In this document: positions 1-36,455 of the stretch, piece by piece | How positions within the stretch are numbered: the stretch's first letter is position 1 | Layout: the number at the start of each line of letters is the position of its first letter | IMG/VR virus record: IMGVR_UViG_3300032157_000033 | Span: 1 to 36,455 of that record | From: a virus | Strand: one strand, 5' to 3' | Length of the DNA: 36,455 nt | Made by a program: the position numbers and the translations under genes | Notes under the pieces: model-generated | Database searches by the model: none | The model's input: only the letters and a program-made list of their open reading frames with translations | What the model was told of the DNA's origin: nothing

Positions 1-19
1 GCAGTTTGTCGTCGGTCAT
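1..19 (-). CDS. 5' end of small ORF crossing the window ends
   Basis: An ATG at 17-19 on the minus strand begins MTDDKL and runs off the left edge; an in-frame ATG also lies at 26-28. It follows the antitoxin stop at 35-37 closely, so it is the third gene of the toxin-antitoxin operon. If the window is circular, the dangling base at position 1 joins the two bases at 36454-36455 to make a His codon, and the frame continues without interruption to the TAG at 36331. The whole protein would be 47 aa. I do not recognise it. Confidence 0.5.
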
Positions 20-34
20 AGGTCCCATGGCCAA

Positions 35-628
35 CTAGCGAGCCTTTCGTTCGGCTGAACCCATGATGTTCGTGACGTCGACGCCGAACGCGTCGGCGAG
101 ACGCTTGAGGGTTCTGAACTGCGGCCTGTGCTTACCCGACTCGATGGCCGAGATGTACCGACGGCTGATGCCGGTGAGCCTTTCAACGTCCTCTTGCGTT
201 CTGAGGCCCAGTCTCGACTTGTGATGGAAGTAGGCCTTGAGGAACGCCTGTGCTTCCACAGCCAGCTGCCGATCTGCCGCCTGGCCGTCCTCAGTGTCGA
301 GTATCGCTCGCTCCTCATCGTCGAGCGTCGAGGCGCCATCCGAGAACTGTTCATTTCGCAAAGCATCCATGGCTTCGACAACCTCTGTGAGCGTGCAGAC
401 GATCTCCTCGGCTTCGCCCTCCTCCTCCTGCCTGCCTGCGTCATCGCGCACCATCTGCATCCGTTCGAGCAAGAGCGTGACATTGCCGTAGTGCCGCTTC
501 ATTGAGTTGAAGTAGGCCTCGGCTTCGCTGCACTGGCTCTGCGCGACGGCTGCGGCGTTCTTGGACCACTCGATCAGAGTGTCGGGATCCATGTTCTCCG
601 GCTTCGTGACCCTCAGCGACGCCGTCAT
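35..628 (-). CDS. XRE-family antitoxin, HigA-like, with long N-terminal domain
   Basis: A 197-aa protein. The start at 628 was chosen because its ATG overlaps the toxin stop as ATGA (625-628); a longer in-frame version would run back inside the toxin gene. The first 120 or so residues are acidic and probably helical. The last 70 form a helix-turn-helix of the Cro/CI type, with the recognisable stretch RTQEDVERLTGISRRYISAI, followed by a second conserved helix (RPQFRTLKRLADAFGVD). Known relatives neutralise the partner toxin and repress the shared promoter. The long N-terminal extension is unusual for HigA, which is mostly just the HTH domain. It could also be a plain phage regulator; the coupling to a RelE-like gene favours antitoxin. 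Confidence 0.65.
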   Translation of the reverse strand: MTASLRVTKPENMDPDTLIEWSKNAAAVAQSQCSEAEAYFNSMKRHYGNVTLLLERMQMVRDDAGRQEEEGEAEEIVCTLTEVVEAMDALRNEQFSDGASTLDDEERAILDTEDGQAADRQLAVEAQAFLKAYFHHKSRLGLRTQEDVERLTGISRRYISAIESGKHRPQFRTLKRLADAFGVDVTNIMGSAERKAR

Positions 629-1050
629 TTTCTTCCCCCTTCGATGAGCTTCAACCTGCCCATCTGCTCCTCCTGGCGCTTCTGTCTCTCGAATAGCTTG
701 ATTTCCTGCTCGATACGACTCACCGCAGTCTCGACGCTGATCTGCTGGGCGGTCGTCAGCCGATTCGACTTCTTGGCGAAGGCGCCGATCACCCACACGG
801 TCTCTCGCGGCTTGTCCTCGTAGATGAAGATACGAATCCACTTGCTCTCGACATAGAAGTCGAGCTTGACCGCCCCCATCACCTTCTCGTGGTCGAACTC
901 ATCCGCGTTGTCGGGCCAGTCCGCGAGCCGTTTCAGCTCCCGGATCAGCCAAAGCCGGTGCTTGGCATTGGAGAAAAGCTTGTTGCCCGCGCGCCGCGCC
1001 GCTTTGGTGGCGGACACGCGGTACCGAGATTTCGGCTCAGGATCAGCCAT
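625..1050 (-). CDS. RelE/HigB-like toxin (Gp49-like)
   Basis: A 141-aa basic protein. The middle and C-terminal part has the feel of the phage Gp49/HigB branch of the RelE fold: a beta strand with WIRIFIYEDK, then VWVIGAFAKKSNRL, then a helix TTAQQISVETAVSRIEQ. RelE-fold toxins of this branch cleave mRNA on the ribosome. It lies immediately upstream of, and overlaps by 4 bp, an XRE protein, the toxin-first order typical of higBA. The N-terminal 45 residues are rich in Arg and Lys. Catalytic residues cannot be assigned with certainty by eye. Alternative: a phage regulator of the same fold without toxicity. Confidence 0.6.
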   Translation of the reverse strand: MADPEPKSRYRVSATKAARRAGNKLFSNAKHRLWLIRELKRLADWPDNADEFDHEKVMGAVKLDFYVESKWIRIFIYEDKPRETVWVIGAFAKKSNRLTTAQQISVETAVSRIEQEIKLFERQKRQEEQMGRLKLIEGGRK

Positions 1051-1083
1051 CGATGGCCCCCACGGTTGTCTCCCTCACCGGCA

Positions 1084-1112
1084 ATCATGCCATACGATGG
1101 AACATAATGCAA
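1084..1112 (-). promoter_or_regulatory. Candidate promoter of the toxin-antitoxin operon
   Basis: On the minus strand a TTGCAT (1107-1112) and CATGAT (1084-1089) are separated by 17 bp, leaving about 30 nt of leader before the toxin ATG at 1050. The match is 3/6 and 4/6 to sigma-70 boxes. The patch is visibly AT-rich in a GC-rich genome. The 136-bp gap between the terminase stop (1187) and the toxin start holds nothing else I can identify. Confidence 0.35.
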
Positions 1113-1186
1113 CAATATGCGCCATTCACCGCGTCAGCGGCAGGCCGGTGTGAAGAGAAGCCCTTGGCGCGCTAACTCATTGCGCC

Positions 1187-3127
1187 TCAACGCTTCCACC
1201 CCTTCACCCACCCGCCGCCGCGAGGGCGCCCCATCCACGGTCGCTTCGGCGGCTTCTTTGGCGCCGCCGGAGCCGGGCCCACCTCCTCCGGCGGCCGCGG
1301 CGCGTCACTTGGCGCCGGACGCGCCGACCCGTCGGGCCGCGTCGAGAACTTCTCGGCGCGCACGCGCAGCACGCGGGCCGCCTGCGGTCCGAGCAAGATA
1401 TGCAGAGCCGCCAGGGAGTAGACCTCGAGGTCGAGCGCCTCGTTGCGGTCGCGGATCTTCGACCACTTCGTGACCACGTGCTTGCCGCCCGTCGTCTTCA
1501 CCACCTGGCGCAGGAGCTTCTCGGCGGTGAGCTGGTCGACGTACTCGCGATCGATCTCCGTGGGCAGGTGCATGTAGCCAATGCCCGGCTTCGCGATGCG
1601 CAGGCGTGAGTGCACGGTCTCCTTGCCGGTGTTGACGCACAGCGGGTAGACGCGCGTCCTGTAGGAGTTCCGTGCTCGGGGCCGGCCGAGCAGTGGCTTC
1701 CCCCACTCCTTCGTCCCGATGACCGCGAACACGCGACGGTTCGCGCGCGCCTTGCAGAACTCGTAAACGCGGTCGGGCTTCCAGTTGGAGTCCACCGCGA
1801 CGCACTCGACGCGCAGCTTGCGGCCGCTCGCGTGCTCCCACGGCGCGAGCAGCTTCTGGTCGAGGTCGAGCCACACCTGCCCCTGCGTGGGATCCCCTGG
1901 CACGGAGCCCCACTCGAGCAGCCAGCTCTCCTCGCCGGCGCCGTAGCCCTTGATCTGGTACTCGAGCCGGTCGCCCTGGACATCCACGGCTGCGACTATG
2001 GCGCCGACACCGTCCGGCACCTCGGCGGGGTACGTCTCTCGGCGCGCGAAGATCACGTCGGGCTCGACCGTGTCGGCGCGGTCCTCGAACGTCTCGGCGA
2101 GCACCGTGTTCACGAATGTCTTCAGCTGGGACGGGTCGTTCTTCGCCTGCAGCCATTCGAAGACCGCGTCCTCCCAGGAGAACATGCCGACCGGCGAGTA
2201 GAGCGCGTTCAAGTGGAACCCGACCGTCCGACCATCGCCATTCGCCGTCGCGCGCCACTGCCCGCGCTCGAGCATCTGGGTCTTCGAGCCCTCGTCGATC
2301 AGCGCCCCGCACTTCACGCAGAGCAGCGTGGCTGTCTTCGGGTCGTCGTTCCGGTAGTCGATGTTCTCCCAGCGAATCGTGTCGAAGTGGTCGCAGTGCG
2401 GGCAGGGCACGAAGTATCGGCGCTGGTCGCTCTGCAGCATCAGCTTCTCGATCGCGGAGTGGTCCTTGAGGCTGGGCGTCGACGCGAACAGCTTCTTGCC
2501 GCGGCGGAACGTGGCCGTGCGTTTCTCGGCCAGCTTGATCGGGCTGCCTTCGCCGTCGACGTCGTCGGGGTATCCGTCGACCTCGTCGCAGAACAGGTTT
2601 TTGATCGGGGTGCTGCGCAGGCTCACGGCGGAGTTCGCACCCGCGATCTTCAAGAACCCACCACGGAAGCGCTTGCGGCGGATGGTGCTGTCGCTGTTCC
2701 GGGACTTGTTCGCGAGCGCTCGTTCGGTCAGCACTGGCACGTTCTCGATGAGCGGCGCGATGCGCTCCTTGGAGACGTCCTCGGCCATGTCGATCGTCGG
2801 TTGGACCATCATCATCGAGCACGGCGCCAGGTGCATGGTGAACCCGGTCCACGCGAGCCCCAGCGTGGTCTTTGCGGTCTGAGCACCCCACTGCAGCACG
2901 ACCCGCTTCGTGGGGCTGCTCGGTGAGAGCTCGCGCATCGGCTCGACCACGTAGGGAGTTCTGGACGTCCGGTACTGGCCGCGCTCGGCGCTGGTCTCGT
3001 TCGGGAGCGTGAGGAAGGTGTCCGCCCAGACGTCGATCGTCATGTCCGGGTCTCGGCGCAGGCCCTCACGCCAGGCTGCTCCGAAGATGACCTCGGCCGG
3101 TGCTAGCTCGAGCGCCGTGCTCGCCAT
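1187..3127 (-). CDS. Phage terminase large subunit, GpA family
   Basis: The packaging motor and cos-cleaving nuclease, 646 aa, close to the usual GpA length. The open frame extends upstream to 3589, but the ATG at 3127 gives a sensible N-terminus (MASTALELAPAEV) and overlaps the preceding gene by only 25 bp. The ATPase part has a P-loop-like GAQTAKTT at residues 81-88 and a Walker B-like FCDEVD at 179-184. Two Cys pairs near residues 245-290 (CPHC, CVKC) form the zinc-ribbon seen in GpA proteins. The nuclease half contains VAAVDVQGDRLE and VAVDSNWK, acidic motifs of the RNase H-like fold. The C-terminal 60 residues are a Pro/Arg-rich tail. Context: small terminase two genes upstream; toxin operon downstream. 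Confidence 0.95.
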   Translation of the reverse strand: MASTALELAPAEVIFGAAWREGLRRDPDMTIDVWADTFLTLPNETSAERGQYRTSRTPYVVEPMRELSPSSPTKRVVLQWGAQTAKTTLGLAWTGFTMHLAPCSMMMVQPTIDMAEDVSKERIAPLIENVPVLTERALANKSRNSDSTIRRKRFRGGFLKIAGANSAVSLRSTPIKNLFCDEVDGYPDDVDGEGSPIKLAEKRTATFRRGKKLFASTPSLKDHSAIEKLMLQSDQRRYFVPCPHCDHFDTIRWENIDYRNDDPKTATLLCVKCGALIDEGSKTQMLERGQWRATANGDGRTVGFHLNALYSPVGMFSWEDAVFEWLQAKNDPSQLKTFVNTVLAETFEDRADTVEPDVIFARRETYPAEVPDGVGAIVAAVDVQGDRLEYQIKGYGAGEESWLLEWGSVPGDPTQGQVWLDLDQKLLAPWEHASGRKLRVECVAVDSNWKPDRVYEFCKARANRRVFAVIGTKEWGKPLLGRPRARNSYRTRVYPLCVNTGKETVHSRLRIAKPGIGYMHLPTEIDREYVDQLTAEKLLRQVVKTTGGKHVVTKWSKIRDRNEALDLEVYSLAALHILLGPQAARVLRVRAEKFSTRPDGSARPAPSDAPRPPEEVGPAPAAPKKPPKRPWMGRPRGGGWVKGWKR

Positions 3128-3375
3128 CGCTTCATCGCCTCCACGAATGCGTACCGGTCCACCGGGAGGGCGCCCGCCGCGACGGCCTTCTTCCTCCAGC
3201 CCGGGCTCAGGTCGAAGTGAGGGACCGAGCTCCGTGCCTGGTACCAGCGCATCGGAAGGCCGATGCGGATGGCGAAGTCGAGCAGCTCGGTCTCGCTGGC
3301 GTCCGACAGCATGTGGCACGCGACCCCGCCCGGCCACGGCGCGCCGCATGGACGGCAGGCGTCCACGACGATCAC
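3103..3375 (-). CDS. DUF4031 family protein
   Basis: A 90-aa protein with a GTG start at 3375. It begins MIVVDACRPCG and contains CHMLSDASETELLDFAIRIG, RWYQ and PHFDLSPGWRKKAVAAGA, the spaced His/Asp/Trp pattern of the DUF4031 family, which is common in phages and has no established function. It sits between the two terminase genes: GTGA overlap with the small subunit and 25-bp overlap with the large subunit, so the three are translated as one unit. The conserved Cys and His residues suggest metal binding, but that is inference. Confidence 0.75.
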   Translation of the reverse strand: MIVVDACRPCGAPWPGGVACHMLSDASETELLDFAIRIGLPMRWYQARSSVPHFDLSPGWRKKAVAAGALPVDRYAFVEAMKRWRARRSS

Positions 3376-3992
3376 GCGGTCCCCGCCGAGTCCCCCAGGT
3401 CTTCCGTGGTGGCCAGCGCGTCGAGCGCGTTCTCGATCTCGCCACGCAGCAGCGCTCGAATGCCGTCTGCGCTGGCCATGCCGGCGAGCGTGTCCGAGAT
3501 CCGGTCGGGGATGCTCTCGAGGATGTCGCGCGCGGCGCGGGCGGACCGGAACGCCTTGTCGCGGACCGCGGCCGCGGACACGAGTTCACCCATCTCGCGC
3601 GCCAGCTGCAGCGCGGCGATACGCGCCTTCGTCAGCTCGTGCATCGTCCGGGCATCGGTGAGCGTGATGCCTTCGATCGACGGGATGTATCCGTCCACCG
3701 AAAGGGCGGCCGCCCGGACACCAGGCGCCGCGCGCGCGGTCGTGTTCGCAGCCCAAGCCTTGTCGGCTGCGGCCTGGTCGATGAGCCCGCGCGAGTCCGC
3801 GTGGATCCGCCCCTCGCGGAGCGCCTTCGAGACCGCTTCACGCGAGACCCCGCGGTGGCGCGCGTACTGGGCCGGAGACACGCGCTGCTGCGGAGCGACA
3901 GCGCGCGCAGGTTTCGGAGCAGGCTTCGCCGGCTTCCGTCGCGGCGCGCGCTTCCGACCCGCGCTGGCCGCGGCCGCTCGCTTCTTCGTCAT
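3372..3992 (-). CDS. Terminase small subunit (Nu1-like)
   Basis: A 206-aa protein. Residues 1-36 are a basic Ala/Lys/Arg/Pro tail. Residues 38-80 resemble a winged HTH (RVSPAQYARHRGVSREAVSKAL, then GRI and GLID), like the DNA-binding domain of lambda Nu1. Residues 100-200 are helical, including an Arg- and Ala-rich helix (LTDARTMHELTKARIAALQLAREMGELV) typical of the oligomerisation part of small terminases. In lambda-type phages this subunit binds repeats in the cos site just upstream of its own gene; the gap 3993-4198 holds suitable repeats. Its overlaps with the DUF4031 gene and position before GpA support the call. Confidence 0.8.
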   Translation of the reverse strand: MTKKRAAAASAGRKRAPRRKPAKPAPKPARAVAPQQRVSPAQYARHRGVSREAVSKALREGRIHADSRGLIDQAAADKAWAANTTARAAPGVRAAALSVDGYIPSIEGITLTDARTMHELTKARIAALQLAREMGELVSAAAVRDKAFRSARAARDILESIPDRISDTLAGMASADGIRALLRGEIENALDALATTEDLGDSAGTA

Positions 3993-4077
3993 CGCGAAGC
4001 GCTCCGGGCCTCAGTCGCGACGAGAAAACCGTCACACACGAGCGAACCCGTTGAACCGACAACCGTTACGCTGAATC

Positions 4078-4158
4078 TGTCAACCAAGTTGACACCGTGC
4101 GACACGCCGAACCCCTTGCCACCGCGCCTGTTGCGCGGATTCTGTCAACCTGTCAACC
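4078..4158. repeat. TGTCAACC repeats and hairpin, candidate cos site
   Basis: The 206-bp gap 3993-4198 upstream of the small terminase contains three TGTCAACC copies (4078-4085, 4143-4150, 4151-4158). The first sits in a dyad GTCAAC-CAA-GTTGAC (4079-4093). Between the copies lies a perfect 6-bp stem CCGCGC/GCGCGG (4122-4127 and 4133-4138) with a 5-nt loop. In lambda, repeated small-terminase sites flank the nick site next to Nu1, so this arrangement suits cos. The minus-strand form GGTTGACAG also contains a perfect -35 hexamer, so promoter activity is an alternative. Confidence 0.4.
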
Positions 4159-4198
4159 AGCTTCTGGAGCTACAGCTAGCGATAGCACGCGGTCGCCG

Positions 4199-4504
4199 TC
4201 ACCCGCAGGGGGGCCTCGCGGAAGGACCCGCGACTCTCGACCTATCGAGCTGTCGTTCTCGTCGCTCCCACCAGCGCCAGTAGTCGATCTTGCGGCCCTG
4301 TCTCGTGAAGTAGGCCGGCTCATCATCCTTGCAGCCTGCACCGCACTTGTCGCACAGCAGCTCCACGAGATAGGCGGTCGGGTGATCGTGCTCCGGGTGC
4401 CGATCCATGTTCGACTGCTTGCGGCCGCAGCGCGGGCAACGCATGTGGATCTTGCCCGGTCGCGCCTTGTGGAACCCCGAGACCCGGCTCACTGACGCCC
4501 CCAT
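4199..4504 (-). CDS. Small zinc-ribbon protein
   Basis: A 101-aa protein starting at the ATG 4504 (MGASVSRVSG), overlapping the upstream gene by 16 bp. It has two knuckles, CPRCG near residue 24 and CDKCGAGC near residue 54, which together would bind one zinc. Between them is a His-rich stretch (DRHPEHDHP). The tail is rich in Trp and Arg. No specific family recognised. It is the last gene of the long accessory operon before the candidate cos region. Confidence 0.6.
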   Translation of the reverse strand: MGASVSRVSGFHKARPGKIHMRCPRCGRKQSNMDRHPEHDHPTAYLVELLCDKCGAGCKDDEPAYFTRQGRKIDYWRWWERRERQLDRSRVAGPSARPPCG

Positions 4505-4677
4505 CTCGTCGCGAGCCACCAGCGCACCAGCTCGATGCCACCACCGAACGCTGCCGCTCCGACCACGAACATGAACGCCTGGAATGCAACGAACGCCCAC
4601 ACCTCCACGCACTCCCGGAACAGGGTCTTGCCGCAGCCGCACTCGCACTTCTCGAACCAGCCGCGATCGCCGCTCAT
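4489..4677 (-). CDS. Small single-pass membrane protein with Cys motif
   Basis: A 62-aa protein. The N-terminus has a CECGCG cluster, followed by one hydrophobic helix at about residues 28-47 (VWAFVAFQAFMFVVGAAAFG) and a short basic Trp/Arg tail, so the tail probably faces the cytoplasm. The ATG at 4677 overlaps the upstream stop as ATGA. Function unknown. Confidence 0.55.
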   Translation of the reverse strand: MSGDRGWFEKCECGCGKTLFRECVEVWAFVAFQAFMFVVGAAAFGGGIELVRWWLATRWGRQ

Positions 4678-4964
4678 AGCTTGCTCCAGCTAGCGAGGAT
4701 GCGGCCCTCTGGCATGTCGCCAGTCCAATCCGGGCCACAGCGAATGATGCCCCGCCCGTCCTCGGCGTTGTGACACTCCACCAGCCACGAGCGGTCGGCG
4801 CAGCGAGCTGCGCGAGATGCGTCGGCCATCCTTCTGGTCGGCATCATGAAGCAGGTGGTGCCCAACGCCTCGGCGACCTTCTGCCAACCGAACCACTTGG
4901 GTACGCGAAGCACGCACTTCGGCCGCATGGGACCGGTCTGCACGAACAGGAGAACGCGCATCAC
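4674..4964 (-). CDS. Hypothetical protein
   Basis: A 96-aa protein with basic and Cys-containing composition. It opens MRVLLFVQTGPMRPKCVLRV and ends with a Trp-rich segment. Two starts are possible: GTG at 4964 (GTGA overlap with the upstream stop) or ATG at 4961 (TGATG overlap). No family recognised; coding status rests on its exact overlap with both neighbours. Confidence 0.5.
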   Translation of the reverse strand: MMRVLLFVQTGPMRPKCVLRVPKWFGWQKVAEALGTTCFMMPTRRMADASRAARCADRSWLVECHNAEDGRGIIRCGPDWTGDMPEGRILASWSKL

Positions 4965-5521
4965 GAACCGACCTGCTCTTCGGTGCCCTTCCAGACGAAC
5001 TCGCTGAGCGGCCTATGCGTGTGGCAGTGGACGCAGAACGTGCCGTTGTAGAAGCCGGGATCTCGGGCGTACGTCTCAGCGATCTTCCGGCCCATCGTGG
5101 TGTCGGTCCCGCAGTTCAGGTGGGTATAGGTGTCGCGCAGCGGTCGCACGAACCCCTTGGATCGCTCGTCATCTGTCAGGACGACGTAGGCCTTCTGCAT
5201 GCCAGAGCCGGCCTGGATCGTTCGATGATCAGCCGTGACGGGCGAGCCGTCAGTCAGCATCGTCTTACTTCGGTCGGCCGGCGGGGCAAACGACGACAGG
5301 ATCAGGTCGCGAACCGGCTTGAGCACATCGCTCCATGCTGGCGACCGCTGCACAGCGCGCATCTCTTCCGGCGTGAGCTTCCGTACGATGCCCTCGACGA
5401 TGAGCGAGATGCCGGCGCACGACTCACAGATCAGCGGTGCGAGTGTTGGGAACTGAGCTGAGCCGACGACAGCCAGCTCCTTGAACTCGAAGCCGCAGTG
5501 AGGGCAATGGGCAGCCATCAC
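4961..5521 (-). CDS. Hypothetical zinc-binding protein
   Basis: A 186-aa protein. It starts with a zinc knuckle (HCPHCG) followed about 20 residues later by CESC, then a helix-rich middle, and ends with a second possible metal site (FCVHCHTHRPLSEF). That C-terminal pattern resembles a treble-clef or HNH-like half site, but no catalytic HNH signature is complete. Its ATG overlaps the upstream stop as ATGA. One of at least five Cys-knuckle proteins in this operon. Confidence 0.55.
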   Translation of the reverse strand: MMAAHCPHCGFEFKELAVVGSAQFPTLAPLICESCAGISLIVEGIVRKLTPEEMRAVQRSPAWSDVLKPVRDLILSSFAPPADRSKTMLTDGSPVTADHRTIQAGSGMQKAYVVLTDDERSKGFVRPLRDTYTHLNCGTDTTMGRKIAETYARDPGFYNGTFCVHCHTHRPLSEFVWKGTEEQVGS

Positions 5522-6651
5522 TCACCCCACAGGAACAGGGCATCTGTCCCGGGCACGCTGACCACCCGCACCGGTACCGTGCTGCCAATGGCCTTCCATC
5601 GCGCATACACGAAGTCGTGCGTGATCAGCGCGCCGGTCGGGTTGAGGAGCACCACGCCGTGCTCGAAGAATCGGACATAGAGCCCGCTCGCCAGCCGCAC
5701 CCATACGCCGAGCGGTTGCCCCAGCCATCCGACGTACTTCCCGGTGGGGTCCGGCCTCCCCTGTGGATCCACGGCGTACTCGGGGAACCACAGCTCGGCC
5801 TGGTAGGGCGTCGTGACCTCCTGCAATCCGTAGGTCACCGTGGCGCCGGTCATGCAGGCCGTGCCGAGCATGAACCTCACCAGGCGTGGATCGCCCCACG
5901 AGCCCGGCGTGTGCTCGCTCTTGAGCCAGTCGCCGTCCTTCTGCGTGATCGCCTTTGAGAACGGGGCGAGGGTGCCGGGGAACCCCTCGATCATCGTGCC
6001 GTCCAGCCCCGTCTTCTCCGCTCCGGGTCCGTTGCCGTAGATCCGGAACCCAGGGCCGAGCTCCCTGCGCATCTTGCTAGCCCAGGCGCGGAGGTTCGCG
6101 ATGCGCACCTGGTCGTTGAGCTCGTTGCTGCCGATACCCATCGTCTTCACCTCGGGCCACCAGTAGTCGGCGAACCAGGAGCTCGCCCCCAGGCGCCTCG
6201 CTCCCCACACGGCGAGCGAGGCCATTGAGTCGGCCGTCGCCTTCCTCGCGATGTTCACCTGCAGCCCCTTGGGCCATGAGTTCTCGATGCCGCCCGTCGC
6301 CTTCAGGTTGTTGTGCCAGTAGGCGGCGAACGTCTTGTCCCACGGCTGCGTGACGAACGTGTCAGGCAGGTACCAGTGCGTCGTCAGGAAGTACGGGATG
6401 ATCTCGATGTCCGGCCGGTAGTGCCGCAGCGTCGGGGCCACGTTCGGCTGCATCAGCAGCTGGCTCACGTCCACGACGACCCTCGGCCAGCGCGCGAGCT
6501 TCTGGCACATCGCCGAGTCGACCGATCCGTCCGGGCGAGCGAGCGGCTGGCACGGAGTACGGACGCCGATGTACGCGCCGATCCGTGGGTAGGGCTGGGC
6601 GTGGGCGATCGAGGCGAGGAGCAGCGAGGCGAGGAGCACTTTCAGGCGCAT
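5518..6651 (-). CDS. Secreted glycoside-hydrolase-like protein (GHL15-like)
   Basis: A 377-aa protein. The ATG at 6651 was chosen because it gives a clean signal peptide: MRLKVLLASLLLASIAHA, with likely cleavage after AHA at residue 18. The mature part looks like a TIM barrel: strands VVVDVSQLL and IEIIPYF, an acidic motif WFADYWWPEV and TMIEGFP as candidate catalytic carboxylates. The C-terminal signature WFPEYAVDP, LGQPLGVWVR, FFEHGVVLLNPT matches what I recall of the putative glycosyl hydrolase family 15 (GHL15). Export from the host cell is implied, which is unusual for a phage gene outside the lysis module. It overlaps the upstream gene by 10 bp. Substrate unknown; capsule, exopolysaccharide or cell wall are options. 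Confidence 0.65.
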   Translation of the reverse strand: MRLKVLLASLLLASIAHAQPYPRIGAYIGVRTPCQPLARPDGSVDSAMCQKLARWPRVVVDVSQLLMQPNVAPTLRHYRPDIEIIPYFLTTHWYLPDTFVTQPWDKTFAAYWHNNLKATGGIENSWPKGLQVNIARKATADSMASLAVWGARRLGASSWFADYWWPEVKTMGIGSNELNDQVRIANLRAWASKMRRELGPGFRIYGNGPGAEKTGLDGTMIEGFPGTLAPFSKAITQKDGDWLKSEHTPGSWGDPRLVRFMLGTACMTGATVTYGLQEVTTPYQAELWFPEYAVDPQGRPDPTGKYVGWLGQPLGVWVRLASGLYVRFFEHGVVLLNPTGALITHDFVYARWKAIGSTVPVRVVSVPGTDALFLWGE

Positions 6652-7064
6652 TGGACTTCCTCCATGACCGGGGGTCGGGCGTGGGCCCGGTGTTCGACGT
6701 GATGGCAACGTGGGCAGTGACGGTCGAAGCCGCGGCCGGCGCCGAGCTCGCAGCCGTCGCACGGCTTGAGACCGAAGAGGGGCCTGTCGCTCGGCCAGTG
6801 GGAACTCAGCCGCTCGTACTGGCAGGCCTCGCAGCGCTCGACAGACGTCACGCGCGGCGCCATCTCGGCGTCCGTGGCATCCAGGCGGCACGGCATGCAC
6901 TCGAAGAGCCCGAGGGCGATGTTCACGAACGCCTTGGTGCCACGGTTGCCGGTGGTCGCACCGGGATGCGTGCGCGGGATGTCCGCGCCGCAGAAGTGGC
7001 AGCGCTGATCGCGCATGATGTAGCGCGCCGGGGTCCAGAGCCGCGGGTCGCCGGTCGGGCTCAT
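6642..7064 (-). CDS. Multi-zinc-knuckle protein
   Basis: A 140-aa protein with five Cys pairs: CHFCG, CMPC, CEAC, CDGC and CPRC. This is enough for two or three zinc sites. The ATG at 7064 overlaps the preceding stop by ATGA. No catalytic signature is seen. It may be a nucleic-acid or protein-binding zinc-ribbon array; function unknown. It is translated immediately before the secreted hydrolase. Confidence 0.6.
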   Translation of the reverse strand: MSPTGDPRLWTPARYIMRDQRCHFCGADIPRTHPGATTGNRGTKAFVNIALGLFECMPCRLDATDAEMAPRVTSVERCEACQYERLSSHWPSDRPLFGLKPCDGCELGAGRGFDRHCPRCHHVEHRAHARPPVMEEVQCA

Positions 7065-7222
7065 CGTGCGAGCCAAGTGGCGGCGCTGAAGGCGACCCAG
7101 AGCGCGATCATGACGACCAAGAGGCGCCAGCGCAGGGGTAGTGTGCGCACGAACACCTCGTAGATGAGCATGCCGACGACCACGCCGATGATCGAGATCG
7201 CGACATCGAGCGTGGCACTCAC
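7061..7222 (-). CDS. Small two-helix membrane protein
   Basis: A 53-aa ORF with GTG start at 7222. Residues 7-20 (VAISIIGVVVGMLI) and about 33-48 (LLVVMIALWVAFSAA) are hydrophobic, separated by a short charged loop (YEVFVRTLPLRWR). It fits exactly between its neighbours: GTGA overlap with the methyltransferase stop and ATGA overlap with the next start. Topology would allow a holin-like or membrane-anchor role next to the surface-modifying genes, but nothing decides between these. Confidence 0.55.
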   Translation of the reverse strand: MSATLDVAISIIGVVVGMLIYEVFVRTLPLRWRLLVVMIALWVAFSAATWLAR

Positions 7223-7740
7223 GACTGCCACCCACCGGCAGGGACCTTGAGGATCCCGAAGCCGCGCCAGGTCTGAAGCGCGATGCCGCCGTGGGCCTCG
7301 ACCCAGCCGGCCAGCGGCGGGATCTCGTGGTTGTAGGAGATGCTCGTGTCGTGGACCACGATGATCGCGCCGGGCTTCACGGCGAGCATCTCCTCAACGC
7401 GCGCGGCGTAGTCGGAGTCGCAGAACACGAAGTCGGCCTGGCGCAGCTCGGGTAGGTCGATGCCGCGGCAGTTGCGGACATCCCACACCGGAGCGTTGCC
7501 GCTCAGCCGCTGACACGTTTCGAGCACTCGCGCGGGATCGGTGTCGCAGGTCAGGACGCGTGTGTACCCGACCAGCTCCGCGGCATGGACCAGGCGGAGT
7601 GTGGTCCGACCATCGAAGCAGCCTGTCTCAACGACGAGACGAGGGCGCAGTAGACACACCATCGCGTAGAGGAAGTCCTGCACCTCGAGCTCGGTTCCAG
7701 CGTCAGAGTGCACCGTCAGGCCGTGAGGATCCTTGTGCAT
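7219..7740 (-). CDS. Class I SAM-dependent methyltransferase
   Basis: A 173-aa protein. Motif I is VVETGCFDGRTTLRL (about residues 36-50), followed by an acidic end of strand 2 (LTCDTDPARV, 63-72) and a strand-4 motif (ADFVFCDSD). A later IIVVHDTS resembles the CmcI/cephalosporin-hydroxylase-like branch, where these residues hold a metal. That branch includes sugar O-methyltransferases. The ATG overlaps the glycosyltransferase stop by one base (TGATG). The tight link suggests it methylates the sugar or acceptor handled by that enzyme, for example on host surface glycans; this is inference. Confidence 0.7.
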   Translation of the reverse strand: MHKDPHGLTVHSDAGTELEVQDFLYAMVCLLRPRLVVETGCFDGRTTLRLVHAAELVGYTRVLTCDTDPARVLETCQRLSGNAPVWDVRNCRGIDLPELRQADFVFCDSDYAARVEEMLAVKPGAIIVVHDTSISYNHEIPPLAGWVEAHGGIALQTWRGFGILKVPAGGWQS

Positions 7741-8387
7741 CACGCCTCCCAGTGGGCCTCGGACACGGTCGAGAATCCGATGCCGAGGTGGTTGTGCCGG
7801 ACGCCCTTCAGGAAGCCGAGGCGGCCGTGGTCGCGCGCCATGGCGCTCATGCGCGGGTCGTAGGTGTGGGCCGTGGTGTCCGGGATCAAGAACGACTCGG
7901 GCTGGATCTGTCCGCTCCGAGCGAAGTACGGCGTGCCCAGGCCGATGCTCTCGAAGACCTCGTCGTCGTCCTCGGGCCTGCCCGGAAGGGAGCCCTGCAC
8001 CAGCTCGGGGACCACCTCGCCGTTCACGCTCCAGGACGCGAGCAGCGCGTACCTCGGGTGTTCGAGGAGCACGCGCGCGCCGCGCACGGCCCAGTCGCGC
8101 GCGATGGGCAGGTGGTCGTCGTCCATCACCACGTAGACGTCGGACTGGGCTATCTGAGCCGCGCCGAACTTCGTCCACTCGTGATAGCGCTGCCTGCCGA
8201 TGGCGATGCACGTGGCGCCAGTGAAGCCGAGGTTGGCCAGCGCGTCCGGACCACCTGTCTCGTGCATGAGCGCGAACAACCGGATGCCCTCGAGCATCCT
8301 GAGGCGCTCCAGGACGAGGCCGGCCATGCGCTCGCGCAGTGGGTGTTGCGGCCACACCTTCACGAACACGTCGATGGGGGCGCTCAT
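7740..8387 (-). CDS. Glycosyltransferase-like protein (GT-A fold)
   Basis: A 215-aa protein. It begins with a strand IDVFVKVWPQHP and has a central VYVVMDDDHLP (about residues 84-94), the DxD-type nucleotide-sugar and metal site expected of GT-A enzymes. A His-rich C-terminal GVRHNHLGIGFST could close the active site. No transmembrane segment is visible. It is coupled on both sides (ATGA with csrA, TGATG with the methyltransferase). Possible targets are host surface glycans (blocking superinfection) or phage DNA bases; no base-modifying partner is seen, so the surface role is preferred. Confidence 0.6.
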   Translation of the reverse strand: MSAPIDVFVKVWPQHPLRERMAGLVLERLRMLEGIRLFALMHETGGPDALANLGFTGATCIAIGRQRYHEWTKFGAAQIAQSDVYVVMDDDHLPIARDWAVRGARVLLEHPRYALLASWSVNGEVVPELVQGSLPGRPEDDDEVFESIGLGTPYFARSGQIQPESFLIPDTTAHTYDPRMSAMARDHGRLGFLKGVRHNHLGIGFSTVSEAHWEA

Positions 8388-8623
8388 GAGATCGACCCGC
8401 CGTCGTACTCGTCGTCTGCAGGCTCGACGATGGGCGGCGCGCCGCGGCGCCTGGGCTCAAGCCCCAGCTTCACGCGGCGGTAGACCTCGAAGCGGTGCAC
8501 GTCGACGCCCGACGGTGCTTCGAAGCCGAGCTTCACCTTGCCGCCCGAGTACTCGAGCACGGTGACGCAGACGTCGTCCCCGACCATGACCTTCTCACCC
8601 AGACGCCGAGTCAGCACCAGCAC
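8384..8623 (-). CDS. csrA: CsrA/RsmA family RNA-binding regulator
   Basis: A 79-aa protein. The GTG at 8623 gives the canonical start MLVLTRRLGEKVMVGD, with GGGAGG 4 nt upstream. The GFEAPSGVDVHRFEVY segment holds the second RNA-binding strand, and Arg44 falls exactly where the key arginine of E. coli CsrA lies; Leu4 also matches. The host family binds GGA motifs in 5' leaders, blocking or stabilising mRNAs, usually as a dimer. This copy has an extra acidic tail of about 20 residues (IVEPADDEYDGG). It overlaps its upstream neighbour by 29 bp and the glycosyltransferase by ATGA. It may rewire host carbon, biofilm or surface-sugar genes, or control phage mRNAs. Confidence 0.93.
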   Translation of the reverse strand: MLVLTRRLGEKVMVGDDVCVTVLEYSGGKVKLGFEAPSGVDVHRFEVYRRVKLGLEPRRRGAPPIVEPADDEYDGGSIS

Positions 8624-9098
8624 GAGACCTCCCTGTTCCGGTTCCCTGCAGCTCCATGCCGGACGCATCCCTCGCGCCGGCGCTCATCGGCCCCTCGGCT
8701 CCGTGCTCGCGCGCGGGCCAGCGGGCCCCCAGCGCGCGCAGCTTCTCGATCGTCCGGCGGTTGAGCGCCGGGTAGCCCTCACGGCTCGCCTGGTCGAGCA
8801 CGCGCGCCAGGAGGCGCGGGTGGGGCCGGGTCTCCATGACCCAGCGGTAGAGCTCGACCTGCAGCTCGGCGTAGCGCTCGCGATCGCGCTCCCGGGCGGC
8901 GTTCTGCGCCTGGCGAGCGTCGGCCTCGCGCTGGCACCAGGTGACCAGCAGCCCCGCGGGGTTCTCGACCATCCCCGGGAGCCGCTGTGCCATCTCGAGC
9001 ACGTTCGCGACGTGGAGCTGGACGTCCACGCCGAGGGGTCCGAGCTGTGCGTTCAGGCGACGGATGAGGCTCTCGGGAATCAGGTCGGCATGGTTCAT
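8595..9098 (-). CDS. Hypothetical protein, possible replication-accessory
   Basis: A 167-aa largely helical protein starting at the ATG 9098, with GGGGAGAGG just upstream. Residues 70-90 are a charged Gln/Ala/Arg/Glu helix (ADARQAQNAARERDRERYAE), probably a coiled coil; the end is disordered. It overlaps the DUF1376-like gene by ATGA and csrA by 29 bp. Position directly after a DUF1376-like gene suggests a helicase-loader or DnaT-type role, but no motif proves it. Confidence 0.55.
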   Translation of the reverse strand: MNHADLIPESLIRRLNAQLGPLGVDVQLHVANVLEMAQRLPGMVENPAGLLVTWCQREADARQAQNAARERDRERYAELQVELYRWVMETRPHPRLLARVLDQASREGYPALNRRTIEKLRALGARWPAREHGAEGPMSAGARDASGMELQGTGTGRSRAGADSASG

Positions 9099-9799
9099 GC
9101 GCCTCTCCCCTGTGAGCCGCCGTTGCCTTCTGTGGCCCTGGCGATGATGCCCGGGAGTGGCGACGAGCTGGGCGAGCCAGCCGAGCCAGCCGAGCCAACG
9201 CGCGAACGCGCGCTCTTGGCTCTGTCGGTTCTCGGTTCTGATTCTGTCTTGCCTGTCTTCTCGCCTCTCAGTTCTCCAATCTCCACATCTCCAATCTGTT
9301 CGACCCGGGGTTGAACCCGAGGTGCACCGGGAGTCGCACCCGGGGTTGAACCCGAGGTCGCACCCGGAGTGGAACCCGTAGTTGCTAAGTCCTTGCGGCG
9401 ACGGCGCGCAGCGACACCCTTCATGGCACGCACGCGCTTGATCTTCATGGCCACCAACGTGGCCTCCCAGTCCTCCACGATGTCTTCCAGAATCCACACC
9501 GAAAGACCCTTCCGCCGCCGCTTCACGAACGGGCGCGCGAAGACCTCGCGCACCTCGACCCACTCCTTGGGCGTGTAGCCGGCCCACGCGCGCACGTCCT
9601 CCTCCTCCATCACGCCAGGCGTCGGCGTGCTGTAGGTGGCGGCGCGCACGTCCATCAGCCGCCCCCGCTGCTCCGGGGTCAGCCGACGGATCGCCGGGTC
9701 GTGTAGCCATTTCTTCCACCAGAACCTCGACCATTCGATGAGCTCCAGCGCCTTACGCCGAGCGCGCTCGGGCTCGCCATGCTCCACTTCGTCGCTCAC
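9095..9799 (-). CDS. DUF1376-like phage replication-type protein
   Basis: A 234-aa protein with GTG start at 9799 and GAGGGA upstream. Residues 25-115 resemble the DUF1376/YdaU domain: WWKKWLHDPAIRRLTPEQRGRLMDV, then a short loop and a second winged-helix-like part (WAGYTPKEWVEVREVF). Such proteins usually lie beside phage replication genes and are thought to act in initiation. The C-terminal half is low complexity: a Ser/Thr/Pro/Gly repeat encoded by a tandem DNA repeat, then a basic Ser/Gly tail. No separate helicase or polymerase gene is visible in the window, so this may be the phage's main replication handle. Confidence 0.55.
   Translation of the reverse strand: MSDEVEHGEPERARRKALELIEWSRFWWKKWLHDPAIRRLTPEQRGRLMDVRAATYSTPTPGVMEEEDVRAWAGYTPKEWVEVREVFARPFVKRRRKGLSVWILEDIVEDWEATLVAMKIKRVRAMKGVAARRRRKDLATTGSTPGATSGSTPGATPGAPRVQPRVEQIGDVEIGELRGEKTGKTESEPRTDRAKSARSRVGSAGSAGSPSSSPLPGIIARATEGNGGSQGRGA
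9303..9379. repeat. Short tandem repeat inside the DUF1376-like gene
   Basis: A 21-bp unit (starting ACCCGGGGTTGAACCC) occurs at 9303-9323 and again exactly at 9338-9358, with a degenerate third copy around 9361-9379. The 35-bp period is not a multiple of 3, so the two exact copies are read in different frames. On the DNA level the unit contains inverted halves (GGGTT/AACCC) and could serve as binding iterons of a replication origin; alternatively it is simple linker expansion. Confidence 0.6.
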
Positions 9800-9945
9800 G
9801 TGCGGTCCCTCGGTTGTGCTACTGCGTCCGTGCTGCTTCAGGTGGGGCGGGCTGCACTCCGCTCTTGGCTCCGGCCGTCAGCAGTGGAGCTGCGAAGCTG
9901 TTGCTCGGTGCATCCCATCAGGGGGACTGCCCGCCCCTCACTCGT

Positions 9946-10251
9946 TCAGCGCAGCGCTGCCGCCGCGTTGTGCGTCGCGATCGACGCGTTGGCCGTCATG
10001 ACCGCCTCGCGCACCTTTCGGATGGCCGCGGTGCGGTCTGGTCCCGGCGGGCACAGGCTCCAGATCGTCCCGGCGAGCACGCGCGCCATCTGGCGGATGC
10101 CCTGGTACGCCTCGACCTGCTCAGGCGTGGGCGGGTGGAACGTGAAGAGGTCGTCGAGCACGCGCTCCGCCTGCTCCGCCGGCGAGAACCCCGCGGGCGA
10201 GACCTCCGTGGTCGTGATGTTCGCGGCTGCTGGTGTGTCTCCCGTAGCCAT
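9946..10251 (-). CDS. Acb2/Tad1-hairpin-like protein, putative anti-CBASS/Thoeris sponge
   Basis: A 101-aa protein from the ATG 10251, with GGAGG at good spacing. Residues 36-95 read FTFHPPTPEQ, AYQGIRQMARVLAG, PPGPDRTAAIRKVREAVMTA, then NASIA. This closely follows the two-helix pattern I know from the Acb2/Tad1 hairpin family: an aromatic-HPP entry, IR..A..LA, P(S/G).DR..A...(R/E)EAVM.ANA.IA. Acb2 proteins bind cyclic di- and trinucleotides made by CBASS and so block the defence; Tad1 binds the Thoeris signal. The first 35 residues are an extra flexible arm. Flanked by unknown genes; gaps of 146 and 100 bp on either side are unusual in this tightly overlapped operon and may hold its own promoter, though none stands out. 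Confidence 0.65.
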   Translation of the reverse strand: MATGDTPAAANITTTEVSPAGFSPAEQAERVLDDLFTFHPPTPEQVEAYQGIRQMARVLAGTIWSLCPPGPDRTAAIRKVREAVMTANASIATHNAAAALR

Positions 10252-10351
10252 CGGGCACCTCCGATTCGGGTTCGTGCTGCGTTCAGCGCGGTACCGGCCG
10301 CCACACCCGACCCCCGTTAGGCGGGCAGGCTCGCCACCGGCACCGCATTCC

Positions 10352-10735
10352 TCAGTGCGCGCGGCCGCGGTCGCCGCGGATGCCACCCTTCGCCAGCGCA
10401 GCGCTCACCTTGTCGAGCGGCGCACTGACCGTCTTCCCCGTCGCGGGGTCCTTCATCGAGACCGTCGCCGCCGTCTCGCCGCGATCGCTCGGCGCCGGCA
10501 GGAGCGCGTCCTGCTGCGAGTCGCGCACGGTGATGCTCACCATCCGGCCGAGGACCAGGTCGCTCCACGCGGCGTCCTTCTCGACGACCAGCACGGCCTT
10601 CGTGTGCTTGTCCGCAGCGGTGGTGGCCGGTGTGATCGAGAGCGCGATCTTCACGAGCTCGAGATCCGGGTAGTCCTTCGGATTGGGCGAGAAGATGGCG
10701 TGGCCGATGACGCGGCCCTGGACCTCGTACTTCAT
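10352..10735 (-). CDS. Hypothetical protein
   Basis: A 127-aa protein beginning MKYEVQGRVIGHAIFSPN, with AGGGGG upstream of the ATG at 10735. It is beta-rich with a regular strand pattern (VKIALSITPA, KAVLVVEKDA, GRMVSITVRDSQ), which would suit an OB or similar barrel, and ends in a basic Gly/Arg tail. A single-strand DNA-binding role would fit next to the nuclease gene, but no family is recognised. ATGA overlap with the nuclease gene. Confidence 0.55.
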   Translation of the reverse strand: MKYEVQGRVIGHAIFSPNPKDYPDLELVKIALSITPATTAADKHTKAVLVVEKDAAWSDLVLGRMVSITVRDSQQDALLPAPSDRGETAATVSMKDPATGKTVSAPLDKVSAALAKGGIRGDRGRAH

Positions 10736-11217
10736 CGGGTTCCCCCTTGAGTGGATTCGGTGCGGGCCACGGGAGCCGACCCCTCGGCCTCCCCGCGCTT
10801 GCGGTTCTCCGTTCCACCCGCACCGAACTGTGTGCGGCCGGTGCCCACGAAGGGCTCCAGCTCGCGGACGTCGCGGACGACCAGGCAGAGAGCGCCGGCC
10901 GCCTCGAACTTCTCGTGCAGCTCGCGCTGCTCGCGGGAACGCCTCGCGCGCCCGCTCTTGATCTCGAGGAGCGCCAGGCGTCCGTCGGGCGGCAGGCACG
11001 CCATGACGTCCGCCATGCCGACCTGGAGCCGGTTGCGGCGCAGCTGGAACGCGCCGCCGGAGATCGGCGCCACGCGCGGCCCGGTGTGGATGGGCGTGGC
11101 AGGGCAGCCCGAGAGCCGTAGGTAGGTCAGGACGGCCGCCTGCAGCTGCTCATGGGCCGCGAGCGAGCCGATGGGCATGCGCCTTAACTGGGCGGCCGTG
11201 ACGCGCTGGGTGCTCAC
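10732..11217 (-). CDS. VRR-NUC-type nuclease
   Basis: A 161-aa protein with GTG start at 11217 (GTGA overlap). The core VGMADVMACLPPDGRLALLEIKSGRARRSREQ contains the PD-(D/E)xK elements: Asp70 and Glu85-Ile-Lys87, followed by the conserved R.S.EQ helix. This matches VRR-NUC proteins, which are common in phages and include Holliday-junction resolvases and structure-specific nucleases. The C-terminal 35 residues are Gly- and Glu-rich and probably disordered. Role: probably recombination or genome processing before packaging. Confidence 0.75.
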   Translation of the reverse strand: MSTQRVTAAQLRRMPIGSLAAHEQLQAAVLTYLRLSGCPATPIHTGPRVAPISGGAFQLRRNRLQVGMADVMACLPPDGRLALLEIKSGRARRSREQRELHEKFEAAGALCLVVRDVRELEPFVGTGRTQFGAGGTENRKRGEAEGSAPVARTESTQGGTR

Positions 11218-11405
11218 GAGCCACCTCCTGCCTTGCGGCGCGCCCGCGCGTGCTCCATCAGCGCGCAAGCCCACATCTGACCGAGAGAGCGCAGCGACTC
11301 GTCGTCCAGCGCCTCGACAGGCAGGTGGCCGCCTTCCGTGGTGAGCAAGAAGTTGGGGAGCCTCGGCAGCTCCACCTTCGCGACGACGTTCACGATGGTG
11401 ATCAC
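11214..11405 (-). CDS. Small hypothetical protein
   Basis: A 63-aa protein with GTG start at 11405 (GTGA overlap with the preceding gene). Sequence begins MITIVNVVAKVELPRLPNF and ends with a helical, Arg-rich segment. No family recognised. Exact overlaps on both sides make it likely real. Confidence 0.5.
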   Translation of the reverse strand: MITIVNVVAKVELPRLPNFLLTTEGGHLPVEALDDESLRSLGQMWACALMEHARARRKAGGGS

Positions 11406-11776
11406 GCGCCGGCCTCCAGCCTCGAGGAGTGGACGAACAGGTCCTCGCGCATCCGGCGCTGCCCGCCGTCGTGGGTGAGGTCCTGGAACACGACCCAACC
11501 CACGGGGATCCGCTTGGTGGAGCGTTTGGACGGCGGGCCCGCGGGATCCAGGCGCACGACTCGGACGCGCTGGACCCCGCGGCGCCACACCTGACCCGGC
11601 GCCGGCACGATCTCCGGCACCAGGTCGCGCCCCGAGACGGCCTTGGGCACCTGCTGCACGGGGAGCGAGCCCTTGTAGGCGCCGTTCCGGGCAGCCGCCG
11701 TGGGGTCGTAGGCGGGCTCCTTGAGCGCGCTCGCGACGTACAGGTCACGAAGCTCCGACCGACGCAGCCGTGCCAT
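11402..11776 (-). CDS. Hypothetical protein, possible small beta barrel
   Basis: A 124-aa protein. The middle, PGQVWRRGVQRVRVVRLD and then VGWVVFQDLT, has the look of a small SH3-like barrel; the N-terminus is a basic helix. GGAG lies before the ATG at 11776. Function unknown. The 49-bp spacer before it could encode only a 16-codon GTG ORF, which I did not call. Confidence 0.5.
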   Translation of the reverse strand: MARLRRSELRDLYVASALKEPAYDPTAAARNGAYKGSLPVQQVPKAVSGRDLVPEIVPAPGQVWRRGVQRVRVVRLDPAGPPSKRSTKRIPVGWVVFQDLTHDGGQRRMREDLFVHSSRLEAGA

Positions 11777-11825
11777 CCCTAGGCTCCTGCCACCCGGCTG
11801 CGCGGTCGGTCATACACGAGGTGCG

Positions 11826-12017
11826 TCACGCGGCGCGCCCTCGCTTGGTGCGGTTGGAGCTCGCAGCCCGCTCGCGCTCGAGGCGGCGCAGCTGGCGCAC
11901 ACGCTCGTCGGCATCGCGGGCTTTCCGGTGGGCCAGGCGGGCATCCGCCAGGGCCTTCCGGTGATCTTCGTGGGCGTCGAACGCGTCGCTGTGAGCCTTC
12001 GCCAGTGCGTTCTTCAT
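11826..12017 (-). CDS. Small charged coiled-coil protein
   Basis: A 63-aa protein from the ATG 12017. Nearly all of it is one charged helix rich in Ala, Arg, Asp and His (KAHSDAFDAHEDHRKALA), so a coiled coil is likely. It ends in a basic tail. ATGA overlap with the membrane-protein gene before it. Function unknown. Confidence 0.5.
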   Translation of the reverse strand: MKNALAKAHSDAFDAHEDHRKALADARLAHRKARDADERVRQLRRLERERAASSNRTKRGRAA

Positions 12018-12238
12018 CGTCCGTTCCCTCCGTGGTGACGGTCCTGTGTGACGGCCCGCAGCGCCGGCGCGACGGCCGAGCTGAGGGCGGGTGACGACAC
12101 TTCGCGCGGCTCTTGGGCGCAGCTCGCGATGAGCAGCGCCACAAGCAGCAGCACGACGACGAGCAGGAGGCCGCAGGTCCACTTCCAAAGCTGGAGCTCG
12201 TGATCCCTCGACCGCGCCGCTTCCATGTCTGGTGTCAT
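12014..12238 (-). CDS. Small membrane protein
   Basis: A 74-aa protein with one strong hydrophobic helix at residues 20-40 (TCGLLLVVVLLLVALLIAS) preceded by a charged cytoplasmic segment. A Cys at the end of the helix (IASCAQE) resembles a lipobox, but its distance from the N-terminus and the charged start make lipoprotein processing uncertain. ATGA overlap with the upstream gene. Confidence 0.5.
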   Translation of the reverse strand: MTPDMEAARSRDHELQLWKWTCGLLLVVVLLLVALLIASCAQEPREVSSPALSSAVAPALRAVTQDRHHGGNGR

Positions 12239-12717
12239 GCCCCGGGCATCTCGCCGTTGGGCTCCGCCGAAGTGTCCGGGAGCGGATCGGTGGCGATGAC
12301 CTCGCCGGCGGCGCGCCGCATGGCGGTGGCCTGCTCGACGAGCAGGGTCGGCACGCGTTGGAGCGCGTCCTTGGAGCGGCACGTGGGACACGTGTATCCG
12401 CTGGCGAGTCCGAGCTTCTCGCAGTCGCAGAAGCCCGCGGCGTTCCGCTGGTGGTCGGCGATCACCTGCAGGAGCGCGTCGCCCTCGAGCGTGGGCGGAC
12501 GCTGCATGATCACGTTGAGCGCGGGGACGTCGAACCCTGCCGAGGGCAGTCCACCGAGGGCGTCGCCCTCGAGCAAGAGCTCGACGCACCAGTCCTTGAA
12601 CCGGGCATCGACAACGCGGACATCCCCGAACGTCTCTGCGGGAACAGCCCGCTGGAAGCCGTACTTGAGAGTGAATCCAATCAGGGCATCGGCAACCTTC
12701 ACCACAGCGCGGCCCAT
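12235..12717 (-). CDS. Hypothetical protein with zinc ribbon
   Basis: A 160-aa protein. The C-terminal half holds CDCEKLGLASGYTCPTC, a compact four-Cys zinc site. The N-terminal half is mixed alpha/beta without motif. The ATG at 12717 shares one base with the stop of the gene before (TGATG). Function unknown. Confidence 0.55.
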   Translation of the reverse strand: MGRAVVKVADALIGFTLKYGFQRAVPAETFGDVRVVDARFKDWCVELLLEGDALGGLPSAGFDVPALNVIMQRPPTLEGDALLQVIADHQRNAAGFCDCEKLGLASGYTCPTCRSKDALQRVPTLLVEQATAMRRAAGEVIATDPLPDTSAEPNGEMPGA

Positions 12718-12980
12718 CAGGCCCTCCTTGGCTTCGCCGCGATGCGGACGCACCCGGCGTGGTCGTGGATGAACCCCTCGCAGAGCAGGCGCTTGTCGGC
12801 CCAGCTCGAGGTCGAGGGAACGTTCAGGCGATCGCCGCAGCTCGAGCAGTGCAGGTGAGAGCCGCGCAGCTGCACCCAGCTCAGGTCGTAGCCGTAGTGC
12901 TCGACGTGCTGCACCGGCGTCATGCCGCGGCCCAGCGGCTCGAGGAGCAGGTCGGCGGTCGCGAGTGGGGCGTGCGTCAT
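12717..12980 (-). CDS. Small Cys/His protein
   Basis: An 87-aa protein from the ATG 12980, overlapping the preceding gene by ATGA. It contains LHCSSCGDRL and LCEGFIHDHAGC, together a likely zinc site. Two other genes in this stretch carry similar knuckles. Function unknown. Confidence 0.5.
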   Translation of the reverse strand: MTHAPLATADLLLEPLGRGMTPVQHVEHYGYDLSWVQLRGSHLHCSSCGDRLNVPSTSSWADKRLLCEGFIHDHAGCVRIAAKPRRA

Positions 12981-13468
12981 CGCCCCGTCTCCCCGATGCC
13001 GGGCAGGAGCGCTGGCATCCGGCCGCTCTGGTACATCGCCTCGAGCTGGGGCCTGAGCCACGCCCCCACGGTGCTGCCGTCGGCCATGACGGTGTCGGCG
13101 AGGAACTCTCGCTCGAAGCTCGAGATGCCGGCCTCCATGGCCTCGAACTTGGCCAGCATGATGAGCAGGATCGCGCGCCACCTGGCGCGGCAGGCCTGCT
13201 CCCACAGCTGGCGCTGCTTCTCCTTCGGGTACTGCTTCCACGAGTAGCCACCGCGAGTGCGACGGTGGAGGAACCGCTTCTCCTCGTGACCCGGGAGCGG
13301 CACCGCCAGGCGGACCATCCGGCCCTGCATCGTCCAGCCGATGATGGCCGCCCCGGTGTTGTGGTCGAACGCGCTCATGAACTGCGTGGCGCCCTTCTCG
13401 CGCACGAGGTCCTCGATCTGCAGGCGCGTGCGCTCGACGGGGACGGTGGTGCCGGCGGCGTAGGTCAC
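12977..13468 (-). CDS. Conserved phage protein next to ParB-like gene
   Basis: A 163-aa protein with GTG start at 13468 (GTGA overlap with the ParB-like stop). It starts MTYAAGTTVPVERTRLQIED and continues with QFMSAFDHNTGAAIIGWTMQ, GRMVRLAVPLP, a pattern I recall from conserved phage proteins encoded near replication or ParB-like genes. A Trp-rich helix follows (WEQACRARWRAILLIML). No molecular function is established to my knowledge. Confidence 0.6.
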   Translation of the reverse strand: MTYAAGTTVPVERTRLQIEDLVREKGATQFMSAFDHNTGAAIIGWTMQGRMVRLAVPLPGHEEKRFLHRRTRGGYSWKQYPKEKQRQLWEQACRARWRAILLIMLAKFEAMEAGISSFEREFLADTVMADGSTVGAWLRPQLEAMYQSGRMPALLPGIGETGR

Positions 13469-15084
13469 TTCTTCCCGCCCTTCACCCTGGCGGCCTTCTT
13501 CGCCTTCGCCTTGGGTTTCTCGGGCGCAGCGGGGGCCACCGGCTTCGGCTTCTCGGCGGCCTTGCGTTCCGCGAGCACTTCGGCGCGCGCCCTCTTCGAA
13601 AGATCCGCGTAGCTGATCCCGAGCACCTTCAACCCGACGTTGGGCGCCTCGCTGACCGCCAGGAGGAAGACCATGGCGTTGCGTTGCGAGGGCTTGAACG
13701 ACTTGATCTTCGCCCCCTTGGGGGCACCGACCGCTGCTACCACCTCGTCATCGTCACGCCACGAGATCTCGCGCAGGGCCTCCAGGGCGAGATCCAACAG
13801 AGCCTGCGGGGAGAGCTTCATAGCGGCCTGCGCGATCGCGAGGTCCTCGAGCTTCTCGGTCTTCTTCCGCACGGCCTCATCCAGAGCGTGGTCGTGCACG
13901 GGCGCCGGCTTCGCCATGCGGTTGTCCTGCTTCGGGCCCGCCTTGCCCGCGACCGCCGCCTCGACCTCGGCACGCTTCCAGATCGAGACGGGCTTACCGG
14001 TCTTCGGGTGGCGCGCGACGTACTCGCGAGGCTTCACTCCGCCCGGGCTCTTCGAGACGAGCTCTTTCCACGTGCGACCGTTCGCCCCTGGCGTGGTCGC
14101 GCGCATGTCCGGGTGCACCCACGGGTCGCCATCGAACGGCCGTCCAGCCGCTGTGTCGCGGAGCACCTTCGCTGACTGCTCGAGGGTCATGACTTTCGCG
14201 CCGCGCTGGTCGGCTGCGATGGTCTCCTTCTGCCACGCCGCGACACGCTTCGTCGCGAAGCATCCCGTGTCGGTGCACAGGTCCTTCCCCTTCCCGAGGT
14301 CGCCGAAGAGGTCGGGCATGTTGCCCGTGCGCTTGGGACACGTGCTACACGGGCCCGCGACGGGCACCAGGGACGCGTCGAGGATGTCGAATGGTGCCGC
14401 GCGCATGTCGAGCATGTACTCGTCTTCGACGAGCTCAGTGGCCTCACGCACGGAGAGCGGCGAGGTCTCCTGCATGCCGGTCCGGGTGTTGAAGCCGGTG
14501 AACCTGCCCTGCATGATCTTCTCGGCCGCCTCCGCCTGGAGCTTCTCGTCAGGGATCCGCGCAATCAGGAGCGCCAGCGAGGCGTTCATCTCGTTCGTCC
14601 AGAACAGCTCGCGCGCGACCTTGGGCAGCTTCAGGAGCGCCATGCGCTGGTAGACGTAGGCCTTCGACTTCCCGAGCTTCCGCGCCAGGTCTTCGACCGT
14701 GTAGCCGTGGACCTGTGTGAGCCGCTGGTAGCCTTCGGCCTCCTCGAGCGGGTGCAGGTTCTCCCGCTGGAGGTTCTCGATGACCTGCACCTCGAGTGCC
14801 TCGACGTCCGAGAGCTCGCGCACGAGTGCGGGGACGGTATCGAGCCCGGCCGCCTGGGCCGCGGCGTGGCGACGGTGGCCACAGACGATCTCGAACGTCG
14901 GCATGCCGACAGGTGCGTCATCCAGCCGACGCACGAGCACCGGCTGCAGGATGCCGTGGCGACGGACGGACTCGACCAGGTCGGCGAGCGACTTCTCGTC
15001 AGCGGTGCGTGAGCGGGGGTTGGTGTGCGACGGCGCGATGCTCGCGACGGGGATGGCCTGGACTTCGATGGCCTGCGCTTCCAT
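13465..15084 (-). CDS. Large phage ParB/Spo0J-like protein
   Basis: A 539-aa protein from the ATG 15084, preceded by GGAGGAACCAC, one of the best ribosome sites in the window. The ParB N-domain spans about residues 8-115: IPVASIAPSHTNPR, GHRRHAAAQ (69-77), ENLQRENLHPLEEA (103-116). An HTH follows (YTVEDLARKLGKSKAYVYQR, 128-147). Residues 230-400 include a CSTCPKRTGN and CTDTGC zinc-like region seen in long phage ParB-like proteins. The tail is Lys/Ala/Pro-rich. Classical ParB uses CTP and spreads from parS; no parA is present, so partition is unlikely and a DNA-binding, nuclease or transcription role is more plausible. Confidence 0.85.
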   Translation of the reverse strand: MEAQAIEVQAIPVASIAPSHTNPRSRTADEKSLADLVESVRRHGILQPVLVRRLDDAPVGMPTFEIVCGHRRHAAAQAAGLDTVPALVRELSDVEALEVQVIENLQRENLHPLEEAEGYQRLTQVHGYTVEDLARKLGKSKAYVYQRMALLKLPKVARELFWTNEMNASLALLIARIPDEKLQAEAAEKIMQGRFTGFNTRTGMQETSPLSVREATELVEDEYMLDMRAAPFDILDASLVPVAGPCSTCPKRTGNMPDLFGDLGKGKDLCTDTGCFATKRVAAWQKETIAADQRGAKVMTLEQSAKVLRDTAAGRPFDGDPWVHPDMRATTPGANGRTWKELVSKSPGGVKPREYVARHPKTGKPVSIWKRAEVEAAVAGKAGPKQDNRMAKPAPVHDHALDEAVRKKTEKLEDLAIAQAAMKLSPQALLDLALEALREISWRDDDEVVAAVGAPKGAKIKSFKPSQRNAMVFLLAVSEAPNVGLKVLGISYADLSKRARAEVLAERKAAEKPKPVAPAAPEKPKAKAKKAARVKGGKK

Positions 15085-15210
15085 GTGGTTCCTCCGTGAA
15101 TCACCTGCAGGTAGATTTCCGGGGCCCGGCCGACGTCCACGCGGGGGCGTCACCTGCCGAGGGCCGCACCAAGTCAGGCTGCCGGCACCCCGGGACTGCG
15201 CATCGGGTGG

Positions 15211-15588
15211 TCAGAGCGGGTGCGCGCCTCCGCTCGTGGGACCACGCGCGCGAGTGCTGAGGCTCTCGCGGGACGGGAATGCGCCGGGTCCGCCAGGCGG
15301 GTTGCTCCACGCCTCGAGGATCCCGAACTCGCTCGCGCGCGGACCGTTCGTGACGTTCCGGGCGCACGCGGCGATGTAGGCCTCGACCTGCGAGCGCGCT
15401 GCATCCGCCGAGGGCGCCTCGACCACGAACCCGCGCCGAGCGTTGGCGCGCGCCCAGCGCTCCATGTCGGCTCCACCCGTGACCGTGCGCAGCCGGCGCT
15501 GCCCACTCAGGCAGACCAGCATCATCCGGCGTGCCGGGCGGTCCGCGCCGAGCCCGGGGATCATGGGGGCCATCCCCCGCGGCCTCAT
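15211..15588 (-). CDS. Hypothetical protein
   Basis: A 125-aa protein. Residues 28-75 look like a small alpha/beta unit (RRLRTVTGGADMERWARANA, RGFVVEAPSADAARSQVEAY). The end is disordered. Its ATG overlaps the upstream stop as ATGA. The 126-bp gap to the ParB-like gene shows no clear element besides the strong ribosome site. Function unknown. Confidence 0.5.
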   Translation of the reverse strand: MRPRGMAPMIPGLGADRPARRMMLVCLSGQRRLRTVTGGADMERWARANARRGFVVEAPSADAARSQVEAYIAACARNVTNGPRASEFGILEAWSNPPGGPGAFPSRESLSTRARGPTSGGAHPL

Positions 15589-16166
15589 GACTCACGCCCC
15601 GCGGGGTAGACGGGGCCGTTGGCAGCCGGCACGACCTTCAGCAGGTGCTGGGCCAAGTCTCGGTTACTCAGCGAGCTGCCGTTCATCACAGTTCTGGGGT
15701 GAGCAGCCGCGCGCAGCAGCGTCTCACCCCACTGGCAAACGCCGATCGCAGCCGTGCGCCACGCTTCCTCGAGTGGCACGCGGCTGGCCGTGCGCACGCG
15801 CAGGACCATCAGCTCAACCGTCCGCGCAACCTGCAGGTCGGTCTCGAGCTTCGCGAGCCCGTCCCCTCCCGGGCTCGTTCGCAGCGCAGCGCGCGCCATC
15901 TGCACCGCGACGCTGGCCTTGCCCAGGACGACCTCGCTCTGGCGGTCGAACTCAGCGAGATCCATCTCCGCACGCTCGGCCTGTCCCGAGGCCGACCGGT
16001 ACAGATCCTCCGCGGTCGAGAGCACGTGGCGACGCACTCGCTTGAGCACTGCCTCCAGCTGCTCGGCATCCTGCGCAGCGTTCGCCTCAGTCACGCCGTC
16101 GCCGGCGGCGAGCATCTCGACGATCCGCGGCGACTCCATCACGGGTGGTGCGGCGGGGGCGCTCAC
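15585..16166 (-). CDS. Hypothetical helical protein
   Basis: A 193-aa protein with GTG start at 16166 (GTGA overlap). It is almost all helix: AAQDAEQLEAVLKRVRRHVL, then AEMDLAEFDRQSEVVLGKAS, and LAKLETDLQVARTVELMVLR, typical of a coiled-coil protein. No catalytic motif. It is the second gene of the operon that starts beside attP. Confidence 0.5.
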   Translation of the reverse strand: MSAPAAPPVMESPRIVEMLAAGDGVTEANAAQDAEQLEAVLKRVRRHVLSTAEDLYRSASGQAERAEMDLAEFDRQSEVVLGKASVAVQMARAALRTSPGGDGLAKLETDLQVARTVELMVLRVRTASRVPLEEAWRTAAIGVCQWGETLLRAAAHPRTVMNGSSLSNRDLAQHLLKVVPAANGPVYPAGRES

Positions 16167-16444
16167 CGTGGCACCTGCAACATCTCGCGCACGAGCGGCT
16201 CGATCACGAACATCACGAACGCGAAGCCGACGATCTGGCCGAGTAGGATGCACGCGATGAGGCGGAGCATGAGCAGCGTGCGCGGTGGGCGCGCGGCCGG
16301 GGGCACCGCGCGCAATGTCGCGAAGCGCACTGGCGTCGTCGTGGACGGAGTGACGACGCGGTTGTCGATGATGCGATGCTCGCGATGGAAAGCGAGCAGG
16401 CGATTGCCGTAGTGATCGCAGCGCTGCTGTTGCATCCTGTGCAC
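16163..16444 (-). CDS. Small membrane protein beside attP
   Basis: A 93-aa protein; GTG at 16444 has GGAGG 4 nt upstream, with an ATG at 16435 as an alternative. The C-terminal third is one hydrophobic helix (LIACILLGQIVGFAFVMFVI). The N-terminal part is His- and Arg-rich. It is the first gene of the long minus-strand operon and its start lies only about 45 bp from the attP core, so in a lysogen it would sit at the prophage edge. Confidence 0.45.
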   Translation of the reverse strand: MHRMQQQRCDHYGNRLLAFHREHRIIDNRVVTPSTTTPVRFATLRAVPPAARPPRTLLMLRLIACILLGQIVGFAFVMFVIEPLVREMLQVPR

Positions 16445-16489
16445 ACAGCCTCCTGCTGGCTGCGTGCAGCGCTCAGATCATCGAGTGCT

Positions 16490-16541
16490 CGTCGGGCTCA
16501 TAACCCGAAGGTCGCTGGTTCAAATCCAGCCCCCGCTACCA
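16490..16541 (+). other. attP: attP core: 3' half of a tRNA-Met gene
   Basis: The segment reads as the anticodon arm with a CAU anticodon (GTCGGGCTCATAACCCGA), variable loop, a perfect T-arm (GCTGG-TTCAAAT-CCAGC), the 3' acceptor strand and an encoded CCA at 16539-16541. No matching 5' acceptor strand exists upstream, and the D-arm region is only a loose resemblance, so this is not a complete tRNA. Tyrosine integrases use exactly this half of tRNA genes and restore the host gene on integration. The integrase lies 260 bp away. Only one copy is seen in the window. Confidence 0.85.
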
Positions 16542-16544
16542 TTC

Positions 16545-16576
16545 CGGGACCCCGAGCTACCTCGTTCGGGGTCCCG
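16545..16576. terminator. Strong hairpin terminator after the tRNA half
   Basis: A perfect 11-bp stem CGGGACCCCGA / TCGGGGTCCCG (16545-16555 and 16566-16576) with a 10-nt loop, followed by ACCCATTTTC. It starts 3 nt after the CCA end, as a tRNA terminator would, and may be part of the segment shared with the host. The rest of the 227-bp gap to the integrase has an imperfect dyad centred on GGTGCACC near 16700, a possible arm or terminator site. Confidence 0.7.
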
Positions 16577-16803
16577 ACCCATTTTCGGTTTCTCGGCGTA
16601 CTCTCGCGCAGCTGTCCGACGTCGAAGGCCACCAATGTCTATGGCCGGGTCTGCGGACGCATATTCGAGAACCGGGAAACCTTGGGGCCTCGGGTGGTGC
16701 ACCATCCCGGGGCCCGACTTCTTTGGGCCGGGCTGCTGTTGCGACGAGCACTGACTCACTGGCGCTGCACACGAACCGCTGTTGAGTGAGACGACGGCGG
16801 CAT

Positions 16804-17637
16804 CTACCTGACGTCGCTCGCTCCGTTGATCCGCTCGGCCTCGCGTCGCACTGCATCGTCGCTAAGCCGTGCGTACATCTGGGTGGTCACCACCGAAGCG
16901 TGACCGAGGATCTGCTGCAACGCCGGCAGGCTACCCCCGCTCTCGATCCACCTGCAAGCAAAAGTGTGGCGGAGCTGATGGACGTGGAAACCGGCCACCC
17001 CGGAATGCCGACGGACGACCTTGGCGAACGAGCTGCTCGCCCCTTCCGAGTACGGGACCAGGCGGCCGGAGCGCGCCCCGATCTCGCGCGAGAGCGCGGC
17101 GGTCAGCGGGACGCGTCGGATCCTGGACGACTTCGTCTGCGAGACGACGAGCATCCCGAGCTCGACATGCTCGCGGCGCGACCGGCATAACTCGCCCCAG
17201 CGCAGGCCGGTACCGAGTCCGAGCCGGACCACGAACGCGAACGGCTCGGGGATGGCGAGGAGGGCCTCGACCTCGTCCGGCCACAGCCGGTCCGGCGGCT
17301 CCTCCTGGATGCGGGGCATGACCCGCCGGGGGAACGGGGAGCGCTCGACGATCCCGCTCTCCGACGCCCAACCGAGCATGCATCTGAGGTCCGTGAGCAG
17401 GTGGCGCACGGTGCGCGGCGCGAGGCCCCGATCATGCAGGTGCAGGCGGTACCCGCGCACCGTGTCAGGGCGGACCGCCGTGATCGGCGCCTCGCCCATG
17501 AACGGCACCAGGTAGTCCCGTACCCGCTGAGCTGCCATGCCCATGTTCTTCGCGCTCCGAGCTGTGGCCACGTAGAGCAGCACCCACTGTGCGGCCACCT
17601 GGGCGACGGTGACACCCGAACCGTGAGGTCCGAGCAT
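16804..17637 (-). CDS. int: Tyrosine integrase
   Basis: A 277-aa site-specific recombinase, with GGAGAG before the ATG at 17637. Residues 8-95 are a SAM-like core-binding domain. The catalytic domain holds the full set: Arg146 (GLRWGE), Lys169 (QTKSSRIR), His220-x-x-Arg223 (HQLRHTFA), His246 (LGHAS) and the nucleophile Tyr255 (MYARLS). It is short compared with lambda Int (356 aa): the N-terminal arm-binding domain is missing or minimal. It would catalyse recombination between the attP core at 16490-16541 and a host tRNA-Met gene. No excisionase is obvious nearby. Confidence 0.95.
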   Translation of the reverse strand: MLGPHGSGVTVAQVAAQWVLLYVATARSAKNMGMAAQRVRDYLVPFMGEAPITAVRPDTVRGYRLHLHDRGLAPRTVRHLLTDLRCMLGWASESGIVERSPFPRRVMPRIQEEPPDRLWPDEVEALLAIPEPFAFVVRLGLGTGLRWGELCRSRREHVELGMLVVSQTKSSRIRRVPLTAALSREIGARSGRLVPYSEGASSSFAKVVRRHSGVAGFHVHQLRHTFACRWIESGGSLPALQQILGHASVVTTQMYARLSDDAVRREAERINGASDVR

Positions 17638-17718
17638 GGGTCACTCTCCAGGGGGCGGGACCGGCAGCGTGGGGGCGCGCTGGCCTTGCTACAACCCTAG
17701 GTCGGAGTTTGGTGCGGA

Positions 17719-17743
17719 GTCAACCGGTTTTTTTACCGGTGAC
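17719..17743. repeat. ACCGGT inverted repeat with T-rich loop
   Basis: Two ACCGGT palindromes (17723-17728, 17735-17740) flank a six-T spacer, extended by GTC and GAC arms. It lies between the repressor-like gene and the integrase in a 118-bp gap. The T-run sits in the loop, not after the stem, so it is a poor terminator; an operator for the repressor or a DNA bend site is more likely. Confidence 0.4.
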
Positions 17744-17755
17744 GGGAGCGCCCAG

Positions 17756-18034
17756 TTATGCCACGCTCTGTGTGGCGAAAGGGCCAGACCGCCGCTCGCG
17801 CAACTGGCGGGTGCGGGCGTAGGCTGACCGGACCGCCTCGACGGATTGACCGATGCACTCCGCGTACAGCTCGAAGAACCGGTCAGGCGGGCTCAGGATC
17901 TCCGCGCGCTCGAAGTCGCCGATCCTGCGCACATCGCGAGGGTAGCGGCGCTTCTTGAAGAACGCCGCGACCTTGGCTGCTGTAATCGAGCCGGGGGCGT
18001 CCTTGCGGAGTTTGGTCAGAGGGGTGTTAAGCAC
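17756..18034 (-). CDS. Putative phage repressor (HTH-like)
   Basis: A 92-aa protein with GTG start at 18034. Residues 16-35 (SITAAKVAAFFKKRRYPRD) and 36-70 look like a compact helical DNA-binding protein: a short helix, a turn and a longer helix, then FFELYAECIGQSVEAVRSAY. It has no C-terminal peptidase part, so it would resemble small Cro/CI-type regulators rather than LexA-like CI. Position next to the integrase and divergent from the plus-strand genes fits an immunity repressor. No Shine-Dalgarno is visible; see the promoter entry. The HTH reading is tentative. Confidence 0.45.
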   Translation of the reverse strand: MLNTPLTKLRKDAPGSITAAKVAAFFKKRRYPRDVRRIGDFERAEILSPPDRFFELYAECIGQSVEAVRSAYARTRQLRERRSGPFATQSVA

Positions 18035-18040
18035 GATAGC

Positions 18041-18069
18041 GTTGTATCACCGCGTTGCGAGTCGGGCAA
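18041..18069 (-). promoter_or_regulatory. Candidate promoter giving a leaderless repressor mRNA
   Basis: On the minus strand TTGCCC (18064-18069) and TACAAC (18041-18046) are spaced 17 bp, each matching 4 of 6 consensus bases. The -10 box ends 6 nt before the GTG at 18034, so transcription would start at or next to the start codon. No ribosome site is present. Leaderless repressor mRNA is known for lambda cI from PRM. Confidence 0.4.
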
Positions 18070-18084
18070 GACGAAAGGGTATCT

Positions 18085-18735
18085 ATGGCGCTCACCAAGT
18101 GCACTGAATGTGGTGGCCAGATGTCCAGCCTGGCGGAGCGATGCCCTCACTGCGGGCACCCGAGCGTGAGGACGCTGTTCGAGAAGCTGCCTGCCGAGCA
18201 ACCAGCCAGAGCGCCACTGTTCCTCGCCTTGGCCGCCCTGTGCTTTGTCTTACTCCTAGCCACGCCACGCATCATTGCGGTGATTCCAGCCCTTGCGACA
18301 TTGGGTTGTTGTGCCGTGTCCATCCTTCGCCGAGAACGCGCGCGCCTAGCCGCCGGAGTCGTAGCAGCGCTCTGCCTCGGGATTCTCTTGCTTGGGAGTT
18401 CATCGATCGGTAGCAACGCGAGTCGTAGCGGAGGGACGAACAACATAGCTGCCGTTGAGGTTGCGGACTGGAACTGGGGCAAGGATCCTGACTTCGGCAC
18501 TAACGGAACCATCAAGTGGAACGTGCAGATCCGCAACACGTCTTCGCGTAACGTCGAGAGCGTTCGTGTCGAGTTCACTACCTACGACGCAGCGGGAAAG
18601 CTCGTTTCGACGACCTTCTCGTACGTTAGGTCGATTCCGCCTGGTGGTACGCGAGCCGACAACTCCTACGCGGACTTGTTCGGTACGGAGTCGCGCGCTC
18701 AGGTTCAGGTTACGGACGTCCAGTTCGCCGACTAG
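18085..18735 (+). CDS. Zinc-ribbon membrane protein with FxLYD-like domain
   Basis: A 216-aa protein; the ATG at 18085 is preceded by AAAGGG. Residues 5-25 form a zinc ribbon (CTECGGQ, CPHCG). Three hydrophobic helices follow between about residues 42 and 110. The exterior part (about 120-216) is a beta domain with WNVQIRNTSSRNVESVRVEF and YVRSIPPGGTRADN, the FxLYD-like pattern. It is expressed on the plus strand, opposite the repressor and ahead of an Imm-like gene. Gene order suggests expression in the lysogen, with a role at the cell envelope; no established function. Confidence 0.65.
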   Translation: MALTKCTECGGQMSSLAERCPHCGHPSVRTLFEKLPAEQPARAPLFLALAALCFVLLLATPRIIAVIPALATLGCCAVSILRRERARLAAGVVAALCLGILLLGSSSIGSNASRSGGTNNIAAVEVADWNWGKDPDFGTNGTIKWNVQIRNTSSRNVESVRVEFTTYDAAGKLVSTTFSYVRSIPPGGTRADNSYADLFGTESRAQVQVTDVQFAD

Positions 18736-18764
18736 TTGCCCTGCTGGCTCTGAGTGGAGATTAC

Positions 18765-18965
18765 GTGGGCATCCCTTTGATTCTGCTCGCGATCGTGATG
18801 GCAACAGTCATGTACTTTCTTCCCACGATCGTCGCTGCCAAGCGAGAGCACCACAACCTCGTAGCGATTCTGGCCCTGAACTTCTTGCTCGGATGGACGT
18901 TGCTCGGATGGGCCGTCGCGCTAGTGTGGGCTCTCACAAGACGCCCGACCGGCTCACCCGCCTGA
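18765..18965 (+). CDS. Superinfection immunity protein (Imm-like)
   Basis: A 66-aa protein with GTG start at 18765 and GGAG upstream. Two membrane helices (residues 4-24 and 34-56) with the family signature YFLPTIVAAKREHHNLVAI and LNFLLGWTLLGWAVALVWAL, as in the T4 Imm superfamily. Imm blocks entry of DNA from later-arriving phages across the inner membrane. It follows the zinc-ribbon gene by 29 bp, so the two probably share a transcript active in the lysogen. Its end overlaps the convergent HTH gene by 12 bp. Confidence 0.85.
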   Translation: MGIPLILLAIVMATVMYFLPTIVAAKREHHNLVAILALNFLLGWTLLGWAVALVWALTRRPTGSPA

Positions 18966-19217
18966 CCTCGACACCCGTTGCTCGTAGATGTCGCTCAGAC
19001 CCACGGCGCCGGCGCTGAGCTCGACGATGCGCATGGCGCGATCGGGGCGGGGTGCGGTGACTCCGGCCACCCACTGGTAGACGGCCTGCCGCGTGACGGG
19101 CTGCCCGCGGCCGCTGAGATCCACGGTCAGGCGGGTGACCCCGTACGACATCACCCAGCGACCGAACGACGTGCGCCAGCGGCGCGGCTCTCGGAGCAAG
19201 GCTGAGCCCTCGCGCAT
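18954..19217 (-). CDS. Cro-like HTH protein
   Basis: An 87-aa protein. The segment GVTRLTVDLSGRGQPVTRQA, then VYQWVAGVTAPRPDRAMRIVELSAG, is a helix-turn-helix of the YdaS/Cro type (the Q..VYQW...  recognition helix, then R..I...), ending in LSDIYEQR. The ATG at 19217 has only a weak ribosome site; MSYGV further in (near 19148) is an alternative. It lies between the immunity genes and the lysis end of the late operon, convergent with the Imm gene. It may be the lytic partner of the repressor at 17756. Confidence 0.6.
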   Translation of the reverse strand: MREGSALLREPRRWRTSFGRWVMSYGVTRLTVDLSGRGQPVTRQAVYQWVAGVTAPRPDRAMRIVELSAGAVGLSDIYEQRVSRSGG

Positions 19218-19308
19218 CCTGCGCGGACGCCATCTTCACCCGGGCGGGGCCAGCTTCCTCGCCGGCGCGCAATGGGATACCACGCTCCCACGTCTCCCGT
19301 AAAGCGGG

Positions 19309-19339
19309 CCGCCCCGGCGCCCTCCCAGGGCCGGGGCGG
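19309..19339 (-). terminator. Hairpin terminator of the late operon
   Basis: A perfect 10-bp stem CCGCCCCGGC / GCCGGGGCGG (19309-19318, 19330-19339) with an 11-nt loop. It lies 27 bp after the holin-like stop on the minus strand. The following minus-strand bases have only a short T-run (GCTTTAC), so termination is probably but not surely factor-independent. Confidence 0.6.
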
Positions 19340-19365
19340 TGCTCTCCAGTTCGAGTACGACTGCT

Positions 19366-19800
19366 TCAGGCCGGCTTCGGGACCGCCTTCTTCCACCCGA
19401 ACACCTTCTCGAGCAGCCCGCGGCCCAGCAGCTCGTAGAGCTCCTGTCCCACGCGCGCGTGGACGATCCCTCGGATCACCTGGTCAGCGAACGTGAATCC
19501 CGCCAGGCGCGCAGAATCACCGAGCAGGCTTGCGTGCACCATCTCGACCCCCGCCGTCGTGGCGATGATGAAGATGGCGGTGTTGAGCCAGGCGATCATC
19601 TCGTTGGGGATCCTGGCCAACGGTTGCCAGTACTTCACCGCCATGCCGAACAGGAGTGCGGCGACTGCGGCGAACGGACTGAACCACTGGCGCACTCCCT
19701 CGGGGGTGAGCGTGAACGCGGTGACAGGTGACGCGAGCAGCAGCCCGATGAACATCGCCAGCATGACCGCCGCCCCCCATCGGAACCCGGAGCTGAACAT
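19366..19800 (-). CDS. Holin-like membrane protein
   Basis: A 144-aa protein; AGAAGGAGAATCCC precedes the ATG at 19800. Three hydrophobic stretches: residues 8-28 (WGAAVMLAMFIGLLLASPV), about 42-57 (FAAVAALLFGMAVKYW) and about 72-88 (LNTAIFIIATTAGVEMV). The C-terminus is amphipathic. Position directly after the amidase and a second membrane protein at the end of the late operon fits a holin. A simple membrane protein of another function cannot be excluded. Confidence 0.5.
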   Translation of the reverse strand: MFSSGFRWGAAVMLAMFIGLLLASPVTAFTLTPEGVRQWFSPFAAVAALLFGMAVKYWQPLARIPNEMIAWLNTAIFIIATTAGVEMVHASLLGDSARLAGFTFADQVIRGIVHARVGQELYELLGRGLLEKVFGWKKAVPKPA

Positions 19801-19875
19801 GGGATTCTCCTTCTTCCGCGGCTCGTGTGGTGGGCGACATACGGGGCTGCCGCTCAGCCCCATCCACAGGAACCC

Positions 19876-20184
19876 TCAGGGGTGGCCGGTGGGGCCCTCC
19901 CCGTAGAAGCGGCGGAGGTCGCGCAGCTGGCGCAGCATGACCTCGCGCGAGGCCGAGTCCGGCTCGACCCAGAGCGTGGAGTTCAGGTTCATGAGCCGGG
20001 TCACGTGGGCGACGTCGCGCTTGATAAGCTCGAGGTCCGAGCGGATCGGGCGCAGGTTCCAGTACATGAACGCTCCGAAAGCCCCGGCGATGGCACCGAC
20101 GAGCCACAGGATCTCGCGCAGGTTGCGCGCGAGATCCCCGGCTCGATCCATGAGCGGTTTCTCCTCTGGCGACTTCGGTGTCAT
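19876..20184 (-). CDS. Small lysis-associated membrane protein
   Basis: A 102-aa protein with one membrane helix near residues 27-46 (LWLVGAIAGAFGAFMYWNLR), followed by a charged helical domain (SDLELIKRDVAHVTRLM). This single-pass plus coiled-coil layout resembles an inner-membrane spanin or antiholin. ATGA overlap with the amidase gene before it. No matching outer-membrane lipoprotein is seen. Confidence 0.5.
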   Translation of the reverse strand: MTPKSPEEKPLMDRAGDLARNLREILWLVGAIAGAFGAFMYWNLRPIRSDLELIKRDVAHVTRLMNLNSTLWVEPDSASREVMLRQLRDLRRFYGEGPTGHP

Positions 20185-20639
20185 CGCACCAACCTCCGCA
20201 CAAGATCCAGGTCGAATGCCTTCCCCGGGCAGGTCTTCTCGGGGTTGAAGTCGCGATGCCCGACGATCTGCTCGGGCGGGATCCCGAACTCGCGCATCCA
20301 GGGCAGCACGATGCGCCTGACCAGAACCTCGATCGTGCGCAGCGGGGGTGGCGCCAGATCGAAGTTCCCGACGATGCACGCGTGCAGCGCCAGGCGGTTC
20401 ATGCCGCCCTGCGGGCAGGCGGACGCTTGGTCGTATGGCGCGCGGCCGAACAGGGCCTGCACCCTGTACGTCTCGAGGTCGGGGTTGTCGGTGACGATCT
20501 CCACCCCCGCGTGGTAGCCCACGTCGCGCCAGCCCTCGGTCTCGCGGTGGTACTTCTCGATCGCGGCCCACGACACGGTCGCGCCGTCCTTGGTCAGCGA
20601 GTGGTGGATCATGATGAACTCGCGCCGGAGCCCGATCAC
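20181..20639 (-). CDS. N-acetylmuramoyl-L-alanine amidase endolysin
   Basis: A 152-aa enzyme with GTG start at 20639 (GTGA overlap). It fits the zinc amidase family of T7 lysozyme: FIMIHHSLTKDG supplies the first ligand (His12), LHACIVGNFD is the conserved core strand, and IVGHRDFNPEKTCPG supplies His128 and Cys137. It would cleave between the sugar and peptide of peptidoglycan. No signal peptide, so release needs a holin. Length matches T7 lysozyme (about 150 aa). Confidence 0.92.
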   Translation of the reverse strand: MIGLRREFIMIHHSLTKDGATVSWAAIEKYHRETEGWRDVGYHAGVEIVTDNPDLETYRVQALFGRAPYDQASACPQGGMNRLALHACIVGNFDLAPPPLRTIEVLVRRIVLPWMREFGIPPEQIVGHRDFNPEKTCPGKAFDLDLVRRLVR

Positions 20640-21403
20640 AGCCGCACCCCCGTAAGCGCGTAGACGAACGCGGCGTCCACTTGACGCTTGAGCTCGGCTG
20701 CGTAGAAGCGCGCCGCGATCTCCTGACCGGTCTGGATGAAGCGCAGGCGCCGGTCGAGCCGCGAGGGCGGCTTGAACGAGTAGACCGTCCGGATGTCGTC
20801 CCGCCCTGGCCCCACGCGCTGGAACACGCCGCCCTTCGGTGCCTTCCTCGTCTGCGTGAGCAGAAACGTCCGGTGCGCTCCCTTCCACTGAACGGTCCCG
20901 CGACTGCTGATGTGGGCGGCCAACGTGATCTGCGTGCGCCGTTTGCGCTTCTGCTGCCCGCGCGGGGTCACGCGCCGGAGGGACAGGCCCGCGAACGTGA
21001 ACGGCTTCGGAACGCTCGAACCGAACGATGGCCGCGCCGGACCTCCCGTGATCGGGACGGCCACGTTCTTGCCCTTCACCGGCCGGCGCAGGTCGCCCGC
21101 CTCGAACCCCGACAGGAGCAGGCGCGGCTTCTGCCCCACGGAGATCCGCGCCTCGAACCGGCGCTGGGACACACTCGCGAACCCGCTCCCTCCCGCGGCC
21201 GCCCGGATGACGGCCGCCTCGCGCAGCACGAAGTCGCGCTTGCGCAGCGTGAACTGGGACTGCACCCGAGCCCGCTCACCGCGCTGGATCTCCTTGGCCG
21301 TGTTGTTGAGTGCATTCACCACGGCGAACGCCATGCGCTTGCCACCGTTTTTCAGTAGCGCGATGGGCTTCGCCGCGTCGATGCTGATGGTCACGATCGC
21401 CAT
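20636..21403 (-). CDS. Minor tail protein, gpZ-like
   Basis: A 255-aa basic protein from the ATG 21403 (TGATG overlap with the tail-tip stop). The start MAIVTISIDAAKPIALLKNG and FAVVNALNNTAKEIQRGERARVQ have the look of lambda gpZ and related head-tail connection proteins, with a conserved helix for tail-neck binding. The middle is rich in Arg, Lys and Gly. In lambda Z sits early in the tail module; here it comes after the tail-tip gene, so its assignment is uncertain. Confidence 0.5.
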   Translation of the reverse strand: MAIVTISIDAAKPIALLKNGGKRMAFAVVNALNNTAKEIQRGERARVQSQFTLRKRDFVLREAAVIRAAAGGSGFASVSQRRFEARISVGQKPRLLLSGFEAGDLRRPVKGKNVAVPITGGPARPSFGSSVPKPFTFAGLSLRRVTPRGQQKRKRRTQITLAAHISSRGTVQWKGAHRTFLLTQTRKAPKGGVFQRVGPGRDDIRTVYSFKPPSRLDRRLRFIQTGQEIAARFYAAELKRQVDAAFVYALTGVRL

Positions 21404-24400
21404 CAGGCCTCCATCGCCAGGAGCTCGGTGGCGTAGTTCGGGCCCAGCCCTTGTTCGACCTCGAGCACGCGCAGGGTCTTCCCCGCCCAGGAGCCACCGC
21501 TGCCGTACCTTGGGAACACGACGTGTGGATCCACGTCGGACCGGAGCTCGATCACCTGCATCACTCGCACGCCGGGGTGGAATGCCCGGAACGGGACGCA
21601 CACCCTGGGCTTGGCGGTGAGGTCGAAATGCCGGTTGCGCTTCTCGACGGCGGTGGCCTCATCGCGGATCCAGTCAGCCGTGAACTGAGTCTCCTCGCGA
21701 GGGTCGTAGTAGCCGTCCAGCGTCGCAGCCGTCCGCTCGCGGTCACCGCGGGAGTACTTGGCGGGGTTGTAGCGCGTGGTACCGGAATCGGCCCGGTCGT
21801 AGCCCAGCAGGTGGGCGGCGTTAGTGGCGACGTTCGTCCCCGAGCCCCAGAGCATGTTGATGTTGGAGGCCGCCACGCCGTAGGAGAACCAGAACCGGTC
21901 CGCGTAGCGTTCGACCTCTGCCGTGACGCTGACTGCCGGAGTCACCGCGAGGCTCACATGCCCCATGACGTGGGCCGCCGAGGTGGTGTAGCCGGCCGCG
22001 CCTGTGGTGCCGTCGATGCTGAAGCGCGGCTCCCAAGTGACGTTATCATTCGCGAAGCCGAGCGCGGAGACGCCGCTGCAGGTCACCGTCAGCGCGGTCA
22101 CGCCCGTGACATAGGTGTTCGCCCCGAAGTTCGGGTGCGTGACGTAGTGCCCGACCTCGACGCCGTCCTCGAGGAACGAGCCCGTGAGGCGGGTGATCGT
22201 GTTCGTGCCGATGGTGTTGTTGCAGACACCGGTCACCGTCACGGTCGGCGTCGCCGTAACGGTGAACTTGTTCGTGGCGTGGCCGTAGGTGCAGGCATAG
22301 ACGAACGGGGCGCTGCCGACCGCGTTCATCGCCCGCGCGAACTCAGCCGCGAGCCCTTCGGCGGTGTAGCTCCCGGGATTCAGCGTGGCCTGGTACGACG
22401 TGGCGTGCACCTTGAAGTCGAGTAGGTCGTTGAAGCCGGCCTTGATGTCGAACCCGTAGCCGCAGTCCACGTTGTTCGTCGCGGCCGCGCGGCACCGGAT
22501 GCGTGCTTCCTCGGCGAGGTCGATCGGCGAGTAGGTGGTATTCGTCAACGTGGCGGTCACCGCACCACCGCCGCCCACGCTGAAGTCGATCTTGTTGTTG
22601 CTGGCGGAGGCCGTCAGCCGTTGGTCGCGGATCGTGGGAAGATTCACCCCTTGGCTGCTGCCTGCGGCATTGACGAACGCCTCGAACAATGTCCGGCTCC
22701 GGAAGTGGTCGAAGCCGTAGAGCACGCGGATCGCACGGCGTGTGTCCACGACCGTGATCTCCTCAGCCGAGACGCCGTCGATGTCGTACCAGCTGAACTT
22801 GTAGCCGTAGTCCTCGGCCGCACCTGGCTTCCACACGAACGCGAGCCACTTGTCCGTGAACCGGTCCTGGTAGACGCACATTCCGGACTGCTCAGACATC
22901 TTCTGCAGAACGCGCTGCACGGTGCCGCGCTCGCCGATCCAGCATGCGAGCTTCATGTCGTTCGGCTGGGCGTTCCGCAACAGGTCGCGCGCGTCCTTGA
23001 AACTGCCGACGACGTTGGTGCCGTACTCGACGTTGCCGCTCGAGACGCCGCCCCAGGTGATGAGGAAGTGCCGCATGATGTCGGGCGGGCGCTGGATCAG
23101 CGCACCGGCGGTGCCCGTGTACCCGCCACCCCCGTCGTCCTTGTAGCCCTTGAAGTTGCCGTAGAACTGTCCGTCCAGGCGGTACGTGGGCTCGACGGTC
23201 GCGTATTCCCTCGAATAGTGCGTATACCCGCCGAATCGCGTCCGGGGACCGGTATTGGGGTTGCGGACTACGCGCGAGACGTAGGTCTTCCCCGGCGTGA
23301 CGACGCTCCGCTGGGGCCGGTACTTCACGACGAGCACGGGCCAGTAGATGCTGGCCTTGTTTGTCGCCCCACCCGTGAAGTCGATGCGGAGGTCGTAGAC
23401 CGCGCCGGTCGCGGGGTTCGTGCCGAAGGCCCAGTCTTGATTCCAGTACGCGGCGGGCCACGCGGCCCGCTGAATCGCCGGCGACGTCCCCGTGGAGACC
23501 CACGTGACGGGAGAAGCACCCGCGCCGCCACCAGGAGTGAACACGTTGGCGCGCAGGTTATTGCCGTTGCCGGCGTTGCCCTTGTACGCCACGAGAATCT
23601 CGACGGACTCGATGCGGCCGAGCGGTCCCGTGTTCGGGATGATGAGCTGCAGCTCGTTCTTCCCGGTCGCCTGGTCGAGATCCGCGAATGTCGCCGGCTC
23701 GTCTGGAGACATGGCACGGCGAGGGTTGCCGGCCGTGTTGCCACCGCCAGCCGCGCGCACGTCGATCGGGATGATGGCCGCGAACGCCACGGCCTTCTCG
23801 TCGGGGATCGACAGGTAGGACTCGGACGCGCCCAGCGTCTCGGTGATGCCACCTGCTGTGTCGAGCGGGTGCAGGATGTCGCCGCCGGCGATGAACGCCG
23901 ACAGCCCGTTCGCGCGATCGAGGAGATCCATCACGTCGTGGCAGGCCCCGACCACCTTCACCGAGGCGGCCCCGACGCCTGCGTCCACCAGCACCAGGGG
24001 CACGACGCCAGATCCTGCGCCAGAGTCCTCCTGGTCCTTCTTCGAGCCATAAGGCGTGGCCCAGGGGGCGGGTAGCCCGGGAGCGGAGTGGTCGCCGTAG
24101 ACAATCGGCACCGGGAGCCCCTGCGACACGTCGGGCGAGTCGGGGTAGTTCGTCTTGTCCACCACCGGGGGCAGCTGGAAGTTCCACGACTGGTCCTGCA
24201 GCAGGTCCAGCGTGATGCCCTCGGGGGTGATGTCCTTCGGGCGCGAAACCTTGCCCTTGAACACCTGCAGGGCGTCGCTCCAGGCGAGGCCCATGTCGGG
24301 AGCCCAGAGGTAGATCGTGACGATCGCGTTCTGGAACAGGAACGCGGGCAGCAGGTCGTGGATCGTCCCCGAGGTCTGGCTCGCGTCTCGACGCTTGGCG

Positions 24401-24642
24401 AGCCGGATGCTCGTCGACGCCGGCGCCAACCCAGGGGCCAACCAGTCGACGCTCGAGCGGATGCTCGAACCACCCATGAGTCCGGCCTGCCAGGTGCTGC
24501 CGTCGGGAGTGTGGAGCTCCGTGCTCGAGAAGCGGAGCGTGCGGCTGCTTGGCACGGTGAGCTCGATCTTCACGAGCGTGGCGCGCGGGCAGGTCTTCAG
24601 CCCCCAGGCGGCCTGGAATGCGTCGGTGGCCGCTCCGATCAC
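21403..24642 (-). CDS. Large tail-tip / central hub protein
   Basis: A 1079-aa protein with GTG start at 24642 (GTGA overlap); longer open frame upstream is antisense noise. Residues 1-160 resemble a DUF2163-type hub domain (FSSTELHTPDGSTWQAG, FLFQNAIVTIYLWAPDMG). The centre holds long beta segments and conserved tail-tip elements (LISIP-like ESYLSIPDEKAVAFA; YRLDGQFYGNFKGY). Residues 700-900 are Thr/Val/Asn-rich beta repeats (ATPTVTVTGVCNNTIGTN), probably receptor-facing. It is the largest protein and the likely host-recognition protein. No separate tail fibre or chaperone gene is seen. Confidence 0.75.
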   Translation of the reverse strand: MIGAATDAFQAAWGLKTCPRATLVKIELTVPSSRTLRFSSTELHTPDGSTWQAGLMGGSSIRSSVDWLAPGLAPASTSIRLAKRRDASQTSGTIHDLLPAFLFQNAIVTIYLWAPDMGLAWSDALQVFKGKVSRPKDITPEGITLDLLQDQSWNFQLPPVVDKTNYPDSPDVSQGLPVPIVYGDHSAPGLPAPWATPYGSKKDQEDSGAGSGVVPLVLVDAGVGAASVKVVGACHDVMDLLDRANGLSAFIAGGDILHPLDTAGGITETLGASESYLSIPDEKAVAFAAIIPIDVRAAGGGNTAGNPRRAMSPDEPATFADLDQATGKNELQLIIPNTGPLGRIESVEILVAYKGNAGNGNNLRANVFTPGGGAGASPVTWVSTGTSPAIQRAAWPAAYWNQDWAFGTNPATGAVYDLRIDFTGGATNKASIYWPVLVVKYRPQRSVVTPGKTYVSRVVRNPNTGPRTRFGGYTHYSREYATVEPTYRLDGQFYGNFKGYKDDGGGGYTGTAGALIQRPPDIMRHFLITWGGVSSGNVEYGTNVVGSFKDARDLLRNAQPNDMKLACWIGERGTVQRVLQKMSEQSGMCVYQDRFTDKWLAFVWKPGAAEDYGYKFSWYDIDGVSAEEITVVDTRRAIRVLYGFDHFRSRTLFEAFVNAAGSSQGVNLPTIRDQRLTASASNNKIDFSVGGGGAVTATLTNTTYSPIDLAEEARIRCRAAATNNVDCGYGFDIKAGFNDLLDFKVHATSYQATLNPGSYTAEGLAAEFARAMNAVGSAPFVYACTYGHATNKFTVTATPTVTVTGVCNNTIGTNTITRLTGSFLEDGVEVGHYVTHPNFGANTYVTGVTALTVTCSGVSALGFANDNVTWEPRFSIDGTTGAAGYTTSAAHVMGHVSLAVTPAVSVTAEVERYADRFWFSYGVAASNINMLWGSGTNVATNAAHLLGYDRADSGTTRYNPAKYSRGDRERTAATLDGYYDPREETQFTADWIRDEATAVEKRNRHFDLTAKPRVCVPFRAFHPGVRVMQVIELRSDVDPHVVFPRYGSGGSWAGKTLRVLEVEQGLGPNYATELLAMEA

Positions 24643-25421
24643 GGCATGCTCACCAGTTCGAGGTTGATGTCGTAGAGGCCCACGCCGCCGCCCAGCCCCT
24701 CGGTTAGAGCGCCGCCGCGCAGGTAGACCTCGAAGAAGTTGCCCTCGTGGTCCACCAGCACGAACGTGGTCGGTCGACCCTGCGCGCTTCGCAGGATGTT
24801 GCGCGTTGCGAGCGGGATCGAGTTCCACGGCATGGTCCAGGTGTGCCCCGGGTCTCCGAGGCGCGCGATCACGACCGAGCCGTTCGCCAGTGGAGTCTCG
24901 AGCCGGTTCTGGAACGGCGTGTGCACGCCGCCTGGCGAGTGGATCCCGCCCAGGTCCGAGACCTCACCGACGAAGAACCCGCCCAGCGAGAACGTCTCGC
25001 TCACATCACCCGGCGATAGGAGAAATCGTACCGAACGCGCGGAAACAGTTGCACCAACGACGCCAACGTCACGGCGGTCGGCGCCGAAGGTGTCGATGTA
25101 CGTCCAGACACCCACAGGGTTGTAGGCCCCTGTCTGGTACAGGAAATCCACACCGGGCCCGACGCCAGTCGCCAGGCGGTATCCCATCATCGCCCCAGCG
25201 TTCAGGCTCACAGTCGCACCTAGGTCGAAGTCGATGCGGTAAGTGGCCGCGCTGGTGAGCACCGAAGTCTTCCACAGCGACGAGCGGTCGCCGTTCAGCA
25301 GGTTGCTCATGGTGTAGGGCGCTGACTCGATGAGCGCGGGCGCTCCGCCGCCGGTGCCGTTCTTCAGGACAACACCGGGCTCCAGGAGCAGGTTCGTGAG
25401 ACCGAGCCGGGTGTTCGCCAT
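24639..25421 (-). CDS. Distal tail / minor tail protein
   Basis: A 260-aa protein between the tape measure and the tail tip, the slot of distal tail proteins. It is beta-rich with a discoidin-like start (ALIESAPYTMSNLLNGDRSS, TYRIDFDLGATVSLNAG) and a C-terminal VLVDHEGNFFEVYLRGG. Starts at 25421, sharing one base with the tape-measure stop (TGATG). Exact family not recognised; the place in the module is the main argument. Confidence 0.6.
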   Translation of the reverse strand: MANTRLGLTNLLLEPGVVLKNGTGGGAPALIESAPYTMSNLLNGDRSSLWKTSVLTSAATYRIDFDLGATVSLNAGAMMGYRLATGVGPGVDFLYQTGAYNPVGVWTYIDTFGADRRDVGVVGATVSARSVRFLLSPGDVSETFSLGGFFVGEVSDLGGIHSPGGVHTPFQNRLETPLANGSVVIARLGDPGHTWTMPWNSIPLATRNILRSAQGRPTTFVLVDHEGNFFEVYLRGGALTEGLGGGVGLYDINLELVSMP

Positions 25422-27043
25422 CAGCTGGCCGCCGCGATCTCGATCAGGCGCGAGTTGGCCGCGCGCAGTTCACCGCGCGGCGAGACCAACGAGGTCAGGA
25501 GGTCCTTCGCCGAGAACGTCGTCACGTAGAAGGTGTCGCCCCCACGGCTGGCGCCGGCGTTGGCCATGCCGCCCACGGGTGACGAGGCGAACGTCTCCGC
25601 ACCGATGGGGCCGCCGGCACCACCGCCGACAACGATGGGGCTGCCGACGTCGATGGGACCGCCTCCAGCCGCCGCGGCGCCGATCATTGCAAACGCCGCG
25701 TTGCCCGTGACAGCGCTGAGCGCCAAGCCCAACAACTTCAGGAACGCCCCGGTGATGGTCGAGGAGATCAGTTGCGCCATCGCGGATTTGATGCCGTTCA
25801 CGATGCTCTGCCAGATCGTCGCGGTCGCGGTCGCGAAAGTCTGCATCTTGTTCGTCAGGTTCATGAGCACCGAGTAAAAGCCCGAATACACGTGGCGACC
25901 GATCTCGTCGAACGCATCACGCACCTGGTCGGAGAACTTCACGAACTCCTTCGCGGCAGCATCCAGCATGGCTGGCACTTCATCCGCGAACCCTTCCATG
26001 CCCAGCTTTTCGATGATGTTGCCGCGCAGGCCAAGCGCGTCGCCGCCTGCCATGCCGAAGCCGACCTGCTCACCGCCCAAGAAACTGCGGAGAAACTGCT
26101 GAATGCCAGCATCGTTGCCGGGGCCGAAGATCGCGCCGTGCGTACTGTAGCCGGGCATGTAAGTGGGCTGGTCCTCCCAGAACGACCAGCGCTCATCGTC
26201 CTTCGCGCCGCCACCGCGACTTCGGCGCTCTCCCCGCATGTGCGAGATCCAACTATCCATGTCGCTCTTCACCTGCTCATTGGAAGCCTCGCGTCCCATT
26301 GCCTGCATGACGGACAGTAGCTCGGTCAACATGCTGGTCGCTGTGGTCACCGCCGGTGCGAACGTCAAGACCAGCTCATTGCTCAGCCCAGTGATCGCAG
26401 CGCTCAGCTGATCGGTGGCGATATCAAGATCACGCATTGTTCGCAGTTGGCTGTCGCTCAGCGCCGCTCCGGTTCGCTCCGCAGCCTGCGCGAGACCGTC
26501 GTAGTTGGTCGCCAGCGTCTCCAGCACAGGAATGAGCTGCATCCCGCCGCGCCCGAACGCCTTGAACACGAGGGCATTGCGTTGAGCAACGTCTTCGGTG
26601 CTGGCGATGGCCTTCGCGAGCTGCATGAACGCCGTGAATGTGTCGCGGGAGGTCACTCCGATTGCGGCGAGCTCTTCGGCGTTGCTCTCGATCGCCCGCG
26701 TCATGAAGCTGAGTCCCTGACTCAGCGCGGTGGCGTCCACCCCACCTTGCTTGAACGCGAACTGCAGCACCTGGAGCTTGTCCGTCGCGATCCCAGACGA
26801 AGCGCTCAGGTTCTCGAGCTGTTCGACCTGGTCAGCCAGCCGGGTCGCCATGCTGGTGAGCGCACCCACCGCCGCGAGTGCGCCGCCCGCGAAGGCTGCG
26901 CCGGCGAGAGCGCCGCCGCTCATCAATGTCGAGAACCGAGACGCGACGCCCGAGAGGCCCTCCATGGAGCCGGAGAGCTTCTTCAGAGTCGCGGTGGCCT
27001 CGTCTTTGGCCCGCAGGACGATGTCGACGTTGCTGGATGGCAT
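25421..27043 (-). CDS. Tape measure protein
   Basis: A 540-aa protein, mostly helix, with the N-terminal tail typical of tape measures (VDIVLRAKDEATATLKKLSG) followed by a hydrophobic Gly/Ala stretch (residues 42-68) that could span a membrane. Another hydrophobic block lies near residues 420-450. It follows the tail chaperones, as expected. In siphophages tail length scales with this protein at roughly 1.5 angstrom per residue, suggesting a tail near 80 nm. No lysozyme or peptidase domain is visible. Confidence 0.88.
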   Translation of the reverse strand: MPSSNVDIVLRAKDEATATLKKLSGSMEGLSGVASRFSTLMSGGALAGAAFAGGALAAVGALTSMATRLADQVEQLENLSASSGIATDKLQVLQFAFKQGGVDATALSQGLSFMTRAIESNAEELAAIGVTSRDTFTAFMQLAKAIASTEDVAQRNALVFKAFGRGGMQLIPVLETLATNYDGLAQAAERTGAALSDSQLRTMRDLDIATDQLSAAITGLSNELVLTFAPAVTTATSMLTELLSVMQAMGREASNEQVKSDMDSWISHMRGERRSRGGGAKDDERWSFWEDQPTYMPGYSTHGAIFGPGNDAGIQQFLRSFLGGEQVGFGMAGGDALGLRGNIIEKLGMEGFADEVPAMLDAAAKEFVKFSDQVRDAFDEIGRHVYSGFYSVLMNLTNKMQTFATATATIWQSIVNGIKSAMAQLISSTITGAFLKLLGLALSAVTGNAAFAMIGAAAAGGGPIDVGSPIVVGGGAGGPIGAETFASSPVGGMANAGASRGGDTFYVTTFSAKDLLTSLVSPRGELRAANSRLIEIAAAS

Positions 27044-27044
27044 C

Positions 27045-27338
27045 TCAGGCGTCCTCGAGGAGGAACTTCAGGGCGTTCACGATATGGTTGGCGCCGCCCT
27101 CGTCCTTCGCGCCGATCTGCTGGTGCATCATGTTCCAGCGGAATCGGCGATAGACCTTGCTCGCGCGCATGACGCTGATGTTGAACGGGAACTGGGGGTC
27201 CCTACGCGCTTCGTCTGGGGTCTGCCCCAGAGCTCGGCAGTAGGACCACAGCTCATCCCACATGAAGTACTGCTCCTCACTTACTGCTTCGAAAGCCCCC
27301 CAGCGCGGCTCCCTCCCCATAGCCGCAGAGACCTGCAA
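27045..27338 (-). CDS. Second tail assembly chaperone (frameshifted product)
   Basis: A 97-aa open frame that overlaps the first chaperone by 62 nt. It has a TTG at 27338 and an internal ATG at 27318-27320 but no ribosome site, so it is probably made as a fusion by ribosomal slippage, as in lambda G/GT. The frame is +1 (equal to -2) relative to the first gene. The content FEAVSEEQYFMWDELWSYCR, then PQFPFNISVMR, matches small T-type chaperones. It would bind tape measure and tail tube during assembly. Confidence 0.65.
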   Translation of the reverse strand: MQVSAAMGREPRWGAFEAVSEEQYFMWDELWSYCRALGQTPDEARRDPQFPFNISVMRASKVYRRFRWNMMHQQIGAKDEGGANHIVNALKFLLEDA

Positions 27339-27750
27339 TCACGCTGCCCAACACGAAGACATCGGTGGCGGGCAGGCATCGCCCATCGACAGACAGGTCG
27401 TGACGCGGCACGTTCTCGTCGAACCAGAACGCCGGCCGCACGAACGCGCCGGCCGGGCCAGCCAAGGCCGTGCCGCGCTCGATGAGTTGCCGAGCAACCT
27501 CGAGCACCATTGGTAGCTTGTCGCTATCCACACCAGCGACGTCGTCCTTGGGCCCCATCTTCGGCGTGGCACCTGACAGTCGCCGCATGACCTTTGCCGC
27601 CTCGATCGAGTCGAAGGCCTCGCAGCGCACGACGTATGGATCGCCGTCGGCATCCACCGATGCGAGCTCGACTAGACGCACTCGCTCCGGCATCGCCTTC
27701 GCCATGGACAGCTTCAGCTGCGGCTTCGCAGCCGGCTTCGACTTCGCCAT
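27277..27750 (-). CDS. First tail assembly chaperone (G-like)
   Basis: A 157-aa protein; AAGGGGG lies before the ATG at 27750. The first 20 residues are Lys/Ala/Pro-rich. The core VRLVELASVDADGDPYVVRCE, then EAAKVMRRLSG, is a small alpha/beta protein. It lies between the tail tube and the tape measure, the fixed place of gpG-type chaperones, and its end overlaps the second chaperone frame. Confidence 0.7.
   Translation of the reverse strand: MAKSKPAAKPQLKLSMAKAMPERVRLVELASVDADGDPYVVRCEAFDSIEAAKVMRRLSGATPKMGPKDDVAGVDSDKLPMVLEVARQLIERGTALAGPAGAFVRPAFWFDENVPRHDLSVDGRCLPATDVFVLGSVIAGLCGYGEGAALGGFRSSK
27296..27301 (-). promoter_or_regulatory. Candidate slippery site for chaperone frameshift
   Basis: Six G in a row on the minus strand, read as CTG-GGG-GGC-TTT in the first frame. 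A tRNA-Gly on GGG can move one base forward and stay fully paired, entering the second frame as GCT-TTC. A -2 slip would reach the same frame. The run lies in the 62-nt overlap, 20 nt before the first stop. Confidence 0.55.
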
Positions 27751-27836
27751 CTCATCCCCCTTGAGAAGTGGTGGGCACGGCGGGGGGAGGCGAATGGGGG
27801 ATTGCGCTCTCCGCACCCGCCGGCCCACCGGTGCGG

Positions 27837-28856
27837 TTACGCCAGGGCGGCATCCGTGCTGCGCACGCGACAGACGACCGGCGAGGCCTCCGCGCCGTCG
27901 ACCCCGTCGAAGATGGCCTTCCACGTCGCCGTCGCGATCAGCAAGTTGTCCGGAGCGTCGACCGGTGGCGTAGGGTCTTCCAGCAGGATCGCCTGGTTCG
28001 CACGGATCTCGAACTCGCGCTTGCTGGCCGAGCCGATCGTCGTCGGGTGCTGGAACACCAGGCGGGGCGAGCCGATGGTGTTCAGCCGATAGTTATCGAA
28101 CTGCGTGCGGGTCTGGAATTCCTGCATCAGCTTGAACGTGGCCCTGATCCTCCCGCGGCGCAGGGGCTCGTCGACGGTGGTGCCAGAGCCGAACCAGCGG
28201 TCGTCGCTCAGCATGTTCTCGAGCGTGAACTCGAAGCTGCGCAGCCGGATGTCCGCGGCCGAGTCCACGCTGCCGTCGTCGACGACGAGCATGTTCGTGG
28301 TGTCCGAGCTGAACTGGACCGGGAAGTAGGGCGGGAACGACAGCGAGGGGGTGGGCGTCTGGTTGCTCACGCGGTCCTGGCCGATGCAGCCGAACTCCAC
28401 CCCGACGACCGACTCGACCCCCTGACCAGCGGTGCCGCGCAGAGTGAACTTGTCGAACTTGACCCCGGTCGAGCGGAAGCACGTGCCAGCGGTGACGTCG
28501 CCGACGATCTCCTGGACGGTGAAGCCGTTGAGCAGCGGGCCAATCTTGAACGTGTGGTCGCGCACGCCGGTCTCGACAGTGCTCGACGCGTAAGTACCGA
28601 ACACGCCACGCAACAGCTCGAGGAGGCCGTCAAACGTCAGGTGCGTCGCGAAGCTGCCCATGACACGCCTCGGCGGCTTGGCGGTCGTACGCTCCCAGGC
28701 CACACCGCTCATGAGTGCATCCTCGATGGGTGGGGCATCGAGCTTGAGGCCTGAGTTCAGCGCGGCCAGCTTGTGCGTGGCCGCGATCGCGGTGCCGTAC
28801 GTGCTCTCCTTGCCGAGCTGGATGTAGCTCTTCCAGCCAGCGCCAGGGACGCCCAT
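27837..28856 (-). CDS. Major tail tube protein
   Basis: A 339-aa protein with a strong GGAGGAACCC before the ATG at 28856. It starts MGVPGAGWKSYIQLGKESTYGTAIAA, the common opening of tail tube proteins that takes the form of a strand plus a Thr/Gly loop. Beta-rich throughout, with repeated strand patterns such as VRDHTFKIGPLLNGFTVQ and RLRSFEFTLENMLSDDR. It follows the tail terminator and precedes the chaperones, as in siphophages. Length is above the lambda V protein (246 aa), suggesting an added C-terminal domain. Confidence 0.85.
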   Translation of the reverse strand: MGVPGAGWKSYIQLGKESTYGTAIAATHKLAALNSGLKLDAPPIEDALMSGVAWERTTAKPPRRVMGSFATHLTFDGLLELLRGVFGTYASSTVETGVRDHTFKIGPLLNGFTVQEIVGDVTAGTCFRSTGVKFDKFTLRGTAGQGVESVVGVEFGCIGQDRVSNQTPTPSLSFPPYFPVQFSSDTTNMLVVDDGSVDSAADIRLRSFEFTLENMLSDDRWFGSGTTVDEPLRRGRIRATFKLMQEFQTRTQFDNYRLNTIGSPRLVFQHPTTIGSASKREFEIRANQAILLEDPTPPVDAPDNLLIATATWKAIFDGVDGAEASPVVCRVRSTDAALA

Positions 28857-28914
28857 GGGTTCCTCCTTGCTTCAGGTTCGGGGCGCAGCACGGAGCGGCG
28901 CGCGTGGAGTGCGA

Positions 28915-30192
28915 TTACGACAGTGGGTTCGGCGGGTTCGGGTGGTCGTAGAAGTCCGGCTGGTAGACCCGGAAGTCGTAGAAGCCCGTCTCGGACAAAG
29001 TGGTCGGCCCCGTGCCGTTGCACAGGAAGTAGCCCGGGCCCAACGTCGGCGTCGCGAACATCTCCGGGTTGTGGAACTCGTCAGTCGGGCAGACGTGCGA
29101 CAGCATGAGTTCGCCGTTCAGGTAGCAGTCGATGGTCGGCGAACTGCCCACGCCGGTGATACGTGAGGGCCGGTAGTGCATGCGGAACTCTTTCTGGAAG
29201 AGATCCGGACCGAATACTGGATTGACCGGGAACTCGGTCACGATCGCCGGCTCGCCGTTGTCGAGGAAGATCGAAAGCTCGAACTTGGCGCTGACGTGGT
29301 TGTATCGCATCTGGATACACCCACCCGCACTGCCGTCGGTCGTGGTGAGCCAGTTGGCCGGTGAGGTGTTCAGACCGAACGACCCGAGCTCGATACCGGT
29401 GAATACGTTCCCGGAGATGACCCCTTGGTGGTTGCCGCGATTGATCACGGCTTGGATGATCCACTCTTGATTGAACATCGCGAACTGGCTCGCTGAGACG
29501 TAGGGGTTCTCGACAACCTCGTAGATCGCATTCGCGGTTGCACCGGGAAGCGAGATTCCGCGGAGGGCTCCGTAGGTCTGCTCGCTGAAGCCAGTCGTCC
29601 TTCGGCCGGGCTGGTTCACGCTCTGAGCGGAGACCGGGTAGAACGTGTCCCGGACGCGGTACTTGCCGGGCGTCATCAACTCCTGGTGGATCAGCGCGAG
29701 GACCTGGGCCTCGGTCATGTCGTCCTCCGCGATCTCGGGGACCAGCGCGTGGATGTGGATCTCCTGGATGCCCAGGGCGCAGCCGGCGCGCACGAACGCC
29801 TCGTCGGCGCTGAAGGAGAACGCCCCGAGCACGAGCCCGTATGAGAACCGCTCGCGGAACGTCCCCCGGGCCGCGAGGAGCGCGGTGATGACGTCGGACT
29901 TGAGCTTGAGCATCCGGCTCTGTCCGTCCTCGTATGAGCTCGCGCACCAGATGTGGAACGTGGCGTCCAGCATGTGTTGGCAGGTGGCGACACCGTCACT
30001 CCCGACGTTGCTGTTCACGTGCTGCACGTAGAGCGCCATGGTGTTCGGCGCGGGAACAGGGTCTCCTGGGACCCCCATCCTCGGGGGTACCGGAGTGGTC
30101 GTGACCCAGTTGATCGAGGTGTCTACGGCGATCTTCGAGAGCTCGATCTCGATCTGGTCCAGCATCTGAATCTCGAGATCTTCGCCCGCCAT
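28915..30192 (-). CDS. Tail terminator fused to a lectin-like beta domain
   Basis: A 425-aa protein with GAGGGCGACGG before the ATG at 30192. Residues 1-155 look like a tail terminator (lambda U type): HMLDATFHIWCASSYEDGQS, RMLKLKSDVITALLAARG, IQEIHIHALVPEI. After a helical linker, residues 180-425 are a beta-sandwich with concanavalin/LamG-like strands (GGCIQMRYNHVSAKFELSIF, then SPTIDCYLNGELMLSHV). Terminators are normally only about 130-150 aa. The extra half is probably displayed at the tail-head junction and may bind glycans. The gene lies between the head-tail joiner and the tail tube, as expected for a terminator. Confidence 0.6.
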   Translation of the reverse strand: MAGEDLEIQMLDQIEIELSKIAVDTSINWVTTTPVPPRMGVPGDPVPAPNTMALYVQHVNSNVGSDGVATCQHMLDATFHIWCASSYEDGQSRMLKLKSDVITALLAARGTFRERFSYGLVLGAFSFSADEAFVRAGCALGIQEIHIHALVPEIAEDDMTEAQVLALIHQELMTPGKYRVRDTFYPVSAQSVNQPGRRTTGFSEQTYGALRGISLPGATANAIYEVVENPYVSASQFAMFNQEWIIQAVINRGNHQGVISGNVFTGIELGSFGLNTSPANWLTTTDGSAGGCIQMRYNHVSAKFELSIFLDNGEPAIVTEFPVNPVFGPDLFQKEFRMHYRPSRITGVGSSPTIDCYLNGELMLSHVCPTDEFHNPEMFATPTLGPGYFLCNGTGPTTLSETGFYDFRVYQPDFYDHPNPPNPLS

Positions 30193-30213
30193 CCGTCGCC
30201 CTCTCCCCCGTGC

Positions 30214-30513
30214 CTAGGCCGTCCGCACCGCGTTGATCACCGTGAGTGCTCCGTCATCGATCTGGACTACCCGCTGGACTCGGTAGGCGACACCATCGGC
30301 GGTGAGGGCTGCCCCTTCGGCGAGGCCGGGCAGTGTCCCTGTCTTCACCGCGATGGTGACCACCTTCCCGTAGAACGTTGCGGCCTGGCCCGACTCGATC
30401 GACTCGTCCGCGATGTCGATCAGGCCCTTGACCGTGGTCGCTCCGAGCGTGACATCGAGACCGCCGCACGTGGCGATCAGGTCGTCGATGTCACTCGCCC
30501 GGAAGAACGTCAT
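30214..30513 (-). CDS. Head-tail joining protein (Phage_attach-like)
   Basis: A 99-aa protein starting MTFFRASDIDDLIATCGGLDV, followed by a small beta barrel (YGKVVTIAVKTGTLPG, VAYRVQRVVQIDDGALTVI). This matches the head-tail attachment family that includes lambda FII. It sits just before the tail terminator. No cleavage or catalytic site. Confidence 0.6.
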   Translation of the reverse strand: MTFFRASDIDDLIATCGGLDVTLGATTVKGLIDIADESIESGQAATFYGKVVTIAVKTGTLPGLAEGAALTADGVAYRVQRVVQIDDGALTVINAVRTA

Positions 30514-30517
30514 GACG

Positions 30518-30910
30518 TCAGCTCTGGTACTTCTGCTGCCCCGCGATGCAGACGGAGAACGTGAACGACGGCGAGGTGCCGCCGATCGTCGTCACGGCGC
30601 GGATCCAGCGCTTCGCCTGGCTCAGGTCGACGGTGATCGTCTGCTTCGACGCCGCCGTGGTGACCTGGGCGAACGTGGCCCCGGAGATGTCGGCGTAGGC
30701 GTCCGCACTGCCGTCGTCGTCCGAGTGCTGGAGCTTCACGGTCATCGTGGGCGTGGTGCCGGTGCCGGCCGCCGAGTCGAGGAACACGGCGGCGACGCCC
30801 TCGAGAGCCACGAGGTCGACGCCGGTGCCGTTCGCGGTGGTGGTGCGCGCGGCCGGCGGGAACAGGGAGTTGAAGATCCCTCGCACGAACGCGTTGATGG
30901 TCGCGGTCAT
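30518..30910 (-). CDS. Putative virion protein
   Basis: A 130-aa protein. Residues 25-125 read as a beta-rich domain (VDLVALEGVAAVFLDSAAG, TPTMTVKLQHSDDDGSADAY, FTFSVCIAGQQ), a pattern common in small phage head-associated proteins. Starts at the ATG 30910. It stops 4 nt before the head-tail joiner start. A decoration or head-completion role is likely, but no family is recognised with certainty. Confidence 0.5.
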   Translation of the reverse strand: MTATINAFVRGIFNSLFPPAARTTTANGTGVDLVALEGVAAVFLDSAAGTGTTPTMTVKLQHSDDDGSADAYADISGATFAQVTTAASKQTITVDLSQAKRWIRAVTTIGGTSPSFTFSVCIAGQQKYQS

Positions 30911-30965
30911 ATTGCTGTCTCCTGCCGCGCGAAGCGGCGTGCGGGTGTTGGGTTGTGCCCCGCGC

Positions 30966-31289
30966 TCAGCGGGGCTTCGACTTCCGGGATCCGGACTGCC
31001 GGCCGGCGAACTCGTGCGCCGGAGGTGCATCGCCAGGCTCGCCCTCGCCTTCGGGTTCGCCCTCGGGCGCGTCCCCGGGCCCGCTCTCGGGTTCCGACTC
31101 GGCCGGGGCCGGTTCGGACGGTTGAGCCTCGAGCGGGGCCGGCTCGGCCGCCGACTCGCCAACGGGGATCAGCCACCCCATGGCGACGCGGTAGCCGGCC
31201 CGCTTCTCGTCGAGCTCGACGACCTGGCCCTCGTAGACGTCGACGCCGCCTCCGAGGCAGTGGGATCGCTTCACGTGGAACTTGGGCAT
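30966..31289 (-). CDS. Small acidic head-region protein
   Basis: A 107-aa protein; GAGGAGAC precedes the ATG at 31289. The first 50 residues form a small beta unit (MPKFHVKRSHCLGGGVDVY, GQVVELDEKRAGYRVAMG), followed by a long Glu/Pro/Ala/Gly tail (ESEPESGPGDAPEGEPEGEG) and a basic end. Comparable to lambda FI-like or small head-completion proteins in its place and tail composition. Confidence 0.5.
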   Translation of the reverse strand: MPKFHVKRSHCLGGGVDVYEGQVVELDEKRAGYRVAMGWLIPVGESAAEPAPLEAQPSEPAPAESEPESGPGDAPEGEPEGEGEPGDAPPAHEFAGRQSGSRKSKPR

Positions 31290-31366
31290 GGGAGTCTCCT
31301 CGCTGGAGACCGCGCGGTCGGGGGCCGGCAGCTCGCGCCGCCGGTTCCCCCGCTCCGCTAGCGGTC

Positions 31367-33424
31367 TTACGCGACCTTGGCCGCCGTGGCCTTGCAGAAC
31401 GACTGGCCGTGGCGCAGCACGACGTCGCCGAGCTGCCAGCTGAAGAACTTCACCAGCCCGCTGCCGGCGGCGGTGTAGGGATCCACCGTGATCTCGATGT
31501 CGCCCCACATGCCCGCGACGACCTCCTGCCAGTTGCCGAACATGAAGCCGTGCTCATCCGCACCGGCGCCCAGGTTGCCGAGGACGTTGTTCGAGGCCAT
31601 GGCGGGGTAGCCGCCGATCTGCCCATCCTCGACACGGCCCGACCAGATGAACGCCGCCCCGGCCGCCGAGGCCATGAGGGTGGCCGCCAGACGGCTCGCG
31701 ATGCCGGGCGTGGTGATGAAGCCCAGCTTGCCCTTCAGGGCATTGGCGTTGCCCAGGGCCGCGATCATGTCCGTGCACTTGACCCACGTCGGCACGACGT
31801 TGGCCATGCCGACCGCGCCGACGTCCGGTGCCACGTAGATGCCGGTGAGCTCGCCGCCGGCGCCCTTGCCGTGGAACGCGCCGCGCTCGAAGGCGGCACC
31901 GTGACCCTCGGCCAGGTCCTGGCGGATCATCTGCTCGGAGTCGAAGGACGACTGGCGCAGCAGCTGCCGCGAGATCTGGCAGCCGCCGGCCATCGTCTTC
32001 GGCGCGAGCGTGACCGTGCCGGTGGCGACGTCGGTCGGGCTGACCGGGCTCGCCGGGTTCTCACCCGGCCAGGTCACCGTGACGGTGCCGGTCTGCTTCG
32101 GGAACGGGATGTTCCCGCCGGAGAGGCCGGAGAGCAGTCGGCCGCCCATGCGGAAGAGGACCGAGGCGTTCCGGAGGAACTCGATCAGCTCGCCGGGCTG
32201 GTCGAAGACGAGCTCGGCGCCCTTCGCCGCCTGGTTCGTCGTCATGGTGCGGCGCTCGATGTCGCCACCCATGCTGACGGGCAGGATGATGCCGCCCTGC
32301 GTCTGGATCCCGGAGTCGCGCTGGCGCTTCTCCAGGTGCTGGTGCACCTCGCCCTCGACGCCGTCGAACGTGGTGCCGTTCGCCACGCGCCGGCACAGCA
32401 TGTCCAGGGCGCGCGAGACGGAGTAGCGCTTCCGGTCCTTCGCCTTCAGGCCATCGAGGATCTCGGCGGCCGTGCCATTCGTCGGCACGCTCCTGCGCTC
32501 GCGCAGGATCTCGAGGCCGGCGTCCTTCAACGAGACGCCCCGCTCGATGAACTCGGCCGCGCGGTGTGCGACACCGTTCGACTCGCACAGCCGCACGAGC
32601 TCGGCGATCTCCTTGTTGCGGTCCGGGGGGGCACCGCCACCGTTCAGCGATCGCGTATCGACGCCGCCCGGAGCGGGGACCTCGGGGCTGGTCGCGGTGG
32701 CGCCAGCCGGGGGGGCTTCCTTGTTCGGCTCCATCTTGGGTTCCTCCGCTGCGGGGTTATCCGACTCCAGCTCGACGGGGTACTCGACCGAGCCCCCTGC
32801 CGAACGTCCGACCTTCGCGTTGGGATCCGCTGGAATGCTCACAATCGAGCCCTCCACCGGGGTCCAGCGTGTGACCAGGTACTCTTCCTTCTCCCCATTG
32901 GGGCCGGCGGGCTTCACCAGCTTCCACTTGCGCTTGATGTACCCGACCGAGATGAAGCGCCGGGTGCGGTCGTTCACGTCGCGCTCGATCTCCTGCGCCA
33001 GGGCGCTCTTCGAGAAGCGCAGCGCGCCCTTGAGCTTCGTGTCGTCGACGGTCGCGACCTCCTCGATCACGCCGACGTGCAGGAGCGGGTCGATGATCCC
33101 GGCCGCCATCTGGTCGAGGTTCCGCACGCCGTGCTCCAGGAGCAGCGAGAGCCCACTGCGCGCGTACGACATGTCGACGGCGCTCTTCTTGTGGCTCAGC
33201 GTCTCGATGCACCAGGACTTCTCGACCGGGTGCTCGGTGCTGAGGATGACGTCGTAGACGACGTCCTCACCGGCGGTCTCACCGTCGGCGCCAGCCAGCG
33301 CGCGCACGCGGCGGGTGCACTCGAGGATCGAGTACGTCACCACCTGGATCGGGAAGCTCTTCTGCTGGGCTTCCTGCTTCGCGCTCATCCGCGGGGTCCT
33401 CGCGTCCGGTTCGACTGCCATCAC
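31367..33424 (-). CDS. Fused prohead protease and major capsid protein (HK97 type)
   Basis: A 685-aa protein. Residues 20-215 are an HK97-type prohead protease: LLLEHGVRN with the catalytic His (98), RRFISVGYI with the Ser (159), and PVEGSIVSIPADPNAKVG, the family strand. A Glu/Pro/Ala/Gly linker (about 215-270) leads to a helical scaffold-like segment, then the capsid from about 380 to 685 (NIPFPKQTGTVTVTWPGENP, DLAEGHGAAFERGAFHGKGA). GTG at 33424 and ATG at 33421 start the frame; ATG at 33388 with GAGG upstream is an alternative. Self-cleavage would release the capsid during maturation. Such fusions are known but less common than separate genes. Confidence 0.9.
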   Translation of the reverse strand: MMAVEPDARTPRMSAKQEAQQKSFPIQVVTYSILECTRRVRALAGADGETAGEDVVYDVILSTEHPVEKSWCIETLSHKKSAVDMSYARSGLSLLLEHGVRNLDQMAAGIIDPLLHVGVIEEVATVDDTKLKGALRFSKSALAQEIERDVNDRTRRFISVGYIKRKWKLVKPAGPNGEKEEYLVTRWTPVEGSIVSIPADPNAKVGRSAGGSVEYPVELESDNPAAEEPKMEPNKEAPPAGATATSPEVPAPGGVDTRSLNGGGAPPDRNKEIAELVRLCESNGVAHRAAEFIERGVSLKDAGLEILRERRSVPTNGTAAEILDGLKAKDRKRYSVSRALDMLCRRVANGTTFDGVEGEVHQHLEKRQRDSGIQTQGGIILPVSMGGDIERRTMTTNQAAKGAELVFDQPGELIEFLRNASVLFRMGGRLLSGLSGGNIPFPKQTGTVTVTWPGENPASPVSPTDVATGTVTLAPKTMAGGCQISRQLLRQSSFDSEQMIRQDLAEGHGAAFERGAFHGKGAGGELTGIYVAPDVGAVGMANVVPTWVKCTDMIAALGNANALKGKLGFITTPGIASRLAATLMASAAGAAFIWSGRVEDGQIGGYPAMASNNVLGNLGAGADEHGFMFGNWQEVVAGMWGDIEITVDPYTAAGSGLVKFFSWQLGDVVLRHGQSFCKATAAKVA

Positions 33425-33556
33425 CGGCCGGAGCCACTCGCGGGATGCCCGCGCGCTCCGACCTCACGGGCGTGACCTTGTGCGAGGCGAGAGCGCTGAC
33501 GCCATTACAGAATAACTTGAATGTTCCCCGCCCCCTCCGATGTGCATGCTGCGCGC
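33425..33556. promoter_or_regulatory. Divergent intergenic region, likely late promoters
   Basis: This 132-bp gap separates the leftward protease-capsid gene from the rightward joiner-portal genes. It includes an AT-rich patch (33505-33530, ATTACAGAATAACTTGAATG) that stands out from the GC-rich genome, and a minus-strand TGTAAT that could be a -10. No convincing -35 partner is visible for either direction, so a phage activator may be needed. Confidence 0.4.
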
Positions 33557-34093
33557 ATGCCGAATCTCAGCGCGCTGCCCGATACGATTACGAACGGGAC
33601 CTACGTCGCCTACACGAAGGCGTTCGCCGACTACCCCGCGAACGCGGGCTGGTCGATGGCGCTCCACATCGCGGGCAAGTCGAAGCTCTCAAAGAACGCG
33701 GTCACGAGCGGAGCGTCCTTCGTCGTGACGCTGGCCACCTCGGACACGGACGACCTCGAGCCCGGGCAGTACCAGTGGGTCGAGCGCGTCACCAATGGTG
33801 CGGAGGTCTACGACGCCGCCTGCGGGCAGCTGATCGTGAAGCCAAACCTCGCGACGGCCGCCCCAGGCGCACTGCAGACGTGGGAGGAGAAGACGCTGGC
33901 CGTTGTCGAGGCCGCGCTCTCCGGCAGCCTCACGAGTGACATCGAGACCTACCAGATCCACGGCCGGTCCGTCTCGCGGATGAGCCGCAGCGAGCTGCTG
34001 CGCATCCGGAACGCGCTCAAGGTGAGCATCCAGCGCCAGAGGAACGGCGGCAGGATCGGCCAGAACTTCCGCACGCGCTTCACGAGGTCCTAG
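33557..34093 (+). CDS. Head-tail connector candidate with gpW-like C-terminus
   Basis: A 178-aa protein. The start at ATG 33557 gives MPNLSALPDTITNGTYVAY; the frame is open from an ATG at 33521 as well. Residues 1-90 are a beta domain (GASFVVTLATSDTDDLEPGQ, YQWVERVTNG). Residues 110-170 read like gpW: SDIETYQIHGRSVSRMSRSE, then LLRIRNALKVSIQRQ. Lambda W joins the portal ring to the tail and lies directly before the portal gene B, as here. The N-terminal domain is an addition relative to the 68-aa lambda W. Confidence 0.55.
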   Translation: MPNLSALPDTITNGTYVAYTKAFADYPANAGWSMALHIAGKSKLSKNAVTSGASFVVTLATSDTDDLEPGQYQWVERVTNGAEVYDAACGQLIVKPNLATAAPGALQTWEEKTLAVVEAALSGSLTSDIETYQIHGRSVSRMSRSELLRIRNALKVSIQRQRNGGRIGQNFRTRFTRS

Positions 34094-34096
34094 ATC

Positions 34097-35746
34097 ATGG
34101 CGAAACTCCCGTTGTTCCAGCGCGCGATGGCGGCTTGGAAGGTCCTGAGCTCGGCCGAGCAGGCGGGGCGCGCCGGTGGTCACCGACCCACCCGCACCGT
34201 GCGCAGTGTCTACCGAGGGGCCGAGACCTCGCGGCTCTTCGGCGACTTCAACCCGCGCACCCAGCCGCCGGTCGAGGAGCTGCGCGGCGCACTGCGCACC
34301 CTGCGCGCGCGCGCGCGCGACCTCGGGCGCAACGAGGGCCTCGCAACCCAGTTCATCCGCCTGGCCACCACCAACGTGCTGGGCCCGCGCGGGATGCGTC
34401 TGCAGGCTCAGGTCCGTGACGCGAGCGGCAACCTGGACGAGCGCGCGAACGCGGTGATCGAGGCCGCCTGGAACCGGTGGCGCGCCCAGCGGGTGTCCAT
34501 CGACCGCCGAATGACGTTCTCGGCCTTCGAGCGCCTGTCCTTCCGCACGGCGATCACCGACGGCGAGACCTTCATCCGCCCGATCGTCGGCCCCGACGAA
34601 CCGCACGGCCTGTCGCTCCAGGGGCTGGACGCGGACGTGATCGACGACCGGCTGTCCACGTCGTTCCCCGTCGAGGGGAGCGAGGTCTGGCTGGGCGTCG
34701 AGGTGGACGGTGTGGGCCGCCCGCTCGCCTACCACGTCATGGAAGGCCTCTACTCGAACGCGTTCTACAGCCGGCAGACGGTGCGCGTGCCCGCGAGCGA
34801 GGTGCTCCACGCCTACATCTCGGAGCGCTTCAACCAGGCGCGCGGCATCTCGTGGTTCGCGCCGGCGATCGTGCCCGGGCAGCACCTGAACGGCTTCATC
34901 GAGGCGGTGCTCGTGGGGGCGCGCGCCGGCGCCGGGCAGATGGCATTCGTCGAGCAGACCGACGAGTCCCTTGCCGGCGCCGACGAGAGCCCCGACGGCG
35001 GCGCGGAGCCGGTCGAGACCGAGATCGAACCCGGCACGATTACGCGCCTGGCACCGGGCGAGAAACTCTCGGCGTTCACGCCGAGCCAGCCCTCCGACGC
35101 GTTCACCGACTTCACCAAGGACATCAAGCGCCACGTGGCGGCCTGCCTGGGTGTCAACTACGCCCAGCTGGCGAGTGACTACGCCGAGGCAAACTACTCG
35201 AGCATGCGCGCGGCCCAGCTCGTGGACCGCGACCTCTGGCGCGCGCTGCAGATCTGGTGGATCGAGGCCTTCCTGCAGCCGATCTTCGAACGCTGGCTGC
35301 AGGCGGCGATGCTCGCCGGCGAGCTGCCGCTGGACGGCCGCGACTGGCGCCGCTACACCGCGCACCGCTGGATCCCGCGCGGCTGGCCGTGGGTCGACCC
35401 GCTGAAGGACGTGCAGGCGTCCGAGATGGAGCTCGATCTGGGGCTCACCTCGGTTACGCGGATCCTCGCGGAGCGCGGCGAGGACATCGAGGACATCCTC
35501 GAGGAGCGTCGCGACGAGCAGCTGCTCGCGAAGCGCTACGGGCAGGACCTCCAGCGCGTGGCGAAAGCACCGAAGCCGGCGCCGCCGGACGAAGAGCAGG
35601 ACGACGACGAGGGCCAGGACGAGGAGGCCGGCGATGAGGCCGGCACGCGCCGCGCCGGTCCACGCGAGTCACTGCCCGCGGCGGTTGCCGCTCGAGTCAA
35701 CGGTCACGCCGGCGCCGCGCCGGCCCGCAACGGCAAGTCGCACTGA
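34097..35746 (+). CDS. Portal protein, lambda B family
   Basis: A 549-aa portal that starts 4 bp after the connector stop. Typical family elements are visible: ARDLGRNEGLATQFIRLATT near residue 74, FSAFERLSFRTAITDGETFI, SEVLHAYISERFNQARGISW, LGVNYAQLASDYAEANYSSM and VDPLKDVQASEMELDLGLTS near residue 435. It forms the dodecameric ring through which the terminase pumps DNA. The last 60 residues are acidic then basic and likely disordered. It pairs well with the GpA terminase, but lies on the opposite strand and almost half a genome unit away from it in linear order. Confidence 0.95.
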   Translation: MAKLPLFQRAMAAWKVLSSAEQAGRAGGHRPTRTVRSVYRGAETSRLFGDFNPRTQPPVEELRGALRTLRARARDLGRNEGLATQFIRLATTNVLGPRGMRLQAQVRDASGNLDERANAVIEAAWNRWRAQRVSIDRRMTFSAFERLSFRTAITDGETFIRPIVGPDEPHGLSLQGLDADVIDDRLSTSFPVEGSEVWLGVEVDGVGRPLAYHVMEGLYSNAFYSRQTVRVPASEVLHAYISERFNQARGISWFAPAIVPGQHLNGFIEAVLVGARAGAGQMAFVEQTDESLAGADESPDGGAEPVETEIEPGTITRLAPGEKLSAFTPSQPSDAFTDFTKDIKRHVAACLGVNYAQLASDYAEANYSSMRAAQLVDRDLWRALQIWWIEAFLQPIFERWLQAAMLAGELPLDGRDWRRYTAHRWIPRGWPWVDPLKDVQASEMELDLGLTSVTRILAERGEDIEDILEERRDEQLLAKRYGQDLQRVAKAPKPAPPDEEQDDDEGQDEEAGDEAGTRRAGPRESLPAAVAARVNGHAGAAPARNGKSH

Positions 35747-35786
35747 CCGCGCGGCGCCGGGCGCCGTCAACCGTAGGGAGGGAAGC

Positions 35787-36245
35787 ATGGGCTTCTTCAT
35801 GAAGAAGTATCCGAACGTCCTCACCGGGGCGTTCACGGCATCACAGGTGCGCGATTCGCTCGCGGTCCCCTGCCGGGGTGCGATCATGGTCGTCCAGCGA
35901 CTTCGCTCGGGTGCGAACGAGTCGGCCGCGGCGATCGCGTTCAAGGTCGGCAACCTCGCCAGCGGTACGTTCGTGAGCACCGCTGGACAAGGTTTCACGC
36001 AGCGGGGCACCGCGCCGGTCACGCTGCAGCAGGCGAACGGGCAGACCGTGGCGCTCTACTGCGGCGACCAGACGCTGGGAGCGGCGTTCTTGCCGTTCTT
36101 CATGGACTTCGTGGTCGCGTCGATCACCGCGCCGGGAGGAGGGCTCGCGTCCACGTTCGGGCTCGACCTCGAGGTCTGGTACGACAGCGACCCGGACATG
36201 GCGGTGCTGGCGCAGGTCAACCAGTCGAGCTACACGCCGGCCTGA
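35787..36245 (+). CDS. Small putative virion protein
   Basis: A 152-aa protein; AGGGAGGGAAGC lies before the ATG at 35787. It is beta-rich: SLAVPCRGAIMVVQRLRSG, SAAAIAFKVGNLASGTFVS, TVALYCGDQTLGAAFLPFF, LDLEVWYDSDPDM. No signal peptide or membrane helix. It ends the plus-strand operon after the portal. A head-decoration or neck role is possible; no family recognised. Confidence 0.5.
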   Translation: MGFFMKKYPNVLTGAFTASQVRDSLAVPCRGAIMVVQRLRSGANESAAAIAFKVGNLASGTFVSTAGQGFTQRGTAPVTLQQANGQTVALYCGDQTLGAAFLPFFMDFVVASITAPGGGLASTFGLDLEVWYDSDPDMAVLAQVNQSSYTPA

Positions 36246-36273
36246 TCCGACATGCTCCATCCGAACAAACGAA

Positions 36274-36303
36274 GCCCCCCGGCGGCGCGAGCTGCCGGGG
36301 GGC
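36274..36303. terminator. Bidirectional GC-rich hairpin terminator
   Basis: A perfect 10-bp stem GCCCCCCGGC / GCCGGGGGGC (36274-36283, 36294-36303) with a 10-nt loop. It lies between two convergent genes: the plus-strand virion gene ending at 36245 and the minus-strand ORF ending at 36331. T-runs are weak on both sides, but the placement is that of a shared terminator. Confidence 0.65.
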
Positions 36304-36330
36304 GATTCGATGCAGTGGGATCAGACGTGG

Positions 36331-36455
36331 CTACTCCCCGGTCAGGCCGAGGGAGAGCCCCTGCTGGCTACGATTGATGCCTTGGAGGAGTTCCTGCTTG
36401 TCGATGCTCCGAGTCGCAGCGCTCGCGTAGGACTGCACGCCAGCGATCGCGATGT
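36331..36455 (-). CDS. 3' end of small ORF crossing the window ends
   Basis: A minus-strand frame enters from the right edge and reads 40 residues (beginning IAIAGVQSYASAATRSIDKQ, ending SLGLTGE) to a TAG at 36331-36333. Read from position 19 through 1 to 36455 it stays in frame and makes a 47-aa protein. That protein would be the last gene of the toxin-antitoxin operon. It resembles no family I know. Confidence 0.5.
   Translation of the reverse strand, partial: IAIAGVQSYASAATRSIDKQELLQGINRSQQGLSLGLTGE

What the first reader, a model, noticed from the sequence alone, without database searches (positions are those of the whole stretch)
7219..8623. Coupled csrA - glycosyltransferase - methyltransferase cassette
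Three genes overlap by ATGA and TGATG, so they are translated together: a CsrA with the key Arg44 intact, a GT-A-like enzyme with DDDH, and a class I methyltransferase. CsrA in hosts controls exopolysaccharide and surface programmes. A phage that brings this RNA regulator together with sugar-transfer and methylation enzymes could re-programme the host envelope at both the RNA and glycan levels. I know of phage CsrA genes but not of this combination.
Basis: partly seen in the sequence, partly recalled or inferred. Interest (0 to 1): 0.75.

Follow-up and report, generated by a model that had tools for sequence, protein, structure and literature searches.

The report
Phage csrA gene with private cargo
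A temperate phage carries an intact-looking copy of the bacterial RNA regulator CsrA that may repress its own translation, followed by two cargo genes (a possible sugar transferase and a methyltransferase) that its nearest relatives lack, so the trio is a local arrangement and not a conserved machine.

Summary
The three overlapping genes exist at the stated place, on the minus strand of what is probably a complete 36.5-kb temperate phage genome. CsrA is convincing (Pfam 71.4 bits; L4, R6, R7, R44 present). The methyltransferase clears Pfam's Methyltransf_24 cut-off. The "glycosyltransferase" has a DDDH motif but no detectable relative in any library searched. The ATGA/TGATG overlaps are ordinary here: 18 of 47 same-strand neighbours overlap by 1 or 4 nt. 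The trio was found nowhere else. A genome-wide syntenic sister (IMG/VR 3300049448_000640) and a more distant relative (3300033067_002333) keep csrA in the same place without the other two genes. So csrA is old in this lineage and GT-MT is private cargo placed right behind it. An unreported feature: the csrA ribosome-binding site carries GAACAGGGAGGU, the best match to the E. coli CsrA SELEX consensus among 52 gene starts. The sister has GUACAGGGAGGU (11/12), also the best of its called starts, and the second-best site in the window lies at the MT start codon. The likeliest mechanism is CsrA autorepression, with downstream cargo coupled to it. Host-envelope reprogramming remains speculation. 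Moderate interest; a new variant of a known kind (phage-borne csrA).

The parts
8384..8623 (-). csrA, 79 aa, GTG start, acidic C-terminal tail
   Evidence: PF02599 71.4 bits (cut-off 27), phrog_9500 E 4e-19; L4, R6, R7, H43, R44 and E46 present
8627..8638 (-). Candidate CsrA binding site GAACAGGGAGGU over the csrA Shine-Dalgarno
   Evidence: 10/12 to RUACARGGAUGU, best of 52 gene starts; ACAGGGAGGTC identical in the sister, CAGGGAGGTC in three relatives
7740..8387 (-). Orphan 215-aa protein with DDDH (residues 89-92), glycosyltransferase-like by motif only
   Evidence: No Pfam, PHROG, NCBIfam or PDB sequence match; no homologue in phages, plasmids, viral or genome contigs
7219..7740 (-). Class I SAM methyltransferase, 173 aa
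   Evidence: PF13578 Methyltransf_24 29.5 bits, cut-off 26.3
7727..7738 (-). Weaker candidate CsrA site GCACAAGGAUCC in codons 1-5 of the methyltransferase gene
   Evidence: 9/12, second best of 52 starts
7061..7231 (-). 56-aa predicted membrane protein, not matched in the sister phage
6642..7064 (-). Cysteine-rich gene that marks the far boundary of the insertion; 63% identical in the sister, where it follows csrA after one small unrelated ORF
8595..9098 (-). Upstream neighbour, 63-66% identical in the sister, overlapping csrA in both
5518..6651 (-). Protein with an apparent signal peptide; tblastn 24% (global alignment 29%) identical homologue in the sister; function not established

Best explanation
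This is a phage-borne CsrA that controls its own translation and sits at a fixed position in one temperate phage lineage, with lineage-specific cargo inserted behind it. Proposed mechanism: the CsrA dimer binds the ACAGGGAGGU element over its own ribosome-binding site, possibly bridging to the second AGGGA 13 nt upstream, and blocks ribosomes when CsrA accumulates. The GT-like and methyltransferase starts overlap the preceding stops, so their translation would follow csrA, and a second site at the methyltransferase start could add direct repression. Free CsrA would also act on other phage or host messages. The two enzymes would then modify a glycan, possibly at the host surface, at a dose tied to CsrA. 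Shown by sequence: gene order, overlaps, CsrA key residues, the site and its conservation, and absence of GT and MT from the relatives. Inferred: RNA binding, autorepression, coupling, enzyme activities and substrate.
For: CsrA family match and RNA-contact residues. csrA is syntenic in G003 (60% aa) and in L115 (51%), without GT or MT. The csrA leader is the top CsrA-consensus site of 52 starts in the window and of the 47 starts called in the sister's two stretches (11/12), and ties for best score (9/12) with three others of 29 starts in the L115 stretch. Permuting the consensus around the GGA core reaches this score at csrA in 0.55% of trials. ACAGGGAGGTC is the longest shared string among true leader pairs of window-sister orthologues, at shifted spacing. 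The two best sites in the genome's initiation regions are both in this trio. Literature: the SELEX consensus has invariant ACA and GGA and nearly invariant GU; E. coli CsrA binds its own leader including the SD; iraD is repressed through translational coupling (PMC7652899). Knock-down of a phage csrA shrank plaques (PMC11879866).
Against: The site overlaps an SD, which supplies the GGA by itself; with the SD held fixed, shuffled leaders reach the same score in 4.2% of trials. The consensus is E. coli's. Enrichment of ACARGGA in viral csrA leaders is weak (7/68 versus 6/181, Fisher p 0.049; counts, test). No unusual folding of the leaders. The analysis was chosen after seeing the sequence. L117, a more distant relative, has no csrA. 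The host is unknown, so its own CsrA and targets could not be examined.
Confidence: 0.5

Rival explanations
1. Coordinated envelope-reprogramming cassette: CsrA retunes host surface programmes while GT and MT alter the surface glycan.
For: Class I methyltransferase with a weak hit to the sugar O-methyltransferase relative RMNT_CmcI; DDDH motif in the GT-like protein; an integrase, hence lysogeny is plausible.
Against: The trio was not found elsewhere; csrA precedes GT/MT in the lineage; no substrate evidence.
Confidence: 0.15
2. Unrelated morons: csrA and the GT-MT pair are adjacent because this stretch between replication genes and terminase collects cargo; no regulatory link.
For: Genes between csrA and the small terminase gene differ between the relatives; overlaps are a genome-wide habit.
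Against: Does not explain the top-ranking CsrA sites at the csrA and MT starts or the conserved extended leader element.
Confidence: 0.25
3. The 215-aa protein and the methyltransferase act on phage components (DNA bases or virion protein) and not on the host envelope.
For: Phages are known to carry DNA- and virion-modifying glycosyl- and methyltransferases (general knowledge); the genes lie just after replication genes.
Against: No DNA-modification partner genes were recognised in the window; Methyltransf_24 is not a DNA methyltransferase family.
Confidence: 0.15

Closest known systems
csrA morons of phages (Pseudomonas F116-like, Vibrio phages, Bcep22-like Lessieviruses such as JC1, PTXU04)
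   Same: Phage-encoded CsrA with conserved RNA-binding residues (PMC7366521, PMC9144972, PMC11879866)
   Different: None of the inspected neighbourhoods has a GT plus methyltransferase; the csrA leader here has an unusually complete CsrA site
Escherichia coli csrA autoregulation
   Same: CsrA site overlapping the csrA Shine-Dalgarno (PMC7652899)
   Different: E. coli has four leader sites and its own promoters; here csrA lies inside a phage operon and the leader lies in the upstream gene's coding sequence. Binding untested
iraD repression by CsrA through translational coupling
   Same: CsrA acts on an upstream overlapping ORF and the downstream gene follows (PMC7652899)
   Different: Here the upstream ORF would be csrA itself; inferred only
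RsmQ, a plasmid-borne CsrA/RsmA homologue
   Same: A mobile-element CsrA that takes global control in its host (PMC9928087, title and abstract)
   Different: Plasmid-borne; tested experimentally

Membership tests
CsrA/RsmA (PF02599) | Match to the family model above its cut-off | tested here: met
   71.4 bits against cut-off 27; NCBIfam equivalog NF002469 71.9 bits, just under its cut-off of 73
CsrA/RsmA (PF02599) | RNA-contact residues L4 and R44 | tested here: met
   Both present
CsrA/RsmA (PF02599) | Dimer that binds GGA-containing RNA | not testable with these tools
   Needs a binding assay
GT-A / Glycos_transf_2 (PF00535) | Match to a glycosyltransferase family model | tested here: not met
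   No Pfam, PHROG or NCBIfam hit
GT-A / Glycos_transf_2 (PF00535) | DXD-type metal motif after a hydrophobic strand | tested here: met
   VYVVMDDDH, D89-D91; the bare motif also occurs in unrelated proteins
GT-A / Glycos_transf_2 (PF00535) | GT-A fold | tested here: inconclusive
   Single-sequence AlphaFold2 model, pLDDT 34.8; ad hoc profile comparison negative but poorly built
Methyltransf_24 (PF13578) | Match above cut-off over the whole domain | tested here: met
   29.5 bits against 26.3, positions 1-105 of 105
Methyltransf_24 (PF13578) | SAM-dependent methyl transfer | not testable with these tools
   Needs an assay
Conserved csrA-GT-MT cassette | Gene order recurs in other genomes | tested here: not met

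The most novel reading that the evidence does not exclude
A self-repressing phage csrA serves as a regulatory landing site: genes inserted directly behind it come under CsrA control through stop-start coupling and their own GGA sites, so the phage meters its lysogeny cargo by RNA-level feedback.
Probability: 0.2. Interest if true: 0.6.

Novelty: new variant of a known kind. Interest (0 to 1): 0.36.

Why it matters
csrA genes are frequent on phages and plasmids, but what they do for the phage is mostly unknown. The CsrA site over the phage's own csrA ribosome-binding site, kept in a sister phage while the downstream cargo changed, gives a simple test: does the phage CsrA repress itself and whatever lies behind it? 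If so, a phage regulator and its cargo form one dosage-controlled unit.

Tried and rejected
Close-relative scans with the GT-like protein and MT in viral contigs, and with the GT-like protein in genome contigs, found nothing. The DDDHLP DNA pattern scan gave 12 contigs with unrelated proteins. AlphaFold2 of the GT-like protein and of the 5518-6651 protein gave pLDDT 35 and 36, unusable, so no fold search was run. HHalign of the GT-like protein against an ad hoc GT2 profile was uninformative, partly because some rows were wrong-strand frames. Terminase searches did not reveal the host. The Pfam scan of 146 csrA-neighbour ORFs lists only the 25 commonest families, so single GT or MT neighbours could be hidden; hence the whole-record GT2 and MT searches on 50 records. 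In those, one record has a GT2 match about 19 kb from its csrA and one has a Methyltransf_24 match at 14.7 kb of a 41.4-kb record, not close to its csrA. PF00535 does not detect the window's own GT-like protein, so that search cannot exclude similar orphans.

Full report
What is there. The window is an IMG/VR virus record of 36,455 bases. A second contig (3300032144_000386, locus L003) matches it at 99.98-100% and runs straight from window end to window start, so the genome closes on itself and is probably complete. It has small and large terminase, portal, capsid, tail, amidase, ParB-like and tyrosine-integrase-like genes: a temperate tailed phage, host unknown. On the minus strand csrA (8384-8623), a 215-aa protein (7740-8387) and a methyltransferase (7219-7740) follow each other with ATGA and TGATG overlaps. 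By a simple codon-based gene caller, 18 of 47 same-strand neighbour pairs in this genome overlap by 1 or 4 nt, so the overlaps are real but not distinctive.

Identity of the products. CsrA matches PF02599 at 71.4 bits and has the RNA-contact residues L4, R6, R7, R44. The methyltransferase matches Methyltransf_24 over the whole model at 29.5 bits, cut-off 26.3. The 215-aa protein has VYVVMDDDHLP, a plausible GT-A metal motif, but matches no Pfam, PHROG, NCBIfam or PDB sequence, and no homologue was found in 50,697 phage records even at E 10, in plasmids, or by pattern scan in IMG/VR or GTDB genomes. Its AlphaFold2 model is unusable. Calling it a glycosyltransferase is an inference from the motif.

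Does the trio recur? Phage csrA is common: 89 phage records, and 279 IMG/VR candidate stretches of which the best 80 loci were kept. In the annotated neighbourhoods inspected there is no GT-MT partner. ORFs in the flanks of the csrA loci contain no homologue of the GT-like protein or the MT. Among 50 whole csrA-bearing records, one has a GT2 match and one a Methyltransf_24 match, neither beside csrA.

A natural experiment. One of those csrA loci (L023; record 3300049448_000640, handle G003) belongs to a genome-wide syntenic sister of the window phage: large terminase 62%, integrase 73%, the gene at 12977-13468 81%, the gene upstream of csrA 63%, csrA 60%, the cysteine-rich gene at 6642-7064 63%. 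In the sister, csrA lies in the same place and is followed by one small unrelated ORF and then the cysteine-rich gene; the GT-like, MT and 56-aa membrane genes are missing. A scan with the 12977-13468 gene gave two further relatives. L115 (3300033067_002333) has csrA at the same position (51% by tblastn) followed by a minor-tail-protein-like gene, again without GT or MT; L117 (3300045303_000331) has no csrA. The parsimonious reading is that csrA is ancestral to the window-G003-L115 group and that GT, MT and the membrane gene were inserted behind it in the window's lineage. Loss in the others is possible but needs more events.

A CsrA site on the csrA ribosome-binding site. The window csrA leader reads GAACAGGGAGGUCUC-GUG. 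Against the E. coli SELEX consensus RUACARGGAUGU (invariant ACA and GGA, nearly invariant GU; PMC7652899) it scores 10/12 and retains ACA, GGA and GU. It is the best of 52 initiation regions, and only two GGA-cored sites in the genome on either strand reach 10. The second-best initiation-region site, GCACAAGGAUCC (9/12), lies in the first codons of the methyltransferase. The sister's csrA leader has GUACAGGGAGGU, 11/12, the best of the 47 starts called in its two stretches; L115 has GACCAGGGAGGU, 9/12, tied with three other starts. ACAGGGAGGTC is shared between window and sister at different spacing to the start codon and is the longest shared string among leader pairs whose start is defined in both. 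A second AGGGA lies 13 nt upstream in the window leader; the reviewed bridging range for a CsrA dimer is 10 to 63 nt. Cautions: the SD supplies GGA anyway; holding the SD fixed, 4.2% of shuffled leaders reach 10, whereas permuting the consensus reaches it in 0.55%; enrichment over all viral csrA leaders is marginal (7/68 versus 6/181, p 0.049); predicted folding is unremarkable. The analysis was post hoc.

Interpretation. I think the most likely arrangement is an autoregulated phage csrA whose repression extends, by stop-start coupling, to whatever cargo lies behind it. Both elements have precedents in E. coli (own-leader binding; iraD coupling; PMC7652899). A phage csrA has been shown to matter for plaque size in PTXU04 (PMC11879866), and CsrA may be in the virion of JC1 (one peptide only; PMC9144972).

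Known versus new. Phage csrA genes have been surveyed before (30 of 2,517 phages in PMC7366521). New here are the private GT-MT insertion beside csrA, the empty counterpart in a syntenic sister, and the conserved CsrA-consensus element on the phage csrA ribosome-binding site. I did not find this last point in the papers read; the paper library is partial.

Noticed in passing
33521-35746 (+) versus 1187-3992 (-) and 31367-33388 (-): Portal and head-tail joining genes are inverted relative to terminase and capsid. The same inversion relative to terminase is seen in the sister G003 (L114 portal 16431-15010, TerL 10633-12564), so it is a lineage feature and not a misassembly.
   Followed up: partly
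window ends; L003: L003 joins window base 36455 to base 1, so the record is a closed, probably complete genome.
   Followed up: yes
5518-6651 (-); L114:5128-6447 and 6480-8627: Proteins with apparent signal peptides lie downstream of csrA in both phages; in the sister one of them has a DUF1565 match. Possible lysogeny cargo; function unresolved.
   Followed up: partly
L115:13923-13971: In this relative the csrA leader can fold a 5-bp stem with loop AGGGA over the SD, the way CsrA targets often present GGA; an extra ACAGGGA lies just upstream.
   Followed up: no
L115:14352-15125: A homologue of the window's minor tail protein (20636-21403) directly follows csrA in L115, far from its position in the window; a sign of module shuffling at this site.
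   Followed up: no
L034:6665-7603: A PAPS reductase domain gene lies close to another viral csrA; JC1-like phages also carry csrA and PAPS reductase.
   Followed up: no
13465-15084: Large ParB-like protein (NCBIfam parB_part 151 bits) in a temperate phage with an integrase.
   Followed up: no

Follow-up and report, generated by a model that had tools for sequence, protein, structure and literature searches.

The window, an IMG/VR record taken entire as a single linear contig of 36,455 bases, encodes on its minus strand a protein of 101 amino acids that belongs, with near certainty, to the Acb2/Tad1 hairpin superfamily. The protein probably acts as a stand-alone nucleotide sponge of the short-hairpin form, directed against CBASS-type cyclic oligonucleotides or Thoeris signals. 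Members of the Acb2/Tad1 family in other phages mop up the nucleotide alarm signals that trigger suicide of infected bacteria, and inhibition of cyclic-nucleotide defence would be the natural reading by homology for the hairpin protein described here. The gene and the features of its product are as follows.

9946 to 10251, minus strand: coding sequence of the Acb2/Tad1 hairpin-domain protein (short form), 101 amino acids plus stop; open reading frame with matches to PF24729 and phrog_1454
10257 to 10262, minus strand: Shine-Dalgarno sequence GGAGGT, 5 bases 5' of the ATG at 10251
10147 to 10251, minus strand: N-terminal arm, residues 1-35, comprising approximately 23 residues of low-confidence coil followed by helix 24-35 (AlphaFold2 model)
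9976 to 10146, minus strand: hairpin core, residues 36-92 (helices 43-66 and 71-92); PF24729 at residues 37-92, AlphaFold2 pLDDT 93-99 over most of the core
10138 to 10140, minus strand: Phe38, aligned with Tyr8 of T4 Acb2 (alignment A3)
10093 to 10095, minus strand: Arg53, aligned with Lys23 of T4 Acb2 (alignment A3)

The hairpin gene is real. Its start and frame are convincing, since GGAGGT lies 5 bases before the ATG and the G+C content at codon positions 1, 2 and 3 is 0.67, 0.58 and 0.89 respectively, a strong bias of the coding type. The limits and the 101-residue product given by the initial annotation of this DNA were exact; the strand, which had not been stated, is minus. The sequence motifs on which that annotation relied were also found in the protein, as FTFHPP, IRQMARVLA and PDRTAAIRKVREAVMTANASIA.

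Searches of Pfam-A with the 101 amino acid protein yielded a sole match, to PF24729 (Acb2_Tad1_hairpin), spanning residues 37-92 and profile positions 1-57 of 58. The score of 48.3 bits (E 1.2e-12) exceeds the gathering cut-off of 27 bits, and none of 14 control genomes produced a match above this cut-off; the resemblance is therefore far above chance. The hairpin protein was alone in the record in matching PF24729. The same profile was matched by all 53 aligned relatives and, at 71.4 bits, by T4 Vs.4, an experimentally established Acb2. Comparison with the PHROGs gave phrog_1454 (E 3.9e-16), a family without an assigned function, and searches of PADLOC and NCBIfam with the hairpin protein gave no match.

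An AlphaFold2 model built from the 53-sequence alignment had a mean pLDDT of 90 and comprised helices at residues 24-35, 43-66 and 71-92, with no strands. The helices are arranged as a short helix followed by two antiparallel helices, the latter pair at a pLDDT of approximately 97-99, a layout equivalent to that described for the Acb2 protomer (PMC12043709). A helical hairpin had been proposed as the structural check on the family assignment, and it was predicted with confidence. Foldseek yielded no significant match in the PDB (E 4.8). When its PDB candidates were compared using VIA-align, the first rank was occupied by 7uq2_A (T4 Vs.4 with cGAMP) with a Z score of 7.3 over 59 residues and an rmsd of 2.8; the margin is small, however, as unrelated helical hairpins attain similar values, the next row standing at 7.1. 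The entry 9ptq, discussed below, was missing from the Foldseek PDB list, which was not counted as evidence against the assignment. Against viral models (BFVD), 12 of the top 13 matches and at least 15 of the top 18 bore the UniProt name 'Acb2/Tad1 hairpin', the 13th being without a name at hand, and matches to the same family were returned at a probability of 1.00. Pfam, the predicted fold and the structural neighbours together give good support to the assignment to the Acb2/Tad1 hairpin family made initially.

Sequence comparison alone connected the protein only weakly to Acb2 proper. A profile of the 53 close relatives (A1) retrieved no Acb2 or Tad1 chain from the PDB, and hhalign comparison of the window's family with the T4-like Acb2 family gave a probability of 0.8%, that is, no direct profile-profile match. 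The link therefore rests on Pfam, on intermediates and on the fold. A bridge to CHARACTERISED proteins was provided by a profile of the window's family and other short relatives, prepared without T4-like Acb2, for which the best PDB match was 'Acb2 homolog 43' (9ptq) at E 0.0019, aligned over 57 profile positions without gaps. With T4-like members added, the profile matched PaMx33-type Acb2 at E 1.4e-6 and, weakly, Tad1 chains at E 0.014-0.05. A single-sequence phmmer search of the PDB returned only TALE-repeat and other low-quality matches, which were dismissed as repeat-driven noise.

Phe38 and Arg53 occupy the positions of Tyr8 and Lys23 in T4 Acb2, the equivalents of which in PaMx33 Acb2, Y11 and K26, we take to contact cGAMP. 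An aromatic residue at the Tyr8 position, as expected of Acb2 in the narrow sense, is thus present as Phe38; among the 53 relatives the position is held by Tyr (48), His (3) or Phe (2). The basic position is Arg in 53 of 53 relatives (A1) and Lys in 21 of 21 T4-like Acb2 proteins. The Y8A variant of T4 Acb2 shows disrupted binding of cyclic dinucleotides, and Phe82 of T4 Acb2 makes a stacking contact with the ligand (PMC12657218). Phe82 aligns with Ala92 here, and as PaMx33 Acb2 likewise has Ala at the aligned place, this residue is not family-defining. D72, R78 and R81 are invariant in the relatives, whereas the aligned T4 positions differ. The sequence EAVMTANA (residues 82-89) is carried by 52 of 53 relatives; because it was used as the scan seed, its invariance is in part an artefact and was not taken as evidence.

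If the protein functions as proposed, it would assemble early in infection as a small helical oligomer, probably a hexamer, in which pockets between protomers would hold the cyclic di- or trinucleotides of host CBASS or possibly the cADPR isomers of Thoeris. Phe38, as the aromatic entry residue, and the basic Arg53 would be used to hold the messenger, which would be sequestered without cleavage so that the suicide effectors stay off. The expected outcome would be an anti-CBASS or anti-Thoeris effect.

The 35 residues that precede the invariant Phe36 form the longest such segment among the 53 relatives (range 6-35, median 10). An extra arm of 35 residues had been reported for this protein; 35 residues do precede Phe36, but only about 25 of these are extra, the remaining 10 or so representing the ordinary short first helix. 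Residues 1-20 were modelled at a pLDDT of approximately 70. The arm is rich in Ala, Thr and Pro, is not conserved and differs even from the arms of syntenic relatives; on the basis of the low confidence, the composition and this lack of conservation, its interpretation as a separate or new domain was rejected. The long arm is probably a flexible, variable tail.

The genomic surroundings of the hairpin gene include the following features, where L002 and L003 denote two metagenomic relatives.

10732 to 11217, minus strand: gene resembling endonucleases and Holliday-junction resolvases, upstream in the same block; phrog_93 (E 2.2e-9) and phrog_5702 (E 5.1e-7)
10352 to 10735, minus strand: gene directly upstream, without a Pfam or PHROG match, conserved in L002 and L003
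9095 to 9799, minus strand: gene directly downstream, without a Pfam or PHROG match, conserved in L002 and L003
8384 to 8623, minus strand: CsrA-family gene (PF02599, 76 bits), in the same block in L002 and L003
13465 to 15084 and 16804 to 17637, minus strand: ParB-like protein and tyrosine integrase
31367 to 33424, minus strand: major head protein of 685 amino acids, matching PHROGs of head proteins and of head maturation proteases
33521 to 36245, plus strand: portal block, the terminase and capsid genes being on the minus strand

The block is colinear in L002 and L003, in the order endonuclease, unknown, hairpin gene, two unknowns and CsrA-like gene. The CsrA-family protein is a phage-borne homologue of a host translational regulator. 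Across 61 diverse loci no constant partner gene was found, and no neighbour family occurred in more than five; this suits a gene that travels alone among many unrelated phages, as a counter-defence gene would be expected to do, without amounting to proof. The ParB-like protein and integrase suggest a temperate or plasmid-like lifestyle. The record also encodes head and packaging genes, identified by PHROG matches, among which the head protein of 685 amino acids is apparently a protease-capsid fusion. In the relative L056 the terminase, portal block and capsid all lie on one strand; the portal block therefore looks inverted in the window, whether through a true inversion or an assembly artefact.

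The 101 amino acid protein adds one more to a family that is widespread and has already been named. A scan of IMG/VR using one protein as the query found relatives in viral contigs, at least 147 in number, and a further 11 were found in bacterial genome contigs, mostly MAG contigs, of widely different phyla. Relatives in named phages, which include those of Gordonia, Paenibacillus, Lactococcus, Brevibacillus and Tunturiibacter, are mostly annotated as hypothetical, and similar actinobacteriophage genes have already been called Acb2 or CBASS antagonist (PMC13348362; PMC11953737). In two Gordonia phages (L084, 2076-2288; L101, 1995-2207) the hairpin gene is flanked on one side by the portal gene and on the other by a pair of genes for an RNA ligase and an ADP-ribosyltransferase, which is an unusual location for a counter-defence gene. 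Cyanophage S-2L contains a stretch (L100, 2001-2249) matching the hairpin protein with 35% identity over 83 residues, located directly after a tail gene, with which it overlaps in part, and no gene of its own is annotated there.

Helical hairpins are common and the structural scores obtained against the PDB were modest, which would be compatible with chance similarity of a generic hairpin unrelated to Acb2/Tad1. Such an origin is, however, highly improbable, having been largely refuted already by a Pfam match well above the cut-off (E 1.2e-12) that no control genome equalled, by the inclusion of every aligned relative in PF24729 and by viral-model Foldseek matches specific to this family. Alternatively, the protein might share the fold and ancestry of the sponges and yet serve the phage replication/packaging block as an adaptor, whether structural or regulatory, a role that would fit the conserved gene block with its nuclease and the position of the hairpin gene ahead of the terminase in some relatives. 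The lack of a recurring partner over the 61 loci suits a self-contained protein instead, and the ligand-site positions have been kept; we regard an adaptor as distinctly unlikely.

A sponge for a ligand outside the tested CBASS and Thoeris sets, such as some other nucleotide of host or phage, is also an unlikely explanation, in which the short hairpin and a conserved face composed of R78, R81, E82 and N88 would mark a different pocket. The fixed length of the short hairpin, the invariance of R78, R81 and D72 at positions that differ in T4, and the missing equivalent of the T4 stacking residue Phe82 all argue for such a ligand, but the aromatic and basic T4-equivalent positions are kept, a short-form protein, Acb2 homolog 43, has been investigated as a homologue of Acb2, and part of the invariance (residues 82-89) was built in by the scan seed. 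It is a speculative extension, to which little weight can be given, that the short-hairpin branch (PHROG 1454 type) might constitute a large separate class of sponges, with a ligand set unlike that of T4/PaMx33 Acb2 or Tad1, a distinct pocket formed by the conserved Arg78/Arg81/Asn88 helix face, and, in this phage, the long arm tuning binding or assembly.

The preferred reading is that of a stand-alone sponge for CBASS or Thoeris messengers. If this is true, an uncharacterised and divergent phage joins those with counter-defence sponges, and attention is drawn to the common short-hairpin branch, the ligands of which are apparently little studied. On its own, the hairpin gene is an ordinary family member. 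Work on Panoptes has demonstrated that carriage of a sponge can also come at a cost to the phage (PMC12657218), which makes ligand choice in the short-hairpin branch a real question.

Among characterised proteins, T4 Acb2 (Vs.4, 7uq2) shares with the window protein the PF24729 domain and the aromatic (Tyr8/Phe38) and basic (Lys23/Arg53) positions, and ranked first, by the small margin given above, in the structural comparison with the PDB. Identity between the two is only about 22%, T4 Phe82 is replaced by Ala92, and T4 Acb2 is without the 35-residue N-terminal arm. The stretch from the aromatic residue to the C-terminal end of the hairpin (positions 38 to 92) comprises 55 residues here and 55-56 in the 53 relatives, as against 75 in T4 Acb2 and 74-82 among T4-like Acb2 proteins. 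Because the hairpin is thus shorter by approximately 20 residues, the protein was kept apart from Acb2 in its narrow sense (T4 Vs.4 / PaMx33 type). Acb2 of Pseudomonas phages (p26, 8h2j/8ixz) was matched by the joint profile (E 1.4e-6) and likewise has a short N-terminal segment and two long helices, but its hairpin stretch is of about 78 residues and it was out of reach of the window family's own profile.

In Tad1, an N-terminal antiparallel beta-sheet domain precedes the hairpin (PMC12043709). Tad1 was rejected as an identity for the window protein since the AlphaFold2 model is without such a domain or any strand, residues 1-23 being coil and 24-35 helix. The second hairpin helix of Tad1 (7uav, 8kbe and others), NACALTHVEEALMWMN, nevertheless resembles TAAIRKVREAVMTAN here, with a weak profile match (E 0.014). 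The PHROG 1454 proteins and those named 'Acb2/Tad1 hairpin domain-containing' in UniProt (Lactococcus 1706, Bacillus BCD7, Mycobacterium Phabba and others) are of the same family and fold, although identity to the window protein is only about 25-46% and, in those included in the alignments, the N-terminal arm is shorter or different. The initial annotation placed the phage far from the characterised examples; the protein itself is not remote from all of these, as UniProt already so names many relatives and the structure of a short-form member, Acb2 homolog 43 (9ptq, 76 amino acids), has been solved. Sequence similarity between this protein and the window's family is low, and in the profile alignment it has Thr where the family has Tyr or Phe. 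It is nonetheless the closest solved relative by sequence, its PDB entry contains six chains, as a hexamer would give, and the window protein is, like it, of the short-hairpin form.
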